Shown: positions 1 through 49,042 of the stretch, one piece after another
How positions within the stretch are numbered: the stretch's first letter is position 1
How the letters are laid out: the number at the start of each line of letters is the position of its first letter
Source of the DNA: Pseudomonadota bacterium
GTDB taxonomy: Bacteria; Pseudomonadota; Gammaproteobacteria; Steroidobacterales; SZUA-146
Assembly (NCBI GenBank): GCA_039028935.1
Contig: JBCCHD010000004.1
Location: 1 to 49,042, forward strand
DNA: 49,042 nucleotides
Reading direction: 5' to 3'
The notes under the pieces: generated by a model
Database searches by the model: none
Seen by the model: the letters and a program-made list of their open reading frames with translations, nothing else
What the model was told of the DNA's origin: nothing
Made by a program: the position numbers and the translations under genes

Positions 1-2
1 CG

Positions 3-2549
3 GAAAACGAAAGCCTGGAGTCGATCAACATTGGCGCCTTGGGCGACCCTTCGCGAGGACCGTTTGTATTTAAAACAGTATCCGTGTTCCCTCAACAAGT
101 TCAGGAACTCATGAAAAACCCGCGTGGTTTTGTAATCCAACTCGCCAATTTTGATATTACCGACGCACTCGGTACGAACTTTGCTTTCACATCAAGGGAT
201 GTGCTTGATCGAACCGCAGGAATCTCCTTTGATTTAGGTGACGGTCGCGTTGAAAATTATCGTGTTGCCACCTCTAGCATCCACGACCCCGCCTCGGGTC
301 GGCCAGCCGGAATCACGATGGGATACGCGTTAGAGGTCATCGGGCTACAACGTTATGTGACGATCCGAGACGGAGGCAACGGTGTTGTTGATACGCTTGC
401 AGTAGATGGTGATGAACAGCTGCTTGCTGTTGGTGCCGCCGTCGAGCCCAATGAGGTCATTGTGGCCGTGGGCGACAATCAAACGTTGAGCACAGTGCCC
501 CAAGGCGACGACATATTGGTTGAGGCCGATTACGCCACCAGTCTAGTGGAGGACTTCGACACTATTGGTGATGGTGGAAACGGCCTGGCCGAGACCACAG
601 CCAGCGGCGATGATCTTCAAAACGTTTCGGTCGGTTCCGCCGTGGTGAGCGGGCAACCGATTATTGCAGTCGGCCCGAATGGCGTGCTCGACACAATCCC
701 TTTAGGAGACGATGCGATCGACTTGGCATCTGAACCCCCTCGACGAATGCTGACGCGTTTTCGTGACGTTGCAGCCGACGTGTCGACCAAGCGTTTCTGG
801 GCATTGTTTCAGCCGCAGGCCAGACCGGGCGTCGATCTTGACAACTACATCATTCGCTCTGGAGAACAGTTTAACTTTGCCTATGTGCAAGATAAAGACG
901 AAGACGGCGTTTGGGCAAGAGAAGAGTTTCTGCATGGCAGTTCCGATTTGCTGGTAAATACCGATGGCTGTACGCCACTGACGGCAGCCGATCAGTGTGA
1001 CTCGCTATCTGACAAAGAGGAAATTCAAGATGGTTGGCGCGTTCAACTGCGCGGTTCCCCACAGGCCTACCCGGTCTACCCGAATCCAAACCAAGGCGAT
1101 TCAGATCGGGACGGCCTGCTTGATCATGAAGAACGCAACTGCCTACTGGATCCTCGGCTGCGAGATTCCGACCTGGATGGCCTGACCGATTGGGAGGAGT
1201 TAACGGGTATGCGCATTGTAGAAGGAGCGATCACGCAAATGGTAAGTCGCGATCCCGACACCAATCTGATTACGTACGTCATCACGCCCTATGAAGGCGC
1301 GGCAACGGGCTGCGACGACAGCGAACCGCCGACCTGCAATTTGATCCCTCACGATGTGATCGTCGGTTGCAATACTGAAATTGATGCCCTTACCGGCGTT
1401 GGGTTTGCCACCGATCCACTCAATGCAGACACGGACGGTGATTTGGTGAACGACGCTGTGGAACTGAGCCTTGGCATCAACCCCAACGACTCTCAAGATG
1501 GACCGCTCTTTCTTGATGACGATGGTGATGGGGTTGCCAACTTTATCGAAGAGACCGGCTTTACTACCTACGTTAATGGCGTCGAAGTCACTTTTACATC
1601 GAACCCCAATAATCCAGACACAGACGGCGATTTACTACCGGATCTTCTCGAACATTTCATTCGTAGTAATCCTCGTAGCGTGGACACCGATGGGGATGGC
1701 ATCTCAGATAACAACGAGTATAGAAACGGCGGCGCCGCCTGCGTTACCCAAAATGTGGGCGAAACGTGTGTATCGTTTGCCGACCTGATCGAGAGTAGCT
1801 TCCAGTCCTACCTCTCGGAGTGTGAAGCCGCCGATGTCTGCAATAACACTACCATCGAGCAAACATTAGCCAGCCTCAATCAGTACGGAACGAATCTGAA
1901 CGAAAAAGACTCTGACTTCGACTCAGTCGATGATTTAGAAGAAATCGTCGGCGTGACTATCCAAGTCAATGATCTGAACGAAATGGTCAATTCAGACCCA
2001 ATAGCCAACAATTCGGACGCGGATTTACTGGACGATGGTGAGGAAAGAATGCTTGGCAGCAACCCTCGAGAAGCAGACACTGACGGTGACGGACGATTCG
2101 ATCATATCGAAAGAGATCTGGGTTTGGATCCTGCATTCCGTGACAGGTTGATATCGGTATCTTCCAGTGGCTTTCGCATTACAACTGCTGCCGAAGATGG
2201 CGAAATTGCAGAAATGGTATGGTGGGCTAACGTAAATAATAGCCAAGTCTGCTTCCTTCCAGAAAGAACGGTAAACCTGAACGAATTTGTCGATTTCACC
2301 TGCATTTACATCACTAATGCGGTGTTGCGTGACGATGGCTCGTCCATCACCGTCACTATGGCCGGACACGAAGTGGATGGCAGCTTCGACGGAATTGGAA
2401 TGGCCGACAACGATGAAGTGTGTAATCAGCAGACTGTCGTATTTACCTATGACGAACCGAGCACAAACAGCATTGAAAGAACGCACATATGTAACTCGGG
2501 TACGCCTGACTTGGGGTTCACGACGACCCTAACCGTGACGGAGCAATAG
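3..2549 (+). CDS. Thrombospondin type 3 repeat protein, 5' partial
   Basis: The reading frame is open to the left edge (codons from position 3), so the true start and any signal peptide lie outside the window; TTG at 39 is only the first internal start-like codon. Counting from that TTG, residues about 107-158 and 175-225 form two copies of a 50-residue repeat, each opening with DGGNG and closing with QGDD or LGDD. Residues about 285-720 hold some nine acidic loops such as DSDRDGLLDHEE, DTDGDLVNDAVE and DTDGDGISDNNE, the calcium-binding pattern of thrombospondin type 3 repeats. Paired cysteines are scattered between the loops. The C-terminal 120 residues look like a small beta domain with four cysteines. 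It is probably a large secreted or surface calcium-stabilised protein; no enzymatic motif was seen. The fold call is strong, the role unknown. Confidence 0.85.
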   Translation, partial: ENESLESINIGALGDPSRGPFVFKTVSVFPQQVQELMKNPRGFVIQLANFDITDALGTNFAFTSRDVLDRTAGISFDLGDGRVENYRVATSSIHDPASGRPAGITMGYALEVIGLQRYVTIRDGGNGVVDTLAVDGDEQLLAVGAAVEPNEVIVAVGDNQTLSTVPQGDDILVEADYATSLVEDFDTIGDGGNGLAETTASGDDLQNVSVGSAVVSGQPIIAVGPNGVLDTIPLGDDAIDLASEPPRRMLTRFRDVAADVSTKRFWALFQPQARPGVDLDNYIIRSGEQFNFAYVQDKDEDGVWAREEFLHGSSDLLVNTDGCTPLTAADQCDSLSDKEEIQDGWRVQLRGSPQAYPVYPNPNQGDSDRDGLLDHEERNCLLDPRLRDSDLDGLTDWEELTGMRIVEGAITQMVSRDPDTNLITYVITPYEGAATGCDDSEPPTCNLIPHDVIVGCNTEIDALTGVGFATDPLNADTDGDLVNDAVELSLGINPNDSQDGPLFLDDDGDGVANFIEETGFTTYVNGVEVTFTSNPNNPDTDGDLLPDLLEHFIRSNPRSVDTDGDGISDNNEYRNGGAACVTQNVGETCVSFADLIESSFQSYLSECEAADVCNNTTIEQTLASLNQYGTNLNEKDSDFDSVDDLEEIVGVTIQVNDLNEMVNSDPIANNSDADLLDDGEERMLGSNPREADTDGDGRFDHIERDLGLDPAFRDRLISVSSSGFRITTAAEDGEIAEMVWWANVNNSQVCFLPERTVNLNEFVDFTCIYITNAVLRDDGSSITVTMAGHEVDGSFDGIGMADNDEVCNQQTVVFTYDEPSTNSIERTHICNSGTPDLGFTTTLTVTEQ

Positions 2550-2550
2550 C

Positions 2551-2594
2551 AAAAAAACCGATCGGCTGCCGCCCTAAAACGAGGGCGGTAGCCG
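2551..2594 (-). terminator. Hairpin terminator between convergent genes
   Basis: A 13-bp stem (2563-2575 with 2582-2594, one G-U pair) has a six-base loop. On the minus strand it is followed after five bases by seven T (A-run 2551-2557), so it best serves the M1 peptidase gene. On the plus strand no T-run follows, though the hairpin sits 14 bases after the plus-strand stop codon and may also slow that transcript. Confidence 0.6.
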
Positions 2595-2615
2595 AAAGGT
2601 AATCGTGATCGGCGA

Positions 2616-4562
2616 TTATTCGCCGCGATTGAGTATCGCCTCGACCGTGCCTTGGGCAAGAGGATGGTAGCCTGGCCGCGCACGTTTATACACGTCGAAG
2701 GCAAACTCGCGATGCGCTGGCGTGGCCATCAAATCGTCATACAGCGGCACAATCAGTTTACGTCGACCAATACCAAGCAGGTATTGCTCCAAACGTGCGA
2801 ATCCGGGCTGATAATCGTGCCGGATCACGTGTCGCATCCAGCTGTGGACGATTTCGTTATTACGCGACTCCGTCAGGGCGAATTCGCTATCCAATTGCTC
2901 AAGCTGGGTTCCAGAGAGATCTGACGGCAATTTATTTAAGAAGTAGAGCCATTCATGCACGCTCCAGTTGCTGGTGTCGAGATCACCGAGTGCCACTGAC
3001 CCATTTAACCAACTCAATCCCTGTGCATCGATCGCGGTAAACGCATCGGATACCGGCACCATCGAGGCGTCCGGCAAGCCGTCTTCAAAAATCCATTCGT
3101 CGACTTCACTGCGTGTAACGGTGCCGGGATGTTTATCCACAAGGTTGGTCATCAGATAGTCAATAAACTGATCCGTGGAGATGCTCTGAAAGGCAAACGC
3201 ATCGAAGTACTTGCGCAAGAAGACATCAAACTTCTCGCGACCAAAACGGGTTTCTAGCCAGTTCACGAACATCTGGCCCTTGGTGTAGGGCACGCCACTA
3301 AACACGTCATCGGGGTCGCGGCCGGTTAGATCAATCGCCAGCAGCTGGTCTGGCGCGGGCAACCCTTTGAGTTCATCGACCAGCGACTGATAGTCGAGGA
3401 AGTACTCCATATCGGCACGATCTTTTCCGTACACGGCCTCCATGATGCGCGTAGTGAGAAACGACGTGAATCCTTCATTGAGCCACAGATCTCGCCACGT
3501 GCCGTTGGTTACAAGATTCCCCGACCAGGAATGCGCCAGCTCGTGCGCGATGAGCGAAACGAGACTCTTGTCGCCGGCAATCACGGTTGGCGTAATGAAC
3601 GACAGCCGCGGATTCTCCATCCCGCCAAACGGAAAACTCGGCGGTAGAATCAGTAGATCGTAGCGACCCCAGCGATAGGGTCCGAACAACTCTTCGCTGA
3701 TCACCAACATCTGCTCGGTGTCCGCAAACTCGGCCGCCGCCGACTCGACAATCGTCGGTTCAGCAAACACGCCTGTGCGACCGCTCATCGGCTCGAACAC
3801 CAAGTCGCCCACACCGAGTGCAATGAGATACGCCGGAATGGCCTGCGGCATCTCAAATCGATAAACACCATCCGCCCGCTTCTCGCTCGTCGGTTCATTC
3901 GACGCACTCATCACAGCGCGCAAGTTTGACGGTACACGAATCGTCGCCCCATACGTCATGCGCACTCCGGGCGTGTCCTGTATGGGAATCCAGCTGCGCG
4001 CGTGAATGGCTTGCGACTGCGTGAACAAAAACGGGTTCTGCTTGCCTGCCGTCTGCTCAGGCGTAAGCCATTGCAAGCCTGATGCGGCAGGCTGACTGGC
4101 GTACTTTATTTCAACCGTAAGTGTCGTTTGGTCATTATCAGGCAGATCCACAATGAGCGCTCGACCCAGGTTCGGATCGATCTCGCCCAAACGAAATTTG
4201 AGTAACGAGGACGCACGCTCTTCTATTAGGGTGGCGCGACGAACATCCAAATCCCGTGTATCCAACCACAAGGTGGACACACCTGGCTTCCGTTCGACCG
4301 TCAGACGCGCGGTGCCGACCAGCTGGCGAGCCTCAAACTCAACCGTCAGATCAAGTTCAGCGTGTGTCACGTGTGCTTCGTTGGGTTTGGCAAACGAATG
4401 CACATCGAAGGCGTATTCGCGCGCGGCAGGAACGTCTTGAGTGTCGCTGACGGCGGCATCATCATGCTTGGGCGATGACGGGCCACAGGCGGTAAGGCCG
4501 ATGGCGAAGACCGAAACCGTAAGCATGCGTAGCGTCGAAGACAAACGATCATGTCGTGTCAT
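2616..4562 (-). CDS. M1 family metallopeptidase, lipoprotein
   Basis: Zinc aminopeptidase of the gluzincin M1 family, closest in layout to leukotriene A4 hydrolase/aminopeptidase B. Counted from an upstream ATG at 4574, HELAH at 344-348 and the glutamate of NEGF at 367 give HExxH-18-E, and the exopeptidase motif GGMEN lies at 317-321. The rest is an N-terminal beta saddle domain, the catalytic domain and an alpha-helical C-terminal domain. I prefer the ATG at 4562 because GGAG stands six bases before it. The N-terminus is hydrophobic and ends in a lipobox (GLTAC), so the protein is probably a lipoprotein facing the periplasm. It lies 23 bases downstream of the M13 peptidase gene, almost certainly in one operon. 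It probably trims N-terminal residues from peptides released by the M13 enzyme. Confidence 0.93.
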   Translation of the reverse strand: MTRHDRLSSTLRMLTVSVFAIGLTACGPSSPKHDDAAVSDTQDVPAAREYAFDVHSFAKPNEAHVTHAELDLTVEFEARQLVGTARLTVERKPGVSTLWLDTRDLDVRRATLIEERASSLLKFRLGEIDPNLGRALIVDLPDNDQTTLTVEIKYASQPAASGLQWLTPEQTAGKQNPFLFTQSQAIHARSWIPIQDTPGVRMTYGATIRVPSNLRAVMSASNEPTSEKRADGVYRFEMPQAIPAYLIALGVGDLVFEPMSGRTGVFAEPTIVESAAAEFADTEQMLVISEELFGPYRWGRYDLLILPPSFPFGGMENPRLSFITPTVIAGDKSLVSLIAHELAHSWSGNLVTNGTWRDLWLNEGFTSFLTTRIMEAVYGKDRADMEYFLDYQSLVDELKGLPAPDQLLAIDLTGRDPDDVFSGVPYTKGQMFVNWLETRFGREKFDVFLRKYFDAFAFQSISTDQFIDYLMTNLVDKHPGTVTRSEVDEWIFEDGLPDASMVPVSDAFTAIDAQGLSWLNGSVALGDLDTSNWSVHEWLYFLNKLPSDLSGTQLEQLDSEFALTESRNNEIVHSWMRHVIRHDYQPGFARLEQYLLGIGRRKLIVPLYDDLMATPAHREFAFDVYKRARPGYHPLAQGTVEAILNRGE

Positions 4563-4585
4563 TGGGAGCTCCATTTAACCGTCGG

Positions 4586-6619
4586 CTACCAGATTTTAAT
4601 AATGTCATCCGGCGAGCGGTACAAACCGTCCCCGGGTTTGACGTTAAACGCGCGATGAAAATCAGGCATGTTGGCCACGATCCCATTGACCCGGTACTTG
4701 CTGGGAGAATGGGGATCGGTGAGCAAACGGCGCCGCAGCTCATCATCGCGATACAGCCGTCGCCACACTTGCGCCCAGCCCATAAAGAAGCGTTGATCAC
4801 CCGTATAACCATCGATTACGGGCGCTTCAACGCCTTTCAACGAGAGACGATAGGCGCGATACGCCATGGTTAGTCCAGCCAGGTCACCGATGTTTTCGCC
4901 GAGCGTAAGCTCGCCGTTGACGAATTCGCCAGGCAGCGGTTCGAACGCCGCGTATTGCGCCACCAAACCGTCTGCGCGACGCTTAAATTCGACAGCGTCC
5001 TGCTCAGTCCACCAGTCGCGCAAATTGCCGTCACCGTCCGACTTGCGCCCCTGATCATCAAACCCATGACTGAACTCATGACCAATGACCGCCCCAATTG
5101 CGCCGTAGTTCACCGCGTCGTCAGCCTCAACATTAAAAAAGGGGGGCTGAAGGATCGCGGCTGGAAACACAATCTCATTCATCGACGGGTTGTAATACGC
5201 ATTCACAGTCTGCGGTGTCATGAACCACTCAGTGCGATCGATCGGGCCGCCCAACTTGTTCAGTTGACGCCCGTATTCAAGTTCCGCAGAGGCCATCATA
5301 TTGCCAACGAGATCGTCATCGCTCAAAGACAGTTTGCTGTAGTCTTTCCATTTCGATGGATAGCCAATCTTAGGCGTGAATTTGGCTAACTTGTTTCGCG
5401 CCTGAATTTTGGTGTCGGCACTCATCCACTCGAGTCCATCAATGGATGTGCCAAATGCGGTGCGCAGATTTTCCACCATTTCGTCCATGCGCTGCTTGGC
5501 GATCGGCTTAAACGTTTGCTCAACATAGAGCTTGCCAACCGCCTCTCCGAGCGTGCCGTTAACCGCGCTCACAGCGCGTTTCCAGCGGGGCCGAATTTCC
5601 TGCACGCCCCGCAGCGTGCGGCCAAAGAAATCAAAATCGGCCTCAACAAAATCGGCGCTTAAATATTCGGCGCTTGACGACAGCAAATGCCAATTTAGAT
5701 AACTCCGCCATTCAGAAAGTGGCGTGGCCGCAATCAATCCAGCCAGTGAGGTTTGAAAGCTCGGCTGGCGGACAATGAAATCCTGTTGTTCGCCAAGCCC
5801 CGCCGCGTCGAGAAATGCGCCCATATCGACATCCGACAGCATGGCAAGCAGTGCATCGCGGGTGGCGGGATTAAACGTGGCATTGCGATCACGATTGCGC
5901 ACCCGATCCCATTGCAGCTCGGCAATGCGGGTCTCTAGATCGAGCACGCTCTGCGCCGCACGCTCGCCATCAGGTAGCCCAGCCAGTTCGAACATGCGCT
6001 CAATGTGGGCGCGATAGGCATCCCGAATGCCAACAAATTTTTCATCCTCGTTCAGATAATAGTCTCGATCGGGAAGGCTGGTACCCGCTTGGGAGATAAA
6101 CGGCACGTACCGGGTGGTATCGCCCGAGTCTTGATTGATCCAAAAGCGAATAGGGCTGCCCAGACCGTATTTCTGTGCCTCGCCAAAGTAGCGCATTAGG
6201 TCGGCGTGCGATGACACGGCATTAATCCGGCTGAAATGCCCGGCGAGTGGTGCGATCCCCGCAGACTCAATGGCTGTTTCATTCATGAACGCGTTATAGA
6301 ACGCACCGATGCGCGCTTTGTCACTGCCCGGTGCGCCGCCGTTTTTGGCCGCGTCCTCAATAATGTCGCGTTGCAACGTCTCAGATACGTCAAACAACTC
6401 AGTAAACGATCCGTAGTTGGACCGGTCTGCCGGAATGTCGGTACGCGCAAGCCAACCGCCATTGATGTGACGAAAGAAATCATCCTGTGGCCGCACAGAA
6501 TGATCGATGTTCTCGGTGTCCACGCCGAGCGATAAGGTGGCGCCGGTGTCGGGCGCGGGATCAACAGTAGAGCAAGCGGTGAGAGCCAGCACGGCGGCTA
6601 GCACGGTCAGTGTTCGCAT
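4586..6619 (-). CDS. M13 family (neprilysin/PepO-like) metallopeptidase, lipoprotein
   Basis: Zinc endopeptidase of the M13 family, 677 residues, the usual length for bacterial PepO-like enzymes. Seen in the sequence: substrate-binding NAYY near 473-476, HEFSH near 514-518 as the zinc site, and GENIGDLAG with the third ligand glutamate near 575. The C-terminus ends in tryptophan, as in family members. The start at 6619 is chosen because it begins a classical lipoprotein signal peptide (lipobox ALTAC, cysteine at 16) and has GGA nine bases upstream; an upstream in-frame start at 6679 would add 20 residues without signal character. It is the first gene of a two-gene operon with the M1 peptidase. 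Together they suggest oligopeptide scavenging in the periplasm. Confidence 0.94.
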   Translation of the reverse strand: MRTLTVLAAVLALTACSTVDPAPDTGATLSLGVDTENIDHSVRPQDDFFRHINGGWLARTDIPADRSNYGSFTELFDVSETLQRDIIEDAAKNGGAPGSDKARIGAFYNAFMNETAIESAGIAPLAGHFSRINAVSSHADLMRYFGEAQKYGLGSPIRFWINQDSGDTTRYVPFISQAGTSLPDRDYYLNEDEKFVGIRDAYRAHIERMFELAGLPDGERAAQSVLDLETRIAELQWDRVRNRDRNATFNPATRDALLAMLSDVDMGAFLDAAGLGEQQDFIVRQPSFQTSLAGLIAATPLSEWRSYLNWHLLSSSAEYLSADFVEADFDFFGRTLRGVQEIRPRWKRAVSAVNGTLGEAVGKLYVEQTFKPIAKQRMDEMVENLRTAFGTSIDGLEWMSADTKIQARNKLAKFTPKIGYPSKWKDYSKLSLSDDDLVGNMMASAELEYGRQLNKLGGPIDRTEWFMTPQTVNAYYNPSMNEIVFPAAILQPPFFNVEADDAVNYGAIGAVIGHEFSHGFDDQGRKSDGDGNLRDWWTEQDAVEFKRRADGLVAQYAAFEPLPGEFVNGELTLGENIGDLAGLTMAYRAYRLSLKGVEAPVIDGYTGDQRFFMGWAQVWRRLYRDDELRRRLLTDPHSPSKYRVNGIVANMPDFHRAFNVKPGDGLYRSPDDIIKIW

Positions 6620-6774
6620 GATGGAGTTCCCTATACTGTATTCAGAGGGCCGCAAGAATACCACGGCGCCTCCCCACACAACGCTAGACCGCGCGTCACT
6701 GAGATAAACCGCACACCATAGCGGTCAAGCCGCAATGAGCTGTTCGCAGGAAAATGGAGAAGATGGTTTGTCTA

Positions 6775-6792
6775 AACGTCTGATCAGACGTT
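6775..6792. repeat. Perfect 18-bp palindrome at the FHA gene stop codon
   Basis: AACGTCTGATCAGACGTT is its own reverse complement and contains the stop codon of the FHA gene. It is not followed by a T-run on either strand, so it is a poor terminator. It could be a protein-binding site or a simple RNA hairpin at the 3' end. Confidence 0.5.
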
Positions 6793-7122
6793 ATCGGGTT
6801 CTTTTTTGTAGTGCAGCTGATAGGAACCGATGGTGATGATATCGCCGTGCTCAAGGCTGTACTTTTTAATGCGCTTGCGGTTCACATACGTGCCATTCAT
6901 GGAATCCAGGTCGAGCACGTAGTCGTCTTTGAGCACAGTGAAAATTTGCGCATGGTGACGACTGGAGTTTTTGCAATCGAGCCGAATATCACAATCGTGT
7001 TTGCGTCCGATCGTCACCCGACGTTTGTTGAGGCGATATTCGTCCACCTGCTCTCCGTCTTTGATGATGACGAGTCGGGCGGCCTGCACTTCCTGCAGGG
7101 TTCGTAGTGTCGGCGTGGGCAT
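6784..7122 (-). CDS. FHA domain protein
   Basis: A 112-residue cytoplasmic protein that is nearly all one forkhead-associated domain, which binds phosphothreonine peptides. The hallmark residues are present: TIGR near the first strand, SSRHHA, then DLDSMNGTYVN and the closing GDIITIG. The start at 7122 is picked over an upstream in-frame start at 7233 because AAAG stands eight bases before it and the upstream extension has no FHA character. No kinase, phosphatase or type VI secretion gene adjoins it in the window, so the phosphorylated partner is unknown. It seems to be monocistronic. Confidence 0.9.
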   Translation of the reverse strand: MPTPTLRTLQEVQAARLVIIKDGEQVDEYRLNKRRVTIGRKHDCDIRLDCKNSSRHHAQIFTVLKDDYVLDLDSMNGTYVNRKRIKKYSLEHGDIITIGSYQLHYKKEPDNV

Positions 7123-7622
7123 ATCCGGTCTTTCCAGTGATTCGTTCTTATCGGCCGTTGACTCGTCGCAGCATAACAAATACCTCGCGAGACGCTTTGC
7201 GACGCACGTCTCACTCCAGCGGCTCGAACACAAATATTGTCAAACTGACCGTTAAACGCAATGGTATCGGGGTTTTCCACCCGTCAAATACCACATGCGC
7301 TAAGTTACACGGGCCCATTTTTCCAATTGAGTCAGTTATTTGCCCACTTTGCGCGCCGCTGCCCCTAATCGCAGCTGAGCCCGTTTCGTCGAGCGAGATA
7401 GGTAGGAGTACGCCGCTGACCAACGGCGAACATCAATCGATCGTGTGCACATCAGATAGGCATTGCTCGACCGCCGAGGATCGCCCGACAAGTCACCAAG
7501 CGCCATCCTCTCACGCGTCGCCGACCTTTTGGTACCGGCAACAAGGCGATCTTAAGCATTTGTTTTTATTTATTAATATCAAAACGACGCAAAACGGAAC
7601 GCCGAGCGCATCGGCGTACCGC
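7123..7622. other. 500-bp stretch without a convincing gene
   Basis: This holds the upstream region of the FHA gene (minus strand) and the 3' region of the DUF1853 gene (minus strand). A TTGACA hexamer lies on the minus strand at 7239-7244 but has no convincing -10 partner. The stretch around 7555-7590 is AT-rich. A plus-strand reading frame spans the gap but overlaps both neighbours and has no protein-like composition. I see no tRNA or structured RNA. Confidence 0.5.
7583..7616 (-). terminator. Weak terminator after DUF1853 gene
   Basis: A six-base-pair stem, CGCCGA/TCGGCG (7600-7605 with 7611-7616) with a five-base loop, begins six bases after the stop codon. On the minus strand it is followed by an interrupted T-rich stretch (two TTTT runs within 20 bases). 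Confidence 0.4.
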
Positions 7623-8507
7623 TTACGTCGCCAGATCATCCGACCAATCGTTTGCCACCACAAACATCCTCTTCCACTCGCCCTGTGATGTTTCCACGTC
7701 GACGCACTGCGGGCCACTTTCGACGGCCGCCTGCAACCGGTCGAGGGAGAGCGACGCACCGGTGCGTCGAGGCGCAAGCCAATCCTGTTTGTGCAGCGAG
7801 TGGATTGCACTCGGCGAGATCGTGCAGAGTGTATCGATCGGGCACCACGTGCCGTGAGGGGCCGCCGGGTTGATCGTGACGTGTCCGGCGGAGCCGTCAA
7901 ACGAAAACGACGACGGGGACGCCGCCGGTAAACCGAAGGGGAAAAACAATCGACCTTTAAGAATCGCTCGTACTCGGGTGATGGGCTGAGGCAACGCCGA
8001 TTGAGCCTCAGAGCGCGACGACAAGCGGAGCTGTCGATCATCCAAATGCGACAATTTACGACGCAGTGAATCGCGCTTACCTGGACCTACCCAATCGAGC
8101 TCGCCGTCGCGAAAGACCCCTAGATAAAATTTGCAGGCCACCTCCCAATGTTCGAGCGTCCCGTCCGCGAGGTTTCTCACAATGAAGTCGAATTCGCCCA
8201 GCGTACGCTCGTCATCGGCGATCTGGAGTCGACGCGCGACGCACTCCAATGCGGGCAGTCGGGATAGCCCGAACGCAATCAAGGTTTCAAAACGGGCGCC
8301 TAATCGATGATCGGTTTGCTGCCCAAGGGCATGGTCCAATTGATCCGCCATCGACGCGTCATCGGCCATCGCTGGTTGGTCGCACAGATCGCGGTACCAG
8401 GTATCGGTTTGCCATCGGACGTCGGTTTCTGATCGCACGAGTGGCGGGCTGCCGAGGGACCAGCGTAAGGCCTCGACCTGGTTGTGTTTGTTGTGTTTTT
8501 GCAACAA
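7623..8507 (-). CDS. DUF1853 family protein
   Basis: A 294-residue cytoplasmic protein matching the DUF1853 pattern: an N-terminal LRWSLGSPPL block, then LGARFETLIAFGL, then TLGEFDFIVRN and HWEVACKFYLG. The last two resemble the acidic/lysine core (E-x-D ... E-x-K) of PD-(D/E)xK nuclease-like folds; I infer this from the motif spacing and it is not proven for the family. The only workable start is a TTG at 8507, because an in-frame stop lies 15 bases upstream and the conserved block begins within 13 residues. The Shine-Dalgarno sequence is weak. It points away from the divergent OmpA-family gene. Function unknown. Confidence 0.8.
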   Translation of the reverse strand: MLQKHNKHNQVEALRWSLGSPPLVRSETDVRWQTDTWYRDLCDQPAMADDASMADQLDHALGQQTDHRLGARFETLIAFGLSRLPALECVARRLQIADDERTLGEFDFIVRNLADGTLEHWEVACKFYLGVFRDGELDWVGPGKRDSLRRKLSHLDDRQLRLSSRSEAQSALPQPITRVRAILKGRLFFPFGLPAASPSSFSFDGSAGHVTINPAAPHGTWCPIDTLCTISPSAIHSLHKQDWLAPRRTGASLSLDRLQAAVESGPQCVDVETSQGEWKRMFVVANDWSDDLAT

Positions 8508-8658
8508 ATTTTTCGCAGGTTATGTGGACTCACCGCACGACTAATACGGCGATTCCGCCACCCGCTAGTGGATTAGGCAGAATGCAAAATAGCGTGTATT
8601 TCACGGTATCGAGTTTTATCTGGTGCGAAACACTATGGTATATTTCGGCCTTAGTTAC

Positions 8659-8674
8659 CACAGCAATCGCTGTG
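8659..8674. repeat. Inverted repeat upstream of the OmpA-family gene
   Basis: CACAGC-AATC-GCTGTG, six base pairs with a four-base loop, lies 52 bases before the start codon. It could be an operator or a small leader hairpin. The whole 8508-8725 spacer is AT-rich compared with its surroundings and must hold the divergent promoters, but I cannot place a good -35/-10 pair. Confidence 0.35.
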
Positions 8675-8725
8675 CATGTATTATCCGACCCACAATATGC
8701 CGCTGCTGGCAGGAGATTCGAGGTC

Positions 8726-10027
8726 ATGAAAAAACTACTATTTATCGCCCTGACCGTGGCGTTATTGGGTGCACCGCAACAAACCGCTCAAGCGGAAGAA
8801 ATTATTGAAAACGGGCGCTGGTACCTGAGCCCGATGGGCACCTACGTGTTCCGAGAAGACAAATCTCGCTTCAGTAATACCGGCGCAGGTGGCCATATCG
8901 GTTTCGCCCGCGGCATCGCAGACAACTGGGCCATCGAATTCAACTTGGTTGGCAACCAGCTGCGGGGAGACGGCCAGCACCGCATCGGCCAAGTGGGCCT
9001 CGGCGTCGACCTGATCAACACCTTTCGTACTCAGAGTAACTGGGCACCATATTGGTTGATCGGCACGGGCTACATGAAAACCCGTTCGAATGAAAACGGC
9101 AACTCGCCACCGTCTGGGGCTGATTCTGACAACGCAATCGCCTCGGCCGCCTTGGGTCTCGCCCACCGCATCGGTGACTCCAGCGGCATGTTCCGTGCGG
9201 AAGTTCGTTACCGCGGCGATTTTGCGGATCGCGACGATTACACCGACCTGCTGTTCAACCTCGGTTTTACCGTACCGATGGGCCCCTCTGCGGCGCCACC
9301 CGTGATTCTCGATAGCGACAACGATGGCGTGGTGGATTCCGACGATCTTTGTCCTGGTACTCCGGCCAATGCGCAGGTCGACGCTAACGGTTGCGAGCTG
9401 GATAGCGACAAAGACGGCGTCAAGAACAGTCGCGACCAGTGCCCCGGCACACCAATGGGTGTCAAAGTCGATGCCGATGGCTGTGAAATGATTCAGGATG
9501 CGGACGGCGATGGCGTCGCCGATGCGGACGATCAGTGCCCGAATACGCCTCGAGGAACGAAAGTCGATGCGAATGGCTGCAAGGTTATTGGTGACGACGA
9601 CAACGATGGCGTACTCAACAACATTGATGAGTGTCCGAACTCCGCGCCCAACGTGCGCATCGACGCCCGTGGCTGCGAGATTAGCGAAGAGATTCAGTTG
9701 CCGCGCGTTGAGTTTGAACTCAACTCCGCCACGCTGACGCCAACGTCGCTGTCGGTGCTCAGTGGTGCTGCTTCCACTTTGAAGAAGTACCCCGACATCA
9801 CCGTCGAGGCGGAAGGTCATACCGACAGTACCGGTCGCGCTGACTACAACATGAACCTGTCGCAGCAGCGCGCTGAGTCGGTTCGTGACTACATCATCAA
9901 CCAGGGCATCGATGCCGCTCGCATCACGGCTCGCGGATTTGGTGAAACCCGCCCGATCGCCGACAACGCCACTGCGGAAGGCCGTCAGGCCAACCGACGC
10001 GTGACGCTGCGTCTGACGAGCGAGTAA
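8726..10027 (+). CDS. OmpA family outer membrane protein with TSP3 linker
   Basis: A 433-residue outer membrane protein. The start at 8726 gives a clear signal peptide (MKKLLFIALTVALLG, cleavage near AQA) and has AGGAG and GAGG upstream; the open frame extends to 8249 but that part is not protein-like. Residues about 25-190 look like an eight-strand OmpA-type barrel. Residues about 195-310 hold four TSP3-like calcium loops, each ending in a CP pair and DANGC-type sequence. The last 120 residues are an OmpA C-terminal peptidoglycan-binding domain (EGHTDSTG, NLSQQRAESVRDYI, GFGETRPIA). This is the OprF-like architecture: barrel, calcium linker, cell-wall anchor. It is monocistronic, with a strong terminator behind it. 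Confidence 0.95.
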   Translation: MKKLLFIALTVALLGAPQQTAQAEEIIENGRWYLSPMGTYVFREDKSRFSNTGAGGHIGFARGIADNWAIEFNLVGNQLRGDGQHRIGQVGLGVDLINTFRTQSNWAPYWLIGTGYMKTRSNENGNSPPSGADSDNAIASAALGLAHRIGDSSGMFRAEVRYRGDFADRDDYTDLLFNLGFTVPMGPSAAPPVILDSDNDGVVDSDDLCPGTPANAQVDANGCELDSDKDGVKNSRDQCPGTPMGVKVDADGCEMIQDADGDGVADADDQCPNTPRGTKVDANGCKVIGDDDNDGVLNNIDECPNSAPNVRIDARGCEISEEIQLPRVEFELNSATLTPTSLSVLSGAASTLKKYPDITVEAEGHTDSTGRADYNMNLSQQRAESVRDYIINQGIDAARITARGFGETRPIADNATAEGRQANRRVTLRLTSE

Positions 10028-10064
10028 ATCGCTCTGGCTAATTAACGGCTAAACCCGTTATCCT

Positions 10065-10097
10065 AAGCCCCGATGACCGGTTCATCGGGGCTTTTTT
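10065..10097 (+). terminator. Rho-independent terminator of the OmpA-family gene
   Basis: A 12-bp stem (10065-10076 with 10082-10093) and a five-base loop are followed by a T-run ending at 10097. The ATG of the DUF192 gene begins at the very next base, and the GGGG of the 3' arm is the only Shine-Dalgarno-like sequence before that ATG. Confidence 0.9.
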
Positions 10098-10604
10098 ATG
10101 CGTCGTCCAATTCTGCTTTTTTTACTCAGTGCTCTTGTCGGTGGCATGTCGGTCACGTTATCAGCGTGTGACAGCCCGCCCGATGTGACAGAACTCAATG
10201 AACCGCTCCTTGACGACTTCGCTCGTGACTCGCTGAGCATTCGCACACAAAGCGGCGACACGTTGGACTTTACGGTGTACGTTGCTCGGACAAGCGAACA
10301 AATGAGCCAGGGCCTCATGTTCGTGCGCGAGTTACCGGACCGCACTGGCATGCTGTTTACTTACTCCCGACGACGCATCGCGTCAATGTGGATGAAAAAC
10401 ACCTACATCCCGCTCGACATCTTGTTTATCAAACAAGACGGTACAATTTCCGATATTCATGCCAACACCACGCCCAAGTCGCTTAAGAGTCGTCGCTCAA
10501 GCGGTCCGGTACGTGGCGCACTCGAACTAGAAGCCGGTAGCGTGGAGCGACTCGGCATACAAATCGGCGACACAGTGTTGCACAGCCACTTTCGAACGCG
10601 CTGA
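10098..10604 (+). CDS. DUF192 family lipoprotein
   Basis: A 168-residue protein with a lipoprotein signal (lipobox TLSAC, cysteine 24) followed by a DUF192 domain of about 110 residues. Conserved family sequences are visible: the QMSQGLMFVRELPDRTGMLF block, then SMWMKNTYIPLDILFI and RGALELEAG. The domain is a small beta barrel of unknown biochemical role, common in exported proteobacterial proteins. Its stop overlaps the start of the next gene (TGATG), so the two are translationally coupled. The start codon directly abuts the upstream terminator, which raises the question of how it is expressed. Confidence 0.9.
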   Translation: MRRPILLFLLSALVGGMSVTLSACDSPPDVTELNEPLLDDFARDSLSIRTQSGDTLDFTVYVARTSEQMSQGLMFVRELPDRTGMLFTYSRRRIASMWMKNTYIPLDILFIKQDGTISDIHANTTPKSLKSRRSSGPVRGALELEAGSVERLGIQIGDTVLHSHFRTR

Positions 10605-11434
10605 TGATCACCACGGTGCTCGCCATTACGGTGATTGGCTTGATCGTGTGGCTCGCCATGCCACGCCTGACCCGACGACTCATTTTCAAACCCGAAGCCG
10701 GCCCGCATGATTGGGTCGAGCCGTCGTTCCCGGGCGGGGTGATCCACGAGCACGTGTTTTTTGATACACCGGATGGCGAAACGCTCCATGGTTGGCTCGT
10801 ACAGCAAGCAGGCAATGATCTTGTCGTACTAATCTGCCACGGCAATCGTGGCAGCATCGCTGGCCGCGAGGAAACCGCACTGTATTATCTGGCACTCGGT
10901 CTTAATGTCATGATGTTCGATTATCGAGGCTACGGTCGAAGTTCCGGCACACCGAGCGAATCGGGCAGCTATACCGATGTTGACGCCGCCTGGCGTCTGC
11001 TCACGCACGAACGAGGTTTTGCGCCGAACCAGGTGGTGTTGCTCGGCCGATCATTGGGCGCTGCGGTCGCCGCACATCTTGCCAGTCATGCACAACCCCG
11101 CGCGGTTGTACTCGAATCAACCTTTAGCTCATTGCCCAGGCTGGCACGCGAACTCTATCCCATCTTAAGCCTGTTCCGATTTGGCGCACGTTACGACACA
11201 CAAAGCAAAATTTCGCACATAACCTCGCCGCTATTGCTGGTACACAGCGTCGACGATGAACTGATCGGTTTTCATCATGCGCGCCAACTTCAAGATGCCG
11301 CGCCGGCCGACACACCACTGGTCTCTATTACCGGTCGTCACCGCGATGGGTTTGTCACTAGCCGGGCGGTGTATATACCGGCGCTGGTCGATTTTCTCAA
11401 TCTGTCCAACGTCAGAAAATCAGCGTCTGACTGA
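10604..11434 (+). CDS. Alpha/beta hydrolase (BEM46/ABHD13-like)
   Basis: A 276-residue serine hydrolase anchored by one N-terminal membrane helix (residues about 3-20). The nucleophile elbow GRSLG, the oxyanion-region HGNRG, an acid in HSVDDE and a C-terminal histidine in GRHRDGF form the expected triad order. This arrangement matches BEM46/ABHD12-13-type membrane-tethered hydrolases, usually esterases, lipases or thioesterases; the substrate cannot be told. It overlaps the DUF192 gene by one base and is probably co-transcribed with it. Confidence 0.88.
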   Translation: MITTVLAITVIGLIVWLAMPRLTRRLIFKPEAGPHDWVEPSFPGGVIHEHVFFDTPDGETLHGWLVQQAGNDLVVLICHGNRGSIAGREETALYYLALGLNVMMFDYRGYGRSSGTPSESGSYTDVDAAWRLLTHERGFAPNQVVLLGRSLGAAVAAHLASHAQPRAVVLESTFSSLPRLARELYPILSLFRFGARYDTQSKISHITSPLLLVHSVDDELIGFHHARQLQDAAPADTPLVSITGRHRDGFVTSRAVYIPALVDFLNLSNVRKSASD

Positions 11435-11548
11435 CCGTCACTCAGACGCGCGGCGTGCTTTAGGGGATCTTCGCCGACGCCTTGAGCTGCCTATCGGTCT
11501 GATTTACTCTGGACGCTTCGATCACTTGACCCTTCGCGTCGCGCTCCG

Positions 11549-13000
11549 ATGAGTGAGCGAACCATGGACTCGCATTCTATGTCTCACACCTGTGTACTCT
11601 CGTTCGTCGCTGCCGCCCTGTTGATGAGTGGTTGCACCACCGTCACGACGGATGACCGTGCCCGAAACGTTATCCTATTTGTTGGCGACGGCATGAGTCT
11701 TGCCACCGTCACAGCCTCTCGCATTCTGGAGGGACAGCAACGCGGCGGTCAGGGCGAAGAGCATCTCCTGGCCTTCGAAACCTTGCCCTACACCGCTCTG
11801 GCAAAGGTTTATAACACGAATCAGCAAGTGCCGGATTCAGCCGGCACCGCCACCGCCATCCTATCAGGACACAAAACACTCGCCGGAGTGGTGGGTGTGG
11901 ACAGTCGGGTCACACGGGGTGATTGCAACACAGAGTTCGCTGCGCGAGTGCCGTCGATTGTGCAAATAGCTGAAGAGAACGGCATGGCCACCGGCATCGT
12001 CAGTACCGCACGCATCACACACGCAACGCCTGCCGCGGCCTACGCGCACAGTGTGGAACGCGGTTGGGAAAACGACGCAACGCTGCCCGACACGGCGACT
12101 TCTTGCCATGACATTGCACGACAGCTCATTGAGTTTTCGCATGGCGACGGCATCGACATTGTACTGGGTGGCGGCGGCCTGCAGTTTCTGCCGGACTCAC
12201 GCGGTGGCAAGCGCACCGATGGACGCCATCTATTTGACGATTGGCAAGCGTCAGACCCTGATAATCACATGTTTGTTTACAATCGGGCGATGCTCGCCAC
12301 GGCTGTCTCGACGGTCGGTAACAAAGTGGGCCGACACGCACGACAAATTCTCGGTGTTTTTGCGCCGTCGCATATGAGCTATGAAGTCGATCGCGTGCGC
12401 AATCAGACCGACGAGCCGTCTCTGACGGCGATGACGCTGGCGGCGATCGAGCACCTTTCTCCAAAAGAGGGGTATTTCTTACTGGTCGAGGGTGGCCGCA
12501 TTGATCATGCACATCACGGTGGTAACGCGGCCCGGGCGCTAACCGAGACTATCGAGTTCTCCAATGCCGTCAGGGCCGCACTCGAGACCGTTTCACTTGA
12601 CGACACCCTTATCATTGTCACCGCCGATCATGGTCATACCTTAACCATTGGCGGCTATGCCACGCGGGGTAACCCCATTCTCGGCAAGGTCATCGAAAAC
12701 GGTCCGGACGGACGCTCCACGCGAAAACCTGCGCTCGATATCAATGGCCAACCGTATACGTCTCTATCCTACGCCAACGGACCCGGCTATCTGGCGTCCC
12801 AAAAGGAAGTCATGGCCACCGCCGACACGAGTGACGTCAACTACCAGCAGCAAGCTACTGTCGGTTTGTATAGCGAAACGCATAGCGGAACCGATGTTCC
12901 AGTGTACGCAGGGGGACCCGGCTCCGATAACGTGCGCGGCGTCTTGGAGCAGAATAAGCTGTTCGATATTATGGCCAGAGCACTTGGCTTCATCCGCTGA
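11549..13000 (+). CDS. phoA: Alkaline phosphatase (PhoA family), lipoprotein
   Basis: A phosphomonoesterase of the PhoA family, 483 residues. Seen: FVGDGM with a metal-binding aspartate near 47, PDSAGTA with the phosphorylated serine near 97, DHAHHGG and TADHGHT as metal-ligand motifs. A hydrophobic leader ending in LLMSGC marks it as a lipoprotein (cysteine 29 from the first ATG), so it acts outside the cytoplasm to release phosphate from organic esters. Start choice is open: ATGs at 11549, 11564 and 11579 are all in frame, none has a strong ribosome binding site, and the last gives the most typical signal peptide. No Pho box was recognised upstream. A one-gene unit, or distal to the hydrolase pair 114 bases upstream. 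Confidence 0.93.
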   Translation: MSERTMDSHSMSHTCVLSFVAAALLMSGCTTVTTDDRARNVILFVGDGMSLATVTASRILEGQQRGGQGEEHLLAFETLPYTALAKVYNTNQQVPDSAGTATAILSGHKTLAGVVGVDSRVTRGDCNTEFAARVPSIVQIAEENGMATGIVSTARITHATPAAAYAHSVERGWENDATLPDTATSCHDIARQLIEFSHGDGIDIVLGGGGLQFLPDSRGGKRTDGRHLFDDWQASDPDNHMFVYNRAMLATAVSTVGNKVGRHARQILGVFAPSHMSYEVDRVRNQTDEPSLTAMTLAAIEHLSPKEGYFLLVEGGRIDHAHHGGNAARALTETIEFSNAVRAALETVSLDDTLIIVTADHGHTLTIGGYATRGNPILGKVIENGPDGRSTRKPALDINGQPYTSLSYANGPGYLASQKEVMATADTSDVNYQQQATVGLYSETHSGTDVPVYAGGPGSDNVRGVLEQNKLFDIMARALGFIR

Positions 13001-13016
13001 CCGACGGCGCGTCCGT

Positions 13017-14204
13017 ATGAAAGTGACCGTGATCACCACATCGCGTGCCGACTTTGGCCACATTGTTTGGCCCGTCAAAGCCATGCAGTCACACGATGAC
13101 ATCGATGTCGATGTTATCGCCATGGGCGCGCATTTGTCGCCGTCTTACGGGCACACGCTCAACGACATGGCGTCTCATGGAATTGAGCCGGATCATGTGC
13201 TGGAAACCCTGATCAGCTCGGACACCGATGTAGGCATGGCCAAGACGATCGGTGTGTCGATGTTGAGTCTCAGTGACTGTCTCGCCGCAAGCCGGCCGGA
13301 TGTCTTACTCGTGACGGCCGATCGCTACGAGATGCTGGCCGCTGCCTCGGTGGCTCTCGCGCTTCGCATTCCCATTGCCCACGTGGAGGGAGGAGAGGTG
13401 TCAGCTGGCGCCATCGACGACGCCGTGCGCAATGCGCTGACCAAGCTCAGCCATCTTCACTTTGCACCACATACGGACGCGGCCCAACGCATTATGGCTA
13501 TGGGCGAGGAGCCCTGGCGAGTGTGCGTAACCGGCGCGCCGTCGCTCGACCACTTGCGTCATCGCACTCTCCTGACGCAAGCGGAGCTGGAACGCGCACT
13601 GCAGACCTCGCTCGACAAGCCATTCACGGTTGTGTCGTATCATCCGGTTACGTTGCTCGATGACACCGTCGCCGAAGCCGATGCATTCTACGACGCGCTG
13701 CACGAGCTCGATCAAACATTGATTTTTTGTTTCCCAAATTGCGACGCCGGCAGTCACCAACTCGTCGAACGAGCCAATCAATATTGTGAGACACACTTGG
13801 ACTCGCGTGTGTACGTCAACCTCGACCATTGGGTTTACTGGAGTTTGCTCCATCAAGCCCATGTCATGATCGGAAACTCAAGCAGCGCCTTAATGGAGGC
13901 GCCCTCAATACCACTGCCCGTTGTCAATGTTGGTGAGCGCCAGCGTGGCCGACTAACCGCCCCCAACGTGGTCAGCTGTGCCGCCGAGTCCAGCGCCATC
14001 GTGACAGCGTGGCGCCAAGCCGCCTCGAATGCGTTTCGTCGCTCGCTGGACGGCATGCAAAACCCCTACGGTGATGGTCAGGCAGCGACGCGAATGTGCC
14101 AATTTCTTCTGGACCACCGCGATCGGGACGCGCTGCTTGATAAGCGCGCGCGAACAGTGGTGTCATCCGATCAGATCGATGGATTCCTCAAAACGTTCGA
14201 TTAG
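13017..14204 (+). CDS. neuC: UDP-N-acetylglucosamine 2-epimerase (hydrolysing), NeuC-like
   Basis: A 395-residue enzyme of the UDP-GlcNAc 2-epimerase family, hydrolysing (NeuC/LegG/NnaA) branch, which makes ManNAc-type sugars for sialic, legionaminic or related nonulosonic acids. Seen: N-terminal TTSRADFGH (typical SRAD/GR start), LVTADRYEMLAAA, AHVEGGEVSAGAIDD, SYHPVT and MIGNSSSALMEAPS, all conserved in the two Rossmann lobes. The start at 13017 is set by this N-terminus; the frame is open further left but overlaps the phosphatase gene. It begins 16 bases after alkaline phosphatase and could be co-transcribed. No NeuB, NeuA or glycosyltransferase gene is in the window, so the exact sugar is open. 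Confidence 0.88.
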   Translation: MKVTVITTSRADFGHIVWPVKAMQSHDDIDVDVIAMGAHLSPSYGHTLNDMASHGIEPDHVLETLISSDTDVGMAKTIGVSMLSLSDCLAASRPDVLLVTADRYEMLAAASVALALRIPIAHVEGGEVSAGAIDDAVRNALTKLSHLHFAPHTDAAQRIMAMGEEPWRVCVTGAPSLDHLRHRTLLTQAELERALQTSLDKPFTVVSYHPVTLLDDTVAEADAFYDALHELDQTLIFCFPNCDAGSHQLVERANQYCETHLDSRVYVNLDHWVYWSLLHQAHVMIGNSSSALMEAPSIPLPVVNVGERQRGRLTAPNVVSCAAESSAIVTAWRQAASNAFRRSLDGMQNPYGDGQAATRMCQFLLDHRDRDALLDKRARTVVSSDQIDGFLKTFD

Positions 14205-14351
14205 TTCACCCGTAGCGCCACGCCTCAACACACGATACGCCCATACCCTAATCGGGCGCACATCCGCAATTGCAGGTGGGGTCTTAACTGACACCAACGC
14301 GAGCACACACTCGACCAATGTTAAAAACTCGTACAGCGCGCTCGCACGCTG

Positions 14352-16319
14352 CTAGCTGACGCGGCGATCCTCGCCGCCCGACGGGTTGTCGACAAACTCG
14401 TCCATAAATGGACGGAAACGGTCGCTACGCCCCACTTTGCCGCGCGCAATCGACAATAAATCGCCTGATGGACCCGGTGAGCGAAGACGTGAGAACAGCG
14501 TGCTGTCGTAATCGATATTGATGAACCCTAGCACCCTGTCTAGGGTGGCACGTGGACGGGCGACAAACTGTTCGTAATTCAGAGAGAGCATGGGAAACTC
14601 TCCGAGAGTGTGCCAATGATCAAGCGTAGAGGTGAATTGATTAATGCGCTGACTAATCAACGGCATGGTCGATGGCACATCGCCGGTCACCGGGCTCTCG
14701 TGCGTGTACAGATCGAGCGCGAGGTCGGCCGGCTGCTGCACAATTTGTACGACGCGCATTCCTGGGAATAAGAGGCTGGCAAAGCCTAGATAACTTGCGT
14801 TATTCACCTGCGCATCGATTAACACACTGCGCTCCACTGAGAAATTACTCTCTAAAAATCGCCGAGCGAGTTTGCCAAGTTCAGCCCGTCGCGCCTGCGA
14901 AAGCGCCTCGGGGTAGGCATCGGGTGTGGCCAATACCGAGGGCAACGAGTGCGCGAGCTCTTCGAGCGGTAAGCGCTGCGCGCTGACCGCCACCTCCGGA
15001 TGACAGCCCAACAGCTCACTGAAGAGCGACAACGCAAATCCTGGCATACCCACAAGAAAAACTGGCGAAGCCGTCGCTCCATCACTGCGTCTCAGCCGAG
15101 CCATTCGATCGCGATCAAAAAATGACCGTGCCGCATCATCGGATTCCACTAACTCACGACTCGCGCGAAGCTCATTGGCCAACGTGTAGTGTTTAAAAGC
15201 ACGGGCGTAATCTTGCTCATATTCGTGAAGTTCGCCGAGTCGAAAATGGCAGCGGCGTCGACCGGCAGCATGATCCAGTCGATTGTTGAGACGGTAGCTC
15301 AGTAGCCGAATCGCTTCGCCCGTTTGATCACGCATCTGTAATAGATCCGTGCACAAAAGCGCTGTGCCGACGTCGTAGTCCTTCGGATCGCCGGCTTGGC
15401 GGATGTGCCGCAGGGCTTTATTCACTTCGCCTTCGCGCGCACAGACCTCGCTCAATCCTGCGTGGGCCGCCGGACTGTCGTTCATGTTGATTGCCGCCTG
15501 GTAGCTGCGCCGCGCACCATTCAAGTCGCTGCGCAAAAAATGTATTCGGCCGAGCATGACCAGCGCCGGCACATTGCGGGGCTCAAACTGGAGGGCCAAC
15601 TGACAGGCTTTCAACGCGCGGTCGTACTGCCCGAGCTCCACCAGTGCGGCGCTTTTTATAACGAACGCATCCGGATCTTGCGGCATCACATCCGCATGGT
15701 ACTCAAGCTGCTCAAGCGCGTCCTCGTACGCACCCTGCTGCGCATACAGTCGCGCGAGAAGAAGATGCACGTCCTCAAATCGACCTCCTAGTCGAACCGC
15801 ATTGAGTAGTGCGGCGAGTGCCGGTTCGGTATGGCCCGTCGAGTGATAATATTTTCCGAGCTGATAGTGAACTTCGGGATATTCGGATCCAGCTTGCCTG
15901 GCAAACTCGAACGCTCGTCGCGCCAATTCGTGCTGCTCGTGCTGTGCAAACACACAACCCAGACTCACAAATGCTGGTGCGTAGGTGGGATCGGCCTCTA
16001 GCGCATCGAGAAACGCCCGGACCGCGCGCTTCTGTTCACCGACGTTGGCCAATGCGTAGCCCAGTCCCAGGTGCACATCTGCTCGGTCTGGAGCCAGTCG
16101 TGACGCTCGCTGTAAGTGAAACACCGATGCGCCGTGATCGCCGAGGCGACACTCGAGTTTCCCGAGTAGACTGAGCGCCTCGAAATTATCAGGATCGTCA
16201 TCGAGCACATCGCGATAGCGTTGGCGCGCGGCCTCTAATTCACCACGCGTATCGGCCCGCACCGCATTTTCAAGTCGCGCTAACAGACTGGGCGTCAGTG
16301 GCGTAGCAGCGGATCCCAT
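14352..16319 (-). CDS. TPR-sulfotransferase paralogue with lost PAPS motifs
   Basis: A 655-residue protein: about ten TPR units (residues 10-395) followed by a sulfotransferase-like domain (about 418-640). The position of the PAPS 5'-phosphosulfate loop reads GMPGFALSLF (424-433), where family members have GMPRSGTSL, so the arginine, glycine and threonine are gone. The block that is normally DK(M/L)PxNF reads DAQVNNA. The 3'-phosphate site, normally RDPxDxxxSxY, reads QQPADLALDLY (528-538). Overall fold similarity remains (LLFPGMRVV, LNYEQFV). I infer a pseudo-sulfotransferase, perhaps a partner of the paralogue four bases upstream. No signal peptide, so cytoplasmic. Last gene of the 21779-14352 operon. 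Confidence 0.82.
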   Translation of the reverse strand: MGSAATPLTPSLLARLENAVRADTRGELEAARQRYRDVLDDDPDNFEALSLLGKLECRLGDHGASVFHLQRASRLAPDRADVHLGLGYALANVGEQKRAVRAFLDALEADPTYAPAFVSLGCVFAQHEQHELARRAFEFARQAGSEYPEVHYQLGKYYHSTGHTEPALAALLNAVRLGGRFEDVHLLLARLYAQQGAYEDALEQLEYHADVMPQDPDAFVIKSAALVELGQYDRALKACQLALQFEPRNVPALVMLGRIHFLRSDLNGARRSYQAAINMNDSPAAHAGLSEVCAREGEVNKALRHIRQAGDPKDYDVGTALLCTDLLQMRDQTGEAIRLLSYRLNNRLDHAAGRRRCHFRLGELHEYEQDYARAFKHYTLANELRASRELVESDDAARSFFDRDRMARLRRSDGATASPVFLVGMPGFALSLFSELLGCHPEVAVSAQRLPLEELAHSLPSVLATPDAYPEALSQARRAELGKLARRFLESNFSVERSVLIDAQVNNASYLGFASLLFPGMRVVQIVQQPADLALDLYTHESPVTGDVPSTMPLISQRINQFTSTLDHWHTLGEFPMLSLNYEQFVARPRATLDRVLGFINIDYDSTLFSRLRSPGPSGDLLSIARGKVGRSDRFRPFMDEFVDNPSGGEDRRVS

Positions 16320-16323
16320 GCCC

Positions 16324-18387
16324 TTAGAACGCCTTATCGGGCGGTGATTCGAGCATCTCGACTAAGCCCTCGAGATGATGTTTATAGTGCCGATAACGAC
16401 GCAACGAGATCGATTTGAGCGACGAGGGCTGAGGCAAACGCTCTTCGTCATCGTTAACGTCTGTGTGACCTTGAAGACCCAAGAAACGCAGTAGATACGC
16501 GGCTTCTGTATCGTACTCAAGAATCATGCGCTCATACGTGACAACATGCATCGGCAGCGTCAGCACCGACTGCCAGTGTGCCATCAAGCGCTTGTGTGCA
16601 TTGATGTACGTGGCGATGTCGTTCATGTTGTAAGCAAACGATGTACTGCCGGCCGCGGCCGAAAAATGCGTGAAATAACACGACAACGCGATATCCCGAT
16701 AGTCACGCGCGCAATACACGATGCGCGCCTTCGGAAACATCAGCTCAATGAGTCCCAAATACAAAAAGTTGCGCCACGTTGCATCAACCAGCACGTGAGT
16801 CTGATCCGCCACTAAGCGCATTCGATCTTGATACAACGCGGCATAGCGTCCGAGCACGGACTGATCAAGCTCATCGGCTGCATGAGGCCACGAAAACCCC
16901 TGTTCCGAGCACAAACGATACGCCGCTAGCTCAACAAATGACGAGCCGCCCATGCTAACAATTTCATTGTGTTGGCGAAGCTGTTGTTCGATTACTTTGA
17001 CACCCGCTCGCGGCATGCCCAGCATAAACACCAATCCCTCGCCTGAATCGCCAACGCGGGGCGCGGAGGCCATCGCCTCTTTGCTAAAAGCGGACTCAAT
17101 GTGCTGACACACGCGCACAAATCGCGCCGCATCGAATCGCGCCTGCTTAAGTTGGTTGGCTATTCGGTAGTTGTGAAACGCCAAATCATACGACGCATCA
17201 GCGCCCAACAAATCGCCGAGCGTAAAATGCAGATTGACTTTTTCTTCGTCGGGAATACGTGTGCGCAAGCGCTGCTCGAGCACGGTAATTCCATCCCGGC
17301 GACGTGCCGACGCCCCGAGTAATCGAGCATAAGCGGCCACCAAATTGGACTGCGCGCGTCCGGAATGGATAACGGCCGACAGCTTTGACAATGCCAGTTT
17401 TGTGTCGCCAGTCATGGCCTTCAGTCTTCCGTAGCCAGCCAGACTATCCTGGTCAGACGGTCGCAGCTGCAGCGCCTTTTCATAGCTGTCAATCGCTTCG
17501 TCTGTCGAACCACGCTCAACCTGGAGATGCGCGAGTTGGTTCAGAACCGCCAGATCCGTCGGTGCCAGTTCATGCGCGCGCCGAAAGAATTGCTCCGCGA
17601 CCTCCCACAGCCCCTGCCCTAACCAAATTTGCGCGAGGCTTCGGGTCGCCTCGACATTATTGGCATCAAGCTGCAGAACTTTATTGTACGCGGCGATGGC
17701 TTCCTGAATTTTGCCCTGACGAAGCCGCATGTCGGCCATTCCGCGCACCGCCTCAGCACAATTGGGATTGAGCACCAGCGCTCGTTCAAAGCGCGCGGCC
17801 GCTTCGGTTGTTTCACCCTGGACAAGTTTCACATGCCCGAGCACGGCGTTCGCTCGCGCACTTCGTTCGTCCAGTTCAAGAGCTCGAGTTAGGGCCTCCG
17901 CCGCCTCTTTGTGCTGCCCATCTCGATAGAGTGCATACCCCAAGTTTATCGCTGCCTCAGCGTAGTCTGGGGTGAACTGCAATGCCGACTGAAAATGCTT
18001 GATGGCTCGAGACACATTGCCTGTTTGAAGAAACAAGGTGCCGAGCTGGTTGTGAGAGAGTGAAAACTCGGGGCGCATTCTGAGCTCTTCAAAATACGCC
18101 GCCTCGGCCTCGCGCAGTCGATGCTGTGCGACGAGCACATCGCCCAAACTATTTTGAAAGCCAACGCCATAGCGGTTGAGGCGAATGGCGTCATGCAGAT
18201 ACTGCTCCGCGCGATCGAAGTGCCCTAAGCGCTTTTCAACAATGGCCAGCGCATGATGTACTTCGGCGTTGTCCGGCTCGAGCTCAAGCCCGGCAAGATA
18301 ATGTTGCTGCGCGGCGTCGAGATCTCCCTTAAGAAGGGCCTCCCGACCACTCTCCAACGCGCTGTCTGGGCTTTTTGTGTCGGCCAC
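16324..18387 (-). CDS. TPR-sulfotransferase family protein
   Basis: A protein of about 687 residues with ten or more TPRs (to about residue 415) and a C-terminal sulfotransferase domain. The 3'-phosphate motif is well kept (CARDYRDIALSCY, near 561-571), but the PAPS loop reads GMPRAGVKVIEQ where relatives have GMPRSGTSLVEQ, and the DKxPxNF block reads DATWRNF. Activity is therefore uncertain. Relatives include TPR-linked bacterial sulfotransferases that resemble tyrosylprotein sulfotransferases; the acceptor is unknown. The start is set at GTG 18387, four bases after GAGG; a TTG at 18399 is the alternative. No signal peptide. It lies 87 bases downstream of the TPR lipoprotein gene and four bases before its degenerate paralogue, in one operon. 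Confidence 0.83.
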   Translation of the reverse strand: MADTKSPDSALESGREALLKGDLDAAQQHYLAGLELEPDNAEVHHALAIVEKRLGHFDRAEQYLHDAIRLNRYGVGFQNSLGDVLVAQHRLREAEAAYFEELRMRPEFSLSHNQLGTLFLQTGNVSRAIKHFQSALQFTPDYAEAAINLGYALYRDGQHKEAAEALTRALELDERSARANAVLGHVKLVQGETTEAAARFERALVLNPNCAEAVRGMADMRLRQGKIQEAIAAYNKVLQLDANNVEATRSLAQIWLGQGLWEVAEQFFRRAHELAPTDLAVLNQLAHLQVERGSTDEAIDSYEKALQLRPSDQDSLAGYGRLKAMTGDTKLALSKLSAVIHSGRAQSNLVAAYARLLGASARRRDGITVLEQRLRTRIPDEEKVNLHFTLGDLLGADASYDLAFHNYRIANQLKQARFDAARFVRVCQHIESAFSKEAMASAPRVGDSGEGLVFMLGMPRAGVKVIEQQLRQHNEIVSMGGSSFVELAAYRLCSEQGFSWPHAADELDQSVLGRYAALYQDRMRLVADQTHVLVDATWRNFLYLGLIELMFPKARIVYCARDYRDIALSCYFTHFSAAAGSTSFAYNMNDIATYINAHKRLMAHWQSVLTLPMHVVTYERMILEYDTEAAYLLRFLGLQGHTDVNDDEERLPQPSSLKSISLRRYRHYKHHLEGLVEMLESPPDKAF

Positions 18388-18474
18388 AAATCCTCGCAAA
18401 CCACTGTTTTAACTCCGGGAGTTTAGCATAGGGCGGTTGCCTAAGGCGCGTCGTTTCCCATAACGCGCACGACG

Positions 18475-20109
18475 CTACGGCGGTACGCGCATCGTCAGTC
18501 TAGGCGGTGTGAGCATCGGATCAGACGAAAGCCAGCCGCGCCGCAATCGCTCGCCCGACTCAATGGTTACCAGGCGATCCTCAAGACCACCCATTGGTGA
18601 CTCTCCGCTGCGCTGTATCGCCAGTTCGAGAAGACGTTTTGCCCGATCAAAATCGTTGAGCGCCGCAAATACCATCGCCAACGTTTCGGCTGCCGAGGTG
18701 TCTGGCCGCGTTTCTTCGAGGCGCTCGCCAATGTCCTGCGCCCGGCTGAGTTCCTCCGCATTCGTTGAGCAAACCGCGAAACTGCGCGCTAACCCTTGCA
18801 AAGCGGCCCGACTGTTGGCGTTCACCGCAACCGCCGCTTCAAACCAAGCGGGTGCGCGCTCGCAGTCCCCGAGCATTAACGCCGCCATACCGGCGTACTG
18901 TCGCGCCTCAAGATGATTGTCATGGCGATCGGCAACGAACTGATACTGAGTGAGCGCGTCCGCATAATCGCGCGAGCGAAACAGCGCATGCGCCAGTTGA
19001 ACACGAGCCGGCAAATAGTCACCGTCCAGCGCGACAGCACGCTCATAGTGGACCACGCTCTTCTCATCCATACCCTGACGCTCATACAAGGCGCCAAGAA
19101 AATACCAAGACACTGCCGTCTCGGCGTTGACGGCTAACCGGTATTGCGCTTCGGCGCCCTGAATATCCCCGACCACTTCCAGCGCACGGGCGTAGGCCAA
19201 GCGAGCCTGACCGTCGCTGGGTGCAATATCGACGGTGGCTGCAAAATCCTGGAGCGCGAGCGCAAATTGACGTTGGCGCATGCGCTCGACTGCTCGATCA
19301 TAAAAAAACGCCGGTCCACGCGAATACTCGGCCAGAGCCGCGCGTAAGGGCGTATCCGCCCCCAGCAACTGTGCGCTTCCGCTCTGTAACAGACGACGCG
19401 CTGCCCGCTCATTTCCTTGGAGTCGACTCAACGTTGCCGCGGCGGCATTGAGCGAGGACACGTCGGGCATCAGTTCTCGCGCCCGCGCCACGCGAGCCGT
19501 CGCTTCATCAAATCGACGTTCCAATAGCAACGCACGCGCGGCCACCATCTGCCAAGCGGCTTGGGTACGCGGCGTGGTTGTTTCAGTTTCGTCCGCTGCC
19601 GCACTCTCAAGGTTGCTCGCCAACGCATCAATGTCACTCAATGCGCCCACTCGATCGTCGCTGCGCAACCGCAATTCAGCGCGCGCAAACCGAACTTCGG
19701 CGTTTTCGCTTAGGGCCAGCGAGCGCTCGAAAGCGGCCAGCGCTTCATCATCTCGATGGATCGCGGCCAAGGCCAATCCAAAGTAATACTCATTGGGGGC
19801 AGTCGAGTGATCGGACACGGCCACACGCAGCGCATCGGCTGCGGCGTGGTCGAAATGATGGGCAAGATAAATTCGACCCAACTCGGCGTACGCCTGAGCG
19901 CGATCGGCGGCCGTCGGCGACTGGCGCACACGAAGTCGCCACTGTGCAACTGCGTTTTCCAGCGTGCGACGCACCTGCTCAGAGAGGAGCACAACGTCTG
20001 GGTGACGAATGCGAGTTTCGGGCGCGGGCTCGCTCTCGCAACTCATTAACCCCAGAGCCATTACGACCGCCATCACAACCGCTCGCCGCTGCCAACTCGC
20101 TCGCTTCAT
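18475..20109 (-). CDS. TPR lipoprotein
   Basis: A 544-residue protein with a lipoprotein signal (lipobox GLMSC, cysteine 24) and TPR units over most of its length, for example AYAELGRIYLAHHFDHAAADAL, broken by a helical hairpin region near 140-200. It is probably a periplasmic scaffold attached to a membrane. Its start overlaps the stop of the CRTAC1 lipoprotein gene by four bases (ATGA), so translation is coupled and the two products are likely made in fixed ratio. TPRs bind peptide segments; the FG-GAP protein is the obvious candidate partner, by inference from coupling. No catalytic motif was seen. Confidence 0.88.
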   Translation of the reverse strand: MKRASWQRRAVVMAVVMALGLMSCESEPAPETRIRHPDVVLLSEQVRRTLENAVAQWRLRVRQSPTAADRAQAYAELGRIYLAHHFDHAAADALRVAVSDHSTAPNEYYFGLALAAIHRDDEALAAFERSLALSENAEVRFARAELRLRSDDRVGALSDIDALASNLESAAADETETTTPRTQAAWQMVAARALLLERRFDEATARVARARELMPDVSSLNAAAATLSRLQGNERAARRLLQSGSAQLLGADTPLRAALAEYSRGPAFFYDRAVERMRQRQFALALQDFAATVDIAPSDGQARLAYARALEVVGDIQGAEAQYRLAVNAETAVSWYFLGALYERQGMDEKSVVHYERAVALDGDYLPARVQLAHALFRSRDYADALTQYQFVADRHDNHLEARQYAGMAALMLGDCERAPAWFEAAVAVNANSRAALQGLARSFAVCSTNAEELSRAQDIGERLEETRPDTSAAETLAMVFAALNDFDRAKRLLELAIQRSGESPMGGLEDRLVTIESGERLRRGWLSSDPMLTPPRLTMRVPP

Positions 20110-21779
20110 GGGCTGCCCTCACCGCGGATGAGCGTGTGATACCGCGGCTGAGAGACCAAACGAAACTCTTCGCGATCACCCTCTGGCCACACGACCTCCA
20201 CGACGAGCGCTACAGGGTCGGCAGGTGCGGGGGCAGACTCACGATAAAACACCAAGCGTGAATCGCCAGACGACAAATAACTATGGCCGGGTCGGTATTC
20301 GCGTGCCAACGATGCGCTGGGTTCCAGTAAGCGCACCCGCGCCCCGGATATCACGCTCGACGAGTTTGACACTAGGCGCACCCCCACCCATTGACCCGGA
20401 TTCGTCCGGTTGCGTAGCACTTGCACGCCGCTGTCGCTAGTGATCACAAGATCAAGATCACCGTCGTTATCCAAATCACCAGCCGCCACTCCGCGCGACA
20501 CATCGCTTCGTGGGGTTAGCGGTTCGATCTGTTCAGGTGCCTTGCGAAAACCCTGGGCCTCACCGCGCCCCATAAACAGGCCATTGCTTTGTCGAAGCGG
20601 AAGCGTGTCGCTCGCGTCGAGCTGACGCTGCTGCTGTCGCCACGCACCGTTTGCTACGTATACATCAAGCCAACCATCCGCATCGGCGTCTAACAACGCT
20701 AAACCGCCGCCGCTTTGCGCGACGCTCACCCCACCGGCGCCAAACGCCATCGGCAAAAAGACATTGCCTTCGTTGATGAGTAATTGGTGCGATTGACCTT
20801 GATCCAGCGCCACCACCAAATCCATGTCACCATCACGGTCTAGATCAGCGGCGTCGACGCCGACGCTGCGCGTTTGATCCGCTACGAAACCGCTGGCCAG
20901 GCCGTATTCGCGCGCGCGATTTTCAAAGCCTCGACCGGCACGATTTACCCAAAGGGCGTTGTCAACACCGTAATGACTGACGTAGACATCTGGCCAATCG
21001 TCGCCGTTCACATCCAGGATGCGCATACTGACACTCGGCGCCTGCACGCGCGTCAGACCCCATTGTCTCGAGACATCTTCGAATCGCGGCGTCAGGCCAT
21101 CCCCGTTCTCGTCAACGCCACGATTGAGAAACAGTCGATCAGACAGCGGCGCGTAATCGGTGAGCGCACAATAATCCGGCAGGCTGGTATTGGACCGACA
21201 CACCACATCGGCGTCAAACGCCGCCACGCCCGTCACGTAGAGATCCGGCCATCCATCACGATTGGCATCAAACCACACCGCAGACGCGCTCCACTGTGCG
21301 AGCGACGACACCGCGGTATCGGCCGAGCGCCAACCCTCGTTCGTATTCAGCAACAGTTGGTCGGTCTCGGTCGTTGTGATCAGAACATCGAGACGGCCAT
21401 CGCGGTTTGCGTCCGCCACCGCGATACCCGCCAGCCTCCCCGCTTGCGAGCTACGCGGTAAACGCGGCCCCGGAGTAAACCGTAAGTCACCGTCGGATTC
21501 ATTCAGCCACAGCTGACTAAATGCCGTTGAAGTGCCGGCGTCTTGTCCTCCTTTGACAAGAACAACATCCAGATCGCCGTCGTTATCGGCATCCAATAAG
21601 GCAACGCCGGTGCCCATTATCGCCGGTAGTGACAATGTCGGGGCCACCATGCTCTGACGCTCTACCACCATGCCACTGAGCTCGGTCACATCCTCAAATA
21701 ACGCATCCGACCGTGGTTCGCTGCAGCCCGCCAGCAGCACCAGAAGCGTCCCTAACCATACTGTTGATATCGCTTGCAC
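20106..21779 (-). CDS. CRTAC1 family FG-GAP/VCBS lipoprotein with ASPIC/UnbV domain
   Basis: A 557-residue lipoprotein (lipobox LLAGC, cysteine 19) that folds as a beta propeller of FG-GAP/VCBS repeats: LDADNDGDLDVVLV, DANRDGRLDVLI, DANRDGWPDLYV, DVNGDDWPDVYV, DLDRDGDMDLVV, DADADGWLDVYV and DLDNDGDLDLVI are the calcium-loop repeats. The last 95 residues match the ASPIC/UnbV domain (ARVRLLEPS, RPGHSYLSSGDSRLVF, VVWPEGDREEF). This is the CRTAC1 architecture. The start is GTG at 21779, with AAAGG upstream. It is the first gene of an operon with the TPR lipoprotein and two TPR-sulfotransferases. Molecular role not established; adhesion or an assembly scaffold are possibilities. Confidence 0.9.
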   Translation of the reverse strand: MQAISTVWLGTLLVLLAGCSEPRSDALFEDVTELSGMVVERQSMVAPTLSLPAIMGTGVALLDADNDGDLDVVLVKGGQDAGTSTAFSQLWLNESDGDLRFTPGPRLPRSSQAGRLAGIAVADANRDGRLDVLITTTETDQLLLNTNEGWRSADTAVSSLAQWSASAVWFDANRDGWPDLYVTGVAAFDADVVCRSNTSLPDYCALTDYAPLSDRLFLNRGVDENGDGLTPRFEDVSRQWGLTRVQAPSVSMRILDVNGDDWPDVYVSHYGVDNALWVNRAGRGFENRAREYGLASGFVADQTRSVGVDAADLDRDGDMDLVVALDQGQSHQLLINEGNVFLPMAFGAGGVSVAQSGGGLALLDADADGWLDVYVANGAWRQQQRQLDASDTLPLRQSNGLFMGRGEAQGFRKAPEQIEPLTPRSDVSRGVAAGDLDNDGDLDLVITSDSGVQVLRNRTNPGQWVGVRLVSNSSSVISGARVRLLEPSASLAREYRPGHSYLSSGDSRLVFYRESAPAPADPVALVVEVVWPEGDREEFRLVSQPRYHTLIRGEGSP

Positions 21780-21864
21780 GCTCTCATTCTACCTTTCACC
21801 CAATTCGGCGCCACATTCAGGGCTCGGCTTTCAAATTTCTCGGTTTTTAGCCACACTGTGCCGT

Positions 21865-22389
21865 ATGCGAGCACTGATCCTGTTGATTGTCGTCGGCCTT
21901 GCCGGCTGCCAACCCGCGCCCAGTCAATCGAACGCGCCGTTCACGAACTATGTGGGCGACTGGTATAGCATTCGGCCCAACGGCGTCACAACACTGCATT
22001 CAAACACCACGTTTTTTGCCGATGGCACGATGACAATTGATTTGTTTACCTGCCTGTCTTCCGAGCTCGAATCTGCCTGGACAGACCGCGGCGAGTGGTA
22101 TGTCGATGACAACGGCCTGCATATCTCGGTAATATCCGATGAGAACAATGCCGAGACGTACCATTACTCGTATGTCGAACTCAGCGCCGAATTCGATCAA
22201 CGCTGGTTGCGTGATACGACCTACGACACTCGATTTAAAATCTGGCGCCGTTGGCATGAAACGCCGTATACCTGCGCTACCTCTCTTGAGGATATCGCCG
22301 CCGATCGCGATCGCGCCATAGCGGACGGTCGCTTTCAACAGGTGTATCCCGATTACAACGACGCCGATCGCGATGGTGACACATCATGA
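21865..22389 (+). CDS. Lipoprotein of unknown function
   Basis: A 174-residue lipoprotein; the start at 21865 gives a short signal peptide with lipobox GLAGC (cysteine 15), whereas the open frame to 21670 runs into the divergent CRTAC1 gene. The mature part has the look of a small beta-rich domain, with YVGDWYSIRPNGVTTLHSN and DNGLHISVIS resembling lipocalin-like or META-like strands. Two cysteines may pair. The tail DYNDADRDGD resembles a calcium loop. The stop overlaps the glpK start by four bases (ATGA), so it is translationally coupled to glycerol kinase, which is unusual. I do not recognise the family. Confidence 0.75.
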   Translation: MRALILLIVVGLAGCQPAPSQSNAPFTNYVGDWYSIRPNGVTTLHSNTTFFADGTMTIDLFTCLSSELESAWTDRGEWYVDDNGLHISVISDENNAETYHYSYVELSAEFDQRWLRDTTYDTRFKIWRRWHETPYTCATSLEDIAADRDRAIADGRFQQVYPDYNDADRDGDTS

Positions 22390-23864
22390 CTAACGACCTC
22401 ATTCTCTCTATTGACCAAGGCACAACTAGCTCCCGAGCGGTCGTCTTTGATTCGCAAGGCACGGTGCTCTCCAGTGCGCAACAAGAATTTACGCAGCACT
22501 TTCCTCAGGACGGTTGGGTGGAACATGACGCACAGGAGATTTGGCAATCGGTGCTCGACACCTGCGAACGCGCCCTGTCCGAGGTCAATGCCTCAAAGGT
22601 GGTAACGGTTGGTATCACCAATCAACGCGAGACCACCATCGCCTGGGATACACGCACGGGACAACCCATCGCGCCCGCGATAGTTTGGCAGGATCGTCGA
22701 ACCGCCGAATTCTGCCAGGCGCTGGCGCGTGCCGGCCACCGCGATACGATCGCACGAAAAACCGGTCTACTACTCGACGCGTATTTTTCGGCCACCAAGA
22801 TGCGCTGGATACTCGACAACGTAGAGGGAGCACGCAAACTCGCTGATACGGGACACCTTGCCATGGGCACGGTCGACAGCTATCTCATATTCATGCTCAC
22901 AAAACGCGAGCGTTTTGTGACCGACGTGACCAACGCGTGTCGCACTATGTTGTTTGATATCCACACGCTCGACTGGGATGACGAACTACTCGATATTTTC
23001 GGCATTCCGCGCAGTGTTTTGCCACATGTTCAAGATTGCGACGCCCACTTTGGGAATGCGCACGCATTGTTCGAACGGCCAGTCGCGATTCATGGCGTGT
23101 TAGGCGATCAACATGCCGCAACCGTCGGTCAAGCGTGCTTTGAACCTGGCATGATCAAAAGCACCTATGGCACTGGCAACTTTGTCATGCTCAATACTGG
23201 ATCGGAAGCACTAACATCCAACCACCAGCTGTTAACCACCATCGGCTATCGACTCAACAACACGACATCCTATGCGCTGGAAGGGTCGGTTTTTATCGCT
23301 GGTGCAGTCGTTCAATGGCTACGTGACAAACTGCAGGTTCTTGAGCATGCCGCTGACAGTGAAGGCATTGCACGCGCACTGGACGACGACAACAACGTGG
23401 TGATGGTACCGGCATTCACCGGGCTCGGCGCACCCCACTGGGACGCGAATGCACGAGGCGCCATTCTCGGCCTCACGCGCAATACAGGCTACGAGCACAT
23501 TGTTGCCGCAGCGCTGGAGTCGGTGTGTTTGCAGTCCTTCGATCTGCTCAACGCAATGCGGGCCGACGGCGCGTCCATCAGCAGTCTACGCGTCGACGGC
23601 GGCATGTGCGCCAATGACTGGGTCATGCAATTACTCGCGGACATACTCGAACTGCCCGTTCAACGACCCCGAAACATCGAAACCACGGTACTGGGTGCGG
23701 CCGCCGTTGCAGGACTGGGCGCGGGGGTTATCGGCTCGCAGGATCAGCTCACGGAAATATGGGCACTCGATCGAGCGTTCACGCCGGCCATGGACAGCGC
23801 GCGTCGACAAGCCAAGATCGACCGATGGAATCACGCCATCGCGCAGGTGCGGCTCACGCCATAG
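22386..23864 (+). CDS. glpK: Glycerol kinase
   Basis: ATP-dependent glycerol kinase of the FGGY family, 492 residues, typical length. Seen: SIDQGTTSSRAVVFD at the N-terminus (ATP phosphate loop and GlpK signature), TNQRETT and WQDRRT in the substrate region, GDQHAATVGQ, KSTYGTGNF, and the late FGGY-type block LRVDGGMCANDWVMQ. It makes glycerol-3-phosphate in the cytoplasm. No glpF, glpD or glpR is adjacent; the only partner is the coupled small lipoprotein upstream. It sits between two minus-strand CRTAC1-containing blocks, so its place here may be incidental. Confidence 0.97.
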   Translation: MTNDLILSIDQGTTSSRAVVFDSQGTVLSSAQQEFTQHFPQDGWVEHDAQEIWQSVLDTCERALSEVNASKVVTVGITNQRETTIAWDTRTGQPIAPAIVWQDRRTAEFCQALARAGHRDTIARKTGLLLDAYFSATKMRWILDNVEGARKLADTGHLAMGTVDSYLIFMLTKRERFVTDVTNACRTMLFDIHTLDWDDELLDIFGIPRSVLPHVQDCDAHFGNAHALFERPVAIHGVLGDQHAATVGQACFEPGMIKSTYGTGNFVMLNTGSEALTSNHQLLTTIGYRLNNTTSYALEGSVFIAGAVVQWLRDKLQVLEHAADSEGIARALDDDNNVVMVPAFTGLGAPHWDANARGAILGLTRNTGYEHIVAAALESVCLQSFDLLNAMRADGASISSLRVDGGMCANDWVMQLLADILELPVQRPRNIETTVLGAAAVAGLGAGVIGSQDQLTEIWALDRAFTPAMDSARRQAKIDRWNHAIAQVRLTP

Positions 23865-24063
23865 CGCTGACAACGAGCCGTCCGCCGCGGTCACCCGTCT
23901 CAGCGTTGATCGATGCGCGCTTGGCTGGGTGCCACTTGCTCACCACCTGGCGTTTCGACTTCGTGTGATGGCGGTTCGCGACAACGCGTCGAGGCAGGAC
24001 AATGGTTTGACATCGCGAATCTCATGGCGCGACGCACTCACCGTACCGCCCAGTCGCCCAGGA

Positions 24064-25206
24064 TCAGAGCAACGAAAGCTGCGCCTGAGCCGGGTGATGT
24101 CGCACAAATAAGTCAGTATTGAGCTGAAGCCGGCTGTCAACGTCCAGTCCGGCCGCTTTGACCGCCTTATCAAACCGCGACTGAATCATCTTTGCGTAGG
24201 GTCCACTGCCGATCATGCGCTCACCGAACGTTGTGCTATTGGCGGTGCCATCTCGTGCTTCGCCAATGAGGTTGAGCACATGGCGGGCGCGCAACGGATA
24301 GTGGTCAATGAGCCATTCGGCGAACAGCTCCTTCACCTCTAAGGGCAAGCGTAAAAAAATATAGCGCGCACTGCTCACACCCGCCTCAGCGGCGGCGTGC
24401 ACGATGCGCTCGATTTCGTGATCATTGAGTGCCGGGATGACAGGTGCGAGAAGCAAGGTAACGGGAATGCCGCGGTCGCGGAGTGCGCGGATCGTATTAA
24501 GACGCGATGCGGGCGACGCGGTGCGCGGCTCAAGCGTGCGCTTCAGGCCATTGTCGAGTGTCGTCACACTGATTGCCACCGACACCAGCCGCCTTGCGGC
24601 GAGGCGTTCGAGAATATCCAGATCGCGTTGGATCAAAGCACCTTTGGTGATGAGGGTAAGTGGGTGATCCAATCGATCAAACACCTCGAGCAACTGCCGG
24701 GTAATGCTATGCGTGCGTTCGACCGGCTGATAGGGATCGGTATTGGCACCGAGATTGATCGGTGAACACACGTAATTTGGTGCCATCAGTTCTTTTTCTA
24801 ACAACGCAGCCGCATTCGTTTTCGCATACAAGCGGGTTTCGAAATCAAGCCCCGGCGATAGATCCAAATAGCTGTGGCTCGGTCGAGCGTAGCAATAGAC
24901 GCACCCATGCTCGCAGCCACGATACGGATTAACCGACTGATCGAACGGCACATCTGGCGATTGATTGCGGCTGATGATCGAGCGCGATTGTTCGCGTGTC
25001 ACGTGAGTCGGTACGCGACTCGGTGGCAGGTCCTCGTCGCACAACCCATCGTCCACCACCGCCTCGCGGATACACTCGGCAAACCGTGGCGTAGGTTGCG
25101 ACGCGACCCCGCGCCCTGGGCGGACCGTTCGATGAAGCGGTGCATTGAGGTTGGCCACCCGGGATGTGGCGCCTTCGAATAGATCTTGGATGGCGTCGTG
25201 TTTCAT
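24064..25206 (-). CDS. PA0069-family radical SAM protein (SPL-like), SOS-linked
   Basis: A 380-residue radical SAM protein of the COG1533/PA0069 (Rv2578c-like) family. The iron-sulfur motif C-x3-C-x2-C lies at 98-105 (GCEHGCVYCYARPSH), preceded by the family block SVNPYRG; later blocks include GANTDPYQPVE, TKGALIQRDLDIL and LAPVIPALND. The family is related to spore photoproduct lyase and is often annotated as a DNA repair photolyase, but the reaction is not established. The ATG at 25206 is directly preceded by a LexA box and a sigma70-like promoter whose predicted start is within about three bases of the ATG, so the mRNA may be leaderless. It is the last gene before a convergent stretch with glpK. 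Confidence 0.9.
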   Translation of the reverse strand: MKHDAIQDLFEGATSRVANLNAPLHRTVRPGRGVASQPTPRFAECIREAVVDDGLCDEDLPPSRVPTHVTREQSRSIISRNQSPDVPFDQSVNPYRGCEHGCVYCYARPSHSYLDLSPGLDFETRLYAKTNAAALLEKELMAPNYVCSPINLGANTDPYQPVERTHSITRQLLEVFDRLDHPLTLITKGALIQRDLDILERLAARRLVSVAISVTTLDNGLKRTLEPRTASPASRLNTIRALRDRGIPVTLLLAPVIPALNDHEIERIVHAAAEAGVSSARYIFLRLPLEVKELFAEWLIDHYPLRARHVLNLIGEARDGTANSTTFGERMIGSGPYAKMIQSRFDKAVKAAGLDVDSRLQLNTDLFVRHHPAQAQLSLL

Positions 25207-25207
25207 A

Positions 25208-25223
25208 CTGTATATTTATACAG
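25208..25223. promoter_or_regulatory. LexA (SOS) box
   Basis: CTGT-N8-ACAG with an AT-rich centre; with flanks TACTGTATATTTATACAGTA, nearly identical to the enterobacterial consensus. Symmetry is 20 of 22 bases over 25205-25226. The box covers the -10 element of the radical SAM gene and ends one base from its start codon, an ideal position for repression. Confidence 0.88.
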
Positions 25224-25243
25224 TATCTATCGATGCGCATCAA
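25215..25243 (-). promoter_or_regulatory. Sigma70-type promoter of the radical SAM gene
   Basis: On the minus strand TTGATG (25243-25238), a 17-base spacer and TATAAA (25220-25215). The -10 lies inside the LexA box. Transcription would start near 25208, about two bases before the ATG. The -35 overlaps the stop codon of the upstream CRTAC1 gene. Confidence 0.65.
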
Positions 25244-27081
25244 CGCCGCAAAGTATGCGCCCGATTTATTTCTAAATTATTGTAATTCATGATTTTTCCA
25301 TCAGGCCAGGTCACACTCACCCGCGCTTCGCGGGCGGTACCAAGGCCAAACGTCACATCGGCCGGCACCTGGGATAAATAGCTTCGAGCCGGCATGATGG
25401 TCTGTCGCTGCACGCTGTCGCCCGCCGTGAGGGTGACACTGGCGCCGATGGCGCGCGGGTTATCGCCGGGTTGCTGAAGCGCGATACGAATCCAAAAATC
25501 GCCGGTGCTCTGGTCGTTTCGCAGCACCAAGGGCGGAGCCCCTGTCTGAGTGAGCACGACGTCCTGATCGCCGTCATTATCGAGGTCAGCGGCCGCCGCG
25601 CCGCGCCCCACGATCGGCGTTGAAAACGCACCGAGCTGATCGTCCGCGATACGCGTATAGGTTCGTCGACAGGTTGGACCACAGTTCCAAAAAAGCTGTG
25701 CGGGCTGTGCGTGGCGCTGACTTGGCTGCACCGTATTAATGTCATCCTCCACATGCCCATTCGCTGTGAGTAAATCCGTGCGTCCGTCGAGGTCGGCATC
25801 GAAAAACTGCAAACCAAAACTCAGCGCACGACGGCTGTCAGGACCAATGCCCGAAACGATGCTCTCGTCAGTGAATACGTCACTGCCTCGCGACACGTAA
25901 AACGAACTCATCTCATTGGCAAAGTTACCAATCACAATCGCTACATCGTCGGAGTTTTGATAATAGGCCGCATCCACGCCCATGGCGCCCGTGGCGTTAC
26001 CACTGTTATCAAACGCCATGCCCATCACCGCACCCTGCTCATCGAACCGACCCTCGCCTTGATTGACGAAGACGAAATTCTGCACCGTGTCGTTGGCCAC
26101 CACAAGGTCAAGGCGTCCGTCGCGATTAATATCCATGGGCCGCACGGCCAGCCCCTTACCCACCGGGTTGTCAGTGGCCGGATTCGTCACGTGAATTCGC
26201 TCGCTCACGTCCACAAAGGTATCGCCGTCATTCCGCCACAATCGAGATTGCGTGCCCCGATAATTGGTAGGCGGGCCATAGGCTCGGCCGATACCGGTGA
26301 GTTGATAATCAACTTCAAAATCAATGTCGCGAGACCACACCACATAGTTGGTGCTGAATAGATCTAGGTCGCCGTCATTGTCCATGTCAAAAAACGCGGC
26401 GCTCGTGCTCCACTCATCGAGACCACCTTCAACCCCGAGAGACTCTTCGGTGAAGCGTTTGCCGCCTCGGTTACGCAGCAATCGATTCGAGCCCACCGCG
26501 GTCACATACAAATCCTCGTATCCATCGCCATTGTAATCACCGACTGCGACGCCCATGCCGTAATCAGACAGCGCCAGCCCCACCTCTGCAGTGACGTTCT
26601 CGAACCGCCAGTTTCCGCGATTGCGGTACAGCGCGTGAGTGGTAGCCGGCGCATCGATCTGCGTGGGCCATGCGGTGGAATTGACGAAGAAGATATCAAC
26701 CAGTCCATCGTTGTTGTAATCGAACAAGGCGACCCCACCACCCATCGTTTCAGGCAATAGCTTTTCGCCATACGCGCCGTTGTTATGCACAAACTGTATT
26801 CCGGCGTCCGCCGTCATGTCCGTGAATGGGATGCTCGGCGCATCGATTGTCACCGCGGCGACAGCAGCCGCTGCCGGTGCATTCGTTTCGATGACCTCAA
26901 CCTCACCTCGATCACGCTGTTGCCAGGCATAGATAGCGGCCCCGATAAAGGCAAGCCCTGCAAATACCCACAGCGAGCGGCGCAGATAAACACCAATAAT
27001 GGCGTCATCCTGCTCTTCGCTCTCCTCATTGAGTGAGTCCCAAATAGGCGCTTTGGAGGGACGTTTTCCCGGATCATTCAT
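25240..27081 (-). CDS. Membrane-anchored CRTAC1 family FG-GAP protein with ASPIC/UnbV domain
   Basis: A 613-residue protein with a 34-residue cytoplasmic tail, one membrane helix (about 35-53), then an extracytoplasmic propeller. The start of the mature domain (IPFTDMTADAGIQFVHNNG, ETMGGGVALFDYNNDGLVDI) is the classical CRTAC1 opening; more FG-GAP loops follow (DYNGDGYEDLYV, DMDNDGDLDLFS, DINRDGRLDLVV, DADLDGRTDLLT, DLDNDGDQDVVL). The final 75 residues are ASPIC/UnbV-like (NPRAIGASVTL, ARSYLSQV, VTWPDGK). It lies 30 bases downstream of the multihaem cytochrome gene, so the two are probably one operon and may form a complex. Unlike the 557-residue paralogue it is held by a helix, not a lipid. 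Role unknown. Confidence 0.9.
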   Translation of the reverse strand: MNDPGKRPSKAPIWDSLNEESEEQDDAIIGVYLRRSLWVFAGLAFIGAAIYAWQQRDRGEVEVIETNAPAAAAVAAVTIDAPSIPFTDMTADAGIQFVHNNGAYGEKLLPETMGGGVALFDYNNDGLVDIFFVNSTAWPTQIDAPATTHALYRNRGNWRFENVTAEVGLALSDYGMGVAVGDYNGDGYEDLYVTAVGSNRLLRNRGGKRFTEESLGVEGGLDEWSTSAAFFDMDNDGDLDLFSTNYVVWSRDIDFEVDYQLTGIGRAYGPPTNYRGTQSRLWRNDGDTFVDVSERIHVTNPATDNPVGKGLAVRPMDINRDGRLDLVVANDTVQNFVFVNQGEGRFDEQGAVMGMAFDNSGNATGAMGVDAAYYQNSDDVAIVIGNFANEMSSFYVSRGSDVFTDESIVSGIGPDSRRALSFGLQFFDADLDGRTDLLTANGHVEDDINTVQPSQRHAQPAQLFWNCGPTCRRTYTRIADDQLGAFSTPIVGRGAAAADLDNDGDQDVVLTQTGAPPLVLRNDQSTGDFWIRIALQQPGDNPRAIGASVTLTAGDSVQRQTIMPARSYLSQVPADVTFGLGTAREARVSVTWPDGKIMNYNNLEINRAHTLRR

Positions 27082-27111
27082 AGTGTGTTGGCTGGCCTGA
27101 AAACCGGCAGT

Positions 27112-30000
27112 TTAATGCGAATCCCCGAAGCTGTCATGCCGAGGTTGGCGAGTTGAACTTAATGTATCGGAAGGAACCGCCCGCGGCCGCCGCTGCAAAT
27201 CGTTGATCACGATCGGGTCGGCGGCATGGTTGGCGGCCGCATTGTTGCGGCGCGCGGCGGCGATGGCGGCATCGCGCGCATTATCATCAGGCTTGTATTT
27301 GCTGTGCAGGTCACGGTGATACTCGGCATTTTCCAGTTCGTCGAGCAGCGCGTAGACCTGCGACAGTCCGTAGTGAGCCGTGGCGTTCTCAGGATCGATG
27401 GCCAGCGCTTGGGCATACGTTGTCTGCGCTTTGCTGAGCACCTGAGTGCGCATCTCACCGCGCTCGAGTTTGGACAACTCAACGTACGTATCCGCCAGCT
27501 GGTTGAGCAAACGGTAATCCTTGCTGAAATCAAAACCGCGCTCACGCGCGTTTTGGTAGCGCGTCGCCACTATGTTCTCGAAGTTCGCAACGGCTTGCTC
27601 AAGATAGCCGTTTTGCTTATTGACCAGGCCGGTAAAGTAATCCACCGACCAAGGCGGTGAGGGCGAATCGTGCTCGGCCGCTTGCTGCAACATGCGCACC
27701 GCGTCATCCAAGCGACCCTCACGAATGTAAACGCGCGCGAGGTTTAAATCGCCATCGGCACGGTCGAGCGCCTGCACGCGCTCGAAGGCATATTCCGCTT
27801 GACGCAATTCGCCGGCGCCCTGTTTGCGCAACAAACCGATGCCATAGTCGTTCCACCGCTGCCATAGCGGTACCGGATCACGCCGATCGCGGGCGATCGG
27901 CACGTCCGGATTCATCGGCTCGGCCGCGGCTTGGTAGCGCAGCGCGACGACCCGATCGGCATCGTCTTCCGGCGAGGCGATCACCTCGTCAGACGGCGCG
28001 ACCGGTAAGGTAACCTGGTCGCCAGCAATCGTAATGATCGGCAAATCGTTGTAGGCGTCGGCATCGTCGATAAAGAGTCGGTAATACGCCGTGTCAAACT
28101 TGCGGTAATGCAATCGCGCGTCCAACGTGACCGAAGCGACATCGTCCGGCACGGTAAAGCGATAGTGCACCACATCCGCCGCGCCGGGTGGAATCTGATG
28201 GTTGTAGAGCGGAGTGAAAATATCTTCGGCATTACGCTGCGCAATGCGATCACCGTTTTTATCCAGCACATAGGCATTGACAAAGTGCGACCACGGATCG
28301 ACCTCGCCCGTTTTGGGGTCGATTTTGCCGCTCGCTCCAATCATTTGATCGCCGGCGGTCACGGTCACCTCGACCCACACCTGGTTGGAGTCGGCCGTAC
28401 CTTGAGTAAACGGATGACCTAAGGTCAGCGTACGCAGCACTGTTTCGAGCAGATAGGTTTTGCCGGCTACCAACACCTGGCTGTCGGCCGTTAGCGGTGC
28501 ATGTAATAACCCATCGATGCGACCTTCTTCTTTGAGGCCAAATAGATCGACGCGCAACGATCCTTCCAGCATCTTACGATGCGCGTCGTTGGCTCGATCG
28601 CCAAATCCCAACACATGCGGAATCGCCGTATTGGCGCTTGGGAACTGATGGTTATGCACTTTGAGATCGCCCGAGTCATCCAGCGCCTTGGCGCCGAAAT
28701 CGTCTGAGATCTCATGTTTCATATGGCAACCGTTACAGTTGGTCTGGGCGTTAGGTGGATAGTAAAAACTGGTGATGCCATGACCGGATACACCACTGAG
28801 CAAAAACGTATCGTAGTGATTTTGTCCGCGCAGCCACTTGTAGTCGTTGAGCTCCTCAGGCAAATGCACTTTGTGGCAGGTCCCGCAAAACTCGGTGGTC
28901 TTGTGCAACGGCTTTAAGAAGGTCTTTTTGTGGAACTCTGGCTTGGCTTTGACCAACAGACGATTAATCGCCTGCAGCGATGGGTTGTCGCTGTAAGCGA
29001 AGGGATAGTGCAGCGGCTCTTCGATCGTGTAGTCAGCGTTTCCACGCACACTGTTGATATGCGTAATCGCATGACAACTCGTGCACGTGATGCCCGCATG
29101 GGCGGTCGGATGATTCACATCATCAAAATTTGGGTCGTCAAACGCACCACTGAAAAACGGCACCGGGTCATGGCAACCCGCGCAAAAACGCGCTGCCTGC
29201 ACCGAGCCATCGCGCTCCATCGACATCGCCCGCGTGCCGCGCACCGAAAAAAGGTACGCGGGGTTATTGAAGGAACTGATGTGGTGCATGCTGTCTTGCC
29301 AGCTCGCGTGGGTATCGGCGTGACATTGCTCACAGTAGCCGTCCATCATCAGTGCTTCTTCTGGAATAAACTGCCCGCTTGCGGTACGCGCAAGCGACGG
29401 GAAAAAGTACTGCTCGCCACTTTCTGGGCCCTCGACATTCCATTGGCGTGGGTCGCGCATTTGCCAAACAAGCGCGACGGCCGTCAATGTGGCGGCAACG
29501 CCGCCTACCCACAGGCCCGCTCGCCAATTGATACGCCGCCCGGCGAGTCGATGAAGCACAAACAACCAGACTATGAGTAGCGGCGACAACGCGTGCAGCC
29601 AATAAGCCGTGCTACGAGCACCCTCGTGCCGAATCTCCACAAGGGGCACACCGCGCGTTAGCGTGAGTCCGGTAATCAGTAGCACGATTGCGACGAAAAA
29701 CAGCGCGTACCCTACCTTCACGGCACGACGATTAGGACGATTGTGCGCGTTCTTAATATGAATCGCGCCGTACACGATGACCGGCAGAATCACAATCAAG
29801 CCCAGCGCCAAATGCGCTAAGAACATGTACTGATAGAAAAAGTTCTGGTACGTATTGCCGGTGCTCCACTCGAGCAGCGACGTCGCGACCAAGTAAATAG
29901 CATTCGCCGACAATAGTGCGAACAGCACGAACACTGCGATTAGCAGCTTCTTGAGTTTCGGCCCTACGGCCGGCACATATTTTCTTCTCTTGCGCGTCAT
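27112..30000 (-). CDS. Multihaem cytochrome c with five-helix membrane domain and TPR tail
   Basis: A 962-residue protein. Five membrane helices are visible at about 18-40, 59-82, 98-115, 133-150 and 162-179. Five CxxCH haem c sites follow: CEQCH 223, CAGCH 273, CTSCH 306, CGTCH 372, CNGCH 422. A beta-rich region (about 470-680) and TPR units (about 715-935) make up the rest. With the positive-inside rule, H63/H136 fall near the outer face and H81/H150 near the inner face of helices 2 and 4, as in dihaem b cytochromes; this pairing is my inference. The protein could pass electrons between the quinone pool and the periplasm. Next gene, 30 bases on, is a CRTAC1 protein. The Shine-Dalgarno sequence is poor. 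Confidence 0.85.
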   Translation of the reverse strand: MTRKRRKYVPAVGPKLKKLLIAVFVLFALLSANAIYLVATSLLEWSTGNTYQNFFYQYMFLAHLALGLIVILPVIVYGAIHIKNAHNRPNRRAVKVGYALFFVAIVLLITGLTLTRGVPLVEIRHEGARSTAYWLHALSPLLIVWLFVLHRLAGRRINWRAGLWVGGVAATLTAVALVWQMRDPRQWNVEGPESGEQYFFPSLARTASGQFIPEEALMMDGYCEQCHADTHASWQDSMHHISSFNNPAYLFSVRGTRAMSMERDGSVQAARFCAGCHDPVPFFSGAFDDPNFDDVNHPTAHAGITCTSCHAITHINSVRGNADYTIEEPLHYPFAYSDNPSLQAINRLLVKAKPEFHKKTFLKPLHKTTEFCGTCHKVHLPEELNDYKWLRGQNHYDTFLLSGVSGHGITSFYYPPNAQTNCNGCHMKHEISDDFGAKALDDSGDLKVHNHQFPSANTAIPHVLGFGDRANDAHRKMLEGSLRVDLFGLKEEGRIDGLLHAPLTADSQVLVAGKTYLLETVLRTLTLGHPFTQGTADSNQVWVEVTVTAGDQMIGASGKIDPKTGEVDPWSHFVNAYVLDKNGDRIAQRNAEDIFTPLYNHQIPPGAADVVHYRFTVPDDVASVTLDARLHYRKFDTAYYRLFIDDADAYNDLPIITIAGDQVTLPVAPSDEVIASPEDDADRVVALRYQAAAEPMNPDVPIARDRRDPVPLWQRWNDYGIGLLRKQGAGELRQAEYAFERVQALDRADGDLNLARVYIREGRLDDAVRMLQQAAEHDSPSPPWSVDYFTGLVNKQNGYLEQAVANFENIVATRYQNARERGFDFSKDYRLLNQLADTYVELSKLERGEMRTQVLSKAQTTYAQALAIDPENATAHYGLSQVYALLDELENAEYHRDLHSKYKPDDNARDAAIAAARRNNAAANHAADPIVINDLQRRPRAVPSDTLSSTRQPRHDSFGDSH

Positions 30001-30360
30001 CAGTTGTTCTTGGCCTTGTTATTCCCTTTGACCGCTGCGGCGCCCAACCGCCTCTGTCCTGGCTGCCCGTCGGAAGATCTTCAATGATAAGGCGCACTTC
30101 CCACTACACCTGCCCTGCGACTCGGTACCCTCCGCTTTACGAGCGGCTCTGTATTGGCCCGGGCCCTCTTCGACAAACTGCCTCTATTATTATAAATGCC
30201 ACCGCCGCCGTCGCCACTCTTGGCACGTCATCCGAAGCGGTTGAACCGTCCGGCGATGGCCACACACCACGTTATGTCAACGTCGAGAGCGCACATTGCA
30301 GGCTATCGCCTCCGCGACAACGAAGTCCCTATCGATCACCGGCCGCTTCCCCGTCGGCGG
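30001..30360. other. 360-bp spacer upstream of the cytochrome gene
   Basis: No gene was seen. It holds the leader of the multihaem cytochrome gene and the 3' region of the 1112-residue lipoprotein gene, both minus strand. A consensus TATAAT lies on the minus strand at 30194-30189, with no good -35. A short GGCCCGGGCC palindrome lies at 30156-30165. The two flanking genes may thus be separate transcripts in spite of their shared themes. Confidence 0.5.
30189..30194 (-). promoter_or_regulatory. Candidate -10 element for the cytochrome-CRTAC1 operon
   Basis: TATAAT on the minus strand, the only consensus -10 in the 360-bp spacer. The -35 region 16-18 bases upstream does not resemble TTGACA, so an activator or another sigma factor would be needed. 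It implies a leader of roughly 180 bases. Confidence 0.35.
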
Positions 30361-33300
30361 CTAGTAACTGTCACGATATCGGGTGTTAAATTGCTCGTGC
30401 AGTCGTTCATTGGCCGACGGTAAGACAGGCAGTGGCCCCACTGTGCCCGAATTTTGCGTGTACATATCCATATCTTTGGCGTAGCCCGACACAAACAATA
30501 CGTATCGACGCGTCCAGCCATCGTGAAGCCGGGCTGGCTGTTCAAAGCTCAGCTCAACATCCTCACCCGGACCAATCACGACAAATGCGCCGTCGGTCTG
30601 TTCCAAAAGAGGGCGCACATCGCCCAATTTTGAGTAGTAACCTTTGGGATAACGCGTGTCCCAAAACGGTACGCGTCGATCGAAGTCATAGTCTGGGCGT
30701 TTCTGTGGCTGAGCGATACGCAGTGGAAAGCCGCTCTGCATTAGCTCTGCCCCGCGCAGCGCCAGGAACTGCCGCTTGATGTCAGACTCGCGCACGTCAA
30801 CCTCTTCGACAACGCTCAACGCATCCCAATAAATCTCTAAATTGCTGCTGAGTCGTAATTGTGTCGTCCCTGCAGGGAGCGCACCCAGCGGCACGGACAT
30901 CTCTCGAGGCATACCGGCCGGATAGCCAAAGGCATTTAGCAGCATCACCCAATTGCCCCGCCCGTCGCCCGCTTCCAGTGACGGAGGTGTGTAGAGCGCA
31001 TTACTTTGCCACGCCGCGAACACCGTTTGTGAGTACGGGTATTCCACCCAACCACTGGCTTTGAGCAGAAGTGGGTTGTCCAACGTATCGAGAGGTTGAT
31101 CAAACTCGAGGGTGAGCGTACGGGTTGAATCGAGCATACCCAAAAAGCGAGGATGGGCATCGCCCAAGTCTGCCGCCATAAAATCCGTTGACCGCACGCT
31201 CGCCGTTACATCAAGACCGTCGTCGCGTGTTACGCGAACAGGCCGATGTTCACGCCGAAAATATTGAGCCTGCCCGGTGACCGTTGGCGCGCCGGTACCC
31301 ATGCGCTCATCCAGTACCATGTCAAGCCCAGGCGGCAGATCGTACGCGACAAGTTGCACCGTATCGAGCAACGCCAATTCCTCCATCGGCTCAGTAATTT
31401 TGAGCCCTAACACACCGTCTTTGGGCTGCATGGCGGATTCGGCGATGGCGAAGTACTCCCACGGTCGCGGCGCCCCATATCGCGCGTCCCCCTGTGCCGC
31501 AGGATCGTGCAAGAATCCGATACCGCCGACCCCCAGCACATCACTGACGAAGGCCCATTCATCGCCGTTCCAAGCAAACAGCACGGGACAACTCGACAGT
31601 TGTCGCTGGGTTTCAGTGATGCGATGAGTTTGGCCGGCGCGCAAATCCAGCTCGGTCTGAAAAACACCGTCTGACCAGTCAATGGCGATGTAATCGATGT
31701 GATCGTAAGTCCCCATACCCACCGACAAAGGCTGCGCGCTCTGTCCACGTCCGCTGTGCCGGTCGAAGGTGTCCTTGACTGTCCACGATGATCCACGCCG
31801 CACGGCGACACGCGTGCCCACGCCAGAACGATTGGAGCGCATCGAGTCGGCTTTTTCTTCCTGCCCCTCAAACGTCAGCGCTGTAAACAAGCCCCGGCCC
31901 GGCCCGGGCGGCAGGTGCACAAGCTGTTGTCCGCTCTCAGTGTTGATCACCGTGATGAGCGATGGGCCACGATCCGCATCCGCGACCAAAGGCAATGCCG
32001 AAACGACGGACGCGCGATAGCGAAACAGCTCGGATACCCCTGTGTCCCCAACGTCCAACACCGCGACGCCCTCGCCATCAACGAGCAGCAAATCCGGCAT
32101 TCCATCGCCGTTGAAATCGCTCACGGCCAGTTCCGCACTACGCGGCGACGAGGTCAAATTGACAGTGGCCAAAACCCGCTCTGTCCAACGGGGGGCATTG
32201 TCGCGTGACCAACGCACCAGCTCACCGGCCGTGGTGACGCCGTACAGCTCAACCCGGCCATCTGCATTGCGATCCATGGCGCTGAGCGCGAGGACGTCGG
32301 CATTGAGCAGGCTCTCAGGTACATTGGCCGCCGGCACATCGGCGGCGACTGAGTAATCCCATAAGCGATCGTTGAAGAGCACGGCCACGCCGCCCTCTTG
32401 CACGGCCAATAAATCAGTATCCCGATCCCCATCCAAATCGGTCGCCAACAACTGCCGTCCAGGTGCGTCACCAAAGAACAGATCGCGCTCGGCGCGAAGA
32501 CTTCGAAACGATCCGTCGCCGTTGTTATTAATCACATCATGAGCCCCGGCCTGATAGGCAATGAGCACATCCAGATCACCATCGTGATCCGCATCAACCA
32601 GCTGTAAGTCAGCGCAGGGGCGACCGGTGTTGGGCAACGCACGTGGTGCGTCCCACGCACCGGACGCGGCGGCCAACCGCACGTTGGCACCGCGCGCACC
32701 ACACGTGGCGAGGTCAACGCCTCCATCGTTGTCGATGTCGGCCCACGCGACCGCTGTTACCGCACCCACCTCGTCGAGCGTTTGAGTCTCTTTTTGATAC
32801 TCATCTTCTCCGGCACTCACTACCAGTGTCTGACCGTCTGGATTGTTGATAATAATATCCTGAAGGCCATTGCCCGCCAGATCACTGGTCGTTAGCGACC
32901 GAGACTGCGGCACATCGAACGTCGCAATAGTCTGCGGTGCGCCAAAAAGGGCCCCTTCTGGCATGTCCGCATCCACCGGCTCCCTCAAACCAATGGCGAG
33001 CGCGTTGGCCTTTGGGCCCATGCGGGTGTATTTGGTTTCGGCAAGACGCGCTCGAGGGTTGTCGGCCAGTCGCTCATAGACCGCCTGCATCTTGAGCCCG
33101 GCTTCCCGATTGCCTGACCGCACGTTGAGCAAAAATGCGCCGTAGTACGCGCTGCGCAAATACGGATCAAGTTCGATCGCGCGCTCAAACAGTGCGAGCG
33201 CTTTTTGGGGCGCCTCGGTTTGCGTGAGCACCGCTAAGTAATACGCGGCGTAGGCATCACCCGGATCGCCGTCGAGCACGGTCTGGTAGTGCTGCTTGGC

Positions 33301-33699
33301 GCGATCCGCGTCGCCGGCACGTTCTGACAACAAACCCGAGACAAAATGCGCGCGCAAATTATCCGGCGACTGCGCCAACACCTCATCTAAGTAGCCGCGT
33401 GCCAACACTTCATCGCCGTCCATCTGTCGGTTGAGCGTGGCAATGGCCAGGTTAATTTTCACATCCGCCCAATCGGGCTGTCGGTCCACGGCCTCGCGAA
33501 AGGCCTCACGCGCGCCGGCGTAGTCAAAGTAGCCCATGAGCGCGACACCGCGATTATTAATGTCGATATCTTTGGCGCCGAGTGGGCGTTGATCGACGGA
33601 TGATTCACCCGTGTCGCCGCATGCCGCGAGCGCGAGGACCATCAACCAAAGACAGGGCCGCCAGTGCGTAAGCCGATTCAAACCTATGTGAGCGAACAT
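30361..33699 (-). CDS. TPR/FG-GAP/ASPIC-UnbV lipoprotein with large C-terminal module
   Basis: A 1112-residue lipoprotein (lipobox LALAAC, cysteine 27). Order of parts: TPR units (about 45-230; DINNRGVALMGYFDYAGAREAF, AHFVSGLLSERAGDADRAKQHY); FG-GAP/VCBS repeats (about 255-610; DIDNDGGVDLAT, DADHDGDLDVLI, DLDGDRDTDLLA, DRNADGRVELYG, DFNGDGMPDLLL); an ASPIC/UnbV-like segment (about 620-700; NRSGVGTRVAVR, SVGMGTYDHIDYIAIDWSDG); and a C-terminal module from about 702 to the end opening with CPVLFAWNGDEWAFVSDVLG and closing with GYAKDMD and PLPVLPSANERL. I know similar C-termini in TPR/FG-GAP proteins but no function for them. It follows the nitrilase gene by three bases. It effectively fuses the two partners encoded separately at 18475-21779. 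Confidence 0.88.
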   Translation of the reverse strand: MFAHIGLNRLTHWRPCLWLMVLALAACGDTGESSVDQRPLGAKDIDINNRGVALMGYFDYAGAREAFREAVDRQPDWADVKINLAIATLNRQMDGDEVLARGYLDEVLAQSPDNLRAHFVSGLLSERAGDADRAKQHYQTVLDGDPGDAYAAYYLAVLTQTEAPQKALALFERAIELDPYLRSAYYGAFLLNVRSGNREAGLKMQAVYERLADNPRARLAETKYTRMGPKANALAIGLREPVDADMPEGALFGAPQTIATFDVPQSRSLTTSDLAGNGLQDIIINNPDGQTLVVSAGEDEYQKETQTLDEVGAVTAVAWADIDNDGGVDLATCGARGANVRLAAASGAWDAPRALPNTGRPCADLQLVDADHDGDLDVLIAYQAGAHDVINNNGDGSFRSLRAERDLFFGDAPGRQLLATDLDGDRDTDLLAVQEGGVAVLFNDRLWDYSVAADVPAANVPESLLNADVLALSAMDRNADGRVELYGVTTAGELVRWSRDNAPRWTERVLATVNLTSSPRSAELAVSDFNGDGMPDLLLVDGEGVAVLDVGDTGVSELFRYRASVVSALPLVADADRGPSLITVINTESGQQLVHLPPGPGRGLFTALTFEGQEEKADSMRSNRSGVGTRVAVRRGSSWTVKDTFDRHSGRGQSAQPLSVGMGTYDHIDYIAIDWSDGVFQTELDLRAGQTHRITETQRQLSSCPVLFAWNGDEWAFVSDVLGVGGIGFLHDPAAQGDARYGAPRPWEYFAIAESAMQPKDGVLGLKITEPMEELALLDTVQLVAYDLPPGLDMVLDERMGTGAPTVTGQAQYFRREHRPVRVTRDDGLDVTASVRSTDFMAADLGDAHPRFLGMLDSTRTLTLEFDQPLDTLDNPLLLKASGWVEYPYSQTVFAAWQSNALYTPPSLEAGDGRGNWVMLLNAFGYPAGMPREMSVPLGALPAGTTQLRLSSNLEIYWDALSVVEEVDVRESDIKRQFLALRGAELMQSGFPLRIAQPQKRPDYDFDRRVPFWDTRYPKGYYSKLGDVRPLLEQTDGAFVVIGPGEDVELSFEQPARLHDGWTRRYVLFVSGYAKDMDMYTQNSGTVGPLPVLPSANERLHEQFNTRYRDSY

Positions 33700-33702
33700 G
33701 CG

Positions 33703-34731
33703 TTAGCGATCCTTCTTGGTTGGCGTGAGGGACGATTTGGCGGTATTGATGCGGGCCTTGAGCGACTCAATCGAAATCGGTTCATCGCCAGCGGGTGCCA
33801 AATAGTCGCGCTGATAGTAACTGTGGGCACCCGTGCGAAGGTGCGCACGCATGTCATGCCCTTCGCGACGTGCGCGCTCATGTCGCAAGGCGGGTAGATT
33901 AATCGGTGCCACTACGACTCGCTCGCCCGGCCCCGGATCGGCTTGCGCCAATACGCGGCCATCGTAATCTACCGCCATACTGCCGCCCGGCCAACAAAAT
34001 GGCGGATAGTGGGCAAATTCCGCGCCTTGATTAGACGCCACTACGTAGGCCGTGTTCTCGATTGCGCGCGTCTGATTGATCAATCCCCACCAGTTCATGG
34101 GTTCCGCCGTGCCCCATGGATTCATATACGCCGAGACCCGAATGATCACTTCGGCACCATTGAACCCGAGTTGCCGAATGGTCTCCGGAAACAGCCAGTC
34201 GTAACATATGGCGACACCGAGCCTACCGATGTCGGTCTCGACGACCGGAAACAAGTCGTCTTGATAATTCGCTAAGTCAGCCGGAGACGTATGCACCTCC
34301 CACGGTATCCACGTGTTGACCTTTCGGTAGCGACTCAAGATACCGGTTGGGCCGATTAGCACTGTTGTGTTGAACAGCGCACCGGGATAGCGTTCATCCA
34401 CTTCCAAGAAGGTGCCAGTTTGAATGTATACCCCGAGTTTCTTGGCTACCCGTTCGTATTGTTCGGTATGCTCGTTGGGAATCGGTAACGCCAGTTTCTC
34501 TTTGAGCGCCGACACCGTGGGATACGCCGGCACCGCATGGGCAAATTCGGGAAACACAAACAATCGCACGTCGTAGAACGGCTCGTAGCCGGCTACCGTT
34601 TGCTCCAGCATCTGGCACATGCGCCGAGTATTGGCGGCAATACCGCTGCGGTCTGCCGGCGCCTCGAAGTCGGTTTGACACGCTGCCGCGTAGTAGAGGT
34701 CTGTCATCTGGTGTTCCATCTGACGGCGCAT
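33703..34731 (-). CDS. Carbon-nitrogen hydrolase (nitrilase superfamily)
   Basis: A 342-residue cytoplasmic hydrolase with the nitrilase-superfamily triad Glu62 (FPEF), Lys137 (YRKVN) and Cys176 (ICYDWLFPE). Features such as AYMNPWG, NQTRAIENTAYV and FCWPGGSMAVDYDGRVLA point to the amidase side of the family (aliphatic amidase, formamidase or carbamoylase); the substrate cannot be fixed. ATGs at 34731 and 34707 are both possible, with AGAGG before the first and GGAA before the second. It heads an operon with the 1112-residue lipoprotein gene, three bases downstream, an unexpected pairing of a small-molecule amidase with an envelope protein. Confidence 0.9.
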   Translation of the reverse strand: MRRQMEHQMTDLYYAAACQTDFEAPADRSGIAANTRRMCQMLEQTVAGYEPFYDVRLFVFPEFAHAVPAYPTVSALKEKLALPIPNEHTEQYERVAKKLGVYIQTGTFLEVDERYPGALFNTTVLIGPTGILSRYRKVNTWIPWEVHTSPADLANYQDDLFPVVETDIGRLGVAICYDWLFPETIRQLGFNGAEVIIRVSAYMNPWGTAEPMNWWGLINQTRAIENTAYVVASNQGAEFAHYPPFCWPGGSMAVDYDGRVLAQADPGPGERVVVAPINLPALRHERARREGHDMRAHLRTGAHSYYQRDYLAPAGDEPISIESLKARINTAKSSLTPTKKDR

Positions 34732-34854
34732 GATCCTCTGCCCAGGCGACTGCCCAGCATCGATCGCTGCCCGATAATCAATCTAAAGAACCCATGATAA
34801 CGCCCCGCGCACGGCTTGTGTCCGACCTTCACACGACCATCACGAAAAACGGAC

Positions 34855-34880
34855 AAAAAAAAGCCCCGCGACGCGGGGCT
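34855..34880 (-). terminator. Rho-independent terminator of the VPLPA-CTERM gene
   Basis: Eight-base-pair stem AGCCCCGC/GCGGGGCT (34862-34869 with 34873-34880), three-base loop, and an eight-T run on the minus strand (A-run 34855-34862). It lies 22 bases after the stop codon and separates this gene from the nitrilase operon. Confidence 0.9.
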
Positions 34881-34901
34881 CATGGATCAAAGGTTAGACG
34901 C

Positions 34902-35480
34902 TTACGCTGAACGGCGACCCCGCACGGCGCGCAGGCCGATCAGGCCACTCAACATAAGCCATACGGCGCCCGGCAGCGGGACCTGCTGGAGGTCGATCGT
35001 GCCGTTGCCCGAAATCGTGTTGGTAAACGGGCCAGCCGGTCCGCCAAATGACGTGTCTTCTGATGTAAACCCGGTCGTCACAAGGTAATACGTTGTGCCG
35101 GCCGTAAGGCTAACGCCCGCGATTTCAGATGTGCCAGGGCCACCCGGGCCGTCGTCATCGGCCGCAATACCGTTCAGCAAGCCGTTGGTCGGATCAAACA
35201 CATCCGCGTACAAAAAGATCATGCCGTCGAACTGCGTGCCCGCCGAGTTCATACCCTGTGCAGACGTAATGTCATACAGACCGTCTTCGGACACAGTAAA
35301 CGTCTGTACAGAGTACAGCGTGGTGTCGAGATCAAGCATCGTAAACGTTGCGTTGGGGTGCATCCAGCTGCCGTCTGCGCTGGTTTCAGTATCACCCGAA
35401 TAACTGACTGTGTCCGCCGCAACGGTCGAGGCAAAACCAAACAAAGATGCGAGTGCAATCGCCTTGATAAATCGTGTCAT
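34902..35480 (-). CDS. VPLPA-CTERM sorting domain protein
   Basis: A 192-residue exported protein with a signal peptide (ALASLFGFASTVAA) and a C-terminal sorting tag: VPLPGAVWLMLSGLIGL followed by a basic RGRR end, the VPLPA variant of PEP-CTERM signals recognised by exosortases. The mature domain (about 22-165) resembles a bacterial pre-peptidase C-terminal (PPC)-like beta sandwich: TLYSVQTFTVSEDGLYDITS and AGVSLTAGTTYYLVTTGF. It has a strong ribosome binding site, GGGGGA, seven bases before ATG 35480, and its own terminator, so it is probably well expressed as a single gene. No exosortase or EPS genes are in the window. Likely surface- or matrix-associated. Confidence 0.87.
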   Translation of the reverse strand: MTRFIKAIALASLFGFASTVAADTVSYSGDTETSADGSWMHPNATFTMLDLDTTLYSVQTFTVSEDGLYDITSAQGMNSAGTQFDGMIFLYADVFDPTNGLLNGIAADDDGPGGPGTSEIAGVSLTAGTTYYLVTTGFTSEDTSFGGPAGPFTNTISGNGTIDLQQVPLPGAVWLMLSGLIGLRAVRGRRSA

Positions 35481-35822
35481 TACTTATCCCCCATTGTGGG
35501 CGTTATATCGTTATATAGTCTTCGGCGGAGGCATGTTGTTGTCAGTGTCGACAGCTGTACCCGGACTGCCCCACTTCTTTTAACGCCGGCCGCACGAATC
35601 GGCCTGTATGAGCCATTGTTCTCTTTTTGCTGGCTCGTTTTATGCTTGACAGTCTAGCACCGCCACGGCGAGATGCGACAATGTTTTGACATATTCCTCG
35701 CGATACGCCTAAGTCCTTGTGTGGCCGTTGTTGTCAGCGCCGTCGTCACACGGCCCAAAGTCCGACTTGCGCACCCGGTCGGCGCGAACACTCAGCCCGT
35801 GCCGGTGAATGTGGGGCTTGGC
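35481..35822. other. 342-bp spacer with no gene
   Basis: It holds the 5' region of the VPLPA-CTERM gene (minus strand; TATATAAC-type AT-rich sequence at 35509-35520 could be a -10) and the 3' region of the acyl-CoA ligase gene (minus strand). I find no clear terminator for the ligase and no structured RNA or open frame with protein-like composition. Confidence 0.45.
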
Positions 35823-37460
35823 TCAGGTCGCCGACTCGGCATAATGGTCCGCAAATTGTTCGCGAATCTTGAGCTTATTGAGCTTACCGGTTGCGGTGTG
35901 TGGCAACTCATCCACAAACACCACATCGTCCGGCATCCACCAGCTCGCCATTTTGCCGTCAAACCAGCCTTTGAGTTTCGCCGCGTCAAGATCGGACCCG
36001 GCTTTTTTCACCACGACCAGCAGGGGTCGCTCGGTCCACTTCGGGTGATTGATACCGACGGCCGCCGCTTCGGCGACACCGTCACAGCGCATGGCGATCT
36101 CCTCCAGCTCCAGTGAACTGATCCACTCACCGCCCGACTTGATCACGTCTTTTACGCGGTCGGTAATCTCCATGAAACCACGCGGGTCGATGGTGGCCAC
36201 ATCGCCGGTATCAAACCAACCGTCCTCACCATGCGCGTCACTCTCGTCGAGCTTAAAGTAGCCGCTGCAGACAAACGGACCACGCACTTTGAGCGTACCG
36301 AAATCGCTGCCGTTCCAGGGCAAGTCATTGCCTTGCGGATCGACGATCTTAATGTCGATGCCAAAGGGCGGACGCCCTTGCTTTGCACGCAGCGTGTCAA
36401 TTTCATCCGCTGCGACGTCCGGACACTCATGCAAATTAGGAGTAAACGTACCCAGCGGGCTCGTTTCGGTCATGCCCCAGGCATGGTGGACAAACACATC
36501 GTGTTTGTCGCGGAACGCATCCATGATTGACGTTGGACACGCTGCCCCACCCACAATTGTGCGTTTGAGTTTATCCAGCGTCAGGTTGTTTTGATCAAGG
36601 TACTCCAGGAGCGCCAGCCACACCGTGGGCACGCCCAGCGCCAGCGTCACGTCCTCGGTGTCCATCAGTTCATAAAGTGTGGCGCCATCCGCGAGTTTCG
36701 GCCCCGGAAGTATCAATTTGGCGCCAACAATTGGGGCCGCATACGGCACACCCCAGGCGTTGGCGTGAAACATCGGCACGACCGGTAACACGCAATCCTT
36801 GACGCTCAAATCGAAGATATTGGGCTGCAGGGAGGTCATGGTGTGCAGAAAATTGGAGCGATGGCTGTACAGCACACCTTTGGGATTCCCGGTGGTACCT
36901 GAGGTGTAGCACAACGAACTGGCTGACCGCTCGTCCACATCCGGCCAACGAAAATCATCCGCTTCGCCGCGAATCAACGACTCGTAGCAATACACGTTAT
37001 CCAGCCCGGTTTCGGGCATATGGGCTTCGTCGGTCAACACTATATAGCCCTTAACACCACCAAAATGGGCGTGCATTTTCTCAAACAGCGGAACAAACAG
37101 TGGATCGGTCAAAATCCACTCGTCCTCCGCGTGATTCACAATATGCAAGAGCTGCTCGGCAAACAGGCGCGGATTGATCGTGTGACACACGGCCCCCATG
37201 CATGGAATGGCGTAGTAGGCTTCAAAATGACGGTGGTCATTCCACGCCATCGTGGCCACGCGATCACCCTGCTTCACTCCGAGCCGCGTGAGGGCATTGG
37301 CCAATTTTCGCGCGCGACGGAAACACTCACCGTACGTGGTGCGGTGTCGAGGCGCGTCCTGCGTCACCGAAATAACCTCTACATTCGGGAATATCTTTTC
37401 CGTGTAGCGCAGAAACGACGTGATTACCAGCGGTTCATCCATCATCAGACCAGGCAGCAT
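35823..37460 (-). CDS. AMP-dependent acyl-CoA synthetase (medium/long-chain, AlkK-like)
   Basis: A 545-residue acyl-adenylating enzyme. Seen: P-loop-like [17 protein letters not shown], the [10 protein letters not shown] adenine-binding region, [15 protein letters not shown] and the late lysine motif [11 protein letters not shown]. The order and spacing fit fatty-acid CoA ligases of the AlkK/FadD3 type, converting a free fatty acid, ATP and CoA to acyl-CoA in the cytoplasm. The start is ATG 37460, six bases after an AGGAGG ribosome binding site; the open frame starts one codon earlier with TTG. It is separated from the TonB receptor gene by that gene's terminator, so it is independently transcribed. 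Chain-length preference cannot be read here. Confidence 0.92.
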
Positions 37461-37524
37461 CAAACACCTCCTATCAATATGTTCTGCACGCGAGACATCT
37501 TTTTAACACATTCGCCTTAACCCA

Positions 37525-37551
37525 CAAAAAAGGGCCTGCATTGCAGGCCCT
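37525..37551 (-). terminator. Rho-independent terminator of the TonB receptor gene
   Basis: A nine-base-pair stem (37531-37539 with 37543-37551; AGGGCCTGC/GCAGGCCCT), three-base loop and a TTTTTT run on the minus strand. It begins 28 bases after the receptor stop codon and lies just upstream of the acyl-CoA ligase leader. Confidence 0.92.
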
Positions 37552-37578
37552 CTCTTGCAGCAGTGTGATGACGTCGAA

Positions 37579-39924
37579 TTAGAATTCGTACGTTGCTGAC
37601 AAGGTGAAAGTACGCGGTGGCGCCACAAACCCATAGAACGTGTTGGTGCTGAATGTGCTGCCCGACAATGGGTTATTACCCACATAGGTTAACACGCGCT
37701 CGTCGGTCAGATTGAGCCCCGACAACGCGAAAGTCCAGTTGTCGCTTTCCAGTGCGACACGGAAATTCCATTTTGCATAGGCGTCGATGTCATACAGCGG
37801 GTCCAGGTTAACATGAACATTTTGCTCCGATGAGTACGACATGTCGGCAGTCATGCGTAAATCATAATTACCGGTCAGCGGCCGATAGTAATCCACGGAC
37901 AGCGAACCGGTCAGCTTCGGCGTATATTGCCCCGACAGACCCGTGTAGTCGCAGAGGCGTTCGCCGTTGACAACCGCACCGTTGGGCACCTGCAGGTTGT
38001 AGCAGTTACCGTTCGCAAAATCGGTGAACTCATGATCGAGATACGCCAGTGAGAACGTAGATGACCAGTCATCAGCAATGGCCCAACGACCATCCAGCTC
38101 GATGCCTCGTGCACGTACCTCGCCGGCGTTGCCAACATTAAAGCCAATCTGACCGTCAAACTGACTGACCTGTAGATCGCTGTAATACGTGTTGTACGCC
38201 GAAATATTGGCTTCGACGCGGCCATCAGCAAACTTACCTTTCGCGCCAATTTCAACCGCGGTGGCGTTTTCCTGATCGAACTCAAACGAATCCGTGTTGT
38301 TACCTCGGGCGTCGTAGCCGCCGGCCTTAAACCCAGTGCTCGCGGAAATATAGCCCATCCAGTCATCATTCAAATCAAGCTGCATGTTAATGGACGGCGT
38401 AAAGGAGCCCTCGGTGCGCGAGCCGCGGAGATTGTGGCCCTCGAAGTTTTCACTTTGGAACCCGAACACCAAGTCGAACAGCGCCGGCGCCGCCGCGTTG
38501 GTGCTTAAGCCGGTAACTTCCAAAGTATTAGGCGCCAGATCAAAGACTTCTGCGATCCGCGACCCTGACTTATTTTCCCGCGTATAACGTCCACCGAGCG
38601 TCACGCGAAAGCGGTCTGACAAATTCAGCGTTGCTTCAGCAAACGCGGCGTAGAGCTCGGAATCAGCGACGTATGTGCGGGCAGCCCCTTGGTTAACCAG
38701 GTTGGTTAACAACGATGAGACAAGCGGTAGGATGCTGTCGGTGCGAACCCGCAGCATGTCTTGGAAAACCACATCGCTCTTTTGAAAAAACAGACCCGCC
38801 TGCCAGTCCACCCGTTCTCCGCCGGGTGAGGCCAATCGCAGTTCTTGACTGATTTGCTCATAGCCTTCGTTCATGGGCAAATCGAAAATCGGGGCACCGA
38901 CAAAATCACAATCGCAGATTTCGTCAAACGTGTATTCGACATACGCCGTGGTGGACGTCAGTGCGTTGCCGTTTGCGTAGTCAAATGTTCCGATCAGCGT
39001 GAAATTCAATAATTCGTTGTCGCTTTTCTCAAACGAATCGGACTGACGCTCGTAGTCGAGCTCGGTCTCGGTAATACCGAGAGGCTGGCCAAACAGACCC
39101 AATACCTGTGCGAAGGTGAGGCCGCCGCTTGCCGCGGTCGCATCATCTTGAATGACCTCGATCTGTCGGCCCGTCTGGTTGAATTCGTTCCATTCAACCT
39201 TCAGGTTCCACTCTTGTGTATCGGTCGGTGTGAACCGCAGTTGCGCCCGCACCGTGGCTTCGTCACGCGTCACCTCGTCTTCATTGCGCACGGTGTTTCG
39301 CACGTAGCCGTCTTCCTCGAAATAGCGCACAGACAGTCGGCCGGCAAGGTTGTCGGTGATGCCTTGGGAGAACACAAACCGTCCCTCGTATCCACCGAAA
39401 TCGGGATTGACTGTCAACGCCACCTTACCGGTACGCTCGTCGGTCGGCTTCGCGGTTGTCATGTTAAGGGCGCCGGCGATGGAGTTCTTACCGAACAAAA
39501 TACTCTGAGGCCCACGCAGCACCTCCACGCGAGCCAGATCGAACATCGGCGCCCGAATCAGCTGCTGACGTCCGTAGTACACGCCATCAATGTAGGTACC
39601 CACCGACTGCTCGAAGCCCTGGTTGTTGCTGGTGCCGATACCGCGAATGTACATCTGAGTACTGATGCCGGTCTCGGTGAGCTGAAAGTTTGGGACAAAA
39701 AGCTGCAGATCCTCGAGCTTGTCGATCCCCGCCTCTTCGAGCTTGGCGCCGCCGAGAGCATTAATCGAAATCGGCACGTCCTGGAGGCTTTCTTCTCGTT
39801 TTCGAGCGGTGACCACCACCTCTTCCAAGGCGGCCTGACCAAATGCGGGCAGCGACCAGCCAGCGGTGAGCACAGTGGCCACCGCCACGAAGGCGACGCC
39901 GATAATTTGTTTCGGGTTAGACAT
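37579..39924 (-). CDS. TonB-dependent receptor
   Basis: A 781-residue outer membrane receptor. The start at 39924 gives a good signal peptide (GVAFVAVATVLTAG, cleavage near AFGQA); an in-frame start at 39993 would add 23 residues without purpose. A TonB-box-like LEEVVVTARKREE follows directly, then the plug domain (VPISINALGG, QMYIRGIGTSNNQGFEQSVG, EVLRGPQSILFGKNSIAGAL) and a 22-strand barrel ending in LSATYEF. The AxKREExxQDVP plug start is typical of receptors from marine and sphingomonad-like genomes that take up varied organics; ligand unknown. It is divergent from a two-component system and may be its target. Its putative promoter carries a 14-bp palindrome. Confidence 0.95.
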   Translation of the reverse strand: MSNPKQIIGVAFVAVATVLTAGWSLPAFGQAALEEVVVTARKREESLQDVPISINALGGAKLEEAGIDKLEDLQLFVPNFQLTETGISTQMYIRGIGTSNNQGFEQSVGTYIDGVYYGRQQLIRAPMFDLARVEVLRGPQSILFGKNSIAGALNMTTAKPTDERTGKVALTVNPDFGGYEGRFVFSQGITDNLAGRLSVRYFEEDGYVRNTVRNEDEVTRDEATVRAQLRFTPTDTQEWNLKVEWNEFNQTGRQIEVIQDDATAASGGLTFAQVLGLFGQPLGITETELDYERQSDSFEKSDNELLNFTLIGTFDYANGNALTSTTAYVEYTFDEICDCDFVGAPIFDLPMNEGYEQISQELRLASPGGERVDWQAGLFFQKSDVVFQDMLRVRTDSILPLVSSLLTNLVNQGAARTYVADSELYAAFAEATLNLSDRFRVTLGGRYTRENKSGSRIAEVFDLAPNTLEVTGLSTNAAAPALFDLVFGFQSENFEGHNLRGSRTEGSFTPSINMQLDLNDDWMGYISASTGFKAGGYDARGNNTDSFEFDQENATAVEIGAKGKFADGRVEANISAYNTYYSDLQVSQFDGQIGFNVGNAGEVRARGIELDGRWAIADDWSSTFSLAYLDHEFTDFANGNCYNLQVPNGAVVNGERLCDYTGLSGQYTPKLTGSLSVDYYRPLTGNYDLRMTADMSYSSEQNVHVNLDPLYDIDAYAKWNFRVALESDNWTFALSGLNLTDERVLTYVGNNPLSGSTFSTNTFYGFVAPPRTFTLSATYEF

Positions 39925-40010
39925 ACACACGGACCTGCAGTTGTGAGGAAGAGACAAAACACCCGCGCGGATCTGCACAAGCCGCCTCAACACCCCTTGA
40001 CGAAGCCGTT

Positions 40011-40039
40011 ATTGTGCAATTGCCGGCCGGCAAGTGCAA
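40011..40039 (-). promoter_or_regulatory. Candidate TonB receptor promoter with operator-like palindrome
   Basis: On the minus strand TTGCAC (40039-40034), a 17-base spacer and CACAAT (40016-40011). Fourteen of the 17 spacer bases are the perfect palindrome TTGCCGGCCGGCAA (40020-40033), where a dimeric repressor or MerR-like activator could act. The start codon is 87 bases downstream. Confidence 0.5.
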
Positions 40040-40201
40040 CGCTGACTGTTGTTTTTTGGCGAATTTTTGTCCTACTCAAGGCGTGCATTGCCGCACCGCA
40101 TCACCGCAGACCGGGGTACCGCTGCGCGGATGACCCAAAGCGTGAGTTGGCCGCGCGAAATATTCTGCCCAACCAAGCGGTCGTTAGTGAATAAGAACGG
40201 T

Positions 40202-40223
40202 TTCGTGAACTCTTCGTGAGTTT
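40202..40223 (+). promoter_or_regulatory. Phased direct repeat, candidate response regulator site
   Basis: TTCGTGAACTC followed at once by TTCGTGAGTTT: two seven-base identical half sites, 11 bp apart, 39 bases before the favoured start of the response regulator gene. OmpR/PhoB-type regulators bind head-to-tail repeats with this spacing, so autoregulation is likely by inference. Confidence 0.5.
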
Positions 40224-40261
40224 TACCCGCTAATTTGAACCCCATGGATGTGAGATTTCAT

Positions 40262-40966
40262 ATGGCCAAGAACGCCCTCGTTATTGAAGATGAAGCCGAT
40301 ATCGCGGCGCTCATCAAACTGCATCTTCAGGATGTGTGCGACGATGTCACCCTAGCCCACAACGGGCGAGAGGGCATGGATCTGGCGCTATCGCGCGAGT
40401 GGGACCTGGTGTTGCTCGACCTGCAGTTGCCGGGCAAAGACGGACTGCAAATCTGCAAAGCACTTCGGGACGCTGGCAGTACCGTGCCGATTGTGATGAT
40501 CACCGCCAAAACGGCGGAGATCGATCGCGTGCTGGGGCTGGAACTGGGCGCCGACGATTATCTGACCAAACCGTTCAGCGTGCGCGAACTCGTCGCACGG
40601 GTCAAAGCGTTGTTTCGACGCAGTGAAATGGCCGAGCAAAAAGGCGCACCGCAGCAGATTTGCACGGGCGACCTGGTTATCGATCTGAATTCACGCGATG
40701 TGATGATCGGTGGCGGTTCCGTCACATTGACCGCCAAAGAGTTTGATCTGCTGGCCCATTTTGCGAGCCATCCGGGGGTGGTCTTCACCCGCTCTCAACT
40801 ACTCGATCAGGTTTGGGGCTACGGACACGACGGGTACGAGCACACGGTCAACACCCATATAAACCGTCTCCGCGGCAAAATTGAATCCGATCCCTCCTCA
40901 CCCTCGTTACTCACCACTGTGTGGGGAGTGGGTTACCGCTTTGGCCAACAAGCCGCACCGGCATGA
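40262..40966 (+). CDS. OmpR-family response regulator
   Basis: A 234-residue DNA-binding response regulator. The receiver domain has the acidic pair EDE near 9-11, phosphoacceptor Asp53 (LLDLQLPG), the T/K switch residues in MITAKT and YLTKPF, and is followed by an OmpR/PhoB winged-helix domain (SRDVMIGGGSVTLTAKEFDLL, RSQLLDQVWGY, VNTHINRLRGKIE, VWGVGYRF). The start at 40262 (MAKNALVIEDE) fits the family; ATG 40244 and TTG 40235 are alternatives. Its stop overlaps the histidine kinase start by four bases (ATGA), so the pair is translationally coupled. Confidence 0.95.
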   Translation: MAKNALVIEDEADIAALIKLHLQDVCDDVTLAHNGREGMDLALSREWDLVLLDLQLPGKDGLQICKALRDAGSTVPIVMITAKTAEIDRVLGLELGADDYLTKPFSVRELVARVKALFRRSEMAEQKGAPQQICTGDLVIDLNSRDVMIGGGSVTLTAKEFDLLAHFASHPGVVFTRSQLLDQVWGYGHDGYEHTVNTHINRLRGKIESDPSSPSLLTTVWGVGYRFGQQAAPA

Positions 40967-42429
40967 ACTCGCTGTTTTTACGTTCGGTTGCCGCTCTGCT
41001 CGGCATCCTAGTGTGTATCGGCCTTGCCACCGTTGGCATCACATGGTGGACCACAGAGCGTTATCAACAAGAAGTCACACAGCGACTTAATAAGACCATC
41101 GCCGATTACGTCGTCGCAACCCAAAACCTCATGGAAGAAGACCGCATCAACGAGAATGCGCTGAAAGACATTGCCCATATGGTGATGATCATCAATCCGT
41201 CAATCGAGGTCTATCTACTGGATCCTAAGGGCCAGGTGGTCGGCCACGCGCTTCCCGAGGGTGCCGTCGCCGATCAACCCATTGCGCTGGAGCCGGTGAA
41301 GCGCTTTATCGCCAACCCCGATCGCTTGCCCGTGTATGGGGATGATCCACGCAATCCTCAGGCGCAAAAAGTGTTTTCTGCTGCGCCGGTCATGAACGAT
41401 GCCGGAGACGTGACGGGGTATCTCTATGCGGTACTTGGCGGGGAAGCGCACATGGCGTCGGTGCGCGGACTACGCAACAGCCTCATCATAAAGAACGGCG
41501 TGGTGGCCGTAATGGCCATCATGTGCTTTGCGTTGCTTGCGGGGCTGCTTATTTTCTATCTCTTGACCCGCCGGCTGCATCGCCTGGTCGGCAGTTTCAA
41601 TGCGTTCCGAGATAACGGTTTCTCTGAGGTAGTCAATGCCGATCACCGCGCCGGTTCGCACGATGAAATCGATACGCTCGCCGTCACGTTCAACCGCATG
41701 TCGCGAAAAATTGTCGAGCAGATGTATGAGCTGCGGCAGACCGACCGGCGGCGACGTGAATTGATGCAGAACGTCTCACACGACTTGCGCACGCCGCTCG
41801 CGTCGATGCAAGGCTACATTGACACCCTGTACTTGAAGTACGACGAACTGAGCGAATCTCAGCGACGCGAGTATCTCGAAACCGCCGGCCGCCATGGCGA
41901 ACACCTCAGTAAACTTGTCAAAGAACTGTTTGAGCTTTCCAACCTCGACGCGGGCATTTTAAAAATCAAAGAAGAATCGTTTTCGATGGCCGAGCTCGTT
42001 CAAGACATTGTGCAAAAATTCAAACTCGATGCGGCACGGCGAGGCGTCACGCTGGAAATCGACATCGAAAAAACAGCGGCACTGGTATCCGCCGACATCG
42101 GCATGCTGGAACGCGTGCTCGAGAATCTGATTGATAATGCGCTCAAGCACACCGATTCAAATGGCATGGTGCGCGTGTGCTTGAAGAAACACGAAAACCG
42201 AGTGGTCACCACCGTGTTCGATAGCGGCGCGGGCATCAGCTCCGAAGATTTGCCTCGCATATTTGAGCGCACGTTTGTGTCCAGCAATGGCGACCCCAAT
42301 CGCCAGCGCGGCACGGGATTGGGCTTGGCCATCGTCAAAAAGATTCTCGACCTCCACAACAGCAAAATCGAAGTCGCGAGCAAACTCGGCCAGGGCTCCG
42401 CGTTTTCGTTCGCACTGAAGTGCGCCTAG
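40963..42429 (+). CDS. Sensor histidine kinase
   Basis: A 488-residue membrane kinase. One helix at about 8-28, a periplasmic sensor domain of about 145 residues (30-178; VYLLDPKGQVVGHALPEG looks PAS/Cache-like), a second helix at 179-201, a HAMP domain, then HisKA with His273 (NVSHDLRTPLASM) and a HATPase domain (NLIDNALKHT, DSGAGI, RIFERTF, GTGLGLAIVKK). It phosphorylates the coupled regulator. The signal is unknown; the divergent TonB receptor suggests a nutrient or metal. Start fixed by the ATGA overlap; the frame open to 40921 lies inside the regulator gene. Confidence 0.95.
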   Translation: MNSLFLRSVAALLGILVCIGLATVGITWWTTERYQQEVTQRLNKTIADYVVATQNLMEEDRINENALKDIAHMVMIINPSIEVYLLDPKGQVVGHALPEGAVADQPIALEPVKRFIANPDRLPVYGDDPRNPQAQKVFSAAPVMNDAGDVTGYLYAVLGGEAHMASVRGLRNSLIIKNGVVAVMAIMCFALLAGLLIFYLLTRRLHRLVGSFNAFRDNGFSEVVNADHRAGSHDEIDTLAVTFNRMSRKIVEQMYELRQTDRRRRELMQNVSHDLRTPLASMQGYIDTLYLKYDELSESQRREYLETAGRHGEHLSKLVKELFELSNLDAGILKIKEESFSMAELVQDIVQKFKLDAARRGVTLEIDIEKTAALVSADIGMLERVLENLIDNALKHTDSNGMVRVCLKKHENRVVTTVFDSGAGISSEDLPRIFERTFVSSNGDPNRQRGTGLGLAIVKKILDLHNSKIEVASKLGQGSAFSFALKCA

Positions 42430-42559
42430 GTCGTTTTCATCCTCGCATCGCCTCGATCCTTACGCGCCAGCCGACATACCCCCGCTCGCATTGCTAGATG
42501 ACACCACGCCGACGCGCTACCATGGTCGGGCACATGTGATTGCACAGTCGGAGGCCCCA

Positions 42560-44038
42560 ATGCTTTGTATATGCCCGTCCGCGTTCACGCGCCGCATGAT
42601 TGAATCACCAATCGTCTTCCTTAGCGCCTGCCTCGCTTTCGTGTTTGGCAGCCCAGCAAGCGTTGCACAAACAAACGTCGATGTGACCGAATACGTTGAA
42701 TCACGCACCGCCCTTACAGCGTCGGTGTCGCAAGAGCTATGGAATCTGGCCGAGCTTGGATACCTCGAAACTCGCAGTAGCGAATTGCTGCAGAACGTAC
42801 TGAAGGGAGAGGACTTCACGCTGCGGTCGGGCGTGGCGGATATTCCGACCGCCTTTGTGGCGTCGTATGGCCGAGGCGGTCCCGTCATTGCCATCCTCGC
42901 CGAATTTGATGCGCTTCCGGGTATCAACCAGGACGCCACTGCCGAACGTTCGCCGGTCGAGGGCAAGAATGCCGGCCACGCATGCGGCCACAATCTGTTC
43001 GGCGCGGGCTCGATCACCGCGGCACTCGCAATCAAAGACTGGCTGCAAAAAACCGGCACGCCAGGGACTATTCGTCTCTACGGGACACCGGCGGAAGAGG
43101 GTGGCAGCGGCAAAGTTTATATGGTTCGCGCTGGGTTGTTTGATGACGTCGACATCGCAATGCACTGGCACGCATCGGACGAGAATTCCGCTGCGGCCCG
43201 CACGACACTGGCCAACCGTTCGGCCAAATTTCGATTCTACGGCACGTCCGCCCATGCCGCAGGCGCACCGGATAAAGCGCGCTCAGCGCTCGACGGTGTG
43301 GAGGCATTCAATTATATGGTCAACCTGATGCGCGAACACATTCCTCAGGAATCGCGTATCCACTATGTGATCACAAGCGGTGGTCTAGCGCCCAATGTCG
43401 TGCCGGATTTTGCCGAGGTGTTTTATTACGTACGCAATCCCGAAGCGCGCCTGGTAAGTGACATTTGGCGGCGTGTGGAAGACGCCGCGCGCGGCGCCGC
43501 GCGCGGAACGGGCACGCGCGTCGAGTGGGAGATCATTCACGGCAATCATCCGCTATTGGTCATCGAAACGCTCGCTGAAATGATGGACGAAAAGCTACGC
43601 TTAGTCGGGGGGGTTGAATACAACCAAGCGGAACAACAGTTTGCTGAAACGCTTTACGCCTCGCTGACGGAACCGGATTTGCCATTGGGTTCGGAGCAAG
43701 ACATCCAACCTTATTCCGTGTCGCTAGGCTATGGCTCTACGGATGTTGGCGATGTCTCAATCGCCGTACCCACTGTCGGCCTGCGCACGGCCACCTGGGT
43801 ACCCGGCACCTCCGCCCACACCTGGCAGGCGGTGGCTGCAAGTGGCATGAGCATTGGGCACAAGGGGGCGAGTAACGCTGCCAAAGTGCTGTCGTTGGCG
43901 GCCGTTGAGCTGTACACCAATCCAGCCTTACGCCAACGCGCCAAAGACGAGCATGCCTTCCGACTTGGGGACAATTTTGAATACGAAGCGCTGCTCGGTG
44001 ATCGCGATCCACCGCTCGATTTTCGCGTGAGCAAATAA
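42560..44038 (+). CDS. M20 family amidohydrolase (AbgB-like), exported
   Basis: A 492-residue metallo-hydrolase of the M20D branch (p-aminobenzoyl-glutamate hydrolase/amidohydrolase type). Seen: ILAEFDALPG with metal-ligand aspartate, GHACGHNLFGAG, the catalytic acid region GTPAEEGGSGK, the lid motif HAAGAPDKARSALDGVEAF, and a late TSAHTWQAVAASG with histidine. The ATG at 42560 has GGAGG five bases upstream and leads into a hydrophobic segment (IVFLSACLAFVFG) with AxA near ASVAQ, so export is likely; ATG 42599 is another option. It probably cleaves an acyl or glutamyl amide in the periplasm. A GC-only palindrome at 43485-43506 encodes AARGAARG. Confidence 0.9.
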   Translation: MLCICPSAFTRRMIESPIVFLSACLAFVFGSPASVAQTNVDVTEYVESRTALTASVSQELWNLAELGYLETRSSELLQNVLKGEDFTLRSGVADIPTAFVASYGRGGPVIAILAEFDALPGINQDATAERSPVEGKNAGHACGHNLFGAGSITAALAIKDWLQKTGTPGTIRLYGTPAEEGGSGKVYMVRAGLFDDVDIAMHWHASDENSAAARTTLANRSAKFRFYGTSAHAAGAPDKARSALDGVEAFNYMVNLMREHIPQESRIHYVITSGGLAPNVVPDFAEVFYYVRNPEARLVSDIWRRVEDAARGAARGTGTRVEWEIIHGNHPLLVIETLAEMMDEKLRLVGGVEYNQAEQQFAETLYASLTEPDLPLGSEQDIQPYSVSLGYGSTDVGDVSIAVPTVGLRTATWVPGTSAHTWQAVAASGMSIGHKGASNAAKVLSLAAVELYTNPALRQRAKDEHAFRLGDNFEYEALLGDRDPPLDFRVSK

Positions 44039-44231
44039 AACGGTCAGCGATTCTCTCATCTTTCCATCGGGACCGCTCTCGGCCTGTTTAATATCCGAGT
44101 TGGCTTTTTAGCCGCCCGGCCTGCGCATCGCGCTCACCGGCCTGGTTTACCAAATTGTGATGAGGCTGTGACCCCGGGGTGATGTTCCGCTGTCATCGTA
44201 CACCCTCAGTTTTTTACTTCAGGGAGTCACG

Positions 44232-44915
44232 ATGAACCGATTCAAACAGTTTTCGCTCGCGGCGTTATTGTCGCTAGCACTTGCACCGATCGCTGCGGCG
44301 GATGGCTGGTACAGCAACGACCGGAGTTACGAAGTCACAATCACCAACATCAGCGCGACAACATTTACGCCACTGCTGGTCGTCGCTCATAAAAAATCAG
44401 TCAGTTTGTTCGAAACGGGTGGTCAAGCCAGCGATGAATTGGCGGTGCTCGCCGAGGGCGGCGCAACCGCGCCATTCGAAGAATTGCTGGCGACACTGCC
44501 GAATGTTATCGGCGATGTCGAAAGCACCGACGGTCTGCTCGCCCCAGGGCAATCGGTAACCGTGCGCTTGGATACGACGCGCCGATTCAATCGGATTAGC
44601 GTAGCCGCCATGCTGCTGCCCACCAACGATTCTTTCGTCGGCCTCAACACGGTGCGTGCGCCGCGCTTCGCCTGGCAGACGCTCGACTACACGGCGATTG
44701 GCTATGATGCCGGTACCGAACCCAATGACGAACTCTGCGCGAACATTCCGGGCCCGCAATGCGGCGGTGAAGGCGTTTCACCCAACGCCGGTGGCGAGGG
44801 CTACATCCGAGTCAGTCCTGGTATACACGGCGAAGGCGACCTGACTGCCTCGGCCTACGACTGGCGCAATCCGGTTGCGCGTGTGTCGATCCAACGCGTG
44901 CCGTCAAACGACTAA
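44232..44915 (+). CDS. Spondin domain protein, secreted
   Basis: A 227-residue secreted protein: signal peptide (FSLAALLSLALAPIAAA) and a spondin-N-like beta sandwich, recognised by YEVTITNISATTFTPLLVVAHKKSVSLFETG, ELAVLAEGGATAPFEELL and the late GGEGYIRVSPGIHGEGDL. Bacterial spondin-domain proteins are exported and of unknown role; the eukaryotic domain binds matrix. The start has GGGAG eight bases upstream. It is monocistronic with its own terminator. Confidence 0.87.
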   Translation: MNRFKQFSLAALLSLALAPIAAADGWYSNDRSYEVTITNISATTFTPLLVVAHKKSVSLFETGGQASDELAVLAEGGATAPFEELLATLPNVIGDVESTDGLLAPGQSVTVRLDTTRRFNRISVAAMLLPTNDSFVGLNTVRAPRFAWQTLDYTAIGYDAGTEPNDELCANIPGPQCGGEGVSPNAGGEGYIRVSPGIHGEGDLTASAYDWRNPVARVSIQRVPSND

Positions 44916-44974
44916 CCCCACTCTCCCCGACCCGTTGGCACCCCCCTGCCAATGGGTCACACTGAGCGTGTTTT

Positions 44975-45004
44975 GGGCGCACTCGCAAGGGTGCGCTCTT
45001 TTTT
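44975..45004 (+). terminator. Rho-independent terminator of the spondin gene
   Basis: An eight-base-pair stem with one G-U pair (44975-44982 with 44991-44998), an eight-base loop and TTTTTT (44999-45004). Confidence 0.85.
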
Positions 45005-45081
45005 ACTGCGCTCTCACCAAGTGCCTTGGCGCAACGCCACCGAGGTTTGGCGACCCGGCACTCCGTCGTCAGCGGCCTCGA

Positions 45082-45561
45082 TCAGAGGTGCGCCATCACC
45101 GCTTCGGCAGACGACACGGTAATGCCACCCTCCGGCTCAACGTGGGTGCTGGACACGACGCCGTTGTCCACGATCATGGCGTATCGCGAAGAGCGCTTGC
45201 CCAGACCGAACTCACTGAGGTCGACCGACAACCCCACGGCGTCTGCGAAGGTCGCGTCGGGATCGGCGAGCATTAGAATATCGCCTGCGCCTTGCGCCTG
45301 ACCCCAAGCGCCCATCACAAAGGCGTCGTTGACGGAAATGCAGGCCACGGTATCGACACCCTTTGCTTTGATATCGGCGGCCGACTCGATAAAGCCCGGC
45401 AGGTGGGTCATCGAGCAACCGGGTGTGAACGCCCCGGGCACGGCGAACAGCACAACCTTTTTGCCGTTGAAAATCTCGCTCGTGGCAATATCGGCAGGAC
45501 CCTCGTCGGTCATGTGTTTGAGTGTTACTGCTGGAATGTTATCGCCTTTGCTGATCGCCAT
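45082..45561 (-). CDS. Peroxiredoxin, Prx5 type
   Basis: A 159-residue thiol peroxidase of the Prx5/type II family. The peroxidatic Cys49 lies in VPGAFTPGCSMTHLPGF, and the later conserved FVMGAWGQ and LADPDATFADAVGL are present. A second cysteine (VACIS) is not in the usual resolving position, so glutaredoxin or glutathione would be expected to reduce it. It removes hydrogen peroxide and alkyl hydroperoxides in the cytoplasm. The start at 45561 is chosen because it gives the family N-terminus (MAISKGDNIPAVTL); the frame extends to 45753 across the divergent permease start. Convergent with the spondin gene. Confidence 0.93.
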   Translation of the reverse strand: MAISKGDNIPAVTLKHMTDEGPADIATSEIFNGKKVVLFAVPGAFTPGCSMTHLPGFIESAADIKAKGVDTVACISVNDAFVMGAWGQAQGAGDILMLADPDATFADAVGLSVDLSEFGLGKRSSRYAMIVDNGVVSSTHVEPEGGITVSSAEAVMAHL

Positions 45562-45633
45562 GATGGTCCCCGACAGATGAAATAAAAACCAGAGTTTAGC
45601 AAACAAATTCGCGCTCATGATATAACCGAAACG

Positions 45634-46956
45634 ATGAGTAGCCCCTCTCACAGCGCAACGCGCAAGGCGCGGTTTTTCACGCCGCGAGTGGCGACCGCCG
45701 TGATCATCGCCAACATGATCGGCACAGGCGTATTCACGTCGCTCGGTTTTCAACTTGCCGACATCTCATCCGGCTTTGCGTTAGTGATGCTCTGGGCGCT
45801 CGGTGGTCTCACGGCGTTTTGCGGCGCGATGTGCTACGCCGAGCTTGGCGCCCGACTCCCCCGATCGGGGGGTGAATACCACTTTTTGTCGGCAGCACTG
45901 CACCCGTCTCTGGGCTTTGTCTCGGGCTGGATATCCGCCACGATTGGGTTTGCCGCACCCACCGCACTGGTGGCCATCACGTTTGGCCAATATTTGAGCC
46001 TGGTGATTCCAACGCTACCCCCCACACTCGCTGCGTGCGTGCTCATTGTTTCGCTGGCCTTTCTGCACGCCAGCTCTCGCGCCCGCAGTGGCGCTACGCA
46101 GTGGCTCTTCACTGTGCTCAAACTCATTATGATCGTTGGCGGCTGCGCGCTGGCCTTACTGCTCGCGCCACACGACACCACGACATCCTTTCGTCCGTCG
46201 ACCGGCGAGATGGCCGTTTTGCTGAGCAGCCCGTTTGCGGTCTCACTGATCTATGTGAGCTATGCCTACTCGGGCTGGAACGCGGCAACGTATTTTTCAA
46301 GCGAACTTGAAACACCACAGCGCTCGTTGCCGCGTATTCTGGCCATCGGGACGCTGGTTGTGACGCTCATCTACCTTCTGGTGAACGTCACCTTTTTATC
46401 CATTGCGCCACAAGAGGCCATGGCCGGTAAACTCGAGATCGTTTACGTTGCGATCGACTATGCTTTTGGTGAGCGTGCCGCGGTCCTAGCCAGTGCACTG
46501 CTGTCGTTGTTGCTCATTTCTACAGCCAGCGCGATGCTGCTAGCAGCGCCACGCGTACTACAGATGATCGGCGAAGACTACGCGCAGTTTGCCCCGCTTT
46601 CGCGCACCAATGAGGATGGCATTCCGCATGTGGCGATCTACGTCCAAGCCCTCATCGCGCTGGCATTGGTCGTGACCGCAACATTCGAGTCAATTTTGGT
46701 GTTCAGTGGCTTCGCGCTTGCGCTGAACACCTTTGTCACCGTGATCGCGATGATGATTTTGCGCCATACTCGAGCGCATGAGCCACGCCCTTTCTCGGCC
46801 TGGGCCTATCCGTTGACCCCCCTTGTATTTCTGGCGCTAACCGGCTGGACGCTTGTCCACATCGCCGCCAATCGACCGACTGAAGCGCTGGCTGGCTGTG
46901 CCCTGATCGGATTTGGGTTTGTGGTGTACGCGCTACTTACGCGTCGCGCGCACTGA
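45634..46956 (+). CDS. APC superfamily amino acid permease
   Basis: A 440-residue inner membrane transporter with about 12 predicted helices. The family start (VIIANMIGTGVFTSLGF), the helix 2-3 GAMCYAELGARLPRSGGEYHF block, and helix 6 VSYAYSGWNAATYFSSEL are typical of the APC/LAT-like amino acid transporters. The substrate cannot be read, but neutral amino acids are plausible. Divergent from the peroxiredoxin gene with a 72-bp spacer; the downstream branched-chain oxoacid dehydrogenase genes suggest, without proving, a role in branched-chain amino acid use. Confidence 0.92.
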   Translation: MSSPSHSATRKARFFTPRVATAVIIANMIGTGVFTSLGFQLADISSGFALVMLWALGGLTAFCGAMCYAELGARLPRSGGEYHFLSAALHPSLGFVSGWISATIGFAAPTALVAITFGQYLSLVIPTLPPTLAACVLIVSLAFLHASSRARSGATQWLFTVLKLIMIVGGCALALLLAPHDTTTSFRPSTGEMAVLLSSPFAVSLIYVSYAYSGWNAATYFSSELETPQRSLPRILAIGTLVVTLIYLLVNVTFLSIAPQEAMAGKLEIVYVAIDYAFGERAAVLASALLSLLLISTASAMLLAAPRVLQMIGEDYAQFAPLSRTNEDGIPHVAIYVQALIALALVVTATFESILVFSGFALALNTFVTVIAMMILRHTRAHEPRPFSAWAYPLTPLVFLALTGWTLVHIAANRPTEALAGCALIGFGFVVYALLTRRAH

Positions 46957-47031
46957 GCATCGAATACCGCAACGCATCATCCCCAGCGGAATGGCCACTC
47001 GCCCGGTGCGGCAAGACAAATTAGTTTCATT

Positions 47032-47037
47032 TATAAT
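47032..47037 (+). promoter_or_regulatory. Candidate -10 for the oxoacid dehydrogenase operon
   Basis: TATAAT lies 123 bases before the E1 alpha start, in the 203-bp spacer. No good -35 is 16-18 bases upstream, so an activated promoter is likely if this is used. Confidence 0.4.
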
Positions 47038-47159
47038 GATGGGCCGACCCAGCACCGGGTCGATCTTCGGATCATTGTGCTTGTGCCGCCGCCGGCGCGC
47101 GTTCCCCTGCGCCAGAGGGTTCGGCTGAGCGGCCACATACGAATTGCAGGAGCAGCAGC

Positions 47160-48401
47160 GTGAGTCAAAAACCTCGAATGCGCGTTCCGGGCGCCCCCGC
47201 CCGGCCCGGCGAGCAACCCGATTTCAGCTATTTACGTCTCACGGATGCAGGGGTGGCCCCTCGGCCTGCTGTAGACGCGGCCGTCGCGGACACGGAGGGC
47301 TTATCGCGACAGCTAGTGCGGGTACTCGATGAAGACGGCGCCGCGAGAGGCGACTGGGCACCAGACTTATCCACCGAGCAACTTACGCACGGACTGCGTC
47401 TCATGTTAGGCGTTCGTGCGTTCGACGATCGCATGCTCAAAGCCCAACGCCAGGGCAAAATCTCATTCTATGTGCAGTCGCGCGGCGAAGAGGCCGTTTC
47501 GGTGGCGCAGGGCCTCGCGCTTCGCACGGGCGACATGCTGTTTCCGACCTATCGAAATCAGGGGCTGTACTTTGCGCGCGAACGGCCGGTGGTCGATTTG
47601 ATGTGCCAGTGCTTATCCAACGCCCGCGATATGTGCCGCGGCCGACAGCTTCCGATCATGTATCACTGGAAAGAAAAGAACATCTTTTCGATTTCGGGCA
47701 ACCTCACCACGCAGGTACCGCAGGCCGTCGGCTGGGCCATGGCGTCGGCGATCAAAGGTGAAGACCACATCGCCGTGACGTGGACGGGTGAAGGCAGTAC
47801 CGCCGAGTCGGATTATCACAACGCACTGACCTTCGCGAACGTCTACCAGGCGCCGTGCATCATCAATGTGGTCAATAATCAGTGGGCCATTTCAACGTTT
47901 CAGGGAATTGCTGGCGGCCAGGACAGTCCGTTCGCGGCACGCGGCCCAGGCTATGGCATGCCCGGTATTCGCGTTGACGGCAATGACTATCTTGCTGTGT
48001 ACGCTGTGACCGAATGGGCGGCCCAGCGCGCACGCTCGGGGGGCGGCCCCAGTCTCATCGAACTGGTCACCTATCGCGCCTCGGCGCATTCGACCAGCGA
48101 CGATCCAAGCCGCTACCGCGCTAAGGACGAACACAAGCACTTCCCGTTGGGCGATCCGATCGAACGACTCAAGACCCACCTCGTGGCGCAAGGCGCATGG
48201 AGTCAAAAAGAACATGACGAACTCATCGCTGAACTTGACGACCGCATGTCGGCCAGTTGGCAAGAAGCGCTGTCCTATGGCACGACCGAAGAGGGCAGCA
48301 GTTTCGCCGTCGATTCGATGTTTGACGACGTCTACAAAGACATTCCCGATCATTTGGTCGCGCAGCGCGAAAAGCTCAAGCGCCAGCTACAGAAACAATA
48401 A
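47160..48401 (+). CDS. bkdA1: Branched-chain 2-oxoacid dehydrogenase E1 alpha
   Basis: A 413-residue thiamine diphosphate enzyme subunit. Conserved blocks: GEEAVSVAQGLAL, FPTYRNQGLYFARE, the thiamine-binding run from WTGEGSTAESD to NVVNNQWAISTFQ, and the phosphorylation-loop equivalent YRASAHSTSDDPSRYR. The N-terminal extension (about 60 residues) and overall match are those of Pseudomonas-type BkdA1, which decarboxylates the oxoacids of valine, leucine and isoleucine. The thiamine motif begins GEG where GDG is usual. The start is GTG 47160, ten bases after AGGAG. Twelve bases separate it from E1 beta. Confidence 0.93.
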   Translation: MSQKPRMRVPGAPARPGEQPDFSYLRLTDAGVAPRPAVDAAVADTEGLSRQLVRVLDEDGAARGDWAPDLSTEQLTHGLRLMLGVRAFDDRMLKAQRQGKISFYVQSRGEEAVSVAQGLALRTGDMLFPTYRNQGLYFARERPVVDLMCQCLSNARDMCRGRQLPIMYHWKEKNIFSISGNLTTQVPQAVGWAMASAIKGEDHIAVTWTGEGSTAESDYHNALTFANVYQAPCIINVVNNQWAISTFQGIAGGQDSPFAARGPGYGMPGIRVDGNDYLAVYAVTEWAAQRARSGGGPSLIELVTYRASAHSTSDDPSRYRAKDEHKHFPLGDPIERLKTHLVAQGAWSQKEHDELIAELDDRMSASWQEALSYGTTEEGSSFAVDSMFDDVYKDIPDHLVAQREKLKRQLQKQ

Positions 48402-48413
48402 AGGCAACCGCTC

Positions 48414-49042
48414 ATGGCAAAAATGAATATGGTCCAGGCGATCAACTCCGCCATGGACGTGATGATGGAGCGAAACAATTCCGTCGTCGTGATGGGGCAG
48501 GATGTCGGCTACTTTGGCGGCGTCTTCAACTGTACGTCCGGTCTGCAAAAAAAGTATGGCGAACAACGCGTGTTTGATACACCGATTTCCGAAGCGGGGA
48601 TTGTGGCGACCGCGATCGGCATGGGGGTCAACGACCTACGACCGGTCGCCGAAATTCAGTTCGCCGACTATATCTATCCGGCGTTCGATCAAATCGTCAG
48701 CGAACTCGCGCGGCTGCGCTATCGGAGCGCGGGCGACTTTTGTTCGCCGGTTACATTGCGCTCACCCTGCGGTGGCGGTATCCGCGGCGGGCAAACGCAC
48801 TCGCAAAGTCCCGAAGGGATTTTCACCCACGTGTGCGGCATTAAGGTCGTCATGCCGTCGAACCCTTACGACGCGAAAGGATTGCTCATCGCCAGCATTG
48901 AAGATGACGACCCCGTGGTGTTTTTCGAACCCAAACGCGTCTACAACGGACCGTTCTACGGCGACCCCAAACAGCCTGCAAGCACCTGGGGCGACCATCC
49001 CAAGGGCGAGGTTGACGAAGGCTACTACACGCTACCGATCGG
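48414..49042 (+). CDS. bkdA2: Branched-chain 2-oxoacid dehydrogenase E1 beta, 3' partial
   Basis: The first 209 residues of the E1 beta subunit, cut by the right edge of the window. Seen: [80 protein letters not shown] and FFEPKRVY. These match BkdA2/PdhB, which binds thiamine diphosphate at the alpha-beta interface. It is in an operon with E1 alpha; E2 and perhaps E3 are expected just beyond the edge. The start follows AAGG by nine bases. Confidence 0.95.

What the first reader, a model, noticed from the sequence alone, without database searches (positions are those of the whole stretch)
27112..30000. One protein joins a possible dihaem b membrane domain, five haem c sites and TPRs
The five-helix N-terminus places His63 and His136 at one membrane face and His81 and His150 at the other, in helices 2 and 4, as in dihaem b cytochromes; basic loops at 83-98 and 151-160 agree with this topology. 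Five CxxCH motifs and a TPR tail follow in the same chain. That would form a complete quinone-to-periplasm electron wire, with the TPRs docking a partner, probably the CRTAC1 protein encoded 30 bases downstream. The CxxCH sites are seen directly; the b haems are inferred.
Basis: partly seen in the sequence, partly recalled or inferred. Interest (0 to 1): 0.72.

Follow-up and report, generated by a model that had tools for sequence, protein, structure and literature searches.

The report
Membrane haem-b/c cytochrome with propeller partners
The gene encodes a membrane protein that most probably carries two haems inside the membrane and five outside it, and it tends to occur together with a calcium-type propeller protein in several bacterial phyla, pointing to a widespread electron-transfer system whose substrate is unknown.

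Summary
The ORF is real: minus strand, 27112-30000, 962 aa, five CxxCH, a TPR tail, and a CRTAC1-type gene 30 bases downstream. AlphaFold puts the four histidines in helices 2 and 4; the best solved match is the dihaem subunit FdnI (E only 0.063). The periplasmic part is a pentahaem-plus-Ig-like (PHC) cytochrome like T. tepidum c552. New here: of 369 sampled class genomes, the 15 with this cytochrome are the same 15 with a CRTAC1 match (at my thresholds), four of them with the genes on different contigs. Of five distant TPR-less homologues, three have an adjacent partner with HEAT repeats instead. Single-chain dihaem-b/multihaem-c proteins are known (CbcL), with opposite domain order. Quinone binding, direction of electron flow, substrate and TPR-to-CRTAC1 contact remain inference.

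The parts
27112..30000 (-). b-PHC cytochrome: five-helix dihaem b domain, pentahaem c domain, Ig-like domain, TPR tail (962 aa)
29458..29961 (-). five-helix membrane domain (residues 14-181)
29812..29814 (-). His63, proposed axial ligand of the periplasm-side b haem
   Evidence: His in 102 of 102
29593..29595 (-). His136, proposed partner ligand of His63
   Evidence: His in 102 of 102
29758..29760 (-). His81, proposed axial ligand of the cytoplasm-side b haem
   Evidence: His in 102 of 102
29551..29553 (-). His150, proposed partner ligand of His81
   Evidence: His in 102 of 102
28561..29364 (-). pentahaem c domain (residues 213-480)
   Evidence: five CxxCH; 5ze8 Z 16.4 over 213..665
29320..29334 (-). 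CxxCH 1 (CEQCH, 223-227)
   Evidence: read directly
29170..29184 (-). CxxCH 2 (CAGCH, 273-277)
   Evidence: read directly
29071..29085 (-). CxxCH 3 (CTSCH, 306-310)
   Evidence: read directly
28873..28887 (-). CxxCH 4 (CGTCH, 372-376)
   Evidence: read directly
28723..28737 (-). CxxCH 5 (CNGCH, 422-426)
   Evidence: read directly
27997..28557 (-). beta (Ig-like) domain, residues 482-668; carries invariant His529
   Evidence: strands; within the 5ze8 match
27223..27867 (-). TPR tail, residues 712-926
25240..27081 (-). partner A: FG-GAP/ASPIC (CRTAC1-type) propeller with a hydrophobic N-terminal stretch (by eye), 613 aa
   Evidence: PF13517 E 9.6e-34, PF07593 E 1.6e-17; directly downstream in 61 of 68 loci; same 15 genomes
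30361..33699 (-). partner C: TPR + FG-GAP + ASPIC protein, lipoprotein-like N-terminus (by eye), 1112 aa
   Evidence: directly upstream in 15 of 46 loci with at least 4.5 kb upstream
33703..34731 (-). nitrilase-superfamily hydrolase, 342 aa
   Evidence: PF00795; found in 14 of 80 loci and in 6 of 350 class genomes, all six cytochrome-positive
20106..21779 (-). second FG-GAP/ASPIC protein, lipoprotein-like N-terminus (by eye), 557 aa; membership of the set is tentative
   Evidence: PF13517 E 1.6e-38, PF07593 borderline (23.2 of 23.4 bits; over cut-off); best match of a flanking gene in only 2 of 80 loci, L048 and L053
18475..20109 (-). TPR protein, lipoprotein-like N-terminus (by eye), 544 aa; membership of the set is tentative
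   Evidence: 24-26% relatives in 4 of 80 loci and beside CRTAC1 genes in L170

Best explanation
An inner-membrane electron-transfer subunit. Two b haems (H63/H136 near the periplasm, H81/H150 near the cytoplasm) span the membrane. They connect, in the same chain, to five c haems in a periplasmic PHC domain (pentahaem plus Ig-like). The TPR tail and the separately encoded CRTAC1-type propeller(s) form the docking and substrate-presenting part of one envelope complex. Electrons pass between the quinone pool and whatever the complex handles in the periplasm. Shown: gene, motifs, invariant His, predicted fold, conserved partner. Inferred: haem b occupancy, quinone, complex formation, docking. Direction is open; I lean about 55:45 to periplasmic donor to quinone, because the nearest solved folds (FdnI, HyaC) are recalled as working that way.
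For: Only six membrane-domain columns are identical in 102 sequences, and four of them are the proposed ligands (21 of 21, 27 of 27). Topology charges agree. The membrane model (pLDDT 90.9, pTM 0.83) hits FdnI first (Foldseek prob 1.00, E 0.063), and VIA-align's rows 1-15 are all chains of HyaC, b6f, bc1, superoxide oxidase or FdnI entries (Z 9.8-10.7). The periplasmic part matches pentahaem c552 5ze8 (Z 16.4, 342 residues, 3.7 A; profile E 2.5e-10). The CRTAC1 gene follows directly in 61 of 68 loci. The 15 cytochrome-positive and 15 CRTAC1-positive genomes of 369 are the same set. In G154 cytochrome and propellers lie mid-contig on two different contigs. The genome has cytochrome c assembly proteins (PF01578).
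Against: No coordinates were returned, so His-His distances were not measured, and the models hold no haem. VIA Z of 8-10.7 is below the roughly 13 that the tool calls safe for helical bundles, and designed bundles appear from row 16. Foldseek E is only 0.063, and a designed bundle follows at E 0.94 with prob 0.92. P0001 has no match to PF01292 at E 0.1. Only five of the 102 sequences are below 46% identity to the window protein, so most of the set is fairly close. Five c haems but only four invariant non-motif His (239, 357, 451, 529), so one haem has another ligand or none. 7 of 68 loci failed the adjacency filter; two of these, L074 and L075, still hold a CRTAC1 hit nearby.
Confidence: 0.72

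Rival explanations
1. The membrane domain is a dihaem b module, but the PHC domain is the catalytic part (a reductase or oxidase with one open or unusually ligated haem), and CRTAC1 proteins are stabilising or substrate-binding subunits; it is an enzyme, not a wire.
For: Four invariant non-motif His for five c haems, with Q393, D580, R633 and K634 invariant in 102 of 102. By eye, K634 is not kept in the PHC proteins without the five-helix domain in L163 and L165.
Against: H366 (97 of 102) or H395 (94 of 102) could be the fifth ligand in most members; no catalytic residue was tested.
Confidence: 0.4
2. An extracellular electron-transfer quinol dehydrogenase in the CbcL manner, feeding an outer-membrane conduit.
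For: Same combination of dihaem b and multihaem c in one chain as CbcL; PHC relatives in Geobacter and cable bacteria. One distant homologue (L013, in L130) lies near an 11-CxxCH gene and a sub-threshold MtrB/PioB match.
Against: No MtrB/PioB match in this genome, which is 96.9% complete. The conserved neighbours are propellers without haem motifs, not recognised shuttles or porins.
Confidence: 0.15
3. The five-helix region is only an anchor and the invariant histidines serve metal binding or structure.
For: No residue-level geometry could be measured here.
Against: Constant spacing, same helix face, invariant glycines 67 and 111 and fold match to dihaem cytochromes.
Confidence: 0.06

Closest known systems
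CbcL/MtrH/MtoC (Geobacter and others; PMC9129911, PMC6295460, passages read)
   Same: One chain with a transmembrane dihaem b domain and a periplasmic multihaem c domain, between quinone pool and periplasm
   Different: CbcL has nine CxxCH in the N-terminal half and six helices in the C-terminal half; here five helices come first, then five CxxCH in a PHC fold, then TPRs, with CRTAC1 partners
PHC family: T. tepidum cytochrome c552 (5ze8), ExtKL, Gsu2801, cable-bacteria sPHC/lPHC (PMC11976967, passages read)
   Same: Five CxxCH and an Ig-like domain in the same order; fold match over 213..665
   Different: The passages seen describe signal peptide, pentahaem, Ig-like and sometimes truncated haemoglobin domains, no dihaem b domain and no TPR. 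PHC-like hits at G283:C6:39763, G171:C4 and G053:C30 have no CRTAC1 match beside them among those listed (at most 3 candidates scored a genome)
FdnI / HyaC dihaem b subunits
   Same: Best solved folds of the membrane domain
   Different: No PF01292 sequence match in P0001; separate subunits rather than fused; ligand His placed differently (recalled for FdnI)
CRTAC1-type genes beside hydrazine-synthase-like multihaem genes (PMC12758564, passages and section 7 read)
   Same: A CRTAC1-type FG-GAP gene sits with genes of haem proteins, one clade of which carries cytochrome c554 domains
   Different: Those are HZS alpha and beta-gamma homologues, not b-PHC proteins

Membership tests
PHC (pentahaem + Ig-like) cytochromes | five haem c motifs followed by an Ig-like beta domain, c552-like fold | tested here: met
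   5 CxxCH in the window protein and in 80 of 80 loci; in distant L013 and L134 the first motif is CX4CH; 5ze8 Z 16.4, 342 aligned, 3.7 A; profile E 2.5e-10
ExtKL (NF040886) | score above the curated cut-off of 250 bits | tested here: not met
   19.1 bits
CbcL/MtrH/MtoC | multihaem c domain N-terminal and b domain (mostly six helices) C-terminal | tested here: not met
   order is reversed and five helices (definition)
CbcL/MtrH/MtoC | dihaem b plus several c haems in one chain | tested here: inconclusive
   c motifs seen; b haems strongly inferred
Dihaem b cytochromes of the FdnI/HyaC/b561 kind | helical bundle with two pairs of His ligands | tested here: inconclusive
   four invariant His, 102 of 102; FdnI top Foldseek hit; ligand geometry not measurable here
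Dihaem b cytochromes of the FdnI/HyaC/b561 kind | PF01292 sequence match above cut-off | tested here: not met
   absent at E 0.1 for P0001; L013 0.0015 and L033 0.041, below cut-off
NrfA pentahaem nitrite reductase | one CxxCK haem site (recalled; also named in a listing) | tested here: not met
   all five sites are CxxCH; no other Cys in the protein
CRTAC1-type (FG-GAP + ASPIC/UnbV) for the neighbour 25240-27081 | PF13517 and PF07593 above cut-off | tested here: met
   116.2 and 63.6 bits against 26.9 and 23.4
Quinone oxidoreductase | quinone site and activity | not testable with these tools
   needs purified protein

The most novel reading that the evidence does not exclude
A respiratory complex not described in the papers searched, spread over Gammaproteobacteria, Planctomycetota, Acidobacteriota, Verrucomicrobiota and others: a b-PHC cytochrome that works only with calcium-type CRTAC1 propellers. 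An alpha-solenoid is an obligatory part of the complex, and evolution has moved it between chains (TPR on the cytochrome, or HEAT on the propeller). It handles a periplasmic substrate and exchanges its electrons with quinone.
Probability: 0.45. Interest if true: 0.8.

Novelty: new variant of a known kind. Interest (0 to 1): 0.62.

Why it matters
If right, it gives bacterial CRTAC1/ASPIC-UnbV proteins, for which I saw no assigned function in the listings and passages read, a concrete role as partners of a membrane cytochrome. It also defines a quinone-linked electron-transfer system shared by major environmental phyla. The same propeller type sits beside hydrazine-synthase-like genes (PMC12758564), so the pairing of propeller and haem protein may be a general design. 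Carriers whose records are not labelled MAG (Pseudoalteromonas sp. P1-9, Rhodopirellula solitaria, Rhodopirellula maiorica) should make it testable.

Tried and rejected
EET porin: PF11854 gives 0 matches in the window's genome, so a classical porin conduit is not supported there. ExtKL as a family name: 19.1 bits against 250; 0 of 1 in the own genome. NrfA: no CxxCK. Sequence profile of the membrane domain against PDB: nothing below E 0.29; cytochrome b 8q1b at E 5.3 is not evidence. Pfam on relatives' membrane domains gave only sub-threshold hits (PF01292; COX15-CtaA E 2.1e-4 in L013; DUF4405 26.6 of 26.7 bits in L047). Foldseek with the full model listed only TPR or helical-repeat chains in the 50 rows shown, and VIA-align was filled by TPR chains after row 1, so neither says anything about the membrane domain; it was refolded alone for that reason. 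Partner cysteines or a haem site in CRTAC1: none conserved in 57 sequences, no CxxCH in these or the four distant partners (partners under 520 aa were left out). A first ORF script read one strand only and was redone.

Papers; in the listings, and in the passages read of PMC12758564, PMC9129911, PMC6295460, PMC11976967, PMC5615132, PMC3174227 and PMC12175321, I saw no description of this domain combination. Absence is claimed for those only.

The co-occurrence test uses thresholds I chose (1e-30 and 1e-40), scores few candidates a genome and does not correct for relatedness.

Full report
WHAT IS THERE. The finding's coordinates hold one ORF on the minus strand, 962 aa from ATG. It has five predicted membrane helices, five CxxCH, a beta domain and a TPR tail. 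Pfam sees TPRs and PF13435 (Cytochrome_C554, E 2.3e-5) but nothing above cut-off in the first 200 residues. The CRTAC1-type gene begins 30 bases downstream.

THE b HAEMS. A profile search gave 16 of 369 and 18 of 59. By record titles the 80 are 35 Planctomycetota, 17 Gamma- or other Proteobacteria, 13 Acidobacteriota, 11 Verrucomicrobiota and 4 others. An alignment of 21 keeps H63, H81, H136 and H150 in all 21; one of 101 in all 101; with the divergent L134 added, 102 of 102. The 102 form 98 groups at 97% identity; five are 26-28% identical to the window protein, the rest 46-79%. In the first 195 residues the columns identical in all 102 are exactly H63, G67, H81, G111, H136 and H150, with spacings 18 and 14 in every sequence. 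The search patterns came from the c-haem and beta regions, not from the membrane domain, though its hits were then ranked over the whole protein. Loop charges give an N-inside topology, which places H63/H136 at the periplasmic side and H81/H150 at the cytoplasmic side.

FOLD. AlphaFold2 on the whole protein with 81 sequences gave pLDDT 88.9, pTM 0.86, and on residues 1-190 alone 90.9 and 0.83. Foldseek with the latter has one top match, 1kqf chain C (FdnI, prob 1.00, E 0.063); the next is a designed protein at E 0.94, prob 0.92. VIA-align ranks HyaC, b6f, bc1, superoxide oxidase and FdnI chains in rows 1-15 (Z 9.8-10.7), with designed bundles from row 16. The tool warns that Z below about 13 can be generic for helical bundles, so this supports the His evidence and would not stand alone. 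No coordinates were returned, so ligand distances are untested.

THE c DOMAIN. The full model matches 5ze8, the penta-haem cytochrome c552 of Thermochromatium tepidum, at Z 16.4 over 342 residues (213..665). A profile of the domain finds 5ze8 at E 2.5e-10, cytochrome c554 at 7e-5 and the selenoprotein MccSep at 0.012. A cable-bacteria paper (PMC11976967; passages read) groups ExtKL, Gsu2801 and cable-bacteria proteins as a pentahaem family with an Ig-like domain and notes the structural likeness to c552; this protein's periplasmic part belongs with them by motif number, order and fold. Non-motif His invariant in 102 of 102 are H239, H357, H451 and H529, the last in the beta domain; so one of five haems lacks an invariant His partner. 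Q393 and K634 are also invariant and unexplained.

THE PARTNERS. The CRTAC1-type gene follows directly on the same strand in 61 of 68 loci with at least 600 bases downstream (45-57% identity). Misses are L058, L074, L075, L093, L110, L117 and L119, of which L075 has the hit in an ORF opening upstream and L074 has it 1.9 kb on. In the same-sized sample of 369 class genomes, the set with the cytochrome (E 1e-30) and the set with a CRTAC1 match (E 1e-40) are the same 15 genomes. In 13 of them the best match is 49-58% identical; in G073 and G276 it is 32-33%, the HEAT-bearing kind. Relatedness among genomes is not corrected for. In G099, G154, G335 and G401 the two genes are on different contigs. 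In G154 both lie mid-contig: the cytochrome without these neighbours, and on another contig a run of a partner-A relative (48%), a second CRTAC1-type gene (32% to A), a TPR protein (24% to 18475-20109) and a partner-C relative (41%). By position that second propeller corresponds to window gene 20106-21779, but its best window match is partner A, so including 18475-21779 in the set is tentative. The nitrilase-type protein was found in 6 of 350 class genomes at E 1e-80, all six cytochrome-positive; G053, cytochrome-positive, had none. G171, which has only a PHC-like match to positions 414-671, is not among the 15. Partner A has conserved Asp triplets typical of calcium loops (recalled) but no haem motif and no conserved Cys in 57 sequences.

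THE MOVING SOLENOID. Five distant homologues lack TPR matches. In three (L131, L132, L133) the adjacent gene is FG-GAP + ASPIC + HEAT repeats; in L134 it is FG-GAP + ASPIC without HEAT; in L130 no such gene was recognised next to it (not every ORF there was scanned). A solenoid is thus fused to the propeller in three of five and to the cytochrome in the TPR-bearing branch, which fits a joining role but does not prove contact.

HOW IT PROBABLY WORKS. Electrons pass between quinone and the periplasm through the two b haems and the c haems; the propeller(s) hold or present the partner substrate. Shown: sequence, invariance, predicted folds, gene linkage and co-occurrence. Inferred: haem b, quinone, complex, direction. 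No MtrB/PioB porin was found in the genome, cytochrome c assembly proteins are present, this is the only PHC match in the genome at E 0.001, and seven ASPIC matches are present.

AGAINST WHAT IS KNOWN. CbcL (PMC9129911 and PMC6295460, passages read) already unites a dihaem b domain with nine c haems, in the opposite order, with homologues of 3-23 CxxCH in 15 phyla. So the principle is known; the PHC type of c domain, the order, the TPR tail and the CRTAC1 partners make a new variant. The anammox paper (PMC12758564, passages and section 7) reports CRTAC1-annotated genes beside hydrazine-synthase-like genes, another pairing of this propeller type with haem proteins.

Noticed in passing
14352-16319 and 16324-18399 (-): Two neighbouring TPR + sulfotransferase proteins (PF13469) next to the TPR/CRTAC1 pair; for the second gene, relatives are the best match of a flanking gene in 6 of 80 loci.
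   Followed up: partly
34902-35480 (-): Small secreted-looking protein whose C-terminus resembles a PEP-CTERM sorting signal (recalled, not scanned).
   Followed up: no
24064-25206 (-): ORF with a radical-SAM-like CxxxCxxC motif (by eye), between partner A and the glycerol-kinase-like gene 22386-23864; no relative among the 80 loci (0 of 80).
   Followed up: no
L164 and L165: By eye, PHC-like matches lie near a flavoprotein-like ORF and a small two-CxxCH ORF, as in a sulfide-oxidising flavocytochrome c set (recalled); agrees with the sulfur role that PMC11976967 cites for c552. In L164 the PHC ORF itself was hidden by an overlapping ORF.
   Followed up: no
L130 (G034), 2910-5306 and 10870-12123: The distant homologue L013 sits near an 11-CxxCH protein and a TPR protein with a sub-threshold MtrB/PioB match (20.4 of 23 bits), so that branch may be linked to extracellular electron transfer.
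   Followed up: no
27112-30000 (-), residues 393, 580, 633, 634: Q393, D580, R633 and K634 are invariant in 102 sequences; by eye K634 is absent from the PHC proteins of L163 and L165. Possible active-site or haem-ligand residues.
   Followed up: no
L090, L112, L117: MAGs titled Akkermansia muciniphila carry this gene, whose other carriers are mostly environmental; the labels may be wrong (not tested).
   Followed up: no
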